A stretch of 64,000 bases of DNA, from NCBI RefSeq assembly GCF_018143015.1, contig NC_054746.1, positions 29,973,129 to 30,037,128 of the forward strand, written 5' to 3'. The DNA is from Lytechinus variegatus (lineage: Eukaryota; Echinodermata; Echinoidea; Temnopleuroida; Toxopneustidae). The position numbers were made by a program, and so were the translations under genes. Shown in pieces: positions 1-64,000 of the stretch (positions within the stretch are counted from its first letter, which is position 1; each line of letters starts with the position of its first letter). The notes beneath the pieces were generated by a model, which saw nothing but the letters and a program-made list of their open reading frames with translations, did no database searches and was not told the origin of the DNA.

Positions 1-350
1 ATACCATTCCATGTAAATCACAGCTCAGTGTAAAGCAAATATCGTCACGATGGCCTCGGTGTGTGGGGGAGTGGGGTGGGGCGAAATGCACTCTTCGAAG
101 TGTTTTTGGCAAGGAAACAAGTCAAACAAGGTAAAAGATATCTTCAAATCAATTTTACTAGGTAAATTCCATGTGTTCTTCATGATTAAGGTCTACTTTT
201 ATTCGCATAACTATTTCAAAGTTCTGCGCAAACAATTTTTCACTAACTTTTCAAAAGTAAGTGGTGCTCACTCAAGCGGAAATATTTTTCGACAGTTATA
301 TCGTCATTTGCTTAAATGGACCTGTACCAATGTTAAAATGTGGAAAAATC

Positions 351-855
351 TTAAAGGGGAAGTTCACCCTGAAGAAAACATTGTTGTGAAAATAGCAGAA
401 AAAATAGTAAAAAATATTGGTGAAGGTTTGAGGAAAATCCGTTAACGATTAAGAAAGTTATTAGAGTTCAAAATTTTGGATTTGTGACGTCATAAACGAG
501 CAGCTGCCCCATGTGTTATGTAATATAAAATGTATGAATTTCATATTTTGTATGGTTCCTGATGACTTAATTTTGTTTTCTTTTCATGATCGGGTGTGAA
601 ATGATTTGTCTATTGATATACAAAAGTTACAGTGAAAACCATTTTCAATTTTCTGAGAAAATGACATTTCATTGATTTTTTACCATTCGCTATGTAGGAA
701 TGCAGCTCGCATATGACGTCACAAATCAAATAATTGAAATTCTAATAACTTTTTAATTATTTGATGAATTTTTCTCAAACCTTCGGCAAAATTTTTTATT
801 ATTTTTTCTGCTATTTTTACAATAAACTTTTTGTCAGGGTGAACTTCCCCTTTAA
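351..855. repeat. TTAA-flanked MITE, 505 bp
   Basis: Begins TTAAAGGGGAAGTTCACC and ends with its reverse complement at GGTGAACTTCCCCTTTAA. The two ends form imperfect inverted repeats of about 87 bases. TTAA at both ends suggests piggyBac-type target choice. No transposase reading frame lies inside. The rest of 1-1516 holds nothing I can assign; further 3' exons of CATSPERE were sought on the minus strand there and not found. Confidence 0.75.
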
Positions 856-1516
856 GGATATTACAAATGCATAATTTTAAAGGATTTTTTCAAAGTGTAA
901 ACTTTTTTTTGATACGCACTGTAGTCTCACACTGCTATGCAGGTGAGACAAAAAATCATTGAGATACCACACTGCAAGCAGTTTTCCCTAATGTCATTTA
1001 AATTGAATAAAGTGTCTTTTCCCATAAATTTATGACATATCAGCTCCACATTCTATATCTAATCAAAGAGATTATTTCACCCAAGCTCCAATGGGCATTC
1101 TTCAAAGAAAGTATTTATTACATATTTATCTAAAAAAGAAAATATATACAGAACCAATATTAATGTATAAATGAGGGAGGGGTGGACGTGTGTGTTATAA
1201 GATTAAAACTTTGAAAAATACATAATTGAATTGTTCTTTAATGAATTTTTGTCAAACAAACCTCGAGTGATGTATTTCTCATATTCTTTTTTATCTTGCT
1301 GGTTCATTTCTTTTTCAGATTCCTTATATGAAAATTGAATTGACTTGATGTGGGTGAGCTGCAACTTTAATTGAGTTAGTTGTCTATTACAATCTCAGCT
1401 TCTCTTGAGTTTGACAATAAACTATTTTCTAAAGAATACTTTTTCTGGACATAAACAAATACTAGTAGTATTTAGAACGTCTTGAAAGGAAAGTAGAGTA
1501 TAATAAATGCACTCAC

Positions 1517-4500
1517 CCATTGAGTTTTAAAATGTAGACTTGATCAACATAGTTGGTATATATAGCTAGATCCTCTTCAGGAGCTGCTAGTGAAGAATGC
1601 TGTAGAAAGAAATGGAGTACAATGGTATTAGATTATAATTTCAACTTTAAATGTTAAACAGGCAAGATGGTTTCAAATTATAAAACAAATCTCCCTTCCA
1701 TCATAATTATAATGGAATCAAGATGGAACAACAAAAATGCAAAATGAAATCGTTTGTTTGCTGAAAAATGGTTTACTTAGTGCAGCTACATAATTGGGAA
1801 ATTAAGTGCATTATCAATGAAACCATTTACATCCCCCACCCGCTACCAAAAAAAAAATAAACACAATCAAGCAAACATTTTACTTACTCCAATGAGGAAC
1901 CTCTGGTGATATTGTGATGTGAAAAGTACATTTTCAGATGACAACACAATGTTTATACCAGCCATAGTTACGGTTAACTGCTTGATAAATGGTTCTATTT
2001 CATCATTGTGATCTTCATCCTCTGCATTATGAATCACCATGATGCCATGGTCAAACCCTGAAAAAAAAATGATTTGATAAAATCCTTTTCTTAACCCGTT
2101 TCTTTCGATAATGGAAATTTTGTTTGATCAATCAAACCCCATGCATTCACAATATAATATTTCATTTTCTGCATCCCGTTTTCATCTCATTATAACAGAT
2201 ATAAGCTCCTTCCTGATCTTTTTTTTCTCATTTTGCATTCCATCTCTCAATCTTTTTACATCCATGATTGATATCTTTCATTGTTTCTGCAATTTCAAGG
2301 TTTCTTTCCAGCTCTTCATCTCTATGTACCTAAGGTGTTTTTCATGATTTTGCAAAAGTCGTCAGATGCAACCAGATAAATCATACTTGAAATCAACAGT
2401 CTAACCATTGGTCGCAGAGTGTGACACAAATCTCAAGCGGTATATGCATCTGTCAACAACATTTTGGGATTTTTAAAAACTGTTCACCATGCTTTGTTAC
2501 AATCAATGCATCGGTCTAAATTGACAAATGTGAGTGTTTAAAACGCCTATAACAACAAATATTCATTGTAATTTTGTTCAAATTGCACGTTTATGAAACG
2601 GAACTAATATATTCTTTTACTTGACCATTAGCTGACTAGACAGTTTTTTCACAATTGTGTACCAAGAGATAAAATCCACAGATTTGCAAGTTCAAGCGAT
2701 GATTCATTTAAGGGACCGAATATCATGTACTGGCCATAATCTGGCGTCTGTCATCTAAACCAGTTGAAGAAAACACTGTCAAATCAACATATACCACAGA
2801 ATGCATCACTAGACAGAAGTATGTGATAAGGCATTTAACTTAGATAATTAATGAATACGGATCCATTCAAAAATAAGAGCCTACCGTTAGCATAGTTATA
2901 GTAAACACTATTCTGATCCCAGAGTATTGTGCTTCCTTCGGTGTCATGTAATTGGATTAGAGAAACAGCTGTAAAATACACGATAAAACAGATATTGAGT
3001 AAGAATAACTGCAATACGAATATGTATTAAAACATCACAGTAAAATAAAGTTAATATAATACTTCTCAAAATGATAGACCCCGATTTTATTTCCTCATGT
3101 AAGAAATTAGCATAGTGATAACATCAGCTATGAAAATGCATGAATTAATACTGTGTATAAATACTGTGTCTAATGTAAACGATTTTTGTGTTTTGAGAAT
3201 TAAGCTGATATGGTAGCATAGCAAGATGAATTGCTTTACTAATGTATCTTGTAGAAAATGTATTCCACTTTGATTAGCATGCAACATGCAAATTTAATTC
3301 CAGGGTTTTGGCATTATTTGTTAGAGCTTTCACTGAAAAACATCCAATGTGCATTTAAAGAAATATCTTTATCAATATTGGCTTGATAATAGGATTTTGA
3401 AAGATTATTCCAATGATCAGGTAGACTAGCTTTAAGGTATCAAATTATGAACTGCACGTAAATAGGAAAACAAAAACAAAACAGTTTTAATCCCATATAA
3501 AAAGAAAAAGGGGAACGCGTTTGTTTAAATGTCATCCAAGATATATGTGAACATTTATCCATGAACCCTTTTAAAGTGATATATATCCAACAAACGTGAA
3601 TGTTTCACTATACCTAGTATTTAATGGATTCATACTCAAATTATTGTTAAAGGGTGCAAGCATGCAAAGACCTGTGGGTAATTAGGTAAAGTGAAATATG
3701 AATAAATTTCACAAGGTATATGTTGGTATACAAGAACAACCAGTAGCGGACCGTGACCCGGATGAGATAAAGCATTGGAGGGGCACTGCATTGTTTGTGA
3801 ACAATGCGGTGCCCCTCCCCCCCCCAATGCTTTGTCTCCTTCGGGGTCACGGCCCGCCACTGAGAACCACACTTTACCATTAAAATCTCCTGTTAAAGAT
3901 ATGAAAACTGTTTTATGCCAAAGACACACAGCCGGGAAAACAAGTTCTCTCTAATGAAAACAGTAGCATGAGAATAATGAGAATGACTCACGAGTATTTG
4001 CTTCCTTCCTACTGAAGAATGGCAATTGGTTCCCCCATGATTCAGAAGTCCAATCTTTCTTGAATATTAGAGAGACAGACTGTTCCCCTGGTGCTGTCAA
4101 TGTCATCAGAACAGTGAGTCCATTGGATTCATCAGTGAATGCAACATACTCAACTGACACCTGCCCAAATGAAATTCAGAGCAAGGACATTTACAAGCCA
4201 TTTAAGTGTCCCCCATCTCTTCCCCTTTACTGTAAAATAAATCATATAGACCTACCTGCAAAACATACTTAGCTACTGCCTATTAAAAAAAATAAACCGT
4301 TGACATACATGTACATGTATTATCACATAAAACAATGACACACTTTTTCATTTACTAAGAAACTCATTCCACAGAGTAATTTCGTTTTGTCATGAGGGGC
4401 ATTCATGTTCAGAATAGCAGAATTTTTTTCAATATTCTCCTTTCATGGAAAACTCTGTACATGTATAATCATTTTTATGTCCATTTAATTTTTTTTTTCT

Positions 4501-7500
4501 TGAAGGTACTTGCATTGAATAAACTTGAAAAAAGAAATGAATAACTTGCCTCAATATGATCCTGATCAAGCCAAAATGGGTACTGTATAAATGGCACTGC
4601 TTCCTTGCTTGCTTGTATGATTTTTATCAACTCAGTTCCATGAAAGATATATATACTTTCTCTTTTCCATCCGAGGAACATCTCATTTTCAATCTGATCA
4701 GGAGAAAAACATATAAAATCTGGCTAGTATGTGTATACCTCATCATGAACAATGAATATCGCAACTTTGTTTAATTCATGAGAAAATATAAGAAAAAAAT
4801 AATATATCTCTTAAAAAAAAATTATTTCATGCAGGCTACATACTTCAAGAGCTCCATGAGTTGGAATTTGTATCCATGTTTGTTTGGGGTTTTTTTTAGC
4901 AATAAACATAAAGATACATAAAGATTGTTGCACCAAATGAGAAATGACGTCGAAACGGTTCGCAAATTTCTAGCATATAATACCAGAAGACTAAAATGGT
5001 AATAAATATTCAATCAAATGTTTAACAGAAATAAAAAAATAGGAAATGATATATCTTACCTCACGCATTTGCGAGTGGTGACAAGATGGCCTTCCCTCAA
5101 TTGCACCCAGTTCATTCACATCTAAAGGATCAAGTAATAAAGATAAAGTGTAACTTATTTAACAAGTCTTATCTATTCGCATTTTGTAATATAAAATTTT
5201 TACACACTTGATTTCTTCATATACATTGAACACCTCAATTAAAGTGTCAAACCTGGTTTATATTGGCCACCTTTATAGAAGGAACACCTGTCTATAATGA
5301 CTGCACATTAGGTTTCCCTTGAACGATTTCTTTATAGAAAACATGTATTAAAAGAGCCTATATATATATATAAAGACCACCTGCTCATTAGGACTACTCT
5401 TCTATAGTATCAATTGGGTGGTCTTAATAAACAGGTTACAATGTATTCTGAAATCCATGTAATCAACCCTTATATAAAACAAAAGGGGGTGGTAGCCTAC
5501 CATCATTAAACCAATCAATTATGTATGTATGTAATACTATACAGGCGATATTCATAACACATCAGATATATATATCTACATTAGATATGAACTCATCTTT
5601 TAGAGCACATGTCAATGTTTACTTTTGTCATATAAGTAATTACCATTTAAGCCATTGTATATTCATATTATACAGGCAGTACACTAAACAGGGGGGGGGG
5701 CTTGGGGCCCCATTTTTTTTTTCAATGAGCAAAAGAAAAAAAAAACAAGGAAAATAAAAAAGGGAATAATAAATAAGAGGTTTTGGTCGTGTTATTCTAA
5801 AATACCCCTGTAATTTCATTGAATAACAATACAATGATGTGATCTTTAGATTGTCTTGTGGCCTAAAAATATTATGGTGCCCCGCCCACGGACAGATATT
5901 ATGATTACAATCTATAGTAAACATTTGGAACAATTATTCTAACACAGTTATATTTCTTATAGCGTTTGAACAAGATTGTGTGTATCATTTATCCTTTATA
6001 TAACAGTAAGAACTAAGAAGGGTATGGATCCTTGTAATTTGAATGAATCAAGTTCATCTCAAAACCATGGCTGGTCATATAACTTACCCTTACTGATAAT
6101 AAGTAAATTGACAGGTTAGACAAAGCAAGTGCCTGGTCATGAATCTCAAACAATCCTTTGATAATGATCAACTTCATCTACCTTTTAAACTGAAGTAGTA
6201 AATACCTGTCAATTTTATGAATTCTCCAGAGGACCTGTTCTGTGTGAGTACAGAGCCATCCTCAAGAAGGTAGATCATGAAGCCAGTGGTTATAGCAATG
6301 TCTTTCAAAACTGATGATGAGCCCTAAAAACCCCAAAGATACAAACATCATTTTGTCAAGAATCACAGTATAATTTCTAAGTAATGCATGTCAATTATTT
6401 TGCAAAGGAGTGGGTTTAATTTTGGTAAAATGTAAATTATATATTCATCAAACACTTACTTCGGTTGATTTCTTTGTTTGATAGTAGTTATCATTGAAGT
6501 GTGAAAGGAATACTGAGTCTGAAAATGATTATTTCTTGTCCATTTTCAAATTCATCTGGAAAAGATAAGAAATTATAATTGTGGTATTCAATTCCTAAAC
6601 CAAATTACTGTTGTAATGAATACTGAAAGAAAGTATTTAAGTTTTACTTACCATTAGAGCTTCCGATGACACCACAATTTCATCAGTGGTCCTAAAACCA
6701 TCTGAAGTAAATAAGCAATATCCACTGAAGGCAAAAACAACAAAAATATCAGAGTCAGAATTTATTTGCAGCAGAAATAATAATAAAGAAAAAAAACACA
6801 CCTGAGCAACTATGTTATAATACATAATTTATCAACAAAGAAACCAACAAAAAAGTCTTGATCTCCATTGTTATTCATTCAAAACGAAAATAAAGCGAAA
6901 TATTTACCTCATTATAACAAAAGCAGTCTCTTGATTACAGGGATCTTTGATTACTTCGGATATCCCAGGTTGACCTTCTAAGGTAAATGACCCCTCATTG
7001 TGCAGTATTTCATCGACACACTTTGAAGATATCACTGCATTGGTGTCCCTTCAAATGAATGGAAAAGACAATTAATTGCTTGATCCTTATTATTTTATTT
7101 TTTTATTATATCTGCTTCCTTTGGTAACACACTCGGGTATATTGAGATAAAATCCTGAACAGCGTGGTAAAACTGCATGTGACTGTTTAAATCTGTTATC
7201 ATTATCCAAGTTTCTTATTCGATACCAAATTCACACAGAAAATAACTACTTGCGTGTGTAATGAATAATTTATACTATCAACTACAATACTATGAAGTAT
7301 AATTTAAGGAATTTTTGTAACAGATGCTAAAAAATAAATAGCCTCACATGGTGACCTTAAACAGATATATTCAATATACATAGGCTTACAAAGCTGCATT
7401 TATTATCAGGGAAAAAATAAATTAGAAATTCTGAAGAAAAAAGAATTACTGCAATTATTATCAGAATAAAATTATTTTTAAAATGTATTATGCTGATACA

Positions 7501-10500
7501 AAACTAAATGTTATAAGTTCACCCTTTGATATCATACCTGATAAAACATCCATGAGAGGCCACGCTTGGTTTGCCGCTTACTTGCACTTTATGAATCTTG
7601 CACGGATCAACTCGAACGTAGAACTCCCAAATACTTCATAGACAAGACATATGACACTTAAAATGATCATTAATCTACATGAATGTCTAAACTGTAATTT
7701 GACTCTATCATGTGAGTCATATAATTTTATATTTGCACAAATACATTGTTGTAAAGTCCTATTTTTAATTAGTGACAAAATAAACAAAACAAGAATTCTA
7801 TAGAGGAGATTCCACAACCGCATGGTCTTAGGTGACGCTTAGAGACATGCAACTTTGCAATGTATTTTGTGCTATACAAAAACGTTTCATTATTATTAGG
7901 TGCCTGACTTCTGTATATATATATATGAAATTCTAAAGGTTCGATTCTTATGTCCATGGGCAATGCAATTCATACACAACTCTCTTCTATCTTACACCAA
8001 ATGAAGTGGAATGACAGAAAAAATAGTGCTACGAATATGTGCATTTTTTTTTATCTACCTATTCAAGTATATCTTATTCCATCTTTCAAAGAAAATAGAT
8101 CAACCACTGACTTTGAATTGATAACAAGAAAATTCAATTCAATTCAATTTCCATTCAAACACAATACAAAGAAATATATTACTTCGTATTTCATACAAGT
8201 TCAATCCTTATATTTGCATTTTGAGAGCGTTTTGTCAAAGGACTTGATCCGATAATTACCATAGTAACAGTGTTTGTAAGCCAATCAGAATCAAGGAAAG
8301 TTGTCAGATCTGAAAACTTGTTGGATGAAAATGCTAATGAAACGCACCCCAGATCTATAAATCAGATATAAATTCAGGAGTTGATATTTTGAAGAAAAGC
8401 GGTATGACATAAAGCACATGGAAATAGAAATGAGGAGGGTCCACTAAAAACAATCTTTGCACATTATCTATCTCCTTGAAAATACAGAAATAATTAGCAT
8501 ACCTATCAGCCTCTATGAAGGTCATATTTGAAGAGTCTAGATGAAACCGTGGGTCTGGAATCGATTCCAGCATTCCTGGTATCTGGCCCTTACCTGCGAA
8601 TATCTTGGTCAGTCTCTCTGAAAACTGAAAGAAATGGAAGGGGTTCCATGAAGCTGATCGTAAAATCATACACTAAAGGGGAACTTGAATACTTAATACT
8701 CATTCATTTGAAAAAAAAGAGAGTTTAAAGATTGAAATATATTGTTAACAATAACAATAAAAAAGTAAACTAATTATCAACTGCTTTTTCCAGTTATTGG
8801 AAAGTCATTCAAAATAGTATGAAATAGTTTTCAGGAAACACATACCCAAAGAAATACGTAACTTTGTTTTTGACATAATTAAGTACTGCACCAAACAATA
8901 ATATTATTTTCCTCATATAATCGGAATTAAGGAAATAACGTACATAAGACGGCTAAATATAAGGGTAAAATTCAATAGGAAAATTTGGCTCGCAAGTGAT
9001 TATAGAAACAAAAATGGAGAAAGCAATAAACTATTTTTGGCAAAATGTTCTTCAACCTTCATTCAAAAGAAATATAGATACAATGTTGCATATTTAAGAA
9101 GGAATATTTACGAAAGCAAATGTTTTACTAAAGCTAATGAATGAAGCAGCTAGCACTCAACAATACTGGAAAACAAATGGAAGCTATAGAGTTCAAATGC
9201 AAGTTGTATATTTTTGTACGATTTATGCATTAAAGGTGAGAGCCTGAGTCATGTGGCTCTACGTACATGTTCAACAAAGAAAATTACAGTTTAGCTATGA
9301 AGCATATGGTTTGCAAACAAACCTGAAAAGTGAAGAATCAATTGTGAACCCTTAATGCATATCATTAATAAACTATAACACAAACACTGACAATTCAGGG
9401 ATTGCATTGTTTACATTAAAAAGCTTTTTACCTTTGAAGGTTTGGTAGCAATTTGCTTCATTTCTTCAATACTTGAAAGAAGTGGATCCCATATCCATAC
9501 CTTTACAACAATCTCATTCTCACTCCATGTCCTGTGATATTAAAACAGAATAGTTTGATTTCATGACCAATAACAACAAAACAAGGAATCAATCACAATA
9601 TCAACTCTAAAGATGCTGTCCTATGATCACGACTCTTGCTTGTCAGATATCTAATAAACAAAGTTGTGTCATTTTTCGTGAAGATGCACTCATGGATACT
9701 CTTTTCCAAATGTGATTTCACTTCAAATTATATGTTCTGCGTATTATGTTAAAATTAGGGAATATATTAAATCAATTGATTCCTTTTAAAGCGGTAAAAA
9801 TAATGATTGCTTTATTCCCCCCCCCCCCCTGTTATAGGAATTTCAAATAATCCAAACTATAGCATTTGACATAAACCAAATATAGACGTTACAATACAAA
9901 AGTGGATTTGGCCAATGACACAAACAATTCATCGCATTCTAGAACAGATCCTAAAATGAACTCGAAGAAAGCTAAGAAAAGTGTAAGCTTCACTGGTCCC
10001 TGTACCTGGAGTAGTCTCCCTATCAATATTCGTTCATGTCATTCAGTACGAGTGTTAAAAAACCTTTGTTTTTCCAAATATAATCCCCATAACATATTTT
10101 GTAAGCTCTATAAGCGCTATATGAATGTTTAATGTATGCTGCTTAACGCATGTCATCGAGACAACCTCAAAGCATCTTTTGTATTGATTAATTACCGCTT
10201 ATGATATATAAAATATTCAACTCACCTTTTTTCAACCAGCACATACCACATGTAGCAGGTAGGTGAATTCTTCATGATCACTACTTTGAGGTCAGTTATC
10301 TGCAGCAAAGATTATCCATACTATTCTTATTTATCTGTGAAGATGTTTGCAATTTTCATTACAGTGAGACTATAAAAGAAATCTGATCAAAATGATGAAA
10401 AGAGATGCTGGATAAAAGACTGACACTTTTTGGGGTGCATGAAATAAAAATCAGTCTGGTCAAAATAGTAAGGATGATGTACATCCTTTCAAAAAATATA

Positions 10501-13500
10501 TAATGGTTTATAGAAGAATGTAATTCATAATTTTGATGATGCATTTCCTTAAAAGATATTTTACGGATAATGAATATAATCCATGCTCATAATTTGTCTC
10601 TATATACATTTTCAATCACTTTATATTAGCCTTTCTCTCCCTTTTTCCTCCCGGTCTTTCTGTAGTAATCCAGAAGCTCAAAAGTCATAATTTTTACTTA
10701 AAGGTCATAATAATAATTATAAATTTCTTTAAGAGTTGATATAAAAAACAGATTCCTTAAAAAAAATGAACCCCCTTTCTTTTAAGGCTCAGATTAAAAA
10801 TCATCTGTCGTACTCACTCTTTTGCGTAAATCCATGATAAATCCAATAGGTAAAAACCACAAGATCAATTCAGTATTTAAACATGTGATTATAATATTCA
10901 TACAGATGTAAAGATACACAATTATACGAATAATGAGTATCATTATTTTATTTAGGAAAGAGTATTAAAGGTCAAAACTATAACGGCATACTTTGACATA
11001 AAAACAATAATTATGACGTTTTCTGAATAGTTGGTAGCTCTGTTCCTCCCACTTTTCCTCAGCTATAGATATGGTAATCATATTACTTCATAATTTCCTC
11101 AGTTACAAACTCCAATAACTTCACCTTGCAAAGATGCGTAAATAAACTTAAATTTTCAACATAATGTATTGCTAAATATTCACTTAGGTTACTGATGAAT
11201 TCTTATGATATATGAAAGAGGTAGATAAATGCTTACTAAATCACCATCATGATCGTCACGATATTTTACTCTCACACCATGAAGTCCTGCCAAGGTGCAA
11301 CTAATCTCTGTTTCTTCCTCACTGAAACAATTTGAAAGCAAACATATTTATCATTTTATCCTTGATATTAAGTTTAAACCAAAAAAAAATTTTCCTATGA
11401 AGGTAATAAGAAATTCCCAACCAAGACGAATAAACATTCAATCATGTTCATTTTAGCTTTGGTGTGCCAAGTGACGTGAACTCATTCGAGTACGGTAATA
11501 CATATAAACAAAACTAACTTAGATTTCAGGCAAGATGTTTTCAGAAGAGACTGGACTCAAGATGAAATTTCAGATTATTTGATATATTCAGATGAGATAC
11601 TGGAAGCCATAAATAATGAAACAAACAATTGCCAACTTTAAAACAAACAAATTATATTGATTTCCAATAATTAACTCAAAAGTTGAAATATTTTCCCATA
11701 GATATCTCAATTCAAAATGAATAAGCTTTCATGTTATAGTGGTGACTTGAAGTGACATAATATAGGTTGACCAGAATATGAAAAAACATGCATTAAAAAA
11801 AAGTAAAGTTAAGTTACAAGCCTGCTGATTCAAGTTACCTGGGGTGAGTTGCAGAACAATGTCCAGGAGCTATCCATTTTACAAACGTGTCATGTTCTCC
11901 AAAGTAGCGCACCTTTAACTGAAAGAGGCAGGAGGAAAACTTTACATGAGAACGTATATGAAGGATAACCATCTTAGACTAGTAAGTTAATTATTTAATA
12001 AAGCCTGTAGAAGGCTTGTAAATGTTATTGGACTCAACATTAAGTTTATAATTGGAATATCATTTTCTATAGATCCTTTGTAGAAAATTAGCTGCAGCAG
12101 GAATATTTTTTATCAATTTTCTTTCATTATAAAAGACAATAAAACCTTTGTCATGCCTTATTATGCTAGAGAAGTAGTTTTTCGGTTTTCCAAAATAAGA
12201 TCTATAAATAATAATTTTTAGATGACATTTTTCACACAAATGTTTTTTTTTATGTGGTCTTTCATTTTGTCTATGAATTCAAACATTGAAAATGAAAGTA
12301 TTTAGATTTACAAAAAAATAATATAGGCTCACAGCTTAATGAGTCATTTCTCTTTTGATAATCCAAAAGTAAAATGCTATTCGATAAATCCACTTTCTAT
12401 TAAACATGTTAAGTTATTTAGGGTAGTTTTTGTCGACCTCATTAAGTCTGGACCTCTGAACATAATTATGTCTTCTAATGTGTGTTGTCTAATTTAACAT
12501 GTATAGAAAGAACATGATATCATCATTTGTACATTTTTTAAAGCAATAATTAAATCATGATTATAGAACATTATGTGAGACAATTTTATTGCTAAGCCTT
12601 AACAATTATTGCTAAGGCTGTCACAAAGAATAACAGGCGCTGATCTTGGAAAGGGAGAGGGATGCACCCCATAAAACTGCACTCTTTTTGGCATGCCATT
12701 TTTTAATATTTAATTTACCAAACAACCTCTGCTGTTGAGTGATAACCTTTTTTGTTAGTTTCTGGCTTGCCAATATTTTGAGAAATAATAACCCTTTTGA
12801 AAAAAAAATCTAAATCCTACAACATGCCGGATGACAAATGTTGATAAAATGCTCCCCAGATTCGCTAAGATTTCTATTCCCATCGGCGACAGTTGAGATC
12901 TCATTTTTTAAGATAAAGGTTGCTGTTAGCATTTCACTATTCAGGGTGTGATTAGAATTATAGAAAGTTTACTATCAATATAAACGCAGAGTCTGGGTTT
13001 TCTGAGTTGGCGTGAGAAAATTCACCCGTTGTGTTTAAATCACCTTACAAAGGGCTTTATGAACCATCCCCGGGCATATGAGGCATCGATACTTACAGGT
13101 AGTCTTGTTGAATATAAGTTGGCCGCTTCAGGTAAGGTATCTTGATTTGCACTAAAAAAATATAGGTGAACAGAAAGAATGTAATTACAATTAAATACAT
13201 ATTCTGTTTCATAATGAAAAATCACATTAAGCCAGAGAGCAGCATTGGAAGGAGAGGGGGACGGGAAATTAATCGACTGCTTGTGGAGTCTTAACAATTG
13301 AAGCACGGACTCGGCTCATTTTGATCACATATCGGTAAAACGATTAACAAGAATTGTGGTGAAAATATCGACTACTTCTCTGCAAATTGTTTTTTGCGCA
13401 TTGTTAGTCTTCATTGACAATTTTTGTCAAAGAAATGTAGGCTCTAAATCCCTTTAATCGACATTAAGAAACTGAGGTTTATTTCCATTCTTTAGATCTA

Positions 13501-15366
13501 ATTCTTTATCTAAGTTAGGCTACAGTCCAAATGTTAGACAAAGATCTAGATAAATCTGACCAGATCTAAGCTAGTAAATAGATCTAGAGTATGCATTAAG
13601 GCCTAGGCCTAAATGTTGTGATATTTGTGTTTTAGACGTGTATAGGCCTACGGTATCGCTATGAAATATGATCGATTAGACCCAGACCTACTCATCTTTA
13701 ATTTTCCTATTCGTTTATAGACGAACTGGGAGAGGCACGAGACCTTTAAGATTCTCCACAAACAAGACCCTGATTTTGCCCCATGTCTGCAACTTAAGTC
13801 TCTCACCAGTATACAAGGGGTCAAGCTTTTCAAAATTGAAGATTATGGTCTAGATCTAGAGCCAAAATTAGAGCTAGTTATGGAATAATATTCATGAGCT
13901 TGGATATTGTACTAGACCTTAGTCTTAGACTAGAGTCTAAAGTTTCTATTGCAATTTGAAAAGAGGATTGATTTTTTGGGGTGGCGTATTTGGGCCTAGA
14001 TTTTAATGTAGAATTTAAATTTGAGAAAGAGAGAGTCAAAAGGAGCCTCATACCCCCTATCACTGTTTTGTTCCAGATCCTGTTTGATGTTGTCTGCCCA
14101 ATTATCTTGATCCCGCCTTTAGGTCTTTCACTGGCCTTACACTAACTTCCCTTTGTGTATGCCTACTCCGATCCTTTGCTTTCATCCCCTCCTCTAACCT
14201 GATTGGTCATCACAATCACTGGTGTTGATGTTGCATGTCTGTGCTGTGGTGGTTGTTCCGCTTTATATGTTTGTCATTTAATTTTTACCTCCGACGAAGA
14301 TTCTGCTGGGATTGAAAGCTTAGAACCCTTTTGACTCTCTAATTTACTCAATTGGCTCTCTTTTATTAGATAGGCCTAAGCAATTTTCAGCAGGTAAGGT
14401 TCTTTCTGCCACGAATTTAAATTTGATTAGACTCTAGGCCCTAGTCTAGGACTAGGCCGGGCCTAACGTTAGAACGTTAGTCCAATTCAGACGTCACTGT
14501 CTGGAGTATACTGTATATATCACCAGGATCTGGACATAGTCATACATGTTGTTAGATTGTAATGGAACAGAAGATTCTGCATCCAGCACTGAACATTATG
14601 ACCCTCCCTTGCTGCTAGACGCTAACTAGATTAACCCAATGTGCCCAAAATTACGAAGACTCCAACCCGAGCCCCAGCGGCTCGACCCCGCACGCACCGC
14701 TGTCGCACTCTAATTTTTAGACTCAAGAGCTCACAATTTTGACATCCATGATCCCCATGATTCCATGGTCTAAAGCTAATACTAATACGGTACTATACTA
14801 GATCCAGACTGTAACTAACACTAACAGTTAGGCCCTAGATCTAATTTAGATTAGAATCTAACTTAACAGTTAGATCTAGGACTAACTTTATACTGGTAGG
14901 TATATAGTAGTAGGCTAGGCCTAGGCTAGGCCTAGATCTACTGCACCGTAGCCTATCTGAGCTGACCAAGTCGCTGAAATGTGTGTTCCATGCATTAGGC
15001 CCTAGTAAGTTGTAAATTTAATCTGAGTCCATCTCACTCACTCATTCACTGCTATTTTTAGCTAACTTACGCCTACCGGTACCGTACTCAAGTTCTCTCT
15101 CTCCCTCTCTGTTCTTCTACTAATTACGTTAGATTCTAACGATAGATCTTAGTCTAAGTTCAGCAGAGACAGAAAATAACGATAGATCTGCTCTAAAATT
15201 AAATTCTCTAGTCTAGACAAGGCCCCTACGGAAAAAATAATGTTAAAAAAGCAAACCTCCATTGTGTCTTGACAGCATCTGCAAGTTTCCATCGTTCACA
15301 AAAATCCAAGCAGAGGAAGATGCCCAACGTTATCAGCACAAGATGTAGAAACACTATTTTTGACAT
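1517..15366 (-). CDS. CATSPERE: CatSper channel auxiliary subunit epsilon, N-terminal ~589 residues (3' end outside window)
   Basis: Single-pass accessory subunit of the sperm flagellar CatSper calcium channel. Seventeen exons join with unbroken phase: 15257-15366, 13097-13151, 11839-11918, 11237-11321, 10226-10299, 9432-9531, 8503-8624, 7538-7633, 6908-7048, 6652-6724, 6206-6323, 5060-5121, 4550-4693, 3992-4160, 2885-2968, 1888-2057, 1517-1599. The first exon carries the ATG and a hydrophobic signal peptide (IVFLHLVLITLGIFLCL). Recalled human CATSPERE aligns in order: RYFGEHDTFVKW with the YEGTLFTEW region, SPTCYMWY with SHTCFLWY, VKVWIWDP with ITVWAYDP, ENEMFLG with ENEIYLG, ILWDQNSVYYNY with LLWNKHSIYYCY. 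The last part of the ectodomain, the membrane helix and the tail are not in the window. One intron (donor after 4550) uses GC instead of GT. Identification rests on recalled family sequence, not a search; CATSPERD is the nearest alternative but fits less well. Confidence 0.93.
3741..3862. repeat. Hairpin MITE, 122 bp, in a CATSPERE intron
   Basis: Almost the whole element is an inverted repeat. It opens CAGTAGCGGACCGTGACCC and closes GGGGTCACGGCCCGCCACTG, with AAGCATTGGAGGGGCACTGC paired to its mirror around 3815-3835. The CAGTGGCG-type terminus recurs elsewhere in the window. No clear target duplication. Confidence 0.7.
5250..5438. repeat. Short inverted-repeat element in a CATSPERE intron
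   Basis: Left end ACCTGGTTTATATTGGCCAC mirrors the right end GTGGTCTTAATAAACAGGT with a few mismatches. AT-rich, non-coding and MITE-like; family not recognised. Confidence 0.5.
9966..10140 (+). mobile_element. LINE relic: C-terminal end of a CR1/L2-like reverse transcriptase ORF
   Basis: The plus strand encodes SFTGPCTWSSLPINIRSC, the conserved pattern (F-x-GP-x-x-W-x-SLP-x-x-IR) found just before the stop of CR1/L2-type non-LTR ORF2 proteins. It is followed by a tail with AAGCGCTATATGAATGT, a common L2-type 3' end. Only about 60 residues survive. It is antisense to CATSPERE in an intron. Confidence 0.55.
13480..15230. other. CATSPERE intron 1 segment dense in TAGATCTA / TAGGCCTA palindromic words
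   Basis: Overlapping copies of AGATCT, CTAGATCTAG, AGGCCT and CCTAGGC recur dozens of times, sometimes back to back (for example 14905-14940). No coding exon falls between 13151 and 15257. A second patch of the same vocabulary lies at 21100-21700. Function unknown; it may be a degenerate simple-sequence region. Confidence 0.55.
14028..14341. repeat. Element with 15-base inverted ends, possibly retroposon-derived
   Basis: AGAGAGTCAAAAGG near 14030 is mirrored by CCTTTTGACTCTCT near 14328. The right part includes GACGAAGATTCTGCTGGGAT, reminiscent of 3' tails of Penelope-like or other non-LTR elements. Family assignment is weak. Confidence 0.3.
15257..15366 (-). CDS. CATSPERE: CATSPERE exon 1: start codon and signal peptide
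   Basis: ATG at 15366-15364 is followed by a 17-residue hydrophobic core and ends W-AG in phase 2 before a GTTTGC donor. The short ORF beyond the donor does not resemble the family. The next exon (13097-13151) restores the frame, giving QWSANQDTLPEA. Upstream sequence to about 15.6 kb should hold the promoter; I recognise no motif there. Confidence 0.88.
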
Positions 15367-15627
15367 CGTCTTACTGTACATCTGCCGGTCTAGTAAGGTT
15401 GGATGTTTCGGTATGAATATTTTCTGGTTCGAGAATCAGGAACACTTCTGTCACTTAAATTTAACAAAAGTTAGTCGTTGATAGGAATTATTTCTGCTAG
15501 CTACAAGTACAGACACAGTCAGTTACATGTATATACAATCACAAACGACTCACTTATTTTTCTGCGATCTCGCATATTTTTTCGCTCGTTGAATTAATGA
15601 GGTCGAGGCGCGCAATTTGATCTGGTA

Positions 15628-15791
15628 GGTGTTTCATAAAGCTGTTCGTAAAGTTACGAACGACTTTACGCATGACTGGAACCTGTTCTTTGGTCATAAA
15701 TCAATTACATAGGGATAGCACATAGCAGAAAAAAGGATCACCAGTTGTGCGTAAAGTCATTCGTATCTTACGAACAGCTTTATGAAACACC
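15628..15791. repeat. MITE, 164 bp, upstream of CATSPERE
   Basis: Opens GGTGTTTCATAAAGCTGTTC and closes with the mirror GAACAGCTTTATGAAACACC. The inverted repeats extend about 45 bases each and include ACGACTTTACGCA / TGCGTAAAGTC. The type is common in marine invertebrates. It lies 260 bases 5' of the CATSPERE start codon. Confidence 0.75.
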
Positions 15792-17792
15792 CCCCATCTG
15801 GGAATAATGGGGGGGGGGCGAAACCATACAGATCGTGGGATTTGATTTTGGAAGAACAGCAACGGGACTTCGGCCAAATGCAGCTTAAAAATTGGTGTGT
15901 GTGTGTGGCGGTAAGCGATTTTTTCCCCATTAAAAACAAAATACAGGTTGTTTTTATTTGATTCGGATTTTTTTCATTTCTTTCTTTTTTTTTTTTTTTT
16001 GGGGGGGGGGGGTGCTTCATTCAATCACACTTTGTTCAAACTGCCATCACCCAGGCTCCCACAGTGGCGTCACCAGCCAACCGGTGTAATAAGAGGTAGA
16101 TTGGCTCAATTGTGATTTATTGTCAGTCCTACATTTAATAAACAACAAACACTTCAAAATTCAACTTTCATAAAATCCGTCAAAATTATGATAGAGTATA
16201 AATGGTTTCAGTTAAAGTTTTATTTTTCTGACTTCACTTGCAATCTTCTCTCCAGATGCAGGACCATATTGATAGCCTCCACCGTCTTTTTAAAGTACAG
16301 GCTTGAAAAGCTGCATGTGTGGAATATAAAATGCCCCCCCCCAAAAAAAAAAAAAAAAAATAGTAAAAAAAAAAGATAAATGAATAATGATTTTTAAAAA
16401 TGAGATAAAATCTAAGACGTTTTACTTTTGCAGAGAATGTGAAATCAAAAATTATTTCAAACACCCGACTTTTATTGAATAAAATTATTTTTTTAAATAT
16501 AAACCTTACAACAATTTCAATTGTTTCACCAATTAACTTATCATGATTTTACATTGACAGTTGACAGCACCTCATTTAGGAGCAGAATACATTAGCATTA
16601 TGCCATGTATTCTAGTGTTTCCACTCATGTACTTTACATTATGTAGGCCTAAATATGAATATTTTGTACAATATATGTTTTTTTCACATCTATATCAATA
16701 AGGCATAAATGTCCAACGGTAAACTTCGAGGTAATACATGGTGCTTGCGTGATACATTTGTGATTCTGGCATGCCTACTAGTACTGTAATAATTATCATA
16801 TTAGTACTGTGATGCTACGCTATGTCTCGCATTTTTTTCCTTGTAAGTGGTCTGTGCATTTTACACGATTTCACTATTCTATGTGCTTACAAAATTGTAT
16901 TCATGTCCAAATTACGTTATTTCTAAATTATGAAATTGCCACTTGGTAATTATTTTATCACGTCATGTGATGATTATGTTCATGTATTGTAAATATGTTT
17001 TGCATAATATGCAATAAATGTAAAAACTCGTGCGAAAATATTCAATGTTGTAAAAAGGTAATTAAAATATTTAAAGAGAGGATATCACATGTTTTCTCTC
17101 CGTGTCTGTGTATGGCTGATAACAAAACATTGATGTTTTTTTTTATAGAATTGATTTTTTTAATTTCAGGTAGCAAAAGTTCGGTGTTCATCCCTCTCAC
17201 TTAAAAAAAAAACATTCAAAACGAAAAAAAACGTCCATTTTAAGTCATTGCAAATACAGAGAAAATGCATGAAGATCACCTCACAGAGTTATAACATTAT
17301 GATTGTTATTGCTCGTGTGTCATTTACCATGTTTATAACCCCTGTGCACAGTGGCGTACCTAAGATTTTCCACAGGGGGGGGCAAATTCGTCCGCCAAAA
17401 AATTGACAAGCCCCCCCCCCAAAAAAAAAAGTGTTCGCAGGATTTCGTATCAGCAAAAAAATTAGACAAGCAAACAAAAATGGTCTTCAAGCTCGTCGGG
17501 GGGGGGGGGCAGGTATACGTCCTTTGCATGGGTTTTGATTCGTCAGGGGTGCCCCCTCCCCCCGTAGGTACGCTAGCATGCCTATGCAGTGTCATTGTCT
17601 ATGATTAAAGTCAGAGAAGGCTCTGAACGAGTTCCAACATTCGATATATCGGTGTCGATTTGAGATGATTGAGTGCGGTTATCAGGATCACTGAAATTCA
17701 CTTCCTCTGAGGATTAATTCCAAGTTGTCTGTTAGTGAATAGTTCTATCTGATGGGTGCATAACTGAAGGGGTAACATTGTCTGTTAATAGA
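15792..17792. other. Spacer between CATSPERE and the SRCR receptor gene
   Basis: Contains G-runs and poly-A/T tracts (15805-15820, 15985-16012, 16335-16375) and an unpaired CAGTGGCGTC terminus at 16062. A further inverted-repeat element occupies 17349-17590. The 3' UTR of the minus-strand receptor gene must lie just left of 17793. No coding exon recognised. Confidence 0.5.
17349..17590. repeat. CAGTGGCGTACC-type element with G/C-run flanks
   Basis: CAGTGGCGTACCTAAG on the left and GTAGGTACGCTAGC on the right are inverted copies, each bordered by runs of G or C. About 240 bases, non-coding, non-autonomous DNA transposon type. Confidence 0.5.
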
Positions 17793-18095
17793 TCAGAATG
17801 AAGAATGATCTGGGTGACTTACTGAAGGGTTATTATTGTCTCTTGGTGAATCAGTTTGATCTGATGGGTGCATAACTGAAAGGGTAACATTGTCTGTTGG
17901 TGGATCAGATTGATCTGATGGGTGACTTACTGAAGGGTTATTATTGTCTGTTGGTGAATCAGTTTGATCTGATGGGTGTATAACTGAAAGGGTAACATTG
18001 TCTGTTGGTGGATCAGATTGATCTGATGGGTGAATTACTGAAAGGTTAACATTGTCTGTTGGTGGATCACTTTGATCCGATGGGTGCATTACTGA
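17705..18095. repeat. 54-base coding minisatellite, partly beyond the stop codon
   Basis: Units of 54 bases built around GATCTGATGGGTGCATAACT and AACATTGTCTGTTGGTGGAT. About five units are coding on the minus strand and about two decayed units follow the stop. Two unit subtypes alternate (SDPPTDNV and TDSPTDNN). Confidence 0.85.
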
Positions 18096-18364
18096 ATCGT
18101 AGCTCGGCGGTAGCTCCGTCGGAGGTGATGGGAAGGAGACATAGCGAGGTGGACTCGAAGTGACTACAGATCCTGCTCCATTATTCGCAGACGAAGAGTA
18201 GACGGCGTTGTCAGCAATAGTCCGCCTGTCGGATCCTTTTGATCTTTGTCGTTGATAGCAACAGATGATCACACACACCAACGGAACCAAGAAAGCGACG
18301 GCTATCAAAAATATTTCCCATTGTGTCAGTATAGGTGACGAAGAATCAGGTATCACTGGGGCTT
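17793..18364 (-). CDS. Transmembrane and cytoplasmic-tail exon with 18-residue tandem repeats
   Basis: Acceptor CTGCAG, then stalk, a helix of about 20 residues, YQRQRSKGSDRR, two PPxY motifs, and five copies of HPSDQSDPPTDNVTLSVI and its variant with NNNPSVS, ending HPDHSSF-stop. The 54-base repeat continues past the stop to about 17705. A GA microsatellite (18387-18408) lies in the upstream intron. Confidence 0.85.
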
Positions 18365-21300
18365 CTGCAGAAAAGAAGTGAGAGGGTGAGAGAGAGAGAG
18401 AGAGAGTAGGAGAGAAGAGGGGAGAAAGGGGCATAGAGTGAGAAAGCAAGCAATATCAAGAAATTCATCGAAAAGAAGGGATCACAAATTTTAGTACATG
18501 TGAATGTTGGTTGTTACTTTATCTGCATAGTTGGAATGGTTTGAACGGTCATACCCCGGGGGTCAGTTAAACATAAATAATGGGGGAGGGGGTCAGTTAT
18601 CTTTTGAAAACAAAAGTGGGTCTTTAATATTTATTCTTACAAATGGTGATTATTTTACCCATTCCCAATGTTTTATTGCTCTCGGATTTAACAACTAGGC
18701 CTATGTCGTTCCTTATACGTTCGCAATGATACGAGGCACTCAAGACAACTAATGAACTTAAATGAAAATCGAAAAAAAATGAACATAATTATGTTGGAAG
18801 ATGTGGTGTGGACTGTAAGGAGAACCATGTTTCTCTTCGTTTGAAGTATAAATAAATTATTTGGAGTAAGAAAGAACACAATCATTTTCAAATTCCATTT
18901 GGATGCTCGTCTTGTATGTGTTCATACTCTGAACAAAAAGTTTACACGTGACCGTATAAGGTATCGATCGAGGATCTGTAATTTCGTTCATTTTATGAAG
19001 ATGGCGAGCTTTATGCAGCCTCCCATGCTTTTATCATCAATACGCGAAAATGGAGATGGGTGAAATATCAAGTATCATTAAAAACTAGCGAGAACAAGCT
19101 TTAAGATGTAACCCACATTAACAATTTACCTGAAGTCGTGACGAATGGCAAATTTTCAATACACTGTACTCCAGCGTGTCTCCCACTGTAACACCAATCT
19201 GTGTCCACATATCCCCAGGGTGAAAAACGGCATTGGAAGATGAATCGCGAACCCCAATTACATACGATAAAACTAAACCATACCCTGTCAGGAAAAGGGA
19301 TGTCATAAGATGATGGTCGGAGACTGCTTGCATAAGTGGTATCATGCCCTAGTTGACTGCAGATGAGCTGTGAAAAGGGTGAATATTAGAACAGGATAAG
19401 AATAGGTGCAGAACTTCCATTTCCGCATCTCTTGACTATACAGGGGCCGCGGACGGTTTTCAAAGTGGGGGGGGGGGTTGACTATATATGCAAAAAATCA
19501 CAATCCTATTGTTATTTTTGTACACGGTTTTGAAAAAAGTGTGGGGGCACCCCCCGCTTCTGCTGCCCCTGCATATCAATTTGTTGTGTACAAAAACGCT
19601 CCTTTTATAAGGCATAGAAATGGGACGTTTAACGCACAGTAGTCACTAATACGCGCCGCTGTCTTCGCATCGTGCAGGCAGTCTACGTGTATAATGGCGG
19701 GCTGCTACATTGCGGTGCAGGGGTGTTCAACTTACAAATCGTGAGCGCACTCAGCTGCGTGTTTTCACTTCTCCTTTCTCTCCTTTTCTTGTAATTTTTC
19801 CTCGCATTACTTGTTTTCATAAATTTCCCTCTCTCTTTCCTTGTTTTCTCACTCCCTTCAGTTTTGTAACTCTTCTTGATCACTTGCATTCATTGGCACA
19901 CCCCCCGGTCAAAAATGGAACGGTTCTATCCAACATACACTCAAGTCGTCGCTGTACGAATAGTGAAATTCTTCACGCGCTGCGTTGCCTAGCTATGCGT
20001 GTGTACTGTGTACTATACTGTGTACACACCAAAGACCTTATAATATATTACTAGACCGAAAGCTGCGCGCGCGTTCAGCACAAAACAAATGAGATTAGAC
20101 TCCGCCTACCGCGATCATTTGAAGACAAAAATAAGCCCCCATTGACATTCATGAGCGTAAATATATTCATATTCCGGCCTTGTCATTGGCTAAGAGCGTC
20201 ATTGATACGCGATTTCCCCGATTCTTTGTCATCGATACTAGTGGTATCGTGTTACAGAAGTAATTATTCATTTGACCTCATTACGTCATCTAATTTATTC
20301 ATTCTGAAACTTTTCTTTCCACACAAAAATGGACCTACGAACACTCCGGTGAGTACGTATAAATTGATCTAACCACATGAATTCAGTGGACTATTTACAA
20401 ATTTCACACTGTATTTTGTGATCTTAGGTTATTTCTCTACCAAATTAGAGAGTTTACTATCATTCTTCTGTTAAAGGAAAGCAGAATTTGGTCTTTGAAA
20501 TTGAAGTTAGATTGTCATCGTCGCCCAGTGCAGCCTGTATGTTGCTTGCAGTGTTGCGGTTATGCCGCTGTGTTAACCACATGTATTTTGTACGGGCTCC
20601 TAGCCGATTGGGCATCGAGAGAATTTCGGGCCGGTTCGGTTCACCTCCAATTAACAAGGACCAACCCACGATTGATTAAAGCAAGAATGAAGCTTCTTTT
20701 TGTACACTGTAACGTTAGATCTAGAGGGAGATCTGCATCTATCTTCAGTAGATCGAAACCCAGTCAGGAATAAACTGTGAAGTGGAGTGTGGATGAAGAT
20801 ATATTGCCTGTCATTGTGTCAATCCTCACTTTCAGTTTCAGATATATATCAAATTTATTTTGCATAACTTCAGGCTTCTTCATTTAGCCCCCACCCATTT
20901 TAACTTATTGTTATTTATAAATAGGGTCTATAGTTGGACTCCTAGACCAAAAGCTTCAGTCTCTCTATTTTGGTTGTTCCGCTGAACTGTGTTGGCTCAC
21001 TCACGAATAGTAAAAAAATGTCAGAAATTGTTGAATAAATCCCCAGAAACGACGGTTATTCCTGTATACGAAATAATATGCTGCTCTGCATGCATGTTTG
21101 TCTTATTATCAATAGGCTAGATCTAGATAGGCCTAACGTTAGATCTAATTTCTAACTTGGTTAACAGAGGATCTAGGCCTAGTGTTACTGTTGCTTCTTA
21201 TTAATATTATTTTAGACTTAGATCTAGGCCTACGGTACTTCACTTTTATTCATCGATGCTTTCTAATTCTAGGCCAACCTAATTCAAATCGAGTCATCTA

Positions 21301-24300
21301 AATTATACTTTCCCAACCCGCGACACTTACCTCAGGCCCAGGGCTTATGATCTAGGTCTGTAATTTAGGCCTAGATCTAGGTCTGGGCCTAAACGACTCC
21401 ATTTACATGTACGAGTATGCCTGTCAGTGTCAGTGGACCAAGGACTAGATCTAATCTTGGTCAATAATGGCAATGAAGTTTAAACTTTTAGCCAGGAATA
21501 AAAGACATCAAATCCATATAGGCCTAGATCTCAGTTTAGAACCAAAGCTTTACTTTCTAGGTCTAGATAGATCAAGAGTCCATCGTTACTATCTAGATCT
21601 AGACCTACGAGTAATTTAGATACGCGAATGCTGTTGCACAGCTCTGAGTCTTGGACTAGATCTATACTTTCTTACAAATAGATCTAGACCTAGTGCATTA
21701 GATGAAATTATGTTAAAGTCAAATGAGATAAGATTGGGAAATAAAAAGATGCAGATGTTTCTTTTTGGGGGGAGGGCAGTCATTTGAAAATATTTAGAGA
21801 AACCTAAAATTCAGAAAGCAAGGGCCAGAAGTAACCAATATTACCTATGGCCGTTTTTTGCATTTTCTAAAATAAAATTGAAGGATGTCATGCAATTCTT
21901 TTTTTGATGAAGGTTTTCACATTTCATCTCTTACCCAAATCCCTCCCCTATACACACGGCCATGAAAAATATCACTTCTTATTATTGTACTCTCTTTTCT
22001 TTCACAAACAGGTTGAGTTTGAAGAAAAAGAAAAAAAGGTTGAGTTTGAAGAAAAAGAAAAACATGTTGAGTTTGAAGGACAAGAAAAACGGTATAGAGG
22101 TCTACCTATATGGTTCAAGATGATGATCATAATTGCATGCATCATTTTGCAGATTCTCATCCAGGTATAAAAGTTAAACTCACCCATTCAAAATTACAGA
22201 TACATTACATGCATTGAATGTTAACCATGTTTACATTAAATAAAAATAACCTTAGCCACAAAGAGGTAGGATCTGTACGGAACATACACTTCTTAAATAT
22301 ACAGGCTGTCGAGTCTAAAGTAGAACCAATGTCAAAAGATGTACTTTGGGCAAATTTATAAAATTAGGACATGTCCTTGATCTACTAGTAATTAAATTGC
22401 CTTTTTATTTCCTATTTGTTTATAAACAAAGCAATATTCATTTTTCATGAGTTATATTTTATAAAATTCATTTTATTCATGCTTTAGTGTGATATTCATA
22501 TTTCATATTTGTAGATTTACTATTTTTTTTTTGTTTTACATTTTGTCTAATAGGATGATGCAATTTGACAATTTCCATGGAGGTGATTGATGATGATAAA
22601 TAATTGGTGAAGTAGGCCTAATAGAACAGTGCCTGGACCACAGAGAGAAATACAAACTACAGCAGTTATATGAGTGAGTTAGTTAGTGATTATTTTTGAT
22701 AATAAAGGTTGTTCACATTTTTTTGGCAAAAATAGACCTGCCTTTGAAAAACCCATTTCAATTTTGTTTCTAGATTACAGTTAGTGTCGTTTTTAATTAC
22801 AGATCAAAATATTCTGTGCAACAAAACATATCAACTTTAATTCTGACTATTCATATAATTTACATATGTTAATTTATATATTCATATTTACAAAAAATTT
22901 CTGTCATTTTTTCGAAGAGTACATGTAGTTAGAATGGAGAGTGGTATGTAAACTGCAGAGAACATGTTTAAGTGATATGCTTTATAGAAGTACAACTTTA
23001 TAATTAGAAGTAAGATTTCCTATGGTATGTGTTGAAGAAACATATATACCTATGCATAGTCTCACTTTTCTTAAAACATTTTTTTATAAATCATGACAAT
23101 TTAATTGATTTTCTTTCTCTATTTTTTTCAATCTGCAGGACTGGTGTAACAGATGTTTTCATTCAAGAAATCCAACTATTCAACATTGAAGACTTAGGAA
23201 CCACGTGATGAAGATGGAAAAGGTTTTTTTTTCCAAGTCCAATTTAAAAAAAAAATTATCACACCCCAAATTCATGACGTATGAAATTTCTCATTGATTT
23301 TCATTAAAATTGGTTGCAAAAAGAGAAGCTATAAACATACAAATAGGAGCAGCGGATTGAAGTTGCTTGAAAGTGGGGGGGGGGGACAGGGAAAATGCTG
23401 TTTTATGTGACATTTTTAAAAAGTTGCGAGCAAGCAAAATTTTGACATTTTAAAATGAAATATCCAATTTTGTGATAGATTTCGACAAAATATTCAAAAT
23501 GATATATTTCACCCTTTGCTTTCCTTTTTCTTTTTTTCCCTTGGTCGTGATTTTTTTTTTTGGGGGGGGGCAAGAGCATTGGCGGCGGAAGGCAAAAAAT
23601 TTAGGGGGGTCCACCTGAATTTATCCACCTAAATCTTAGAAGGGACCACAAAAATTTCCAGCAAAAAAAGGTTGTCAACCACAATTTTAGGGGGGGCACA
23701 ACGATTTTAAGGGGGGGCCAACCTGAATTTAGGGGGGACGCAGGAAAAAAACTTGACGAGCAAAAAAAAAAAAAAGATTCTCAACAAAAAATTTAGGAGG
23801 GGGGACTGTCCCCCACCTCAAATTTAGGGGGGACAGGTCCCCCTATCCCACCGCTTCCACCGCCTATGGGCAAGAGTCCTTCAAGCCCCACCTCCATCTG
23901 TACGAACCTGCTTATATACCCCACTCACATGAATTATTAAACTTATTGCACACAGGATTTCCTTCAGAAGTATATTATAGAAATGAAAATATTGTTTTCT
24001 TGTTTCAAAGGGCACTCGTCATGGTGACCATAAAACAGATCCTTCTCAAGTGAAAGGGGCACAGAACAAATTCTTTAGAAGCGCTCTTCTTGTGTAAAAG
24101 GGGGCAGTGATTCAAGAAAGGGCACTTTCAAGAAGGCGAGGGGGCACTTTGTATTACATGAAACGGGCTCTCAGATGGAAGGGCACAGAACACGTGGGGG
24201 ACATTTTTGGGTGAAAAATTGCATATAAGGAAGAGCACTAATTGGTATTACCTAAAACAGGTTCTCATCAGGTGAAAGGGACACAGTACACGTTCGTGAG

Positions 24301-27300
24301 GGGGCATTTTCTTGCATAAAAAGGCACTTTTCAGTGCTTCAAAAAGTAGGGGGAATTGTCCCCCCCCCCCAGCATACAAAAACATATTTATTTTGGTTCA
24401 AACTATTAACATACGCTGAAGAAAAAGGTAAAGCTTAATCCTCTGATAATGTGATTTTTTTTCTGGATAATTAATAAAATTCACCACTAACCAGAAAATT
24501 CCTTCATGTCTTTCATTTGTGTTCATATAGTATTTGTACCGAGCTAAAATGAAAGGGATTTGGAATTAGCAAAATTCAAAGTGAGACGGAGATCGAGAGA
24601 GGGAAAGAGTGATGAGAAGTGGGTTGAAAAGAGATGAGAAAGAAATGGAGGGGCACATAATTATGAAGAGATAATTTAGAGGAGGTGGTGAGAGAGCTGG
24701 TGTTGGAAGTAGGAACAAAAGGGGTGGAAGAGAAATAAGACGAGATTTTTGGAAACCAGGAGACAGATAACAAGTGGGAAAATAAGAAGGAAATATATGA
24801 AAAGTTAAGTTGCAAAAGGGGCTAGGGCCACTCCAAGAAAATTATTTTTTTTTATTCTCCCATATTGCAATATTCTTATGCGAAAATGAATTTTCATGAT
24901 ACCCTACCATTAGAAATTCAAAATTGGGTATAAGAGAAATCTACTTATCTTCATATTTTTTTAAGATATTTTTTTCCAGAAAAATTATGAATGGACCTAA
25001 CCCCTTTTGAAAAAAGTGAATTTTATTTTTTTAGTTCACTTTTTATGGGAATTTCAAGTTTTCTATGGTATCATCTTATAGAGCTACTAAAAATCAATTA
25101 AGACATAAAAATCAAATTTGATTAAAAATGGACCTAACCCCTTTTAAAAGTGAGCTCTTCATATGTAGGAGAAGGGCGGCACAAAAGAACATGAGTGGGA
25201 AAATGATTAAATGGAAAAAACAGAGTAAGAAATGCTGGAGAATAAAGGGGACAGGAAACATATTGAGCATGATAAACTGGGGCCCGTTTCATCATGAGTT
25301 ACAAGTATGGTAACTACGAATACCAATCATAATCAAGGTTCCCACGGTTATCACAATAATAGCGATGTTTAAATAGCTGTGTAATTCATTATGAAACGGA
25401 CGCCAGAAGAAAGCCGGCACGGGGATCCATGAAGATTTTTTTTTTTACTTCTCCAAATTAACAAGAAATGACTCTGTTAGTGGTGAAAGTTATTTTTTTC
25501 AGTATTCATACTCAACCAGTGAAAATGAATACCATCATTGTAATAACCATGATTCCCCCCCCCCCCCACCTCCACCTTTTTACCTAATCGCGACTTTATC
25601 TACTCTTTTCATCTTCCCTTTTAGAATTAGCATAGGCCTATAAGACGCAATACAAACATTGTTTTGTTTTTAAGTGATATCGCTTGTGATATCGATACTT
25701 TATAAAGCGCAACGTATCGTCTCAGATTTGCGCTTGCTTGATTCGCTGAATCATTCGCGTCACGAGCGCGTATCAAAATGAATACATTAATAAATTTGCC
25801 AAGTTGACCTTTGTCATTGCGCTGGTGTGCGTATTGTCTAATACACGTACAAAACCACAGTTGACGAGGGAGCATCGTACGAAATTAATATTAATGGGGC
25901 TTATTTTAGCTTCTAATGGATTAAACAAAATGGCGGTAGCTTCGGGGGCCTGGTACACACAATGCCATCGGCTGAACCCGCCAAACTATAGTGACCAATT
26001 ATTGCAAAAGCTTTTGCAAATGTGAAAAGTGACAGAGGTTTTTTTTATCCAATCAAAATAATTCTTAGGTATTCGCAATCTACAGCATTTTCTGCAAAAT
26101 GTCTTTTTTTGATAGGGTCTATTGTGACGTATATATTTTTTTACAACAATGTGAAGTCGCACCAAACGTTTCGTTTCCCGCACTTGCCCATTGGCTCATG
26201 TACAAATGGATTTCCAAAATCATCAAGAAAGGTTCCAAAAACCTCAAAAGTGACAGAACTTAATTTGACTAAAATTTACTGAAAATCATATCATGTTCAA
26301 GTTGAGAATCTGCTCTATTCTATTCTGTTTTGATAGATCACCTTGTTGATGCGTTTGGGAGATATCTTAGCAAATCCCTCAAAAACTGCGTATTTTCTAT
26401 TATTCTCCATAGGGAAATAATTTAACACGCTACGCACTGCAAAAAAGGAGCGCAAACAAATTGATATGCTGTAAGTGGACAACGATATTCCCGCATATTT
26501 TCCAATCCAGCATTCAACATTAATTTCATTTTTATTTTAATATTTTATCAAAACATTTTCAATATGATAAAACATTAATCAGCTCGCAGGCTGTTTCACA
26601 TAATGGTCCAGTATAAAGAGAGAAATACACATATTAGAAGGAAAGATTATAAATAATTAGGAATACATGTGATTATATACAGCAAAACTAAATTACAATA
26701 ACGCTAAAAGTGATAAAGTAAAAAGAATAGCAAGATTTATCTCATAATGAGATAAAGAAGTGAAGGAAAAAGAAAGAAATTTTATACATCGATATGAAAT
26801 CATGTTAAAAAAGAAAAAGGTCTCAATTTAAAGCTTTGTATCAATTGTATCAATATTAATACTAATAGAAAATCATATAGCAGATTACATGTATGCTTTA
26901 CTGACAGTGGCACAGTCATGATTTCGACAACGCAGCAAATGCACTGAAAAAACCCCAGTCGAATCACAATAAAGTCTTGTCGAGGGTCGGTAAATCGAAA
27001 CAGCCGCTTCGTCTGTATCTCTGGAAAAACGACCCATTTGCGATTTTTCGTCAGCTCTGAAACGTCGGATGTGATCCCGAGTATATAAGACGATGTTGAT
27101 AACAATAATTCCAATATGACAAGTTAGCTTAACTCGAGATTGCAAGCTAAAAAGAAGGTTTTTTTTCTATGCCATTCGGTTAAATTACTTGGATTAATCA
27201 GTTTTGCCGTTTGGGGTGCCGTTGTGTTTGGACAAATAAAAGCTTAAATCCGCTTTGAGGAAGAAGGAGGGGGTTAAGCTCGCTCAAATAAACAAAATTA

Positions 27301-30300
27301 ACATCCCCATAAATAGTTGTGATTTTGACCGTCCGACCCCTGTAGCTTATCCCCTTCTTCCCTGATGCATTATTTCAGGTAGTTACGATACCATCAGATC
27401 AATATTTGACCTCATCCCCTTGTTCTCTTATCGTACCGTCAGTTTTGGTATGATGGAGTGTCTAAACTTAGCTGCTTAGCGGACATCAAGTTTAAGAAAT
27501 ATTATTAGGCTAAAATTCGTCCAAAAATATTCAGTCCTCATTCCAAAAAGAGTAGGCAACCTTTCATTTTAATTTTCAGGGTTCAACTGTAAGTGTTTTG
27601 TATAATTTGAATTACAAGACCAATATTAAAACAAATCTTGATCTCCTTTTTAAAATACAATACTCACCTCGGCATTGTCGTTGGTCGTGTAATCGTCACA
27701 AATCGATCCCCAAAGACCATCATGAAGAATCTCTACTCGACCGTAATCTCTGTTGATCATACCTTTCTCGTTTACCAGTCGGACAGGATGGTTCGCCACC
27801 GAGACTAAGTAAGTAAGAAATAATATTATATAGGGCCTACTGTATAAATGTGATTAAAGATACTACAATGTGAATTGTAAACAGAATCAGCACTGTTTTG
27901 TCTGAATCATGCCTTATAAATAGCAAGTTGGTATGCCGTTATGTTTCGCATGCGCATAAAGGGCATCTGGTTCAGTGGGTTTGTCCTGCCGCGCCTTGAA
28001 AGGTTCCCTACTAAATAGTAAATTTCTTGATAGGTCAGAATGTAACATCCATTCTGAATCTGCCTAAACAGATGTAATAACGTGACATGCATGCCTTACG
28101 ATTTTCAGACACCCATCATGCTTACCATATGGTGCACATAAAACTTCCAGTTCGTCATCACGTGTATTCAATGATTCATTGCCGGTGAATGTTATGCTGC
28201 AATCGGTTATCTTGGAATCAAAGAAGCCGCAGTATAAGCCATCGATGACGATCCTACCCGATCCACTCTCAAATAGGTTGTACGAGTAGTATTCATTAGG
28301 TGATCCTTCATAGCCAAGCTGTCGACATATCGTCTCTCGGACGTTAGTGAAGAAATAATCGTCCGTGATAGAGCTCCACTCATTATTATAGTATACATCT
28401 ACCCTGCCTTGTTCTGTGTAGTCACTTCCCATCAGGCGAAGATCAAACTCTGTTTCGAATTCAATAAAATGGAATTAGTCATGTCGTCAATTTCGAGCCC
28501 ACGTCCTTCAGATTGAAAGACGAAAGTCATAACCATCAACAGCAAACATATAAACAATAACAATATCAACGTCAAAACGGTAACATCTTTTTTTTGTTTT
28601 AAATATATAACCCTCGTCTCTCAAAATTAAATCAAATCTTGACCTTCTTACCTTTTGGAGGTCCACATCTGACCTGGGCGATGTTTGTCGGTTCGCATTC
28701 AAAGTCAGAGGACAAGGAAACTTGGCATTCACCGAGATGCTTTTCAGTTCCGTTGCACTGATAGTCATAATAAGATATCAATCCAGCTCCAGATGATGGA
28801 CCAAGTGAAACTGGTCTCTCATTGCGTCCATACTGGTAACCGAGCTGTCGACAGACAACTTCTGCTTCAGCTAGACTCCAATCAGGGTCACATATAAAAC
28901 CAGGTGCAGATCCAAAACGGTATTCAACAACACCTTCGTAGCTGGTAGATCCACTCAGAAGTCTTACAAAGTTGGCTGGATCTATCATGAAGGAAAAGTG
29001 AAAAGTTCTTAAAGACAAACACCTATATCTCTTCAAAGAATATGGATTTTGTGTATGAATTCAATTCAATTCAATTCAAGGTTTATTAAAAACATGAGTC
29101 GCAGCCAAATGGCTGAATTGTTCATGTATACAAAGTAAAAACAATAAAAGGACTCATTACATATTTCAAACATTAAAAAACAGTAAACTTTGTAAAAAAC
29201 TGACATGAGAAATATGAGTATAAAAAATATTGAATAGTGAAATGTTCAAAAATAAAATTGAACTTTGATCAATAAAAGTCAACAAGTCCTACTGAACCTC
29301 TATTTCTGTATTATTTCAGTATGATCTGTCTTAGCAATGTTCAAAATGAATTGAAATTTTAATGACAATCTTTTGGACCCTACATTTTACGAAAATGTTA
29401 AGATTCATACGGTGATTAAAGCAAAAAGACATAAATATTCCAGATGGAACAGCGTGAAATACAAACAGGTTGGTCATAGCATCGGATTTCTCCAGTATGT
29501 AGGAAGTTGGGTTTAAATGGTTTTTAATACTTGTTGTAAAGAGGATTCTAGTGATTGTTCATACTCTAGAACTAGTACACCATTTTGGACACATTTCCCC
29601 TATACATTCTGATTTTGATTAATTTCTTACTTTGACATTTCATAATATTGTACTCATTTATATTTCTATGTCGCCTGATCTGAAGTGATAAAAGCAACGA
29701 TGGTGTTTGCTTCAATAATATGCCAACTACTTACCAATACAAATGACGCCTGCTGTAAGTTGATCTGGGTGTGGATATGGAGAACAGCTTTGAACCTTAG
29801 CCCACCCTAAAGAATCACAATCCCGAACATAAGACTCGTTTCCTGAACAGAATACCTCGTCCAGTAAGACTCGTCCATCCCCTCCAGCTACTGATGTGAT
29901 TTCCAACGCTCCTAGTGGATACCCAAGTTCTCGACATGCGATATGAGCAGCATCCATATTCCAAGAACAGATTGTACCCCATGATCCTCCGTGGTAAACT
30001 TCAACTCGACCTTCATTGGGATACTCTCCGTTTTGCAGACGAATCACTGCAAAGCGATTAAATAATGTTGAAGGAGAATTTGATCAGTCTAGAGAAGTCC
30101 ATTCACGGGGATCAATATTGCCATAAATTTGTTTGGTTTATATATTCGTAAGTGTCGTTCAAACGAACTGGACACCCAGTATTCATGGTATTAGGTTAAT
30201 CGGAAAGTGAAAACATTCTGTGATATTATGCTTCTTTATTGGGACGTTGGTCTTGATACCACTTGATAATACAATATTATTGAAGATAATGTAATGATTT

Positions 30301-32289
30301 TGTTTTAATCGGTTTACAGGCCTTTCCGAGAACCTCAGCTTCTGCTGGAAGCTATAACAGGTCGGTAGATTCAAGGTTTAAAAGCATAAAGCTTAGAAAT
30401 CGGTGAAAGAAATCGTATGTGGATTGTATTTATATATTAGGTACACCTGAACAGGTTTGGAAGCTGTTCCTGATTAATTCCATACCACTTGTCATAAAGA
30501 AATGTAACATGAGATGAATAAGCAATATTGCCAATTTTATGGAAGGAAAACTGTTATAATGTCCTCAAGAAGGTAAAGACTAATCCCAACCATGACACTT
30601 CAGTCAACCAAGATAAAGGTAAAAATGTCATAAGCAATGACGGTGTCGATTAACTCAAACTGTCCAAATGCAAAGGGTACAATTGAAATAACTTTGTGCT
30701 AGATTTATTTTGTTCCTGTTTGTGGTAACTCCCTTGGGAACTCGGCGGGACAGCATTTTGCTGGTTAACGCCAAGCTGGTATATAACCAATTACCACTGA
30801 AACATTTCACGTCTAGGTTAATCAGTCACAGTGGCTGACGTTATAGACGACAGATATCACTCTCGGGCCTTTTTATCAAAGTGGAGACAATGACAGAGTT
30901 GGGATTCGAACTCACAACCTTGCGATTATAAAGGTCCAATACTAACCACTGGACCACACGACCCTTATTCGAACCCAGAGTGTGTTTATTCTGCTTTCAT
31001 TTCACTTACGTTTTGTGTCACATCTCAGGCCCGCATCTTCTTCGTGTGAACAGTCGTGAGTCCCAACTTCTTTTGTCACCGGACAGTCTATTAAATGTCT
31101 CTCGCCTCCTCTACACTCGAGTCCATCTAGAAGAATTGGACCTGAACCAGGACCAAAGAGTGGTTGCAAATGTGTATAATTTTCATTGACGATGGCTTCT
31201 ATAGCATCCGGGTATCCAAGTTGTCTACAGGCCACTCCTGCATCAGTCCTGTCCCATGCATCATCACATATTGTTCCCCAAACTCCTGATTCACCAAGAA
31301 TCTCAACACGACCCTCACCGGGTACAGATCCATTGGAAAGGCGAAGACTTCCTGTATAACAGAATAAAAGTACATACTCTACATGCACTCTAAAATAGGG
31401 GAAATAATGTTAAATCAACATTTGAAAGGTTGGATGAGTGACCCGTCCAAATGTTCATATCAAACTCCGGGTTTTCCAACCTTGCATAACGCTAAATCAA
31501 ACACTAAAGTGTTGGGTCGAACCATATCAAGTGTAAGTGTAATGTCAAAGTAACATTTTAGAAAAGTTTGTCACTCATCCAACCTTTATTGTTGATTTAA
31601 CATTTCTTTGTTTAGATCGAGTGTGTAATATTTAAACTACTAGTCTTAATTGTATTAACGTGTTGCATTGAAGATGAAACCCGTTAAAACTCTATTAACA
31701 GATAGAGTGAAAGTGCACACTTTAAGTATTGGATTGAGGGTGTGAACATATTTTGAAATTGAAATTGTCATCAAATTTGAGAGAGACAGTAAAAAAAAGC
31801 TCAAGCTGTTTTTATTGAATATGGACGCGACCTAATCTTGTATTGTACGGTTTGCTTTTTACGGTATTACATTTAGGCCTATAAAATTTTTCCAGACTTA
31901 GTACATGCATGACATTTTAAATCTGAAAGGCAACTAGCTGGAGTATTTCTTACCATATGCTGTACACCTAACACCTGCACCTTTTCCAGAGTGAGGGCAT
32001 GTAGAGCCTACATCAGTGTAGTTACACTGAAGTAGATGATCCTCAAACCCAGTGCAAGACAGTTCACCATAAGCTGGTTGACTCAGCGACTCATTCCGAA
32101 CGTCGCCGAAGTATCCCGAGAGCAATGCTAGATCGGCACCGGTGTAGTTGAAGTGTTTGCAGATTACAGTGGCTTCTTCAAAACCCCAAAGACTGTCACA
32201 GAATGAAGCCGGGGCAGAGCCGGAGACATTCGCTTCAACTCGACCTTCAGAGTCGTACATACCATCCTCGAGAAGATAGGTCGGTGTAC
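17793..32289 (-). CDS. Multi-SRCR type I membrane receptor, 5' (signal peptide) exon not found
   Basis: Cell-surface scavenger-receptor-like protein. Eight exons join in perfect phase: 31954-32289, 31010-31351, 29735-30046, 28652-28981, 28126-28449, 27668-27804, 19130-19367, 17793-18364, giving about 863 residues. Five SRCR domains are single phase-1 exons. The sixth is split between two exons joined at DNAE-LICSQLG. Each domain shows the GRVEV-x-W-x-x-C, C-RQLGY and AG-V-x-C core and, except domain 5, six cysteines (group A pattern). After domain 6 come a transmembrane helix near residues 691-712 (IFLIAVAFLVPLVCVIICC), a basic stop-transfer, and a 150-residue cytoplasmic tail with PPRY and PPSY motifs (745-748, 759-762; WW-domain/NEDD4-type ligands) and five 18-residue repeats. 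No signal peptide was found up to about 38 kb. The ligand cannot be inferred; an immune role is known only for the family. Confidence 0.88.
19130..19367 (-). CDS. SRCR domain 6, second half
   Basis: Starts LICSQLGHDTTYASSLRP after a CACAG acceptor and continues to RHAGVQCIENLPFVTTS. The four cysteines here plus one in the first half, together with DWC, make six. Ends in phase 1 and joins the transmembrane exon to give the membrane-proximal stalk SEAPVIPDSSSP. Confidence 0.85.
19441..19571. repeat. CAGGGGCCGCGG MITE, copy 1 (131 bp)
   Basis: Starts CAGGGGCCGCGGACGGTTTT and ends GCTTCTGCTGCCCCTG. It shares its interior (TTTTCAAAG, G-run, TGCAAAAAATCACAATC, TTTTTGTACACGGTTTTG) with the two copies inside the large palindrome at 39848-39980 and 41960-42086. 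Confidence 0.75.
22012..23189 (+). CDS. Candidate small membrane protein, last two exons (22012-22164, 23139-23189)
   Basis: Not recognised. Exon 22012-22164 follows a strong pyrimidine tract and CAG and encodes three copies of VEFEEKEK-like repeats, then RYRGLPIWFKMMIIIACI, a transmembrane helix, to ILIQ before a GTATAA donor. The next acceptor (TTTTTTTCAATCTGCAG) opens DWCNRCFHSRNPTIQH and a stop in the same phase. A possible 5' exon ends at 20348 before GTGAGTACGT; joining it leaves two frames open across the junction, so the start is unresolved. The gene would be nested antisense in the SRCR intron. It could be a chance combination of splice-like signals. Confidence 0.35.
23345..24375. 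repeat. Repeat element with internal ~110-base units
   Basis: Between a G-run (23375-23388) and a C-run (24359-24370), degenerate units of GAAAGGGGCACAGAACA / GGGGGCACTTT recur about four times. A separate MITE is inserted at 23577-23868. No coding capacity seen. Confidence 0.45.
23577..23868. mobile_element. hAT-like MITE with perfect 8-bp target duplication
   Basis: Element runs from CATTGGCGGCGGAAGG to CCACCGCCTATG and is bordered on both sides by GGCAAGAG (23569-23576 and 23869-23876). The interior is a tandem of AATTTAGGGGGG-type units. An 8-bp duplication is the hAT hallmark. Confidence 0.7.
25277..25405. repeat. GGGGCCCGTTTCAT MITE
   Basis: CTGGGGCCCGTTTCAT at the left mirrors ATGAAACGGACGCCAG at the right; about 129 bases, non-coding. 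The termini resemble the 37173-37321 element. Confidence 0.65.
27668..27804 (-). CDS. SRCR domain 6, first half
   Basis: 45 codons, phase 1 to 0: VRLVNEKGMINRDYGRVEIL then HDGLWGSICDDYTTNDNAE, ending at a GTGAGT donor. The second half of the domain lies 8.3 kb away at 19130-19367, and the join gives NDNAELICSQLGHD, matching the family consensus exactly. Confidence 0.85.
28126..28449 (-). CDS. SRCR domain 5 exon lacking one disulfide pair
   Basis: 108 residues: GRVDVYYNNEWSSITDDYFF, ICRQLGYEG, GLYCGFFDSKITDC, ELEVLC. Only four of the six group A cysteines remain. Those absent are the first (SSITDD where the others have TICDD) and the fifth (region NESLNTRDDE), which pair with each other in the known fold. 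The reading frame is intact with normal splice sites. Confidence 0.87.
28652..28981 (-). CDS. SRCR domain 4 exon
   Basis: 110 residues. Six cysteines; CDPDWSLAEAEVVCRQLGYQ replaces the more usual CDDGW-x-x-x-DA-VVC. A central stretch of about 130 bases is nearly identical to the pseudogene exon at 49792-50103, far closer than any other domain pair (see findings). Confidence 0.88.
29059..29330 (-). mobile_element. LINE 3' tail (CR1/L2 type)
   Basis: Read on the minus strand it ends TTTAATAAACCTTGAATTGA followed by a (GAATT)n microsatellite, with TTCAGCCATTTGGCTGCGAC upstream, a typical 3' end of a CR1/L2-like LINE. It sits in the intron between SRCR exons 28981 and 29735. A similar AATTC tail occurs near 8133-8155. 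Confidence 0.5.
29735..30046 (-). CDS. SRCR domain 3 exon
   Basis: 104 residues with GRVEVYHGGSWGTIC, IACRELGYPLG and LLDEVFCSG, six cysteines, and an atypical end (SPYPHPDQLTAGVIC) in place of the usual HxEDAGVxC. About half of the residues match the pseudogene exon at 49156-49461. Confidence 0.88.
30700..30965 (-). mobile_element. tRNA-derived SINE
   Basis: The minus strand starts with an A box (TGGTCCAGTGGTTAGTA) and a B box (GGTTGTGAGTTCGAATCCC) about 30 bases apart, followed by a non-tRNA body and an A-rich end (AAAATAAATC). It lies in the intron between SRCR domains 2 and 3. Confidence 0.7.
31010..31351 (-). CDS. SRCR domain 2 exon
   Basis: 114 residues, the most canonical domain in the gene: GRVEILGESGVWGTICDDAW, ACRQLGYPD, FGPGSGPILLDGLECRG, DCSHEEDAGLRC. 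Six cysteines. It ends in phase 1 before GTAAGTG. No counterpart is seen in the paralogous pseudogene to the right. Confidence 0.9.
31386..31624. repeat. MITE in SRCR intron
   Basis: GTTAAATCAACATTTGAAAG and GGTTGGATGAGTGAC on the left are mirrored by GTCACTCATCCAACC and TTGTTGATTTAAC on the right; outer CACTCTAAA / TTTAGATCGAGTG. About 239 bases. Confidence 0.65.
31954..32289 (-). CDS. SRCR domain 1 exon
   Basis: 112 residues, phase 1 to 1, from TPTYLLEDG to VRCTAYG, with six cysteines (SFC, VIC, LSC, LQC, STC, VRC). It lacks the usual acidic DD after the first cysteine (FCDSLWGF). Two N-glycosylation sequons (NVSG, NESL) lie in the first two thirds. This is the first domain exon found; its acceptor is phase 1, so at least one 5' exon is missing. 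The best match within the window is the pseudoexon at 47100-47398. Confidence 0.88.
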
Positions 32290-33662
32290 CTGTAGCAAAC
32301 ATTTCGAAAACTATATGAATACAAACCATTTTGATATAACAAAAATAATTATCACTCGACTTGTGAGTATATAATTTGAACATAAAATTCGAAGTGATGG
32401 CCGCGGGTGCCAGAAGAACTGATAATTTCCATCAAGCATGTCAAGTGGTATTGCCTGGAACTAGCGCCATGTGAACATCCTGAATTGATTTCTAGATTTA
32501 TTCGAACCATATTAAAGAACAAACATGTATGTTTAAACAAAATGTAGGAATGAAATACATTTTAAGCATCGGGCTGTACGCATATAGCAACACAAGCTTT
32601 TGTGAAAAGTGCATAGTACACAGCGCATGATTTGCAATGAACATTTCTTCTGGGTCGAGGGATTTGTGTGCAGAAGTTTATTTTTCATTTCTAGATTCAT
32701 TTTTGACAATGCAGCCAAGTGTGGATGTAGGAAGAATTTGGAATAAATACAATTACTATCCACGTCTGTACTTGACAAGTCAACGGGATGAATGATTTCA
32801 TCTTTTTATTATGCTCTACCCACAACATGTAAAATATTTGGTATTTGTTTGCCTTTGCAGGATAGTAATAATGTACTGCTTAACTCTATCAGAATTCGAT
32901 AGGACCTAATTATGATTCTCATTCTAACATTGTTCATTTACACGTAATAAGATTAATTTTGACCAAGTATATGCCCATTCTTATAGCACTCAGTTTCGAG
33001 TAAAACATAAGCCGATATAATGTCAGATCTGAGATGGTATCCGGGAAGGATATTTCTACACCACATTACACCATGGTTCATTTACTGTTTGACAGTTTAG
33101 AAGCCTCGAGAATTACCTTTGGAAAAATAATCCTCTTCAGCGATGATATTTATAAAGGAAGAAACAATGAGACTTTGTGCCAATTTTTGTGTCAAATCTC
33201 ATCGCAACTTGGCTATAGGGTGTCAACTCAGGCAGTATGAAGCACATAGTGCACCCACTTTTTACTGACAATCATATTTTCACATATTGATATTATCATT
33301 ATTTTACATGTAATCGCACACATCTTCAATTGCTAATTATTTTTACGAACAATAATCCAGTGGTCTCCTCGTGACTAAGCTCTATATTTGGAAAATGAAT
33401 TTGTTTTCATGAATGCATTGCATACGTGACATTCAAAGCATATAGCACAAATTAAACCATATTCTGGTCCAACTGATACTTTGGACTTTGCTGATGAAAA
33501 TAATCACATCTTATTTACTAAGCACGTACGTCAGTTGTGAATGAAAAGCTTTCATTACATAGGCATTTTATAGCAAGTTTACTTTCAACTTTAGATTTAT
33601 GCTGATATTCATACTTTAAATATCTTTCAAATTGTTATGAAATCGGTTATTATTGTTGGAGA

Positions 33663-34369
33663 CAGTGGCGTAATTACGGGAGGACGTGTCCCTCGATCGG
33701 GTGGCAAAAAAATGGACGAAAAGGAGAAAAATAGGGAGAAAGCAAGAGAAACGTAATGGGGGAAGAAGACATTATTGTGTATTGTGTTATTATTTTTAAC
33801 ATTATATTGGATACAGAAGAAATGTTGTTTATCATAACTTTGGGTAATATAAATGTCTTAGGGCCTGTGTTCATCACTCCTGGTGCTCGCATTGTATGTT
33901 TAAGGAGATAAATAATCCTGCTCAAGGGGATTGAATGTTATTAAAGCATTTCGTTTTCAAGTCAATATATATATTCCCTTCCGCTTCGAGCTTTTATTAT
34001 GTTATGTATATAGTGACATGCTTCTTTTTCTTCTTCTTTGTCTACTTAAAGTGATTGCCTCCTTTTAAGGTCTGAATACAAAACATTTCCAGTCCGTACT
34101 TACGTTCGCATTGGTGGATTGGTGATATTATCTGCCCTTCATGAATTTATAAATAAATTCCTTAAAATGTCCCTTTTATCTGGTCTGAATATAAAAAAAA
34201 ATCAGCATGCACTCCGCGCTCGCATCATTTGGTTAGTAAATACGTATGGTCTTAATGGATTCCTACAAACAAGCTAAATCAGCTATTGAGCAGGCTTCAT
34301 GTGCCCACTAAGTGACTCAATTTGTTTTTGCTGGTGCCCCCTTATACCGTGACCCAGGGTACGCCACTG
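33663..34369. mobile_element. CAGTGGCGTA-ended non-autonomous DNA element, 707 bp
   Basis: Begins CAGTGGCGTAATTACGGG and ends CAGGGTACGCCACTG. The interior has three degenerate copies (near 33980, 34095, 34210) of the GCTCGCGCTTCGCGCTCGC-type unit that fills 44113-46211. No transposase frame. Confidence 0.6.
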
Positions 34370-34790
34370 GTTGGAAATATCTTCACGCTACAAGCACTGC
34401 TGTGTCATGTCTATATTTGGTACCTTCATTTCCACAAGAGACTGTATACTCAATTTTCAAGAAATGAAAGATCTGAAAAAGTGCCTTATTTAAAACAAAG
34501 TGCAACTAATTCAGAATTTACAACTGTAAGTATTCGATGAACTTCGCATAAACGTCAGCCAAAATCTGAGCATCCGAACGGGGTATATAGTTATGGAGAA
34601 ACTTTGTGTCGTGAGAGGAAAGATCACTCCACCACATGTAGGACATATAAAGCTTTTGTAAATTATAAATCGTGAATTCTATAGGTAAATTAAATTCGTT
34701 CAATATTTTATTCTATTGAGCACATCTGTATAAAATCATGGAACCTGTATACACGATATACTTGATTTTATCACAATTGTTGGAAGTATA

Positions 34791-35943
34791 CACTCAGCAA
34801 AAAAAGTTCTTGGACACTTATGAAAGTTAAAATTTTCCATATAGATATTTGATTAAAGGCAAATTATTGTATGTCAACATGACCAGGCAATATTCCCCTT
34901 CTGGTATGACATGACATTTTTATGTGAACAGTCATGCATGGGTGGTTAAATGCTTTAAACAATAGCAATGTCAGTAAAAGAAAATTGCAAGAAATGGATC
35001 AGTCAGTGCATGGCTGGTTACAGGCATTTAACAATATGTCAGTAAAAGAAAATTGCTAGCAATCGATCAGTCATTCTTTCAGTTGTGAAAATTTGTTTGG
35101 CATAAATATCCATTAAACGATAAAAGCAAACTTAAAGTCAAATACCACTCTAATAGTGAAGAGAAAGTTATCCACCTTGGATGCATCACTATTCCACTGG
35201 AATTTTAAGTCAAAGTTAGTCGATGAACAAAATGTCAAATTTCAGTATCTTGGCATAAGCAAAACAAAATTATCGTTATCCTACTATCTACTGCAGGGGT
35301 GGTGGCCCTAAGTCGACCAATCCTAGGGCGATCTCTAATTTCATTAGTAGTCAAAGACCGCTGATTCAAATTTGAAATTGTTGTTGGGGAAACTTGGAAA
35401 TATCGAGCCATGCTCTTGGTTGGAAAGCTTCATCTTGAAAGTGAGTGTCCAAATGATCCATCTCATTAAGCAGCTCATGATGCATCCCTAAGCATTCAAT
35501 TCAATTGATAAACACATGTTGAAATTGCTGAATGTACACTTTAAAAAATGAAGTGCTAATTCAGCTCTTAAAGAGCGTGTATAGTGACTGCACTTCGGAG
35601 TGCTGATTTGTCTAGTTCAAATTTGAACGAGAAAAATCAGCACTCCGAAGTGCAGTCACTATACACGCTCTTTAAGATCTGAATTAGCACTTCATTTTTT
35701 AGAGTGTATGCCTACAGGATGGCAATGATCATTAGCATTTGAATGGTCCATTTCTTGCAATTTTTTTTTACTGATATTGCTATTGTTTTAAGCATTTAAC
35801 CACTCACGCATGACTGTTCACATGAAAATATCATGTCATACTGGAAGAGGATTATTGTCTGGTTATGTTGACATACGATAATTTAATATCTATATGGAAT
35901 ATTTTAACTTTATTAAGTGTCCAAGAACTTTTTTTGCTGAGTG
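34791..35943 (-). mobile_element. Tc1-like DNA transposon relic, 1.15 kb
   Basis: Inverted repeats of about 205 bases begin CACTCAGCAAAAAAAGTTCT and are flanked by TA on both sides, the Tc1/mariner target. A minus-strand fragment at about 35310-35430 reads RYFQVSPTTIS and then RDRPRIGRLRATTP, which corresponds to the helix-turn-helix and basic GRPR segment of Tc1 transposases. Only this N-terminal scrap survives, interrupted by frameshifts. A hairpin MITE is inserted at 35536-35707. Confidence 0.75.
35536..35707. repeat. Near-perfect hairpin MITE, 172 bp, nested in the Tc1 relic
   Basis: Two arms of about 80 bases (ACACTTTAAAAAATGAAGTG ... and its mirror) surround a loop of about 10 bases. 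They share AGAGCGTGTATAGTGACTGC and GCACTTCGGAGTGCTGATTT. Very few mismatches, so a young insertion or one kept paired. Confidence 0.8.
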
Positions 35944-37172
35944 TATATAGTATTTTGTGAGTGTATATGTATGGAAGAATTAAGGATACCGTGCATGTGT
36001 GTGAGTGAAAATAGGGATGCGAAGCCATAGAGATATATACTACTAATAATAATAATTAGTAATAGTATACATCTCCATGTGTGAAGCGTGGTATTAGAAT
36101 GTGAGGCTTTTACTTTCAAATCGTGTCAACATGGTCAAATTGTGTGTGTAGACTCAGTTTTAATGTACAGGTTGATCGTTAAAACCAATACCAGTGCCCG
36201 ACCATGGTCAATGACTGTTCCAATTCAGGCAGTCATATTTGATTTGCAATACATAAAATTAAATATATATATATATGTATATATATCTGTGTGTGTGTGT
36301 GTGTATCTTGAAATAAGTATACATTCTAGTGAGATGACCAGAATCCTGATTATAATCAACTGAGTGTGTCATTAAAGCTATTTATTCCTATACTGACCTG
36401 TATATTGCAACCCTCTCTCCTCCCCCTCTCTCGCCCTCACTATCCATTTTTTTTTAATTCTCTTCTGCCTTTCTTCCTTCCTTTTTCTCTCTTTGCCTAT
36501 GATTCTCTGTCCCCTTCTCTCTCCCTTTCTTCATTAATTCATCTTCTCATTTAAATACATCTTTTGTTCAGAACCCCCAAGCAGATTAAAATTGGCCAAA
36601 ACATATCTAATTCCAATTTGACAAATGTATTACATCAAAATTGCATCAGGCATAATCAGAGTCGATACATGATAAACGTGCTTGCATCTCATTATTATGC
36701 TATACGATCTTACCTAGTGCGAATGCCCCGATGTGAAGAGCCAATGTCAGAACATGACATGCATGTACGTATATTATAGGCCTATTGATCATATCCATCG
36801 TAAACTGATCCATATATTATGACACAGTCTGATGGTGGTTTCCAAGTGGTGGTATTACCTCAAACTGATAGGGTACACTCAAAAATTTTAAATTTTGATG
36901 ATGAAAAATTGTACAAAATACTCTATCCTCGCGCGGGAAGAATGACGATGCATGATTTTAGTCATTCTATTACGGCAGTACTTCAGTTGAACAGTGCTAC
37001 CTTCAAATAACACAATGTGTACATTAGCGAATGCAAGGCATATTATATGATTTCATATTTGCAAAGTCGGTCATGTGGTACGGTAGGTCGCACATCTACA
37101 AAAGCTTAACGGGACATAAACAAACACTCTGGTCCGACACGCCCGGGCAGAGGAAAGAGAGAAATAGGTAGA

Positions 37173-37321
37173 TGGGGCCCGTTGCCAAAAGAGTTGCGTT
37201 TAAACGCAAACCAAAAAATCAATCGCAAGTCCAAAATGCGCGCTGTCGATTGGTTGAAAATCAAGTTGCGCGTGATTTTTAGAGTTGCAATTGATTGCAA
37301 CTCTTTCTGCAACGGGCCCCA
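37173..37321. repeat. TGGGGCCCGTTGC MITE, 149 bp
   Basis: TGGGGCCCGTTGC and GAGTTGCGTTTAAACGCAA at the left mirror TTGCAACTC and GCAACGGGCCCCA at the right. Non-coding. Confidence 0.7.
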
Positions 37322-37603
37322 GGAAGACAAAAAAAGTGTGGGTGGGTGAGTGGGTCAGTTTGAGGGTGTGTGTGTGTGTGTGTTAGGGTGGATGGGTTTA
37401 AAATACGAAATAAATGGGGAGAAGAGGGGACAGAAGGAGGTGGAGCCTGACGGACTGAGGATAAAATTACTAAAGTTCAAAAATATAACAAAGATAATAA
37501 TGTTAATAAAGAGATAATAATATCAATAACAATAATAATTCCATATTTTACCAACGAGGTAGCCACTTCAATTCTGAAACTTCTCCCACTTGGCTCTTTT
37601 TAG

Positions 37604-37745
37604 CATGATAATGATATTACCCCAGCTCTAGTACGGCTACCTTGATCAGGCGCTCGATCACTTACCCATTATAATACACCTGGATGTGGGTACTGCGTTG
37701 GGATTCGAACCACTGACCTCGTGCTTTATCCCGGGCTTTATCGTC
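37604..37745 (-). mobile_element. tRNA-related SINE fragment
   Basis: The minus strand has a B-box-like GGTCAGTGGTTCGAATCCC, then a tail with AGCGCCTGATCAAGG and GAGCTGGGGTAATATC. The 48819-49020 SINE has the same tail, so they belong to one family. Confidence 0.6.
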
Positions 37746-38204
37746 CTGTGGCTTCTCCATTCATTACTTTTGTCATTCGCTTCTCGATGAGCCCAACTTG
37801 CCTGAATTTTTTTTCCTGCAGTCTGTAGTGCTATAAAGAAAGTTAAATCGCGATGGCTATATACATTTTTATCATTAATCTGTCCTGGGTGTCTTCGTTC
37901 GTCTTTTCCGTTTCGTTTCTATGACTCCCATGCTTTCTCCCGTACTCTCTTCAACTTATCAGGGAAGTCTTACGTAATCGGGGAAGTTCCCGAGTTGCGC
38001 GACCTCAGAGACCACGTCGAGCTGAGGACATAATTATTTACTTCCTCGTCATAATAAGAGTCGCGTGCGACCCTGACTGACCTTAGCGAAGGTCAGACCT
38101 TGTCAGATTCTTATCAATAATCCGGTCAAAGGATTGTTTGTTCAGTGGAGCGAGAGTTTCACGTGTATGGCACGCATATAGGGAATCAATTAAATATATA
38201 TTTC

Positions 38205-38920
38205 ACTTAAAAAATATATCTTTCTCTTCCACTAAACCATTTCACTTAAAGAAATTTATATTTCACTTTCAAAAATATATTCCACTTTATCAAAAAAATA
38301 TATTTCACTTTAAAAAATATGTTTCACTTTAAAAAAAAAAGTATTTCACTTTCCCCAAAAAATATGTTTCACTTTTCAAAAAAATATATTTCACTTTTCA
38401 AAAAAAAGATATTTCACTGTTCAAAGAAATATATTTCACTCTTCTAAAAGATATATTTCACTTTTCAAAAAGAAAAAATTTCACTTTTCTAAAAAAAATA
38501 TATTTCACTTTTCCCAAAAAATATATTTCACTTTCCAAAAAAATATATTTCACTTTCCAAAGAAATATATTTCACTCTTCAAAGAAATATATTTCACTCT
38601 TCTACAAGATATATTTCACTTTCCAAAAAAATGTATTTCACTTTTCCAAAAAAATATATTTCACTTTTGAAAAAAAAATATTTCACTTTTCTAAAAAAAA
38701 TATATTTCACTTTTCCCAAAAAATATATTTCACTTTCCAAAAAAGTATATTTCACTTACCAAAGAAATATATTTCTCTCTTCAAAGAAATATATTTCACT
38801 CTTCTACAAGATATATTTCACTTTCCAAAAAAATATATTTCACTTTTCCAAAAAAATATATTTCACTTTAGAAAAAAAAATGTTTCACTTTTCAAAAAAA
38901 AAATCATTTCACTTGATACA
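38205..38920. repeat. ~20-base tandem repeats, left palindrome arm
   Basis: About 30 degenerate units of ATATTTCACTTTTCAAAAAA. Long lysine/phenylalanine-rich frames here are by-products of the repeat. The mirrored array is at about 42960-43500. Confidence 0.9.
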
Positions 38921-39139
38921 TTTTAATTTTGAGAGAAAACAAATCCTTTCACTTTTGTTGGATAACACATGCGGCTGCCGTATTAGACCGTAACTATCCT
39001 CACGGAAATATCCATTCCTCTCGCTACGAAAAACATTTCACTCGTGTTGCAAATTCATTTCACTCAATTGCAAAAAAATACGTTCCTCTTTTTTCTCGGC
39101 CTGTAGGCGGCGCGCACCATTGTTGGCGGGACGAGGAGA

Positions 39140-39529
39140 AGGTACATGATATATCTATCTATCTATCTCTCTCTCTCTCTGCCTAATATATATCTATCTG
39201 TTTAAATATGTCTATCCTTCTATCTATCTATCTATCTATCTAATATCTATTTATTTCGTTTAATATGTCTGTATATCTGCGTATTTATCATTCAATCTTT
39301 ATATCTATCTATCTATCTATTTATCTACCTATCTATCTTATGTCTATCTGTTCAGAATACATATGTCTATCCGTATGTCTACTTTTTATCTTTCAATCTA
39401 ATAACTATTGATCTGTCTAAATAGTTATGTCTGTTTATTTGTTTGTTTAACTATTTAATATCTATCTATCAAATTTGTTTAATATGTTATTCTATCTATC
39501 TACCTATCAATAAATATATCGATCTATTT

Positions 39530-39576
<47 letters not shown>

Positions 39577-39847
39577 ATCTATCTATCTTTCTATCTATCT
39601 ATTTATCTATCTGTCTGTTTATCTGTGTATGTACATGTACCTATGTATCTACCTGTCTCTGAATCTATGTGTATATCAAATATGATATCATTATCACCGC
39701 TGGGAATCATCGTATTTTTTTCATCAATCATTATCAGTATCAGCCTTCTCATCGTATTTTTTTATCGTCAATGTCTATCTGTCCGATACCTATCTATCTG
39801 TTTATATCTATCTACCTATCCATCTGTCTATCTATCTATCTATTAAT
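39140..39847. repeat. TATC microsatellite block, left arm
   Basis: Long interrupted runs of TATC/TCTA with CTCTCT stretches (39165-39182, 39530-39548), mirrored at about 42087-42725 in the right arm. Encoded YLSIYLSI frames are not genes. Confidence 0.9.
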
Positions 39848-39980
39848 CAGGGGCCGCGGAACGGTTTTCAAAGCGGGGGGGGGGGGCTGACCATGCAAAA
39901 AATCACAATCATACGGTCATTTTTACGGTTTTGGAAAAAAAGTAAAGGGGGCTGCCCCCCCCCAGCATCCGCGGCCCCTG
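39848..39980. repeat. CAGGGGCCGCGG MITE, copy 2 (left arm)
   Basis: 133 bases from CAGGGGCCGCGGAACGG to CATCCGCGGCCCCTG, with TTAAT-type flanks. Same family as 19441-19571; mirror copy at 41960-42086. Confidence 0.8.
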
Positions 39981-41959
39981 TTAATATATATCTATCTATC
40001 TTCTATTATCTATCCACCTATCATTTATCTCTCCATCAATCTATCTATTTATCTATCTTTCTTATATGTATCTGTTTGAATATGTATGTCTGTTTGTCTA
40101 TTTATCTTTCATACTTATATCCACTCATTTGTTTAAATAATTATGTTTGTTTATCTCTGCATCTACGACAGACCACCTAATTCGTCCGTACGACGAAATA
40201 AAAACCAATTTCACTTGTTACATTTTAAATCTGAGATCAAACAAATCCTTTCACTTTTGTTGGATAACACATACGGCTGCCGTATAGACCGTGAGTAAAT
40301 TTCGTTCTTCACGTAAATATCCATTCCTCTCGCTACGAAAAACATTTCACTCATGTTGCAAATTCATTTCACTCAATTGCAAAAAATACGTTCCTCTTTT
40401 TTCTCGGCCTGTAGGCGGCGCACACCATTGTTGGTGGGACGAGGACAATGCACCACGAGGTGGGCCCATAAACACAAATTGTAAAGTTTGAATTTATCGC
40501 TGATTATGCACAATAGCCAGGGCAATCAGCTGTTGCATTCGGCCCTACGATCAATCACTAACCTTAGCACGGTCTGGCTATACGTTTTGTAGGCATGAGG
40601 CATGAATACTTCATACATACACTATCTACGGAGCTGAATGGTCAAGGTATAAGTGTTGAAATTTCCCTTTTCTCCCTTCCGTCTGTCTTTTCCTTCATTG
40701 ACATACGATGGTCATAATGATTGATGAAATGAAGCTTACAAAAAGCTACATTTCACCGGTCAACTCGCTTGTACCTGCACTGCAAAACCAAATTCTCTCC
40801 ATTTTGTATGAGACATGAATGGGGGGTCACCATCCTTAGAACAGACATAAAAAGTGAGTATACGGGACTGAAGTTGGGTAATGACATCATGGACATTCTC
40901 GGCTAACACCACAGAGATGTATACTAATTGCGCGTTATAAAAGTATCTCTATGGCTAACACCAACCTTTGGGCTGAGCGATGACGTCATCATCCATCTTC
41001 AGTCCCGAATACTCACTTTTTATGTCTGTTCTAAAGATGGTGACCCCCCCCCCCCCCTCATCACGTCTCGGACAAAATGGAGAGAATTTGGTTTTGCAGT
41101 GCAGGTACAAGTGAGTTGACCAGTGAAATGTAGCTTTTTGTAAGCTTCATTTCATCAATCATTATGACCATCGTATGTCAATGAAGTAAAAGACAGACAG
41201 AATGGAGAAAAGGGAAATTTCAACACTTATACCTTGACCATTCAGCTCCGTAGATAGTGTATGTAAAAAGCATTCATGCCTCATGCCTACAAAACGTTAT
41301 AGCCAGACCGGCCGTGCTAAGGTTAGCGATTGATCGTAGGGCCGAATGCAACAGCTGATTGCCCTGGCAGCTGTGTATAATCAGCGATAAATTAAAACTT
41401 TACGATTTGTGCTTATGGGCCCACCACGTGGTGCATTGTCCTCGTCCCACCAACAATGGTGTGCGCCGCCTACAGGCCGAGAAAAAAGAGGAACGTATTT
41501 TTTGCAATTGAGTGAAATGAATTTGCAACATGAGTGAAATGTTTTTCGTAGCGAGAGGAATGGGGATATTTACGTGAAGAGCGAAATTTACTTACGGTCT
41601 AATACTGCAGCCGTATGGGATATTTACGTGAAGAACGAAATTTACTCACGGTCTTTACGGCAGCCGTATGTGTTATCCAACAAAAGTGAAAGGATTTGTT
41701 TGATCTCAGATTTAAAATGTAACAAGTGAAATTGGTTTTTATTTCGTCGTACGGACGAATTAGGTGGTCTGTCGTAGATGCAGAGATAAACAAACATAAT
41801 TATTTAAACAAATGAGTGGATATAAGTATGAAAGATAAATAGACAAACAGACATACATATTCAAACAGATACATATAAGAAAGATAGATAAATAGATAGA
41901 TTGATGGAGAGATAAATGATAGGTGGATAGATAATAGAAGATAGATAGATATATATTAA

Positions 41960-42086
41960 CAGGGGCCGCGGAAGCTGGGGGCAGCCCCCTTTACTTTTTT
42001 CCAAAACCGTAAAAATGACCGTATGATTGTGATTTTTTGCATGGTCAGCCCCCCCCCCCGCTTTGAAAACCGTTCCGCGGCCCCTG
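41960..42086. repeat. CAGGGGCCGCGG MITE, copy 3 (right arm)
   Basis: Reverse-oriented counterpart of 39848-39980 at the matching position of the other arm, slightly shorter in its C-run. Its presence in both arms means it was inserted before the arms were duplicated. Confidence 0.8.
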
Positions 42087-42959
42087 ATTAATAGATAGAT
42101 AGATAGACAGATGGATAGGTAGATAGATATAAACAGATAGATAGGTATCGGACAGACAGACATTGACGATAAAAAAATACGATGAGGAGGCTGATACTGA
42201 TAATGATTGATGAAAAAAATACGATGATTCCCAGCGGTGATAATGATATCATATTTGATATACATAGATTCAGAGACAGGTATACATAGGTACATACACA
42301 GATAGACAGACAGATAGATAAATAGATAGATAGATAGAAAGATAGAGAGAGAGAGAGAGAGAAAATAGATCGATATATTTATTGATAGGTAGATAGATAG
42401 AATAACATATTAAACAAATTTGATAGATAGATATTAAATAGTTAAACAAACAAATAAACAGACATAACTATTTAGACAGATCAATAGTTATAAGATTGAA
42501 AGATAAAAAGTAGACATACGGATAGACATATGTATTCTGAACAGATAGACATAAGATAGATAGGTAGATAAATAGATAGATAGATAGATATAAAGATTGA
42601 ATGATAAATACACAGATATACAGACATATTAAACGAAATAAATAGATATTAGATAGATAGATAGAAGGATAGACATATTTAAACAGATAGATATATATTA
42701 GGCAGAGAGATAGATAGATATATCATGTACCTTCTCCTCGTCCCGCCAACAATGGTGCGCGCCGCCTACAGGCCGAGAAAAAAGAGGAACGTATTTTTTT
42801 GCAATTGAGTGAAATGAATTTGCAACACGAGTGAAATGTTTTTCGTAGCGAGAGGAATGGATATTTCCGTGAGGATAGTTACGGTCTAATACGGCAGCCG
42901 CATGTGTTATCCAACAAAAGAGAAAGGATTTTTCTCTCAAAATTAAAATGTATCAAGTG

Positions 42960-43500
42960 AAATGACTTTTTTTTTTGAAAAGTGAAACATTTTTTTTTCA
43001 AAAGTGAAATATATTTTTTTGGAAAAGTGAAATATATTTTTTTGGAAAGTGAAATATATCTTGTAGAAGAGTGAAATATATTTCTTTGAAGAGTGAAATA
43101 TATTTCTTTGGAAAGTGAAATATATTTTTTTGAAAAGTGAAATATATTTTTTTGAAAAGTGAAATATATTTTTTGAAAAGTGAAATATATTTTTTTGAAA
43201 AGTGAAATATATTTTTTGGAAAAGTGAAATATATTTTTTTGAAAAGTGAAATATATTTTTTGAAAAGTGAAATATATTTTTTTTGAAAAGTGAAATATAT
43301 TTTTTTTGATGAGTGAAATATATTTTTTTTTGAAAAGTGAAATATATTTTTTGAAAAGTGAAATATATTTTTTTGAAAAGTGAAATATACTTTTTTTGAA
43401 AAGTGAAATATATATTTTTTTAATATCAAAAGTGGAATACAATTTTTAAAAGTGAAATGGTTTAGTGGAAGAGAAACATAATTTTTTCAAGTGAAATATA
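42960..43500. repeat. ~20-base tandem repeats, right palindrome arm
   Basis: About 25 units of the reverse complement, TTTTTTGAAAAGTGAAATAT. Shorter and more regular than the left-arm array, so the copy number has changed since the arms separated. Confidence 0.9.
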
Positions 43501-43537
43501 TATTTAATTGTTTCCCTATGAGCGTGCCATACACGTG

Positions 43538-44112
43538 CCTCGTATATCGTTATTACTTTTTTCTGTGTTCTCTGACTGACAGTAGGCCAATGCCTTTCGG
43601 GCTTTTAAAATCGGAAGGGTAAATGTATGTTTTATATTTTAACTAAGCCAATTAGGGGCCCTTTTCACAACATTATAAGCGTAGACCTGTATTTGTAAAA
43701 CTTTCTCTTCTTTTATTTTAAATGATTTATTATTTATATGTAGCTAAGATAAAATGGTTTCCCATCAGATTCTGAACGAATGTGATGTGTTTCCATCATG
43801 TACGCCTATTTGCACTATACATACATTTCTATATAGTTCCATGCAAGTCGAATGAGGTCAGGTGAGTAAACCGATGGAACCCCGGAATGTCCTGGTTTTG
43901 ACATACTAAACGCATGTATTAGTAGCTATATAGACCTATATTGCAGGCCTATGTATCATGTGTGTAATACAAAGAAGAGAGTCATCACTCTCTGCTTCAA
44001 CACTGGATATTTATAATCGACCATACAACATGTATACAGCTGCTTTCAATCATAAATTTTCATCGAAATGGCTATCATTTATCTTATGCAATATTTCATA
44101 TCGGGAACCATA
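43538..44112. other. Unassigned spacer right of the palindrome
   Basis: AT-rich non-coding sequence. I see no gene, repeat or structure I can support. Confidence 0.5.
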
Positions 44113-46211
44113 GGCGGATCCAGGGGGGCCCGGGCCCCCCCCCCCCCCTATTGGCGGAGCAAAAAAAAGGTAAAAAGAAAGGAAAAAAGAAAAGGAAGGG
44201 AAAAGATAGGAGAAAAGAAGAAAGGCAAACATAAGAGGAGGAACATGATTGAATAAAATAACATGAGGGGAAGACTTTGAAAATAATTTTTTGAAAAATC
44301 AATTTGTTAGGATATAAAATTTTCGCTCGCGCTTCGCGCTCTTATTGTCTTTTGGGGATTTGCATATCTTGCTCAATATGGAGCTTGAAATATCAAACTT
44401 TGAAGTCAATATACAAAACATATTTCAGCTGGGAAATTGAACTTTAATTATTTTGTTTGATTTACAAATTGATTTTTAAAAAGTGCCCTGTAAAAATGTC
44501 TGTGTTATGGTCTGAATATCATTTTCTGCTTGCGCTGCTCGCTCGTAAAATTTGATTTGTCAGGTACATATTATTTTCCTGTATTCCATAAAGTTCTCAA
44601 AATATCCCTATCCAGGTCAGATTGTCAAAACGTATCAGCTAGCACTGCACGCTGGCATTTTGATTAGTGAGTTGTGTATATCCCAATATTAATCCTAAAT
44701 CAAACTACTTTGATGACAGTTTATCAAAAATTTCGGCTCGCGATTTCCGCTCGCATTGATAGATATCATGCATCTTATGCTTAATTACAAAAGTGCTTTA
44801 AATGTTTTCAGGCCATAATATTAACAGATTTCGCGCTCTCATGCATAGGAAGAAAAATAGGAAGATAGTCATCATTTTCATATGATGACATAATGCCCTT
44901 GTAGAATGTCCCGGTCCTATGTAAAAACTCAAAGTATAATGATAAAATACATCAGCTCTTGTAAACTGTGATCCATCACAATTCACCATTTTCCAACAAA
45001 GTGTTTGCAATACAGAGCTCAAATTGACCCTTTGTTAGATCGAAATATCATATATTTTTAGCTCGCGTTTTGCGTTCGCTTTATTGATTTTCATGATAAA
45101 AATGGTACTTAAAATACCCAAATTCTAGGTCGAAATCTAAAACACACGTTAATTCAGATACCCAGATTGTTCTCTATTCAAATCATCCAGTTTCAGATCA
45201 CAATATCAAAAAGTGTCTGCTCGCGCTTTGCGCTCGCATTAGATAAATAACTTATCCTTTCCATAATTTACAAAACATGAATAGAGTGTCCAGAATTTTC
45301 CGCTCGCGCTTCGCGCTCGCATCAATAAAGTTTAGTTTATATACTGAGAGTCCTTCCAAGTTAACAAAAAGTGCTTAGCATTTCCATTATTCAGGTAAAA
45401 AAGGTCAAAAATTTCAGCTCGCGCTTCGCGCTCGCAATATTTGAATGTTGAAATATGTAACGTCTTCATTGCTAAATGCAAGCAGTCCATAACAGGTACA
45501 ATTTCGAGCAGTTCAAAACGTATACAAAAATTTTCTGCTCGCGCTCTGCGCTCGCATTATTAATGTAAGGAAGATCCCCACTTACTCATCCTTTTCATGA
45601 TTTACAAAACTAATTGAATAGAGTGTCTTGTTCAGTAGGTCTAAATCTCGAAATTTTTTGCTCACGCTTCGTGCTCGCATGTTTAATTATATACCTATTC
45701 TGTTAAGTTACAAAAAGTGCTAAGAATTTCCATTCCTTATGTAAAAATGCCAAAAAAAATTCGGCTCGCGCTTCGCGCTCGCATTATTTGATTTTTAAAA
45801 ATGTGTAACGTCTTCATGGCTAATTGCAAGCAAGTATTTAACAGTACCTTTTCCATCACTTCATTTCTGCTCACTCTTTACGTTCGTAGTAATTATTAAC
45901 TTGCATACACATCTTTTTTTGTCAGGAAAACAAACATTTCCCAGAATGTCCAAAATTTTAGGAAAAAGTACATAAGATTTCCAAAAAAATTAGCTAGCGC
46001 TTTGCGCTCGCATTATATAAATAAAGGCTATGGTATTATACATTTATGTTTCATAAGAATAAAGCTAAAAAGTGACCATTAGGACTACCCCTTCAAAGAA
46101 ACAAAAAATACCGGCAAAAATCATATTCGAGCGGCCGATCGGGGAAAATATGGCTGAAAAAATTCCGGGCTCCCCCCCCCCCCCCTATTGGCGAAGGCTG
46201 GATCAGCCCCT
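44113..46211. mobile_element. 2.1 kb non-autonomous element with ~12 GCTCGCGCTTCGCGCTCGC units
   Basis: The left edge GGCGGATCCAGGGGGGCCC and right edge GGCTGGATCAGCCCCT are related inverted termini, each next to a C-run and CTATTGGCG. Direct repeats close to GGGAACATA lie at 44103-44112 (one extra base) and 46212-46220. Inside, the motif GCTCGCGCTTCGCGCTCGCA recurs about every 100-200 bases (for example 45212, 45303, 45417, 45538, 45764, 45993), each followed by an AT-rich spacer. No coding frame. Confidence 0.6.
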
Positions 46212-46554
46212 GGGAACATAGTTTGTTTCCCATTATGCCAGGGCGCAGAGTGAGCCCGAGAGTGAGTCATTTTGGCTCGAGCATGGTAAGCAGGTAAGTG
46301 CATGTTCCATTCAGTATGGACCTATATAGGTCCATGATATGAGCAAGGTCTTTCGCCGGAGTGTATCTTGCCCGTGTATATTCTGCATGCCTCATGTAGA
46401 TGTTGTTAAGCAGAATGCAAAATCCTCACGTAAACGTGAGTAAAGAGGGAGAGTAATTTTTTTGTCGCGTATGGAATTATTTTGGTGTACTTTCAAAAAC
46501 ATTATATTCTCATTTGCACTTTGTCTCATGCTGTAGTAGTAGTGGTAGTGATGG

Positions 46555-46620
46555 CGACAATGTTCATCATCGATTTTATTGATGATGATGATGAGGAGGA
46601 GAAGGAGGAGGATGACAGTA
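46555..46620. repeat. GAT/GAG trinucleotide microsatellite
   Basis: Run of GATGATGATGATGAGGAGGA followed by GAAGGAGGAGGAT. Flanks are non-coding. Confidence 0.8.
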
Positions 46621-47854
46621 GTATGATTGTGATTAATTGATTGATTTATGACGTAACAAATCTACAAAATGCTATTTTATTCTTCATCAGTAGGCCTACA
46701 TCTATGCATATGAACGCGATTTCTTAATTTTTTTCTCCTTCTCTCCCTGTCTCATATTTACTTTAATCATCTTGATTTATAATTTATGCGATTTGATCAT
46801 CCAACATTGAAAATGATTATCACGGACCCTCCTTTCACACACAAAGATTTAACAATAAAACACCCAGGAATAATACGATTAATTCGAATTCAAAAGCATT
46901 TTTTTTTTTTTTTTGAGGAATTTTTCTATGATGATACCGTTCACATAAATGTAAATATAATTATAAATGTGTATATATAGAATACCTTTGTTGCAAACAA
47001 GTGAATGTTCAGTTTGTGAATAAAATCGACAGGGAAAATTTAGAACATGTTAATTTCATGTAATTTATGGAATTGTCTCGATACGTGGTCCGTTCGCTTG
47101 GTTGGTGTTATATGAATCTGAAGGTCGAGTTGAAGTCTTTCATGATAACCAATGGGTAACTTTATGTGGCAGTCTGTGGGGCATCGAGGATGATACTGTT
47201 ATCTGCCATCAGCTGAATTACATTGGAGCCGACCTTGCATTGGTTGCAGGACAATTCGGAGAATAAGGTGTCGTGAGATTCACTAACATGGAATGGGGAT
47301 GGAAAGGAGAGGAATCTTTCAGCCTGTAGCTATGATATTGTGGGTGATGATGCTAAATTGGACTTCCAGAGATGCTGGCGTCGTCTGCACGAGTTGGGGT
47401 AAGCCACTTTTGTGTTTTGAGAATGTTTGATTAAACTAATTTCTAAAAAGTTGGCCGTTGAGAAGGTTCAGAACGCAGACATTATTGTCTCTGTATCTAA
47501 TCTTCTCTCGAGTCGACTTTTTAAACGAAACACATTTTGTGAAATTAACTAATGACCATTAAGTTAGTATTCGGAGATGTTGTAAGTTACAACATTAAAA
47601 AAACAACAACTTTGATTTCACTCTCTGATCCCTGCTTTCCTGTATTGAATGTCTGGCGAAGTAGGTCTAAAATTGACCATGTCTACAGTGTAAAGGTAAA
47701 TGCCATGTGAATTGTTACTTGATCAGAATAACTGGACATTACGAGGACTGGAAGAAAAAAAACAAGATTCTTAAATTCGGTATTTTTCCTGCATGAGAGC
47801 CCTGATGCAGACTAGGTAGACCTATCATGGCCACTGGCAAGAACATTTGCACTA

Positions 47855-47945
47855 TAACGAGAACGCTATCATAACATGATGACGAGAACGCTATCGTAAC
47901 ATGACGACGAGATCGCTATCGTAACATAATGACGAGAACACTATG
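47855..47945. repeat. Minisatellite, ~25-base unit
   Basis: Four imperfect copies of GACGAGAACGCTATCGTAAC plus AT(A/G)ATGAC. Non-coding, inside an intron-like gap of the SRCR pseudogene. Confidence 0.75.
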
Positions 47946-48009
47946 ACATTTAATGAAAATAATGCAATCAATAACAACAATAATATTCCGCTTTAATATA
48001 GCGCTTATC

Positions 48010-48755
48010 GGAACGACGTTTCTAAGTTCTGCAACTTAAGTTTACTGTTTCAGTGCTAATAAATTTCTTAGTGTGCCATCATCATATGTATGTAAAAGTG
48101 AAATCATTGGAAAGTATGATTATTCCTCTTTACGATCATGTGTCATTTGTAATGCTAGTGTTATCATGAAATACACAGACATGATAAATATGCAGCAATG
48201 TAAAAAATGAAATGTTGCAAAATTCGTTGCCATGTCATGTTTGAGTTCTGCAACTCAAACTGCAAGTTTGAGTGCTAATAAATTTCTTAATGTGCCATCA
48301 TCATGTGTAAAAGTGATATCTTTAGAAAGCATGATTATTCTTCTTTACAATCATGTGTCATTTGTAATGCTAGTGTTATCATGAAATACACAGACATGAT
48401 AATACGCAGCAATGTTAGACATGAAATGTTGCAAAATGCGTCGTTTGCAATAGCGAATTTCCAATTGTTTCGAGGATGGACCGAGTGCATTCACTGTCGC
48501 CTGCATGGTAGAAATTCTATAGAAATGGAGACTCTTGTTAGAAATCAATGCATTTTGCAACATTTCACTTCTGACTTTTCTCGATGTTCAGGGTGATTGC
48601 ATATTCCATGATTACATAATCACAGCAAATGGCATGTCATTGTAAAGAAGAATAATTCAGCTTTCCAATGATACCAGTTTCATCTTTTATACTTCATTAA
48701 CCCAAAAGATATCATCCTCTAAAACTGAGTTGCAAAACTTTTTGAGGGGTTTATG
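48010..48755. repeat. Inverted-repeat element with a tandemly duplicated left arm
   Basis: Two direct copies of about 190 bases (48055-48243, 48247-48440) share AGTGCTAATAAATTTCTTA and TGTAATGCTAGTGTTATCAT. A mirrored partial copy follows at 48600-48720 (TTGTAAAGAAGAATAATTCA and CCAATGATACC). Ends GAGTTCTGCAACTCAAAC and CTGAGTTGCAAAACTT are inverted. Lies between pseudogene exons 1 and 2. Confidence 0.55.
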
Positions 48756-48818
48756 TAGTATATATCTGTATATACCATCCCAAGGGATCGTGATGACCTG
48801 CGTTACTTCCGGGAGTCG

Positions 48819-49020
48819 TGGTCTTGTGGTTACGACACTCATATTTCAATCAAAGGGACTTTGAATCCCAGCCAAAGGGTTCGAATCCCAGCCATGGCGT
48901 GCTGCACTCGACCCGAATAAGGTGAATGGGTACCCGGTAGGCGGTAGGACTTATATTCCTCGAATGATTTAGCGCCTATACTGCGACTCGGCTACAGCTG
49001 GGGTAATCAATCAATCAATC
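48819..49020 (+). mobile_element. tRNA-derived SINE
   Basis: A-box-like TGGTCTTGTGGTTACGACAC, B box GGGTTCGAATCCCAGCC, then AATGGGTACCCGGTAGGCGG, TTTAGCGCCTATACTGCG and CTACAGCTGGGGTAATCAAT followed by a (CAAT)n tail. The tail matches SINEs I associate with sea urchins. A short internal duplication of AATCCCAGCC precedes the B box. Confidence 0.75.
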
Positions 49021-49155
49021 ACTTAGAGTACTAGTATATGCAATATTAGTAGCTGCGCAATATCCCGGGCGTTATGGAACATTATTATTATCACTATTGT
49101 AATTATTACTAGGTTATTAACGATTTCTTTTATTTCCTGAATTGTTGAATTGCAG

Positions 49156-49461
49156 TTATCCAAATGGTGGATGGTGATTATGACAATAAGGGTCGTGTTG
49201 AGGTCTACTACGGGGGTAGACGGGTTAGAATATGTCTTACCAGCTGGACCATTGAAGATGCCCATGTAGCATGTAAAGAACTTGGATTCCCTCTCAAGGC
49301 AACGGTGCATCTATTTGAGGGAGGAGATGGACCGTTTCTCCTGGACGATATGCGATGTCTAGGATATGAGGGGCGTTTGGTTGATTGTGAATCCCCAGGC
49401 TGGGCTAATAATCTTAATTGTGATGCAGACTTGAACCATGGTGCAGGTATTATGTGCAATG
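49156..49461 (+). pseudogene. Intact SRCR exon within the broken paralogue
   Basis: 102 codons, phase 1 to 1: MVDGDYDNKGRVEVYYGG, HVACKELGFPL, FLLDDMRCLGYEG, GAGIMC. Six cysteines, but RRVRICLTSW replaces the usual WGTICDDxW. About half of the residues match domain 3 (29735-30046). Confidence 0.75.
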
Positions 49462-50103
49462 GTGAGTCAACTGAATTTTGTGAGGGGACTAGCTTAGATG
49501 AAGCCAAGAAAGTACAGAGCCATCACTATACATTTGGGTAGTCCTTTATACTCCTTCCGAAAAGTAGCACTGCTGTGATTTTATCTTGACATAGTTATGC
49601 GAGGTTTTTATGTCGCTATTGGTTTTCATTGACGGTGATCTTAACAAGTCAGGGTTCTTACTGTTCAATTTATTTCAATAATCTTCTAATCCCGAAATGT
49701 ATTTCTCTGATTTTGGCATTCAATTGTCTGAATACTTTGTCATGGAATTACATGTAACTCTTTATTCTTGTTTGGATATAGATCATATGGCTACTGTAAG
49801 ACTCCTCAGTGGATCTGCCAGTTTTGAAGATGTTGTTGAATACCGTTTTTGACGTACACCTGGTTTTATATGTGACCCTGATTGGAGTCTAGCTGAAGCA
49901 GAAGTTGTCTGTCGGCAGCTCGGTTACCAGTATGGACAAAATGAGAGACCAGTTTCACTTGGCCCAATATCTGGGACGATCTTTTATCATGACTATCAGT
50001 GTGATAGAACTGAAGGACAATCATGAGATCGTCTTTTTACAGAACGACCAAGACCAGTGCAACCCTGATCATATAGCACAAGTTTTATGCGGACCACCGA
50101 TAG

Positions 50104-53100
50104 GTAAGATTCAGTAACATCTACAAGAAAATAACCAAGTCAGATAGACAGTCCCATCTCCTATACTGTATATTGGTCTACTTAAAGTCTTTTTCCAGCC
50201 CCATGTCTTCAGCGTAATTTTGTTATGTGTGATAGCTTCTTTGTGACGTAATCAGTTATTTTTTCTCTGTACATGATTTTAATAAAAAAACACTATTTGA
50301 GCAAAAATTTATGATTCTATTTACAAAATTTATGAAATGAACATTCACTAGTACATGTATAGTGACAAATCCCTGTTCGGGTGGATCACTTTGTAATGCA
50401 TCTTCCCTTAATATTGCACCGTTCACTTGACAATAGATTTTGATCTTCGGATGACCGGAAGTGAATACACGGAGTAAGGTCGTCTTGAGGTCTTCCTTAC
50501 GGGCCAGTGAGGATACGTGGCTGCTGCATACTATTCTATTTATGAACACGATACAGTCTGTCGCCATCTTGAATACGCAGGAGGAATTTACCAATACAGC
50601 TATATTTTGCTCGTTCTTCTCGCCCTATTTTGATAAGATGATATTTCATGTGATAGAAGTGATATGAAGATAACCGACTGCTACTGAAACTGAGTGGACT
50701 TTATACTACCCCGCAAAGAAGATGATGGAAGTCTATACAATCTGCTTCCCATATGGTAAAGATTCAGTGTTATTAAGTAACTGAGTTAGAGGTAACCGCA
50801 TGGACCTGGTGATGCCGAAAAAAATGTCTCCATCGGGAATCGAACCCAGGCACCCAGCTTTGAACACCGGCACCTTAACCACTAGAGCATAGAGAAAGGT
50901 TAGTGGCTAGGGCGACCCCAATCCGATTGACCGTCATATTTTCGACACTAACAATTAAATTTCCCCCATGCCTCAGCTCAGTCAGCTGGATCCAAGCTAT
51001 ACAGTACATGACTTGTATAGGTCACTTAATAAAAATGTGTTACAAACAGAGCAGAAAAGATATTCTGTGAAATTTAAAATCAAAACATGAAGCCCCTTGC
51101 TTTTAAATTGACTTGTGAAAAATTACTGATTCAGGGACAAAAGCATATACAGTGATGAGCCACTATAAACTTAAAATGTAAAATTCACTTTTCATCCAGG
51201 TTATCAGTGAGAGAGGTTATCAGTGAGAGAGTTGAAGGTCAAATACACTCCATATGATAAATAAGGACATTGAAAAATTGAACGAAGAAACAGAAAATAA
51301 AATATCTCCTCTCTTCCTCTTTTATTCCAACTAGATCAAAAATGAATGAACTTGTGAAAACAGAATAAAGCCCCTATTATTCATAAATATGAATCACAAC
51401 TTAATAAACAATTCATGTTCGAGAATAGAATAAATAACTTAGATAATATATCATCTTCACAATATGAGAATAAGCATGCCCTGCATGGTCATAGACAAAA
51501 TGTATAGCCTGTAGAAATAACTCCAGTAAATTGATGCTCAACAGAGCTGCAGCTAATTTAAGCAATATTTTTTCAGTGTTTGAGGTACACAGGAAGACAA
51601 ACAGTTCACCTTAGGTTGAAAACATGCACTTTACGCTTCCAGTCTCGTTAAATTACTTAAAGTTGTCTTGACAAACTCATGTCATAATGATGTTATATTG
51701 TGGCCGTGGGTAATGTGGTACATGTATCACATGATTTCATGGATTTATGAGCACAACTATTAAAGTTGCACTTGCTCTTTATAAAATAAACTTTAGTTAT
51801 GGTCGTGAATCAATTTGAATATCAGTCTCAGTCTGACTTTGAAAGGATGTTCATCATAATGCACCTAAGAAATGGGGTTTGTTGTAAAGCAATTGAATCG
51901 CCAAAACGATAATTCTTCCAAAGGTCACATGTACTGCAGACAGATATTGTGTGTTACGCTGCTAGTATTTATATTTTGAATGTGAGGGCGTTTGAAGAAC
52001 AATCTGTTGCAATGAATGGACAAGCTTGTACTGATTTTCTTCCTAAACATCATGGTAAGGATTTGAGTTTCCATCACCCCCCAACTTTAATCTCTAGAGA
52101 ATTTGATTTGTATGCAATTTGTTGCATCAAAGGAACAAAAAATGATTTTCCTACCATTGTGACATTTTCTGTTGCCTCACGACAGGGACGGTGCCAAAGG
52201 AGGAAGGGGTTCAATCACCCCCTCCCTTTGACTTCTGTTAGTGAAGCATTTAAAAGAAAAAGAGTTTCAAATGAGCAGCCTAGGTTGACTTCCTCTGCTT
52301 TTCAATTGAGAACAAAACTATTTCATCCTCCCCCACCCATCTCCAATAAACATATCCTGATGCTGCTCCTGCCTCATGATACCCTATTGACCTGAGTTGT
52401 AGAACACAGAACTTTACACAGCTTTGCTGTTAAGCTTCGTTGTACTGTCCATGTCTTAAAAACCCTGATTACATGAAATTAATTTTCGCAGTTCATGCTA
52501 AAATCATCATACCTAGCATTGTACATTAATATTGGATATCTGTTCTCTGTGTCTTTGACTTATTCTGGAATGATATCAAAATAAGGTGTCTGGTGTGCAT
52601 CAAGTACCTTCAATTTGAACCATCCCTGTTAAAACTATCACACACAAGTTGCAATAGATATTAATAATTTGAAGTACTCAGTACAAGGTAATTTCATAAA
52701 ATGATCAACTTTTTTGTACGTCCAACCCCTATTTTCTCAAGTCTTACTTCACTTTATAAACTGACCAAGTCATGGTTCTTTGAGAACATTACAGGCTGTC
52801 AAAAGAACAACAAATCAGAGACAGAAAAAATCATGAAGGTCCCACACATAGGGGGTCGGACGTAATATTTTATGGAATTGCCCTACACAAAACTTGTTCA
52901 TGTATTCTAGATACGATTCTTGGTATTGTAATGATTTCAGTACATCAGACTTACATAATTTGTAGATTAAACAAAGTTATGTCCCTGTAAAGACCGATTG
53001 TGGTTGGAGTATTTTCTTGCTCATAACTGGGAATATACTATTTTACTAGAAATGTTAACATACATGTAATTTCTGTAAAATATACATGACAGTTTAAAAA

Positions 53101-54241
53101 GAACCTTAATAAAGCAAACAGCCAATATTTATGCAATGTGTTGGAAATGAGAGAAAAAGAGTAACTAAATGTCCTTTCATTAGTTGAAGAATGAAATATG
53201 GCGAATGTTTCCATGAAGTACGGTAAATAATGATGAAATAGAGCTTTCATGTGACTAATTTTTACTAAGCCAATCAGATGTAAAGACTTTAGTAGTTTAC
53301 AACAGCTGTCAGTGAAATATCAAGTCTCTTTCATGATCTTTTACAATCAATATTTTTCCATTTATCTGAAAAAGGACTAACTATTCATATTTCATATATC
53401 TTGAGAAAGTAGCTAGTTTATTTTAATTTGATGATTGTCCTTACCCCTTTTTATACTACCTACTTTCTTGTGTTGTCATCATTAGTGTGGTTTACAGAAC
53501 AATAAGTATAAACAATATTTGTTGTCTCCTTACAAGTCAGAATACAATGGGTGAGATTATCATCTTGTAAGGAGTGGGAGGGGGGGGGGGGGGCTCAGGC
53601 AGACATGACTGGTTTAATATTAAAAACTGAAACAGAACTCATATAGGAAGGCACACAATAGAGCAGAATACAAACAGTAAGATACACTCAATAGATATGT
53701 ATCAAACCATTAATGAATGCCAATTTGAGGTACCTTGGTTCCCTAAAGCACATATATATTTTTCTTTATTATACAGGATAAAAGAGGTAGTTTCAAAGTT
53801 ATATATATGTTAGAGTGAGTACTGGTACCTCCCCATATGATTTCATAAAAGACAACCTTCCCTTTTTCCTGGCAAAAAAAAGAAATATGGACTGTTTTTG
53901 TTATTTCTGTGAGCTCTTCAGTAGTGCCTGGAGTCACAACTAGCTCAAGCCTGTATCTGCTTCTCATAGCAATCCATATATTTATTTTAAAGACTAAAAG
54001 CAGAATCGTTATAACTTATAGTTTGTTGTAACTATTTCATGGGAGCAGTCCTCGGTGTAGTTGCTTAATAGGATAGGATGTCATCAATGTCTTTAGGGCT
54101 GTTTAGGGCATCTTAAAATAATAATTTACACTTACCGCATTCACAAACAACGCACCTTTAGCACTGCACACAAACCTCACCAAAATGAAAATAACAGTCA
54201 TTGGTATGTCAGGAAAGGTAATTAAAAAGCAAAGGGTCTAT
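50104..54241. other. Spacer between SRCR pseudogene and ANGEL
   Basis: Holds a tRNA-like sequence at 50821-50892, a small direct duplication of GGTTATCAGTGAGAGAG near 51200, and a G-run at 53579-53593. The 3' UTR of ANGEL must extend left from 54241; TTTATT (AATAAA on the minus strand) occurs near 53980 and 53765, but the true end cannot be chosen. A 148-codon plus-strand frame at 51949-52395 resembles nothing known. Confidence 0.5.
50821..50892 (-). repeat. tRNA-like sequence, probably a SINE head
   Basis: The minus strand has CTCTAGTGGTTAAGGTGCCG (A box), an anticodon-like arm with seven-base loop GTTCAAA, and GGGTTCGATTCCCGATGG (B box and T arm). The acceptor and T stems pair imperfectly, arguing against a functional tRNA gene. 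A TTTTTTT run follows directly. Confidence 0.5.
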
Positions 54242-57200
54242 TCATTCCACTGGAGTTAGACGTAAAGTAGCTTGGAGGGAAAGGTGATCAGATGCCCAAT
54301 TCAAATTAGGAAGCCCTCCCATGGCGCTAACTTCACTATCTGTGAAAAGGTTCAGACGTCCAACAAGAGAAAGTTCACCAGAGAAGTTTGACGTGCCTAG
54401 AGGTTTTGATGTACTACCTTCCTTTATATGTTTACTGTAGAAGATATAATCTACCGTACAGTTAGTTTTTGAATGATTGGTGGTGACTTCAGTATTTCCA
54501 TGGCTATGATCATAGACAGAAGAGAAGAGGAAAGGATGGACGAGTTGGCCTTCGATGTCATCAGGTTGAATATCTTGATCGGCTGGATGATCTCTTGAAG
54601 ATCGTCTAGTTCGTCTTGAAGTACCAACTGTATTTAATGTACAAAGTTGTGTGAAAGCAACGATTACATCATCTTTTAAATCCTGATTCAAGATTCACTT
54701 TTAATAAAGTGCCATAAAAAAATGCCACACACAATATGGTGTAAATAAAGTCAAATCTCTTTTTAAGACCAAAGAAATTCCACTACAGTGACGAATATGT
54801 CAATAACACATTCCTTGCATATTCAAGTTATACCTAGAAACATTTTCTGAAATTGAAAAATATATTCTGTTTCCGCCAAAAAATTCTAGTATTACAAAAT
54901 CAATATAATAAATAATTCCAAGAACCCACCTGGATTTCTAGATGATTGCATTCCAGCATCTGCATAACGGCAGAGTGGGGTCACTCCAAGTTCCTTGGGC
55001 CAGAGAGGGCTACTCATGGGAATCTTTGCCCGCCCAAGCTCCTGACCAGATACCTCCACACTGGCCAGACCTTCATAGGTCACCTGACCATTCTTGATGA
55101 ACTTGTAAAGAGGACAGTGCGGAACGCTGTTAAAATCACCACACAGGATGACAGGATGATAGGTGTTTTTTCGAGACCTGTGGTTGGTTCTAGAAAGTCT
55201 CTCTATCTCTGCAAATAGCAAACCTGAATGAGGACAATATATATTTGTTGGAATGTTAGCGATAAACATGACAGCAGAGGCGTCGATCCTGGGGGGGGCA
55301 GGAGGGGCGATCGCCCCACCAATGAAAATATTCAATGGGGGGGCAAACATATCGTTTTGCCCACCCAATAGTTCCGCATGTGCTAAAAATAAAATAAGAT
55401 TGTAATGTTACACAGAAATCAGCAAGCGAGATTGAAATACACAACTCGTTCTTCGTCTAAAATTGTTCTCAAAATGTCCACTTTTCAGATTGGAATATAA
55501 AAAAATTTCAGCTCGCGCTTCGCGCTCACATCATTTCTCTAACACAAACCCATACTTTTCATGATTAAATAGGTGAATATGGTCCCGTTTTCAGTTCTAA
55601 ACCTCAAAAGAACTCCCACTTCGATTTTCGATAACCTTTTGTTGGATATATATATCTTGTTCTTTATTAAAAACGTCCATTAAACTCAATTTTTTTTTCA
55701 GTTCGAAATATCAAAATTTTCAGCTCGCGCTTCGCGCCCGCATTAATTTGTTGGTGAGATATGTGTGTATATGTGTGTGTATATATATATACATATATAT
55801 ATATATGTACACATATATATATAGGCATGTGTGTGTGAGTTTGTTTATTTTGTGTGAGCGAGCGCCTTTGGAAAGTTGATTCATGATTTTGCCCCCCCCA
55901 ACTAAAAAATGGATCGACGCCCCTGGTGTAGGTCATTTACAGCCAGGATATCTTAATGAAGTCCATAAGAGATGATACCTGTTGCATTTCAGCATGTAGG
56001 TACAAGTGAAAACTAACTGGATGGCTTAGAATGAAAGGATACTAAATAAAAAAAGGGATAAAAGTACATACTTCAAATTAACTTAGTAGTAAATGGGTTT
56101 AATCCTTCACACAATACCATGACAGATGTTTATGTACCCATCTATCTAATCTATTCAATAAGTTTCAATGCCAAAATACTTTTAGTACCATTGTCATATT
56201 GTTCAGCCCAAATGTACACCCATTGCATGAAATGATTGTTCCTTCCTCTAATGCTTCTCCATGAAGTATTTATTAAGTGAAGTATATTGTTTACCTAACT
56301 GTGCCAGCTTGATGTCTCCACGACGAGGGTTCCACAGAAGATGTGTATTTGCAACACATAGCTTATGGGATGAGGTCATTCCCTTTGGTTGTAACATGAC
56401 CACGATGGCTACATTATCTCTGTCCATCAGTCCGATGCCACGTTGATACTCCAGCTTGGTGTGAGAGACTTCATGGAAGCGGTTCATTCTGTAGAACGTT
56501 GCACATCCATCTTCCTTGTCACCAGTTCTCTTCTTATAAATGGATGCATAACCTAAGATATAATGGAAATAAAATGGTCACTTAGAAATGTAATTGTGGT
56601 AAGTTTTATGCATGTAAGTAAATTCATTTACACGCTCACATTTTGATTGCATTTTTGCGGTCATAAATAACCTCAGGCAAGGAAGGCATTTTTTCTAATT
56701 ATTCATATTAAAATCATTTAATAATCTAGTAATTAAAAAGACTGAGTTAGAAAGTCTTTTGTAATGATGGCACAAGTTACACATTAGAATTAATATTTAT
56801 GAATCTCTGCATTAAGTGCTGTTCATACATGGCAGGACATTCTATGCAACTTGTACAGATCTATTTAAACTTTAATATATCAATAAGCACTCACTGAGCT
56901 ACATGTAGTGACATCTTCCTGTCACACCATTTATGTACACGACCAACAATGATGCTTATCTATGATGGACAATGTCTGAACATGATAAAGAACAAGGCTT
57001 AAAAAGAAGACAGATGGATTTGCCATCTCACCTTTTTCCTTTAAGGCAGGATAGAAGAAATCATGGAAGTGCCTTTCTTCAACTTCTTGTAGACAAATTA
57101 TCTGAAGTAAAGAAAAAAGGGAGTGTTACATTCTTTAGCCTTCATATGAGTGAATCAACGTATATGACAAGCAATCCGTTGTTGTGATCAAATTTGGATC

Positions 57201-60200
57201 CAATTGCCCGTAATATAAATGCACCTGTCCATGTAGACAACATTCAACTGGAATATTTTCTAGTAAAGTAATCTAAAGTAATAGCTCTACCTATGATTAA
57301 AAAGAAATATTTTTTTGACTGGAGAATAAGAGCAATCATTCCATACTAACAAACTAGTGTTAATACACATACTATTGGGAAAGATTTCAGAGACCCTTGC
57401 ACATAAAATCTAATACCATTGTTACCGGGAGCTGATTTAAAGTAATCTTCAAAATACATGAAGCTCTCAAAATATCAATATTAATTTCATATAAATAATT
57501 ATAAATTCATGACTGTTATGAAATGCTGTATTGACAATAGAAAGACCATATTCATGCATTGGTCTTTGGAACCAATATCCTTATGACTTTCATAGTACAT
57601 TATTTATCAAAATTATTTAAAATATAATTTTATTCATCAAATAAACCTCAAATTACCACACACACACAAAGACAATCAGAAAAAGTAATGACTCGAGAAT
57701 CAATCCTAAGTGAATCGAGGCATATTAAAGCTAGAATGAATTGGCTATGATGACACAACAAGATGTAAGGAAGGGGTAGGGGCTAATTTGCATGTCTGAG
57801 TCTCTTTTGCTGACAGCAGCATGGCACACATACACCAAGGCTCGATATTAGCGGTGGCCTGGTGGCCCGGGGCCACCAAAAATTCATCTCGGGCAACCAT
57901 TATTGAAAAAATGTTAAGTTTTGGTGGCCCGAATCGGGCAACCAATAATTTTCAAAGTAGCGCAATTTTTCTCCCGATTTTGCATGTATTTATCAACTTT
58001 CTACAGTTCAAATTGCAAGCCAATTCGTCATGCGCCTTTTTTGTTAATCTACACACAAATACACACACACAAAGATTGCACAGTCATGACAGTACGTAGG
58101 CCTACCGCTAGCATACAGTAACTATTATTCAGCCGGCTGTCTGGCTGAGCTTTGCATGCATATAGCGCATGAAACCACTGCAGTTAGCTGTGCGTGAGCA
58201 GACTATTCAGACTCTAAGAAATCTTCCCCAGAACTTTGAAAATCTACGTCAAAGTCACATTTTACACCAATGATATGCCCTTCTACAGTCCATATTACTG
58301 AAACCTGATTATCTGCAAGCATTAAAAGGAGGAATTATGACCTCTCTTTTGACTCAAAAAGACCGATTTCCAAATGCATTAATACACATAAACACATAGG
58401 TATATAGGTATGTATGTTGATATTTGGTTTATTTCGGAGCTGTGTCTATTCTAGCCAAAAATAAATAGGCAGCTTCTTTCTTTCTTGTTTACAAATGACT
58501 TCTTAAACCACTCTTAAGGAAGTAAATACTTTGGGAAGGCATTTCATTGATATGAAATGTGAATTTTTCCATCATTTTGTCAAATATAGGGAAGGAATTT
58601 TCTCACTGTTTTTTCCCAGATAATTTTTGCCATTTTCTCATTTTTTTTACAGTGATTAAACCATTTATACCCCTTCCCATTGAATATGCCTGATTAAAGA
58701 ACATGTTTCTACTGAATAATAATAATTTTCCCAATTTTTTGATAATTTTGTCTTATTCATTTTTCTTACATTTTCTTTTGTTTTTTTCTCAAATTTTTTT
58801 TCCTGTTCTTTGTTTTTTCTTTCTTCATTTTTTCTTGGTAACAATACAATTCTTTTATTCTCTTTCAATCATTTCATATTTACAATGATAGAACAATTTA
58901 TATATTACCACAAAATAAGCAAAGTAAAATAACAGCAAGCATGATTTACATACAAGATGTACAAAGAATAGTGGTACGTGTTAGTGACTGCAGAATTCAA
59001 TTTGTTATATTCATTTTTAATTAATGTTTTTCTTTATATTTTTTCGGGCCACCAAACTTTACTAATGGGCCACCAAAAAATATATTTGAAGGTTTTGGTG
59101 GCCCGAATGGGCCACCACCAAAAAAAGTTAATGTGGAGCCTTGGATCATACACGCACATCCTGAGTTTCTCTAAATCTACATGTATCTCAGAATGCGCCA
59201 ACTCTTGATAACAATACTCACATCAGCATCAGCTCTTATGATCTCTTCCAGGATTCTCTGTCTACGATGGTTCCACAGGAGGATATCCTGATCACAATGC
59301 CTGTAGAGGTAATAGTTTGTATCCAGGAGACCCTGTGCTAGGACGTTGTAAGACACAATGGAAAACTCAAAACATTTGCCCGGAGGCTTGGTACTTGGGT
59401 TGCGCCTCTGCTGAGGTATATTGAACCATAGTCTCTTCCTATAGGTGCTCGTGGAATCTATCAAAAGCAATTAGTAAAGCAAGATGTCAACTCTGTTGAG
59501 TGCAGAGAATATGAATATTGCTTGTATTTTGTAAACAATAGACAATAGTTCCATATATTGTGAATAATAAAAAAAATCTGCTTCTTTTTGGAAGCATAAA
59601 ACTATGAAATTCATCCTCAATCCATCATCAGCAATCTAGCCTTACATGTAGGACAATAAAATACACCAAACAAATTGTCACTTATGATGAATTGGATGAA
59701 ATGTCAGCCAGATAGATATTTTTATACATTATAGTTGGCATAGATTCCTTAAATTAATCAATCGTATATAAAGTCAAAACAATATTTTGGACAAGAATAT
59801 GCAAAGCATTAGCTTCCCTCTTTTCTCAATTCATACTCCTAAAACATTTTCTTTGGGCAAGTGAAAGGGAATTGTGTTTAGCATTAGCAACCTTTATTCA
59901 TGACAGAATAACCTTACCTGTACCTGACTTGGAGGCTTGCCGTGATTCTGTTGATGAATGAAAATTGCAAGATGGTTGTAAAGCAAGGTTTGGAGGTAGT
60001 GTTGACCCGCTACATGGTTGACTACGAGACCTATGATGATGTACAGGGGCAGTGTTCTCTGCCGTCTTCTTGGAATCTGGCTCAAAAGAAACAGATTTAC
60101 TGCTAGCTCGATTACGACTGAAGGTAACTGTCAAGTGTTTGGGCCAATCAATCTGCATATTTCGGACTTGATTCTGTGTGCATTCATTGTTCCTGGGACC

Positions 60201-60692
60201 CCTTCTCCACTCGCAATCTTCTGTTTTTGTGGGCCAATTAGCCTGAGTGAAACCCTGACTGCTGGAAGTTCTTGAGTTGTATTTATTACTCTTCCTTGAT
60301 GAAGCTTGTTCTGAAGGGTCCATTTCACGTGTGTTTGGAAGATTTGATCTCGAGTATGGATGAAAGCCTGGAGATGTACGGCGTCGCTGAGGATCCATTT
60401 CCGATGAACGCTCCATATTCATAGACCCTGGCATCCTTTCATTGTAGTACGATGTGTAATGTGGAGTATGCAAAGGATGACAAATCTGTGCATGAATAGG
60501 CATTCGCTGTTGTGTCTGTTGCAAGTAATTCAAGATCAATGGATTATTATACCAGGTCCATGAAGTTGGAGAAAGGTTATACCATGGATGAAAACTTAAA
60601 GCCCTGTGGTGTCTTTGAATAAGAGACTGGTGGTTGCTCAACTGACTAGCATTAAAGCGATGTGCTGAGTTCAGAATATGTCTTGGAACCAT
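54242..60692 (-). CDS. ANGEL2: ANGEL-family CCR4-like exonuclease/endonuclease/phosphatase protein, 672 residues
   Basis: Complete gene, exons 59918-60692, 59222-59457, 57032-57101, 56295-56552, 54930-55223, 54242-54627; total 2019 bases in phase. Residues 1-258 are polar and basic and look disordered. The EEP catalytic domain follows, with family motifs in order: SYN (294-296), CLQEV with the metal-binding Glu at 343, ANTHLLWNPRRGDIKL (His 431), CGDFNSVP (Asp 476, Asn 478), VDYIFYS (Asp 604) and SDHLSL (Asp 658, His 659). All catalytic positions are present. In vertebrates ANGEL2 removes 2',3'-cyclic phosphates from RNA ends and ANGEL1 binds eIF4E; which activity applies here is inference. 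Recalled human ANGEL2 fits closely (YRMRTG/YKKRTG, NTHLLYNPRRGDIKL). The start at 60692 follows an in-frame stop about 18 codons upstream. Two DNA elements sit in its introns. Confidence 0.93.
55275..55925. mobile_element. GGCGTCGATCC-ended DNA element, 651 bp, in an ANGEL intron
   Basis: Left CAGAGGCGTCGATCCTGG and right ATGGATCGACGCCCCTG are inverted, each beside a G- or C-run. Two GCTCGCGCTTCGCGC units (near 55510 and 55721) link it to the 44113-46211 family. It also contains a TA/TG microsatellite (55770-55835). Located between the 55223 and 56295 exon borders, so splicing signals are spared. Confidence 0.65.
57835..59144. mobile_element. CCAAGGCTC-ended DNA element, 1.3 kb, in an ANGEL intron
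   Basis: Left end CCAAGGCTCGATATTA and right end TTAATGTGGAGCCTTGG are inverted. Each flank carries two facing copies of GGTGGCCCG / CGGGCCACC, so the ends can fold back on themselves. AT-rich interior without a transposase frame. It fills much of the intron between exons 59222 and 57101. Confidence 0.7.
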
Positions 60693-61217
60693 CGCTGTTG
60701 TAGAGAGAACACTGGTAGATAGTCTAGAAGCCCATCAACAAATTCCATATATTTCAAGTTCAGGAAAATTCAAAAGCTTCTCTGTCTTCTCCATGTATGA
60801 TGGCCTATGCATACAAAAAAACAAGGGAAAACCTTATCAGTAAACTAGATATTAGGCCGTGCTGCACCAGCCCAAATTTGCTCAATCCCGAGATTCTTGC
60901 CCAATCAGCCCTCTTTGCGATTAATCTTTAAATTAAAGAAACCCCATCCCCATCAGCGCAAGGAGAGTGATTGCATCAGGTCCTACAGTGTATATATTTC
61001 GAGCATGCGACTTTCGGATCTTAAAATTTCAACAGCCGCACTTTTAAATAACTTCCCGCGGTTGTACTACCATCACTTTTCTAAGCTCAGCGAGTCAGTG
61101 ATGCGATTTTCGTTAAATATGATGATTCTAATCTTAGCATATACATGTATACCGAGGCCGAGGCAAGCGATTTTGCTCTTTTTCATTTTATATAGAAAAA
61201 TATTTGTAAAATTGAAA
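60693..61217. promoter_or_regulatory. Likely shared promoter between ANGEL and a divergent transcript
   Basis: About 520 bases separate the ANGEL start (minus) from the candidate plus-strand microprotein start at 61218. There is no repeat here, unlike most non-coding parts of the window. No specific factor site or TATA box is claimed; the call rests on head-to-head layout only. Confidence 0.35.
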
Positions 61218-61536
61218 ATGGAACTTTTTACCAGAAAAAGCCCTGGTGAGTAGTGGAATGAGCTTCGGCTAAGATTATTCACTTTAAGAAGCACGTTGGT
61301 TGTGCGAGGTTAGTATACTATTAACCTCGCAATACGTGTGAGTGGGTTTAACTTAGACCATGGTCTAATTCTGTGCTAAAATTATGGGAAGCCAAATTTT
61401 TTTTATTAATTTGTAGAGGTTTCTTATGTTTACTGTGCTCTTTCCAGATGGTGATGAAGACAATCATCTAGGCCTATTTATAATTATTATCCTTACTATA
61501 ATTTGGCTAATCTTGTGTGTCCTTCCGTTTGTTTGA
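61218..61536 (+). CDS. Candidate 38-residue single-pass membrane microprotein
   Basis: Two exons, 61218-61245 and 61448-61536. The first reads AAAATGG (good initiation context), MELFTRKSP, then a GTGAGT donor in phase 1. The second follows TTTACTGTGCTCTTTCCAG and reads DGDEDNHLGLFIIII, then LTIIWLILCVLPFV and a stop. The charged head and single hydrophobic helix resemble SMIM or SERCA-regulator-like micropeptides in layout only; no family match is claimed. The same frame is open upstream to 60897, so the N-terminus could be longer. Head to head with ANGEL. It may be fortuitous. Confidence 0.35.
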
Positions 61537-62289
61537 CGCAGCTTTTCTCCGTGGTTTTCCACTCAATAGAGCTGGAATTTTTTCTAAACATGGTTAAATT
61601 GTTCACAGATTGTCATAAGGGGGGTTGTTTGTGGTATTTTGGTCGCATTAAATTTAAAGTTTTTTCACAATTCGTAACTTTTTGGCATTCCTTTTCGCAG
61701 CCCTGAGTATAGCTTCGAAGTTCCCAGTCCCTTTTACCTCTCTCGGGTCAGCGAAATACAAAGCATGCCGACAGTCGACCGGATATGGTACGGTATACGG
61801 TACGTACTTACTCATGCGCTGGCTGCATTATATGCATGTGTGCGCGCTGCTGAAACGTAAACAACATACCGTAATCGGCCGATGTCCTCAGTGGTTACCG
61901 TACCAGTGAGTACGACTTTCTGACAAACCTATTTATTTCTTTTATTAATGATAAATTTGTTACTTAAAAGGCTCAAGATCTAGAAATCTAGGCATTATCG
62001 TGATATTGGGAACCACCGTTCACTTCATACAGCAGTGCTTTATTCAGTCACACGCACGGTTCCCCATTTCCACCTCCATTCACTTCGTACACAAGTGCGC
62101 GTACACAAATCTACGAGAAGTACGAGTGGTTCCCAAAAACACGATTTGGCCGAAATCTATAGCCTAGCCCTAGGCCTAGGCTACTATCAAATGCTGGTCA
62201 TAAGTGGTAAGAAAGTTTTTATGTTATAGGCAGTGTATACAGCCACATACATGTGGCCACACGCGTGTGGTTATATCCAATACTAGGCC

Positions 62290-62422
62290 GGTAAGCACTA
62301 AATAGGTACCAATCCTGCAGACGCAAGCTCATAAATATTCATAGGATTTGGATGAGGATTAGGGTTAGGATAATAGGGTTTCAGCTTGCGTCTGCAGGAT
62401 TGGTACCTATATAGTGCTTACC
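62290..62422. mobile_element. Mutator-like MITE, 133 bp, with perfect 9-bp target duplication
   Basis: GGTAAGCAC ... GTGCTTACC with inverted repeats of about 40 bases (GGTACCAATCCTGCAGACGC and mirror) is flanked on both sides by TACTAGGCC (62281-62289, 62423-62431). A 9-bp duplication with long inverted repeats is the Mutator-like signature. Confidence 0.8.
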
Positions 62423-62553
62423 TACTAGGCCCCGCTGAGGGTACCGCTACACGCGTCACTTGCACTTGTACTCTATGCAGCAGCAGTAATCGCAAACGCG
62501 TAACACAACTCACAAGCGATGTGTATTTCTTGCGACGGTACATGTTGCAAAAC

Positions 62554-62719
62554 TTCATCACAAAGGTTTTATCTCCCGATTTCTTTGACATACAAACAAT
62601 ATTCTCACTTCACTGTCACCTGCTTGCTGATCAGGTGAGAATGAAGTGAGAATATTATTTGTAGGCCTAGAATCTATGTCAACATCAGTGAAATCGGGAG
62701 ATAAAACCTTCATGATGAA
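62554..62719. repeat. Inverted-repeat element, 166 bp
   Basis: TTCATCACAAAGGTTTTATC and TCCCGATTTC on the left are mirrored on the right (GAAATCGGGAGATAAAACCT, TGATGAA). An inner pair, CAATATTCTCACTTCA / TGAAGTGAGAATATT, flanks a short loop. Confidence 0.7.
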
Positions 62720-63818
62720 TCTTTGAGATGGTTACCTTTTCTTGATAATTAGGTCAATCCAATTACCTACTTACCCAGTTTCATTAAAACATCCTTTATA
62801 TCCTGTATTTTAACACATTCAGCTACCTGCCACTCAATGCTCCAAGGCCAAGCTGTACCAGTGCTCTGTTGCACACAGTTCAGTGCATGGTTAGTATTTT
62901 GACGTAAGACATATTTATATTGAATGATTGATGCCGCAGTAAATCTAAATTCCAACATGTGATGAAGTTGTTTGGTTGAGTCTGATAATCAACTCAGTGC
63001 TATGTTCCAAAACCCAAAATTATTTTTTTTAATAGATTTGCTATTAACCCTTTTATTTAAGGGCAAATTTGATCAGATTTTCTTCGGAACATTGGTAACA
63101 CTGGCATTTTCTTTCTTTGCTACACACATTCAACAAAATTAATGTCTCTAAAATTCATTTACAAATATAAATGAACTATATTTAGTATTATGTTCGCCAA
63201 TTCATATGTTAAACTTTATTTCTGTGTGATTAACAAAATACTAATGTAGTGTGATCGTAATAAACAAGCATTGGTAAAATGATTTTACAGACTCACTCAT
63301 TTTATCACCCCCCCCCCTTCTCTCACTCTCACTTCTTTTCGACATCCTGCCATACTTATATATGATTGAGCAACCTTTAATTTAAAAAGTACAAACAACC
63401 GCAGTCTAATGTACATTGTAAGGTACATGTGCAATGTACTTACATATTTATTTCTGACCCAATACATGTAATCATAACATTTCTATATCACAATAATTGC
63501 CTCTTGACTGCTTACTGAATACACCGTGTTCTAATACATTTTCCATTTTATAGTTAGATTTGGATTTCACTCTGTAATTGAAGTTCTTCCTCCAGTTCAA
63601 CCCAAGATGCTTAACTTAATTGAACCTCCTATCTATATTGAAAGAGAAGTCTGCTATGAATCAGTTGTCTAAATATATTTCATCAATAAACTGCTTGGCT
63701 TTCAGTGTGAATAGGCAGTCTAGCTGTACATACAAGATTGTCACCCCCTCCCCCTCCCCACTTTGATAAGGAAAAATGACTCCTACCCCCTGTGCTGCCA
63801 CGGGTAATTGCTGCTAGT

Positions 63819-63998
63819 ACAAATAATGCATGCAGCCGAGTGCATTAGTGGAAATGCAGAGCACGCGAGGTTTCTTTAGAAAGGCGCCGCACTGTGCACG
63901 AGCCGCTGGCTGTGAGCGCCCAGTGTGCACCATCTAAAGATACCGAGCTTTCTCTGCATTTACTTTTACTCATGACAGAGCAAGTGCATTATTTGTTT
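63819..63998. repeat. Inverted-repeat element at the right edge
   Basis: ACAAATAATGCA, AAATGCAGAG and TTTCTTTAGA on the left are mirrored by TCTAAAGATA, CTCTGCATTT and TGCATTATTTGT on the right; GC-rich centre (GCGCCGCACTGTGCAC). Possibly continues past the window. Confidence 0.6.
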
Positions 63999-64000
63999 TA

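What the first reader, a model, noticed from the sequence alone, without database searches (positions are those of the whole stretch)
38160..43537. A 5.4 kb layered palindrome built from four repeat types
Both arms carry the same ordered set: ~20-base tandem repeats, a unique cassette, TATC microsatellite, a MITE, TATC again, the cassette again, and a unique inner segment around a 90-base spacer. It would fold into a giant hairpin. Tandem-repeat outer parts and unique inner parts match the architecture of foldback/TU elements, but the size and the embedded microsatellite and MITE go beyond what I know of those. Arms differ by indels and unit number, which argues against a simple mirrored assembly error.
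Basis: partly seen in the sequence, partly recalled or inferred. Interest (0 to 1): 0.7.

Follow-up and report, generated by a model that had tools for sequence, protein, structure and literature searches.

The report
Foldback-like DNA element with mirrored insertions
A 5.4-kb stretch of animal DNA is two mirror-image arms that could fold into one giant hairpin; a smaller mobile element and a simple repeat sit at the same place in both arms, apparently because one arm was recently copied over the other, a process already described for similar transposons.

Summary
The palindrome is real: 38160-43537 is an imperfect inverted repeat with an ~87-base spacer and unrelated flanks. Arm order is TIR edge, 22-base tandem array, cassette A, TATC tract, MITE, TATC tract, cassette B, inner segment. 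Arm divergence is not uniform. A two-changepoint fit gives 6.7% (29/436) outside ~38777, 0.6% (10/1610) to ~40458, and 6.2% (27/433) in the inner segment; the inner step does not depend on the tandem array (9/1480 vs 27/434, p=2.4e-11). The MITE lies in both arms at the same place with the same TTAAT flanks. The two copies differ at 1 of 127 sites, but at 11 of 122 and 13 of 123 from another MITE copy in the window, so one insertion was copied across. Best reading: a non-autonomous foldback/TU-like element whose arms captured foreign DNA and were partly re-symmetrised by inter-arm gene conversion. The same outcome is published for Galileo TIRs (PMC4168063). No transposase was seen in the ORFs searched and no clear 8-9 bp target duplication. 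Other genomic copies could not be searched: ten requests did not complete. Mobility is inferred, not shown.

The parts
38160..38247 (+). left terminal inverted repeat edge (CACGTGTATGGCACGC...)
   Evidence: 95.2% to the right end (4 subs of 83 over 38163-38247)
38248..38905 (+). left outer domain: 22-base tandem array with core word TTTCACT
   Evidence: (38257-38914, period 22, 29.5 copies)
38906..39148 (+). cassette A, left
   Evidence: 1 sub of 240 to right cassette A; 6-7% from cassette B
39149..39847 (+). TATC-rich tract 1, left
   Evidence: 6 subs of 637 to the right arm
39848..39980 (+). MITE, left arm, CAGGGGCCGCGG...CCGCGGCCCCTG ends, flanked on both sides by TTAAT
   Evidence: 1 sub of 127 to the right arm's copy
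39981..40207 (+). TATC-rich tract 2 and linker, left
   Evidence: 0 subs of 227, no gaps
40208..40456 (+). cassette B, left
   Evidence: 1 sub of 249, one 56-base indel
40457..40891 (+). inner unique segment, left
   Evidence: 27 subs of 434 to the right arm
40892..40978 (.). central spacer (loop)
   Evidence: 40870-41000 folds no better than shuffles (z -1.22)
40979..41427 (-). inner unique segment, right
41428..41732 (-). cassette B, right; holds a 54-base tandem pair (41563-41670) that is single in the left arm
41733..41959 (-). TATC-rich tract 2 and linker, right
41960..42086 (-). MITE, right arm, flanked on both sides by TTAAT
42087..42723 (-). TATC-rich tract 1, right
42724..42963 (-). 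cassette A, right
42964..43450 (-). right outer domain: 22-base tandem array
   Evidence: (42970-43420, period 22, 20.3 copies)
43451..43537 (-). right terminal inverted repeat edge

Best explanation
It is one copy of a non-autonomous foldback-like DNA transposon (works like TU/FB/Galileo elements). The original arms held TIR edge, 22-base array, one cassette and the inner segment. A TATC tract carrying a MITE became lodged between two copies of the cassette in one arm. The tract from the inner end of the array to cassette B (about 1.7 kb) was then copied into the other arm by gene conversion, for instance when a break in one arm was repaired from the other, so the insertion became mirrored. 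Shown: the anatomy, the single origin of the two MITE copies, the low-divergence tract. Inferred: that the whole moves as a transposon, that the copying was inter-arm conversion rather than repair of both arms from a third copy, the order of the earlier steps, and that the repeated TTTCACT word is a protein (transposase) binding site.
For: Arm alignment and segment counts; changepoints at 38777 and 40458 with rates 6.7/0.6/6.2%, lnL gain 35.97 against a maximum of 12.71 in 200 permutations on a 20-site grid and 11.15 in 200 more on a 2-site grid; cassette B arm-to-arm 1/249 vs inner 27/434, p=6.6e-5; cassette A-left vs B-left 16/238, like the inner arms (p=0.87); MITE pair 1/127 against 11/122 and 13/123 to the third copy with TTAAT on both sides in both arms; TTTCACT 37 forward/0 reverse in the left arm, 0/30 in the right arm, 30 on both strands in 58.6 kb outside. 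Published precedent for TE insertions transferred from one TIR to the other (PMC4168063, section 10) and for a proposed copying of one TIR by repair from another (PMC3573991, passages).
Against: No clear 8-9 bp target-site duplication: at the outer ends, with boundaries 38130-38175 and 43522-43569, the full scan gave 5 candidates; only the self-palindromic CACGTG has the TIRs in register (10 of 12), and an 8-base pair with one mismatch (TTCACGTG/TACACGTG) overlaps it with the TIRs out of register. No transposase domain in the 20 ORFs searched of 94; the ORFs touching the inner segment, at most 67 aa, were listed but not searched. No other copy of TIR edge, cassette or inner segment in the window. 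The outer changepoint lies in a tandem array whose alignment is partly arbitrary. The TATC, MITE and cassette B indels show that the tract was not perfectly equalised or has changed since.
Confidence: 0.65

Rival explanations
1. A one-off inverted duplication (foldback priming at a break or palindromic segmental duplication) of a locus with a tandem array, TATC tract and MITE, later partly homogenised; not a transposon.
For: No clear target-site duplication; no second copy of its unique parts in 64 kb; foldback priming at breaks is a proposed source of inverted duplications (PMC10622511, seen only as title and start of abstract).
Against: The homology ends abruptly at a short CACGTGTATGGCACGC terminus just outside the array, and the array/inner-domain order is that of foldback elements; both are suggestive only.
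Confidence: 0.2
2. The mid tract was copied into both arms from a third family member elsewhere in the genome, so that the similarity of the arms is shared descent from a donor, not inter-arm conversion.
For: Cassettes A and B differ by 6-7%, about what the inner arms differ by, as expected if different family members supplied them; ectopic recombination and conversion among copies is proposed for Galileo (PMC3573991, passage).
Against: Needs two conversions from one donor; inter-arm copying needs one (parsimony only, no test).
Confidence: 0.1
3. Assembly artefact: a mirrored read or mis-joined haplotypes.
For: Palindromes are a known failure of assembly (general knowledge); reads are not available here.
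Against: 27 substitutions in 434 aligned inner bases, 17 of them transitions, large structured indels, an 87-base spacer and unrelated flanks.
Confidence: 0.05

Closest known systems
Galileo (P superfamily, Drosophila), long-TIR foldback-like copies
   Same: Long TIRs with internal tandem repeats that can differ in number between the two arms; TIR growth by tandem expansion and recruitment of neighbouring sequence (PMC3573991, passages), and insertion of another TE that ends up in both TIRs (PMC4168063, section 10).
   Different: No transposase seen here; no 7-bp target duplication; 22-base unit; a microsatellite-rich tract and a duplicated cassette inside the arms; a different host. No sequence comparison with Galileo was made.
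Tetris (Drosophila virilis foldback)
   Same: TIR with outer flanking domain, tandem-repeat outer domain, inner domain, and a middle domain without apparent coding capacity (PMC4079207, passages).
   Different: About 220-bp units; TSDs of 8-10 bp found there (section 17), no clear one here.
TU elements of Strongylocentrotus purpuratus
   Same: Modular long inverted repeats with tandem outer and unique inner domains (recalled; the 1985 paper is not held; I did not look up the 1983 paper, which is cited in PMC4079207).
   Different: TU unit length (15) and 8-bp TSD are recalled and were not compared by sequence; here the unit is 22 and no clear TSD of that size is seen.
Tm1 (Mutator/Foldback, Meloidogyne)
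   Same: Composite TIRs with variable numbers of a short repeated motif (PMC3169594, passages).
   Different: About 14-bp motif, most often 9-bp TSD; some copies encode a putative transposase.

Membership tests
Foldback (FB/TU-type) transposons | Long inverted repeats making up most of the element | tested here: met
Foldback (FB/TU-type) transposons | Short tandem repeats in the outer part of both arms, variable in number | tested here: met
Foldback (FB/TU-type) transposons | Unique inner domain and non-coding middle | tested here: met
   ORFs touching 40457-41427 are at most 67 aa, not searched against families
Foldback (FB/TU-type) transposons | Target-site duplication of about 8-10 bp | tested here: inconclusive
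   of 5 candidates at the outer ends none is 8-12 bases with the TIRs in register; CACGTG (6) or ACGT (4) fit but are self-palindromic and may just be TIR. The long AT-rich matches lie inside the arms; that call printed only its 40 best rows.
Foldback (FB/TU-type) transposons | Several dispersed copies / empty sites | tested here: inconclusive
   none elsewhere in the window; 0 matches of two exact patterns in viral contigs, which says little for an animal element; the window's own genome search did not complete
Mutator or P superfamily (owners of described foldback-like elements) | Transposase-bearing relative or superfamily TSD | tested here: inconclusive
MITE inside the arms | Inverted termini, target duplication, further copies | tested here: met
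   CAGGGGCCGCGG/CCGCGGCCCCTG ends, TTAAT on both sides in both arms, further copy at 19441-19571, which has no clear duplication (by eye)

The most novel reading that the evidence does not exclude
The element is a self-symmetrising capture device: its arms repeatedly convert each other, so anything that lands in one arm (here a microsatellite tract with a MITE) is mirrored, becomes part of the inverted repeat and is spread on transposition. The ten-fold drop in divergence inside one tract, with A/B cassettes about as diverged as the arms, would be one frozen cycle, and copies across the genome would form a series of such cycles.
Probability: 0.2. Interest if true: 0.55.

Novelty: new member of a known kind. 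Interest (0 to 1): 0.35.

Why it matters
Long-TIR elements are proposed to grow and diversify by recombination between their arms. Here one copy records such an event with visible edges and an internal marker (a MITE), in an animal window with SRCR genes. If copies exist across this genome, the locus would give relative dates for arm turnover and show how foldback elements pick up foreign DNA.

Tried and rejected
Independent MITE insertion in each arm: rejected, same place, same flanks, 1/127 differences against 9-11% to another copy. Uniform arm divergence: rejected. Assembly mirror: unlikely. Fresh slippage as the source of the 54-base pair in the right cassette B: the inner unit differs from left cassette B at 4 sites plus one gap, the outer unit at 2, so loss of one unit from the left arm is more likely than a new duplication on the right; not proven. 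Coding function of the inner segment: no ORF of more than 67 aa touches 40457-41427. Special fold around the central spacer: 22 of 200 shuffles fold at least as well. RNA families: the one hit in the window at gathering score is a weak tRNA match at 50825-50896 (29.8 bits, threshold 29, E 0.036), outside the element. Protein families: besides SRCR, one sub-threshold Exo_endo_phos match (21.5 bits, cut-off 24.5), the weak SRCR_2 rows that accompany SRCR and one sub-threshold Viral_Beta_CD match at 36085-36363 (18 bits, cut-off 23.4, E 0.0038), taken as chance. Superfamily from the termini: not decidable. Exact patterns in viral contigs from the cassette, the array and the MITE: 0 hits each (the tool warns that records near the window's genome may be left out). 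The conservation of the TTTCACT core within array units was not used, because the units had been picked with that word; only its counts and orientation were. One of the 30 right-arm matches lies in the inner segment, at 41122, outside the repeats. The three 192-base array blocks (two left, one right) differ from each other at 7-8 sites, so they do not tell whether the left block doubling is older than the copying.

Full report
What is there. The stretch 38160-43537 is an imperfect palindrome. From the left end inwards: a TIR edge beginning CACGTGTATGGCACGC, a 22-base tandem array, cassette A, a TATC-rich tract, a MITE, more TATC and a linker, cassette B, and a 435-base inner segment; then an 87-base spacer and the mirror image. 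Outside 38160 and 43537 the flanks do not align convincingly. Folded as one DNA strand (38163-43534) it reaches -2703.7 kcal/mol, 5.5 to 5.7 times the two shuffles run and 4.4 times an equal stretch of neighbouring DNA, and 2442 of 2512 pairs cross the centre.

Host. SRCR domains were found in 6 of the 10 ORFs of the first family scan and one further ORF resembles human angel homolog 2 in the PDB set (E 1.6e-15; the name is the listing's, the species is recalled), so this is animal DNA. An echinoderm or other deuterostome is my guess from the SRCR exons and is not tested.

Arm divergence is patchy. Substitutions between arms by segment: TIR edge 4/83, array 26/482, cassette A 1/240, TATC-1 6/637, MITE 1/127, TATC-2 and linker 0/227, cassette B 1/249, inner 27/434. 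Cassette A to cassette B together give 9/1480 against 27/434 in the inner segment (Fisher p=2.4e-11). A two-changepoint fit over the whole arm puts the steps at 38777 and 40458 with 29/436, 10/1610 and 27/433 (lnL gain 35.97; maximum of 200 permutations 12.71 on a 20-site grid, and of 200 others 11.15 on a 2-site grid). The outer step lies in the tandem array, where the alignment is partly arbitrary; the inner one does not depend on that. It lies somewhere between the neighbouring differences at 40285 and 40458, so it may or may not coincide with the cassette B/inner junction.

The MITE as a marker. The two arm copies differ at 1 of 127 aligned sites. A further copy at 19441-19571 differs from them at 11 of 122 and 13 of 123. 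Both arm copies have TTAAT on either side at the same place in the TATC tract. So one insertion was copied, not two made.

Cassettes. A and B differ by 6.3-7.2% in all four cross comparisons, while A-left/A-right and B-left/B-right differ at 1 site each, indels apart. The A-left/B-left difference equals that of the inner arms within error (16/238 vs 27/434, p=0.87). One reading is that A and B descend from cassettes that parted when the arms did, and were put together around the TATC tract before the copying; two family members as donors would fit as well. The right cassette B has a 54-base tandem pair, single in the left arm; loss on the left is the likelier cause.

Repeated word. TTTCACT occurs 37 times forward and never reversed in the left arm, 30 times reversed and never forward in the right arm (one of them in the inner segment), and 30 times on both strands in the remaining 58.6 kb. 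It is in the outer array and edge and in all four cassettes (4, 4, 4 and 3 times). In Galileo, tandem TIR repeats are said to hold secondary transposase-binding sites (PMC3573991, passage; PMC4079207, passage); the same role here is inference.

How it likely works. A non-autonomous foldback-like transposon that lengthened its arms by picking up foreign DNA, after which repair of one arm from the other mirrored the insertion. For Galileo in D. [quoted passage not shown] For D. mojavensis, repair of one TIR with another as template is proposed (PMC3573991, passages). That paper also reports twelve chimeric copies flanked by non-matching 7-bp sequences, so a missing TSD does not exclude a transposon.

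What is not shown. At the outer ends the full scan gave 5 candidate duplications; only the self-palindromic CACGTG has the TIRs in register. No transposase domain was found in the 20 of 94 ORFs searched. No further copy of the unique parts lies in the window. The window's own genome could not be searched. Viral-contig scans with two element patterns and one MITE pattern gave 0, which means little for an animal element. Eight literature searches by architecture words listed no paper whose title or abstract start describes this element; their lists were capped at 8-15 rows where more matched, and the 1985 TU paper is not held.

Verdict. New member of a known kind with an unusually readable conversion tract.

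Noticed in passing
34787-35947: A second, smaller foldback-like element: ~220-base inverted ends at 86% (ACACTCAGCAAAAAAAGTTC...), a 68-base tandem duplication reported in the left arm (34929-35074), and a nested 174-base palindrome at 35535-35708 (95%).
   Followed up: partly
19441-19571: Further copy of the MITE found in the palindrome arms; 9-11% different, no clear target duplication by eye.
   Followed up: yes
28064-32431 (-) and 49149-49541 (+): ORFs with SRCR domains on both sides of the palindrome and in opposite orientation; 28743-28968 (inside one of them) and 49795-50014 are an inverted repeat at 86%.
   Followed up: no
17725-18096: 54/108-base tandem repeat overlapping a 220-aa open frame on the minus strand (17793-18455), no Pfam match at E 0.01.
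   Followed up: no
48025-48680: 215-base tandem duplication (1.8 copies) overlapping an imperfect ~370-base palindrome (68%).
   Followed up: no
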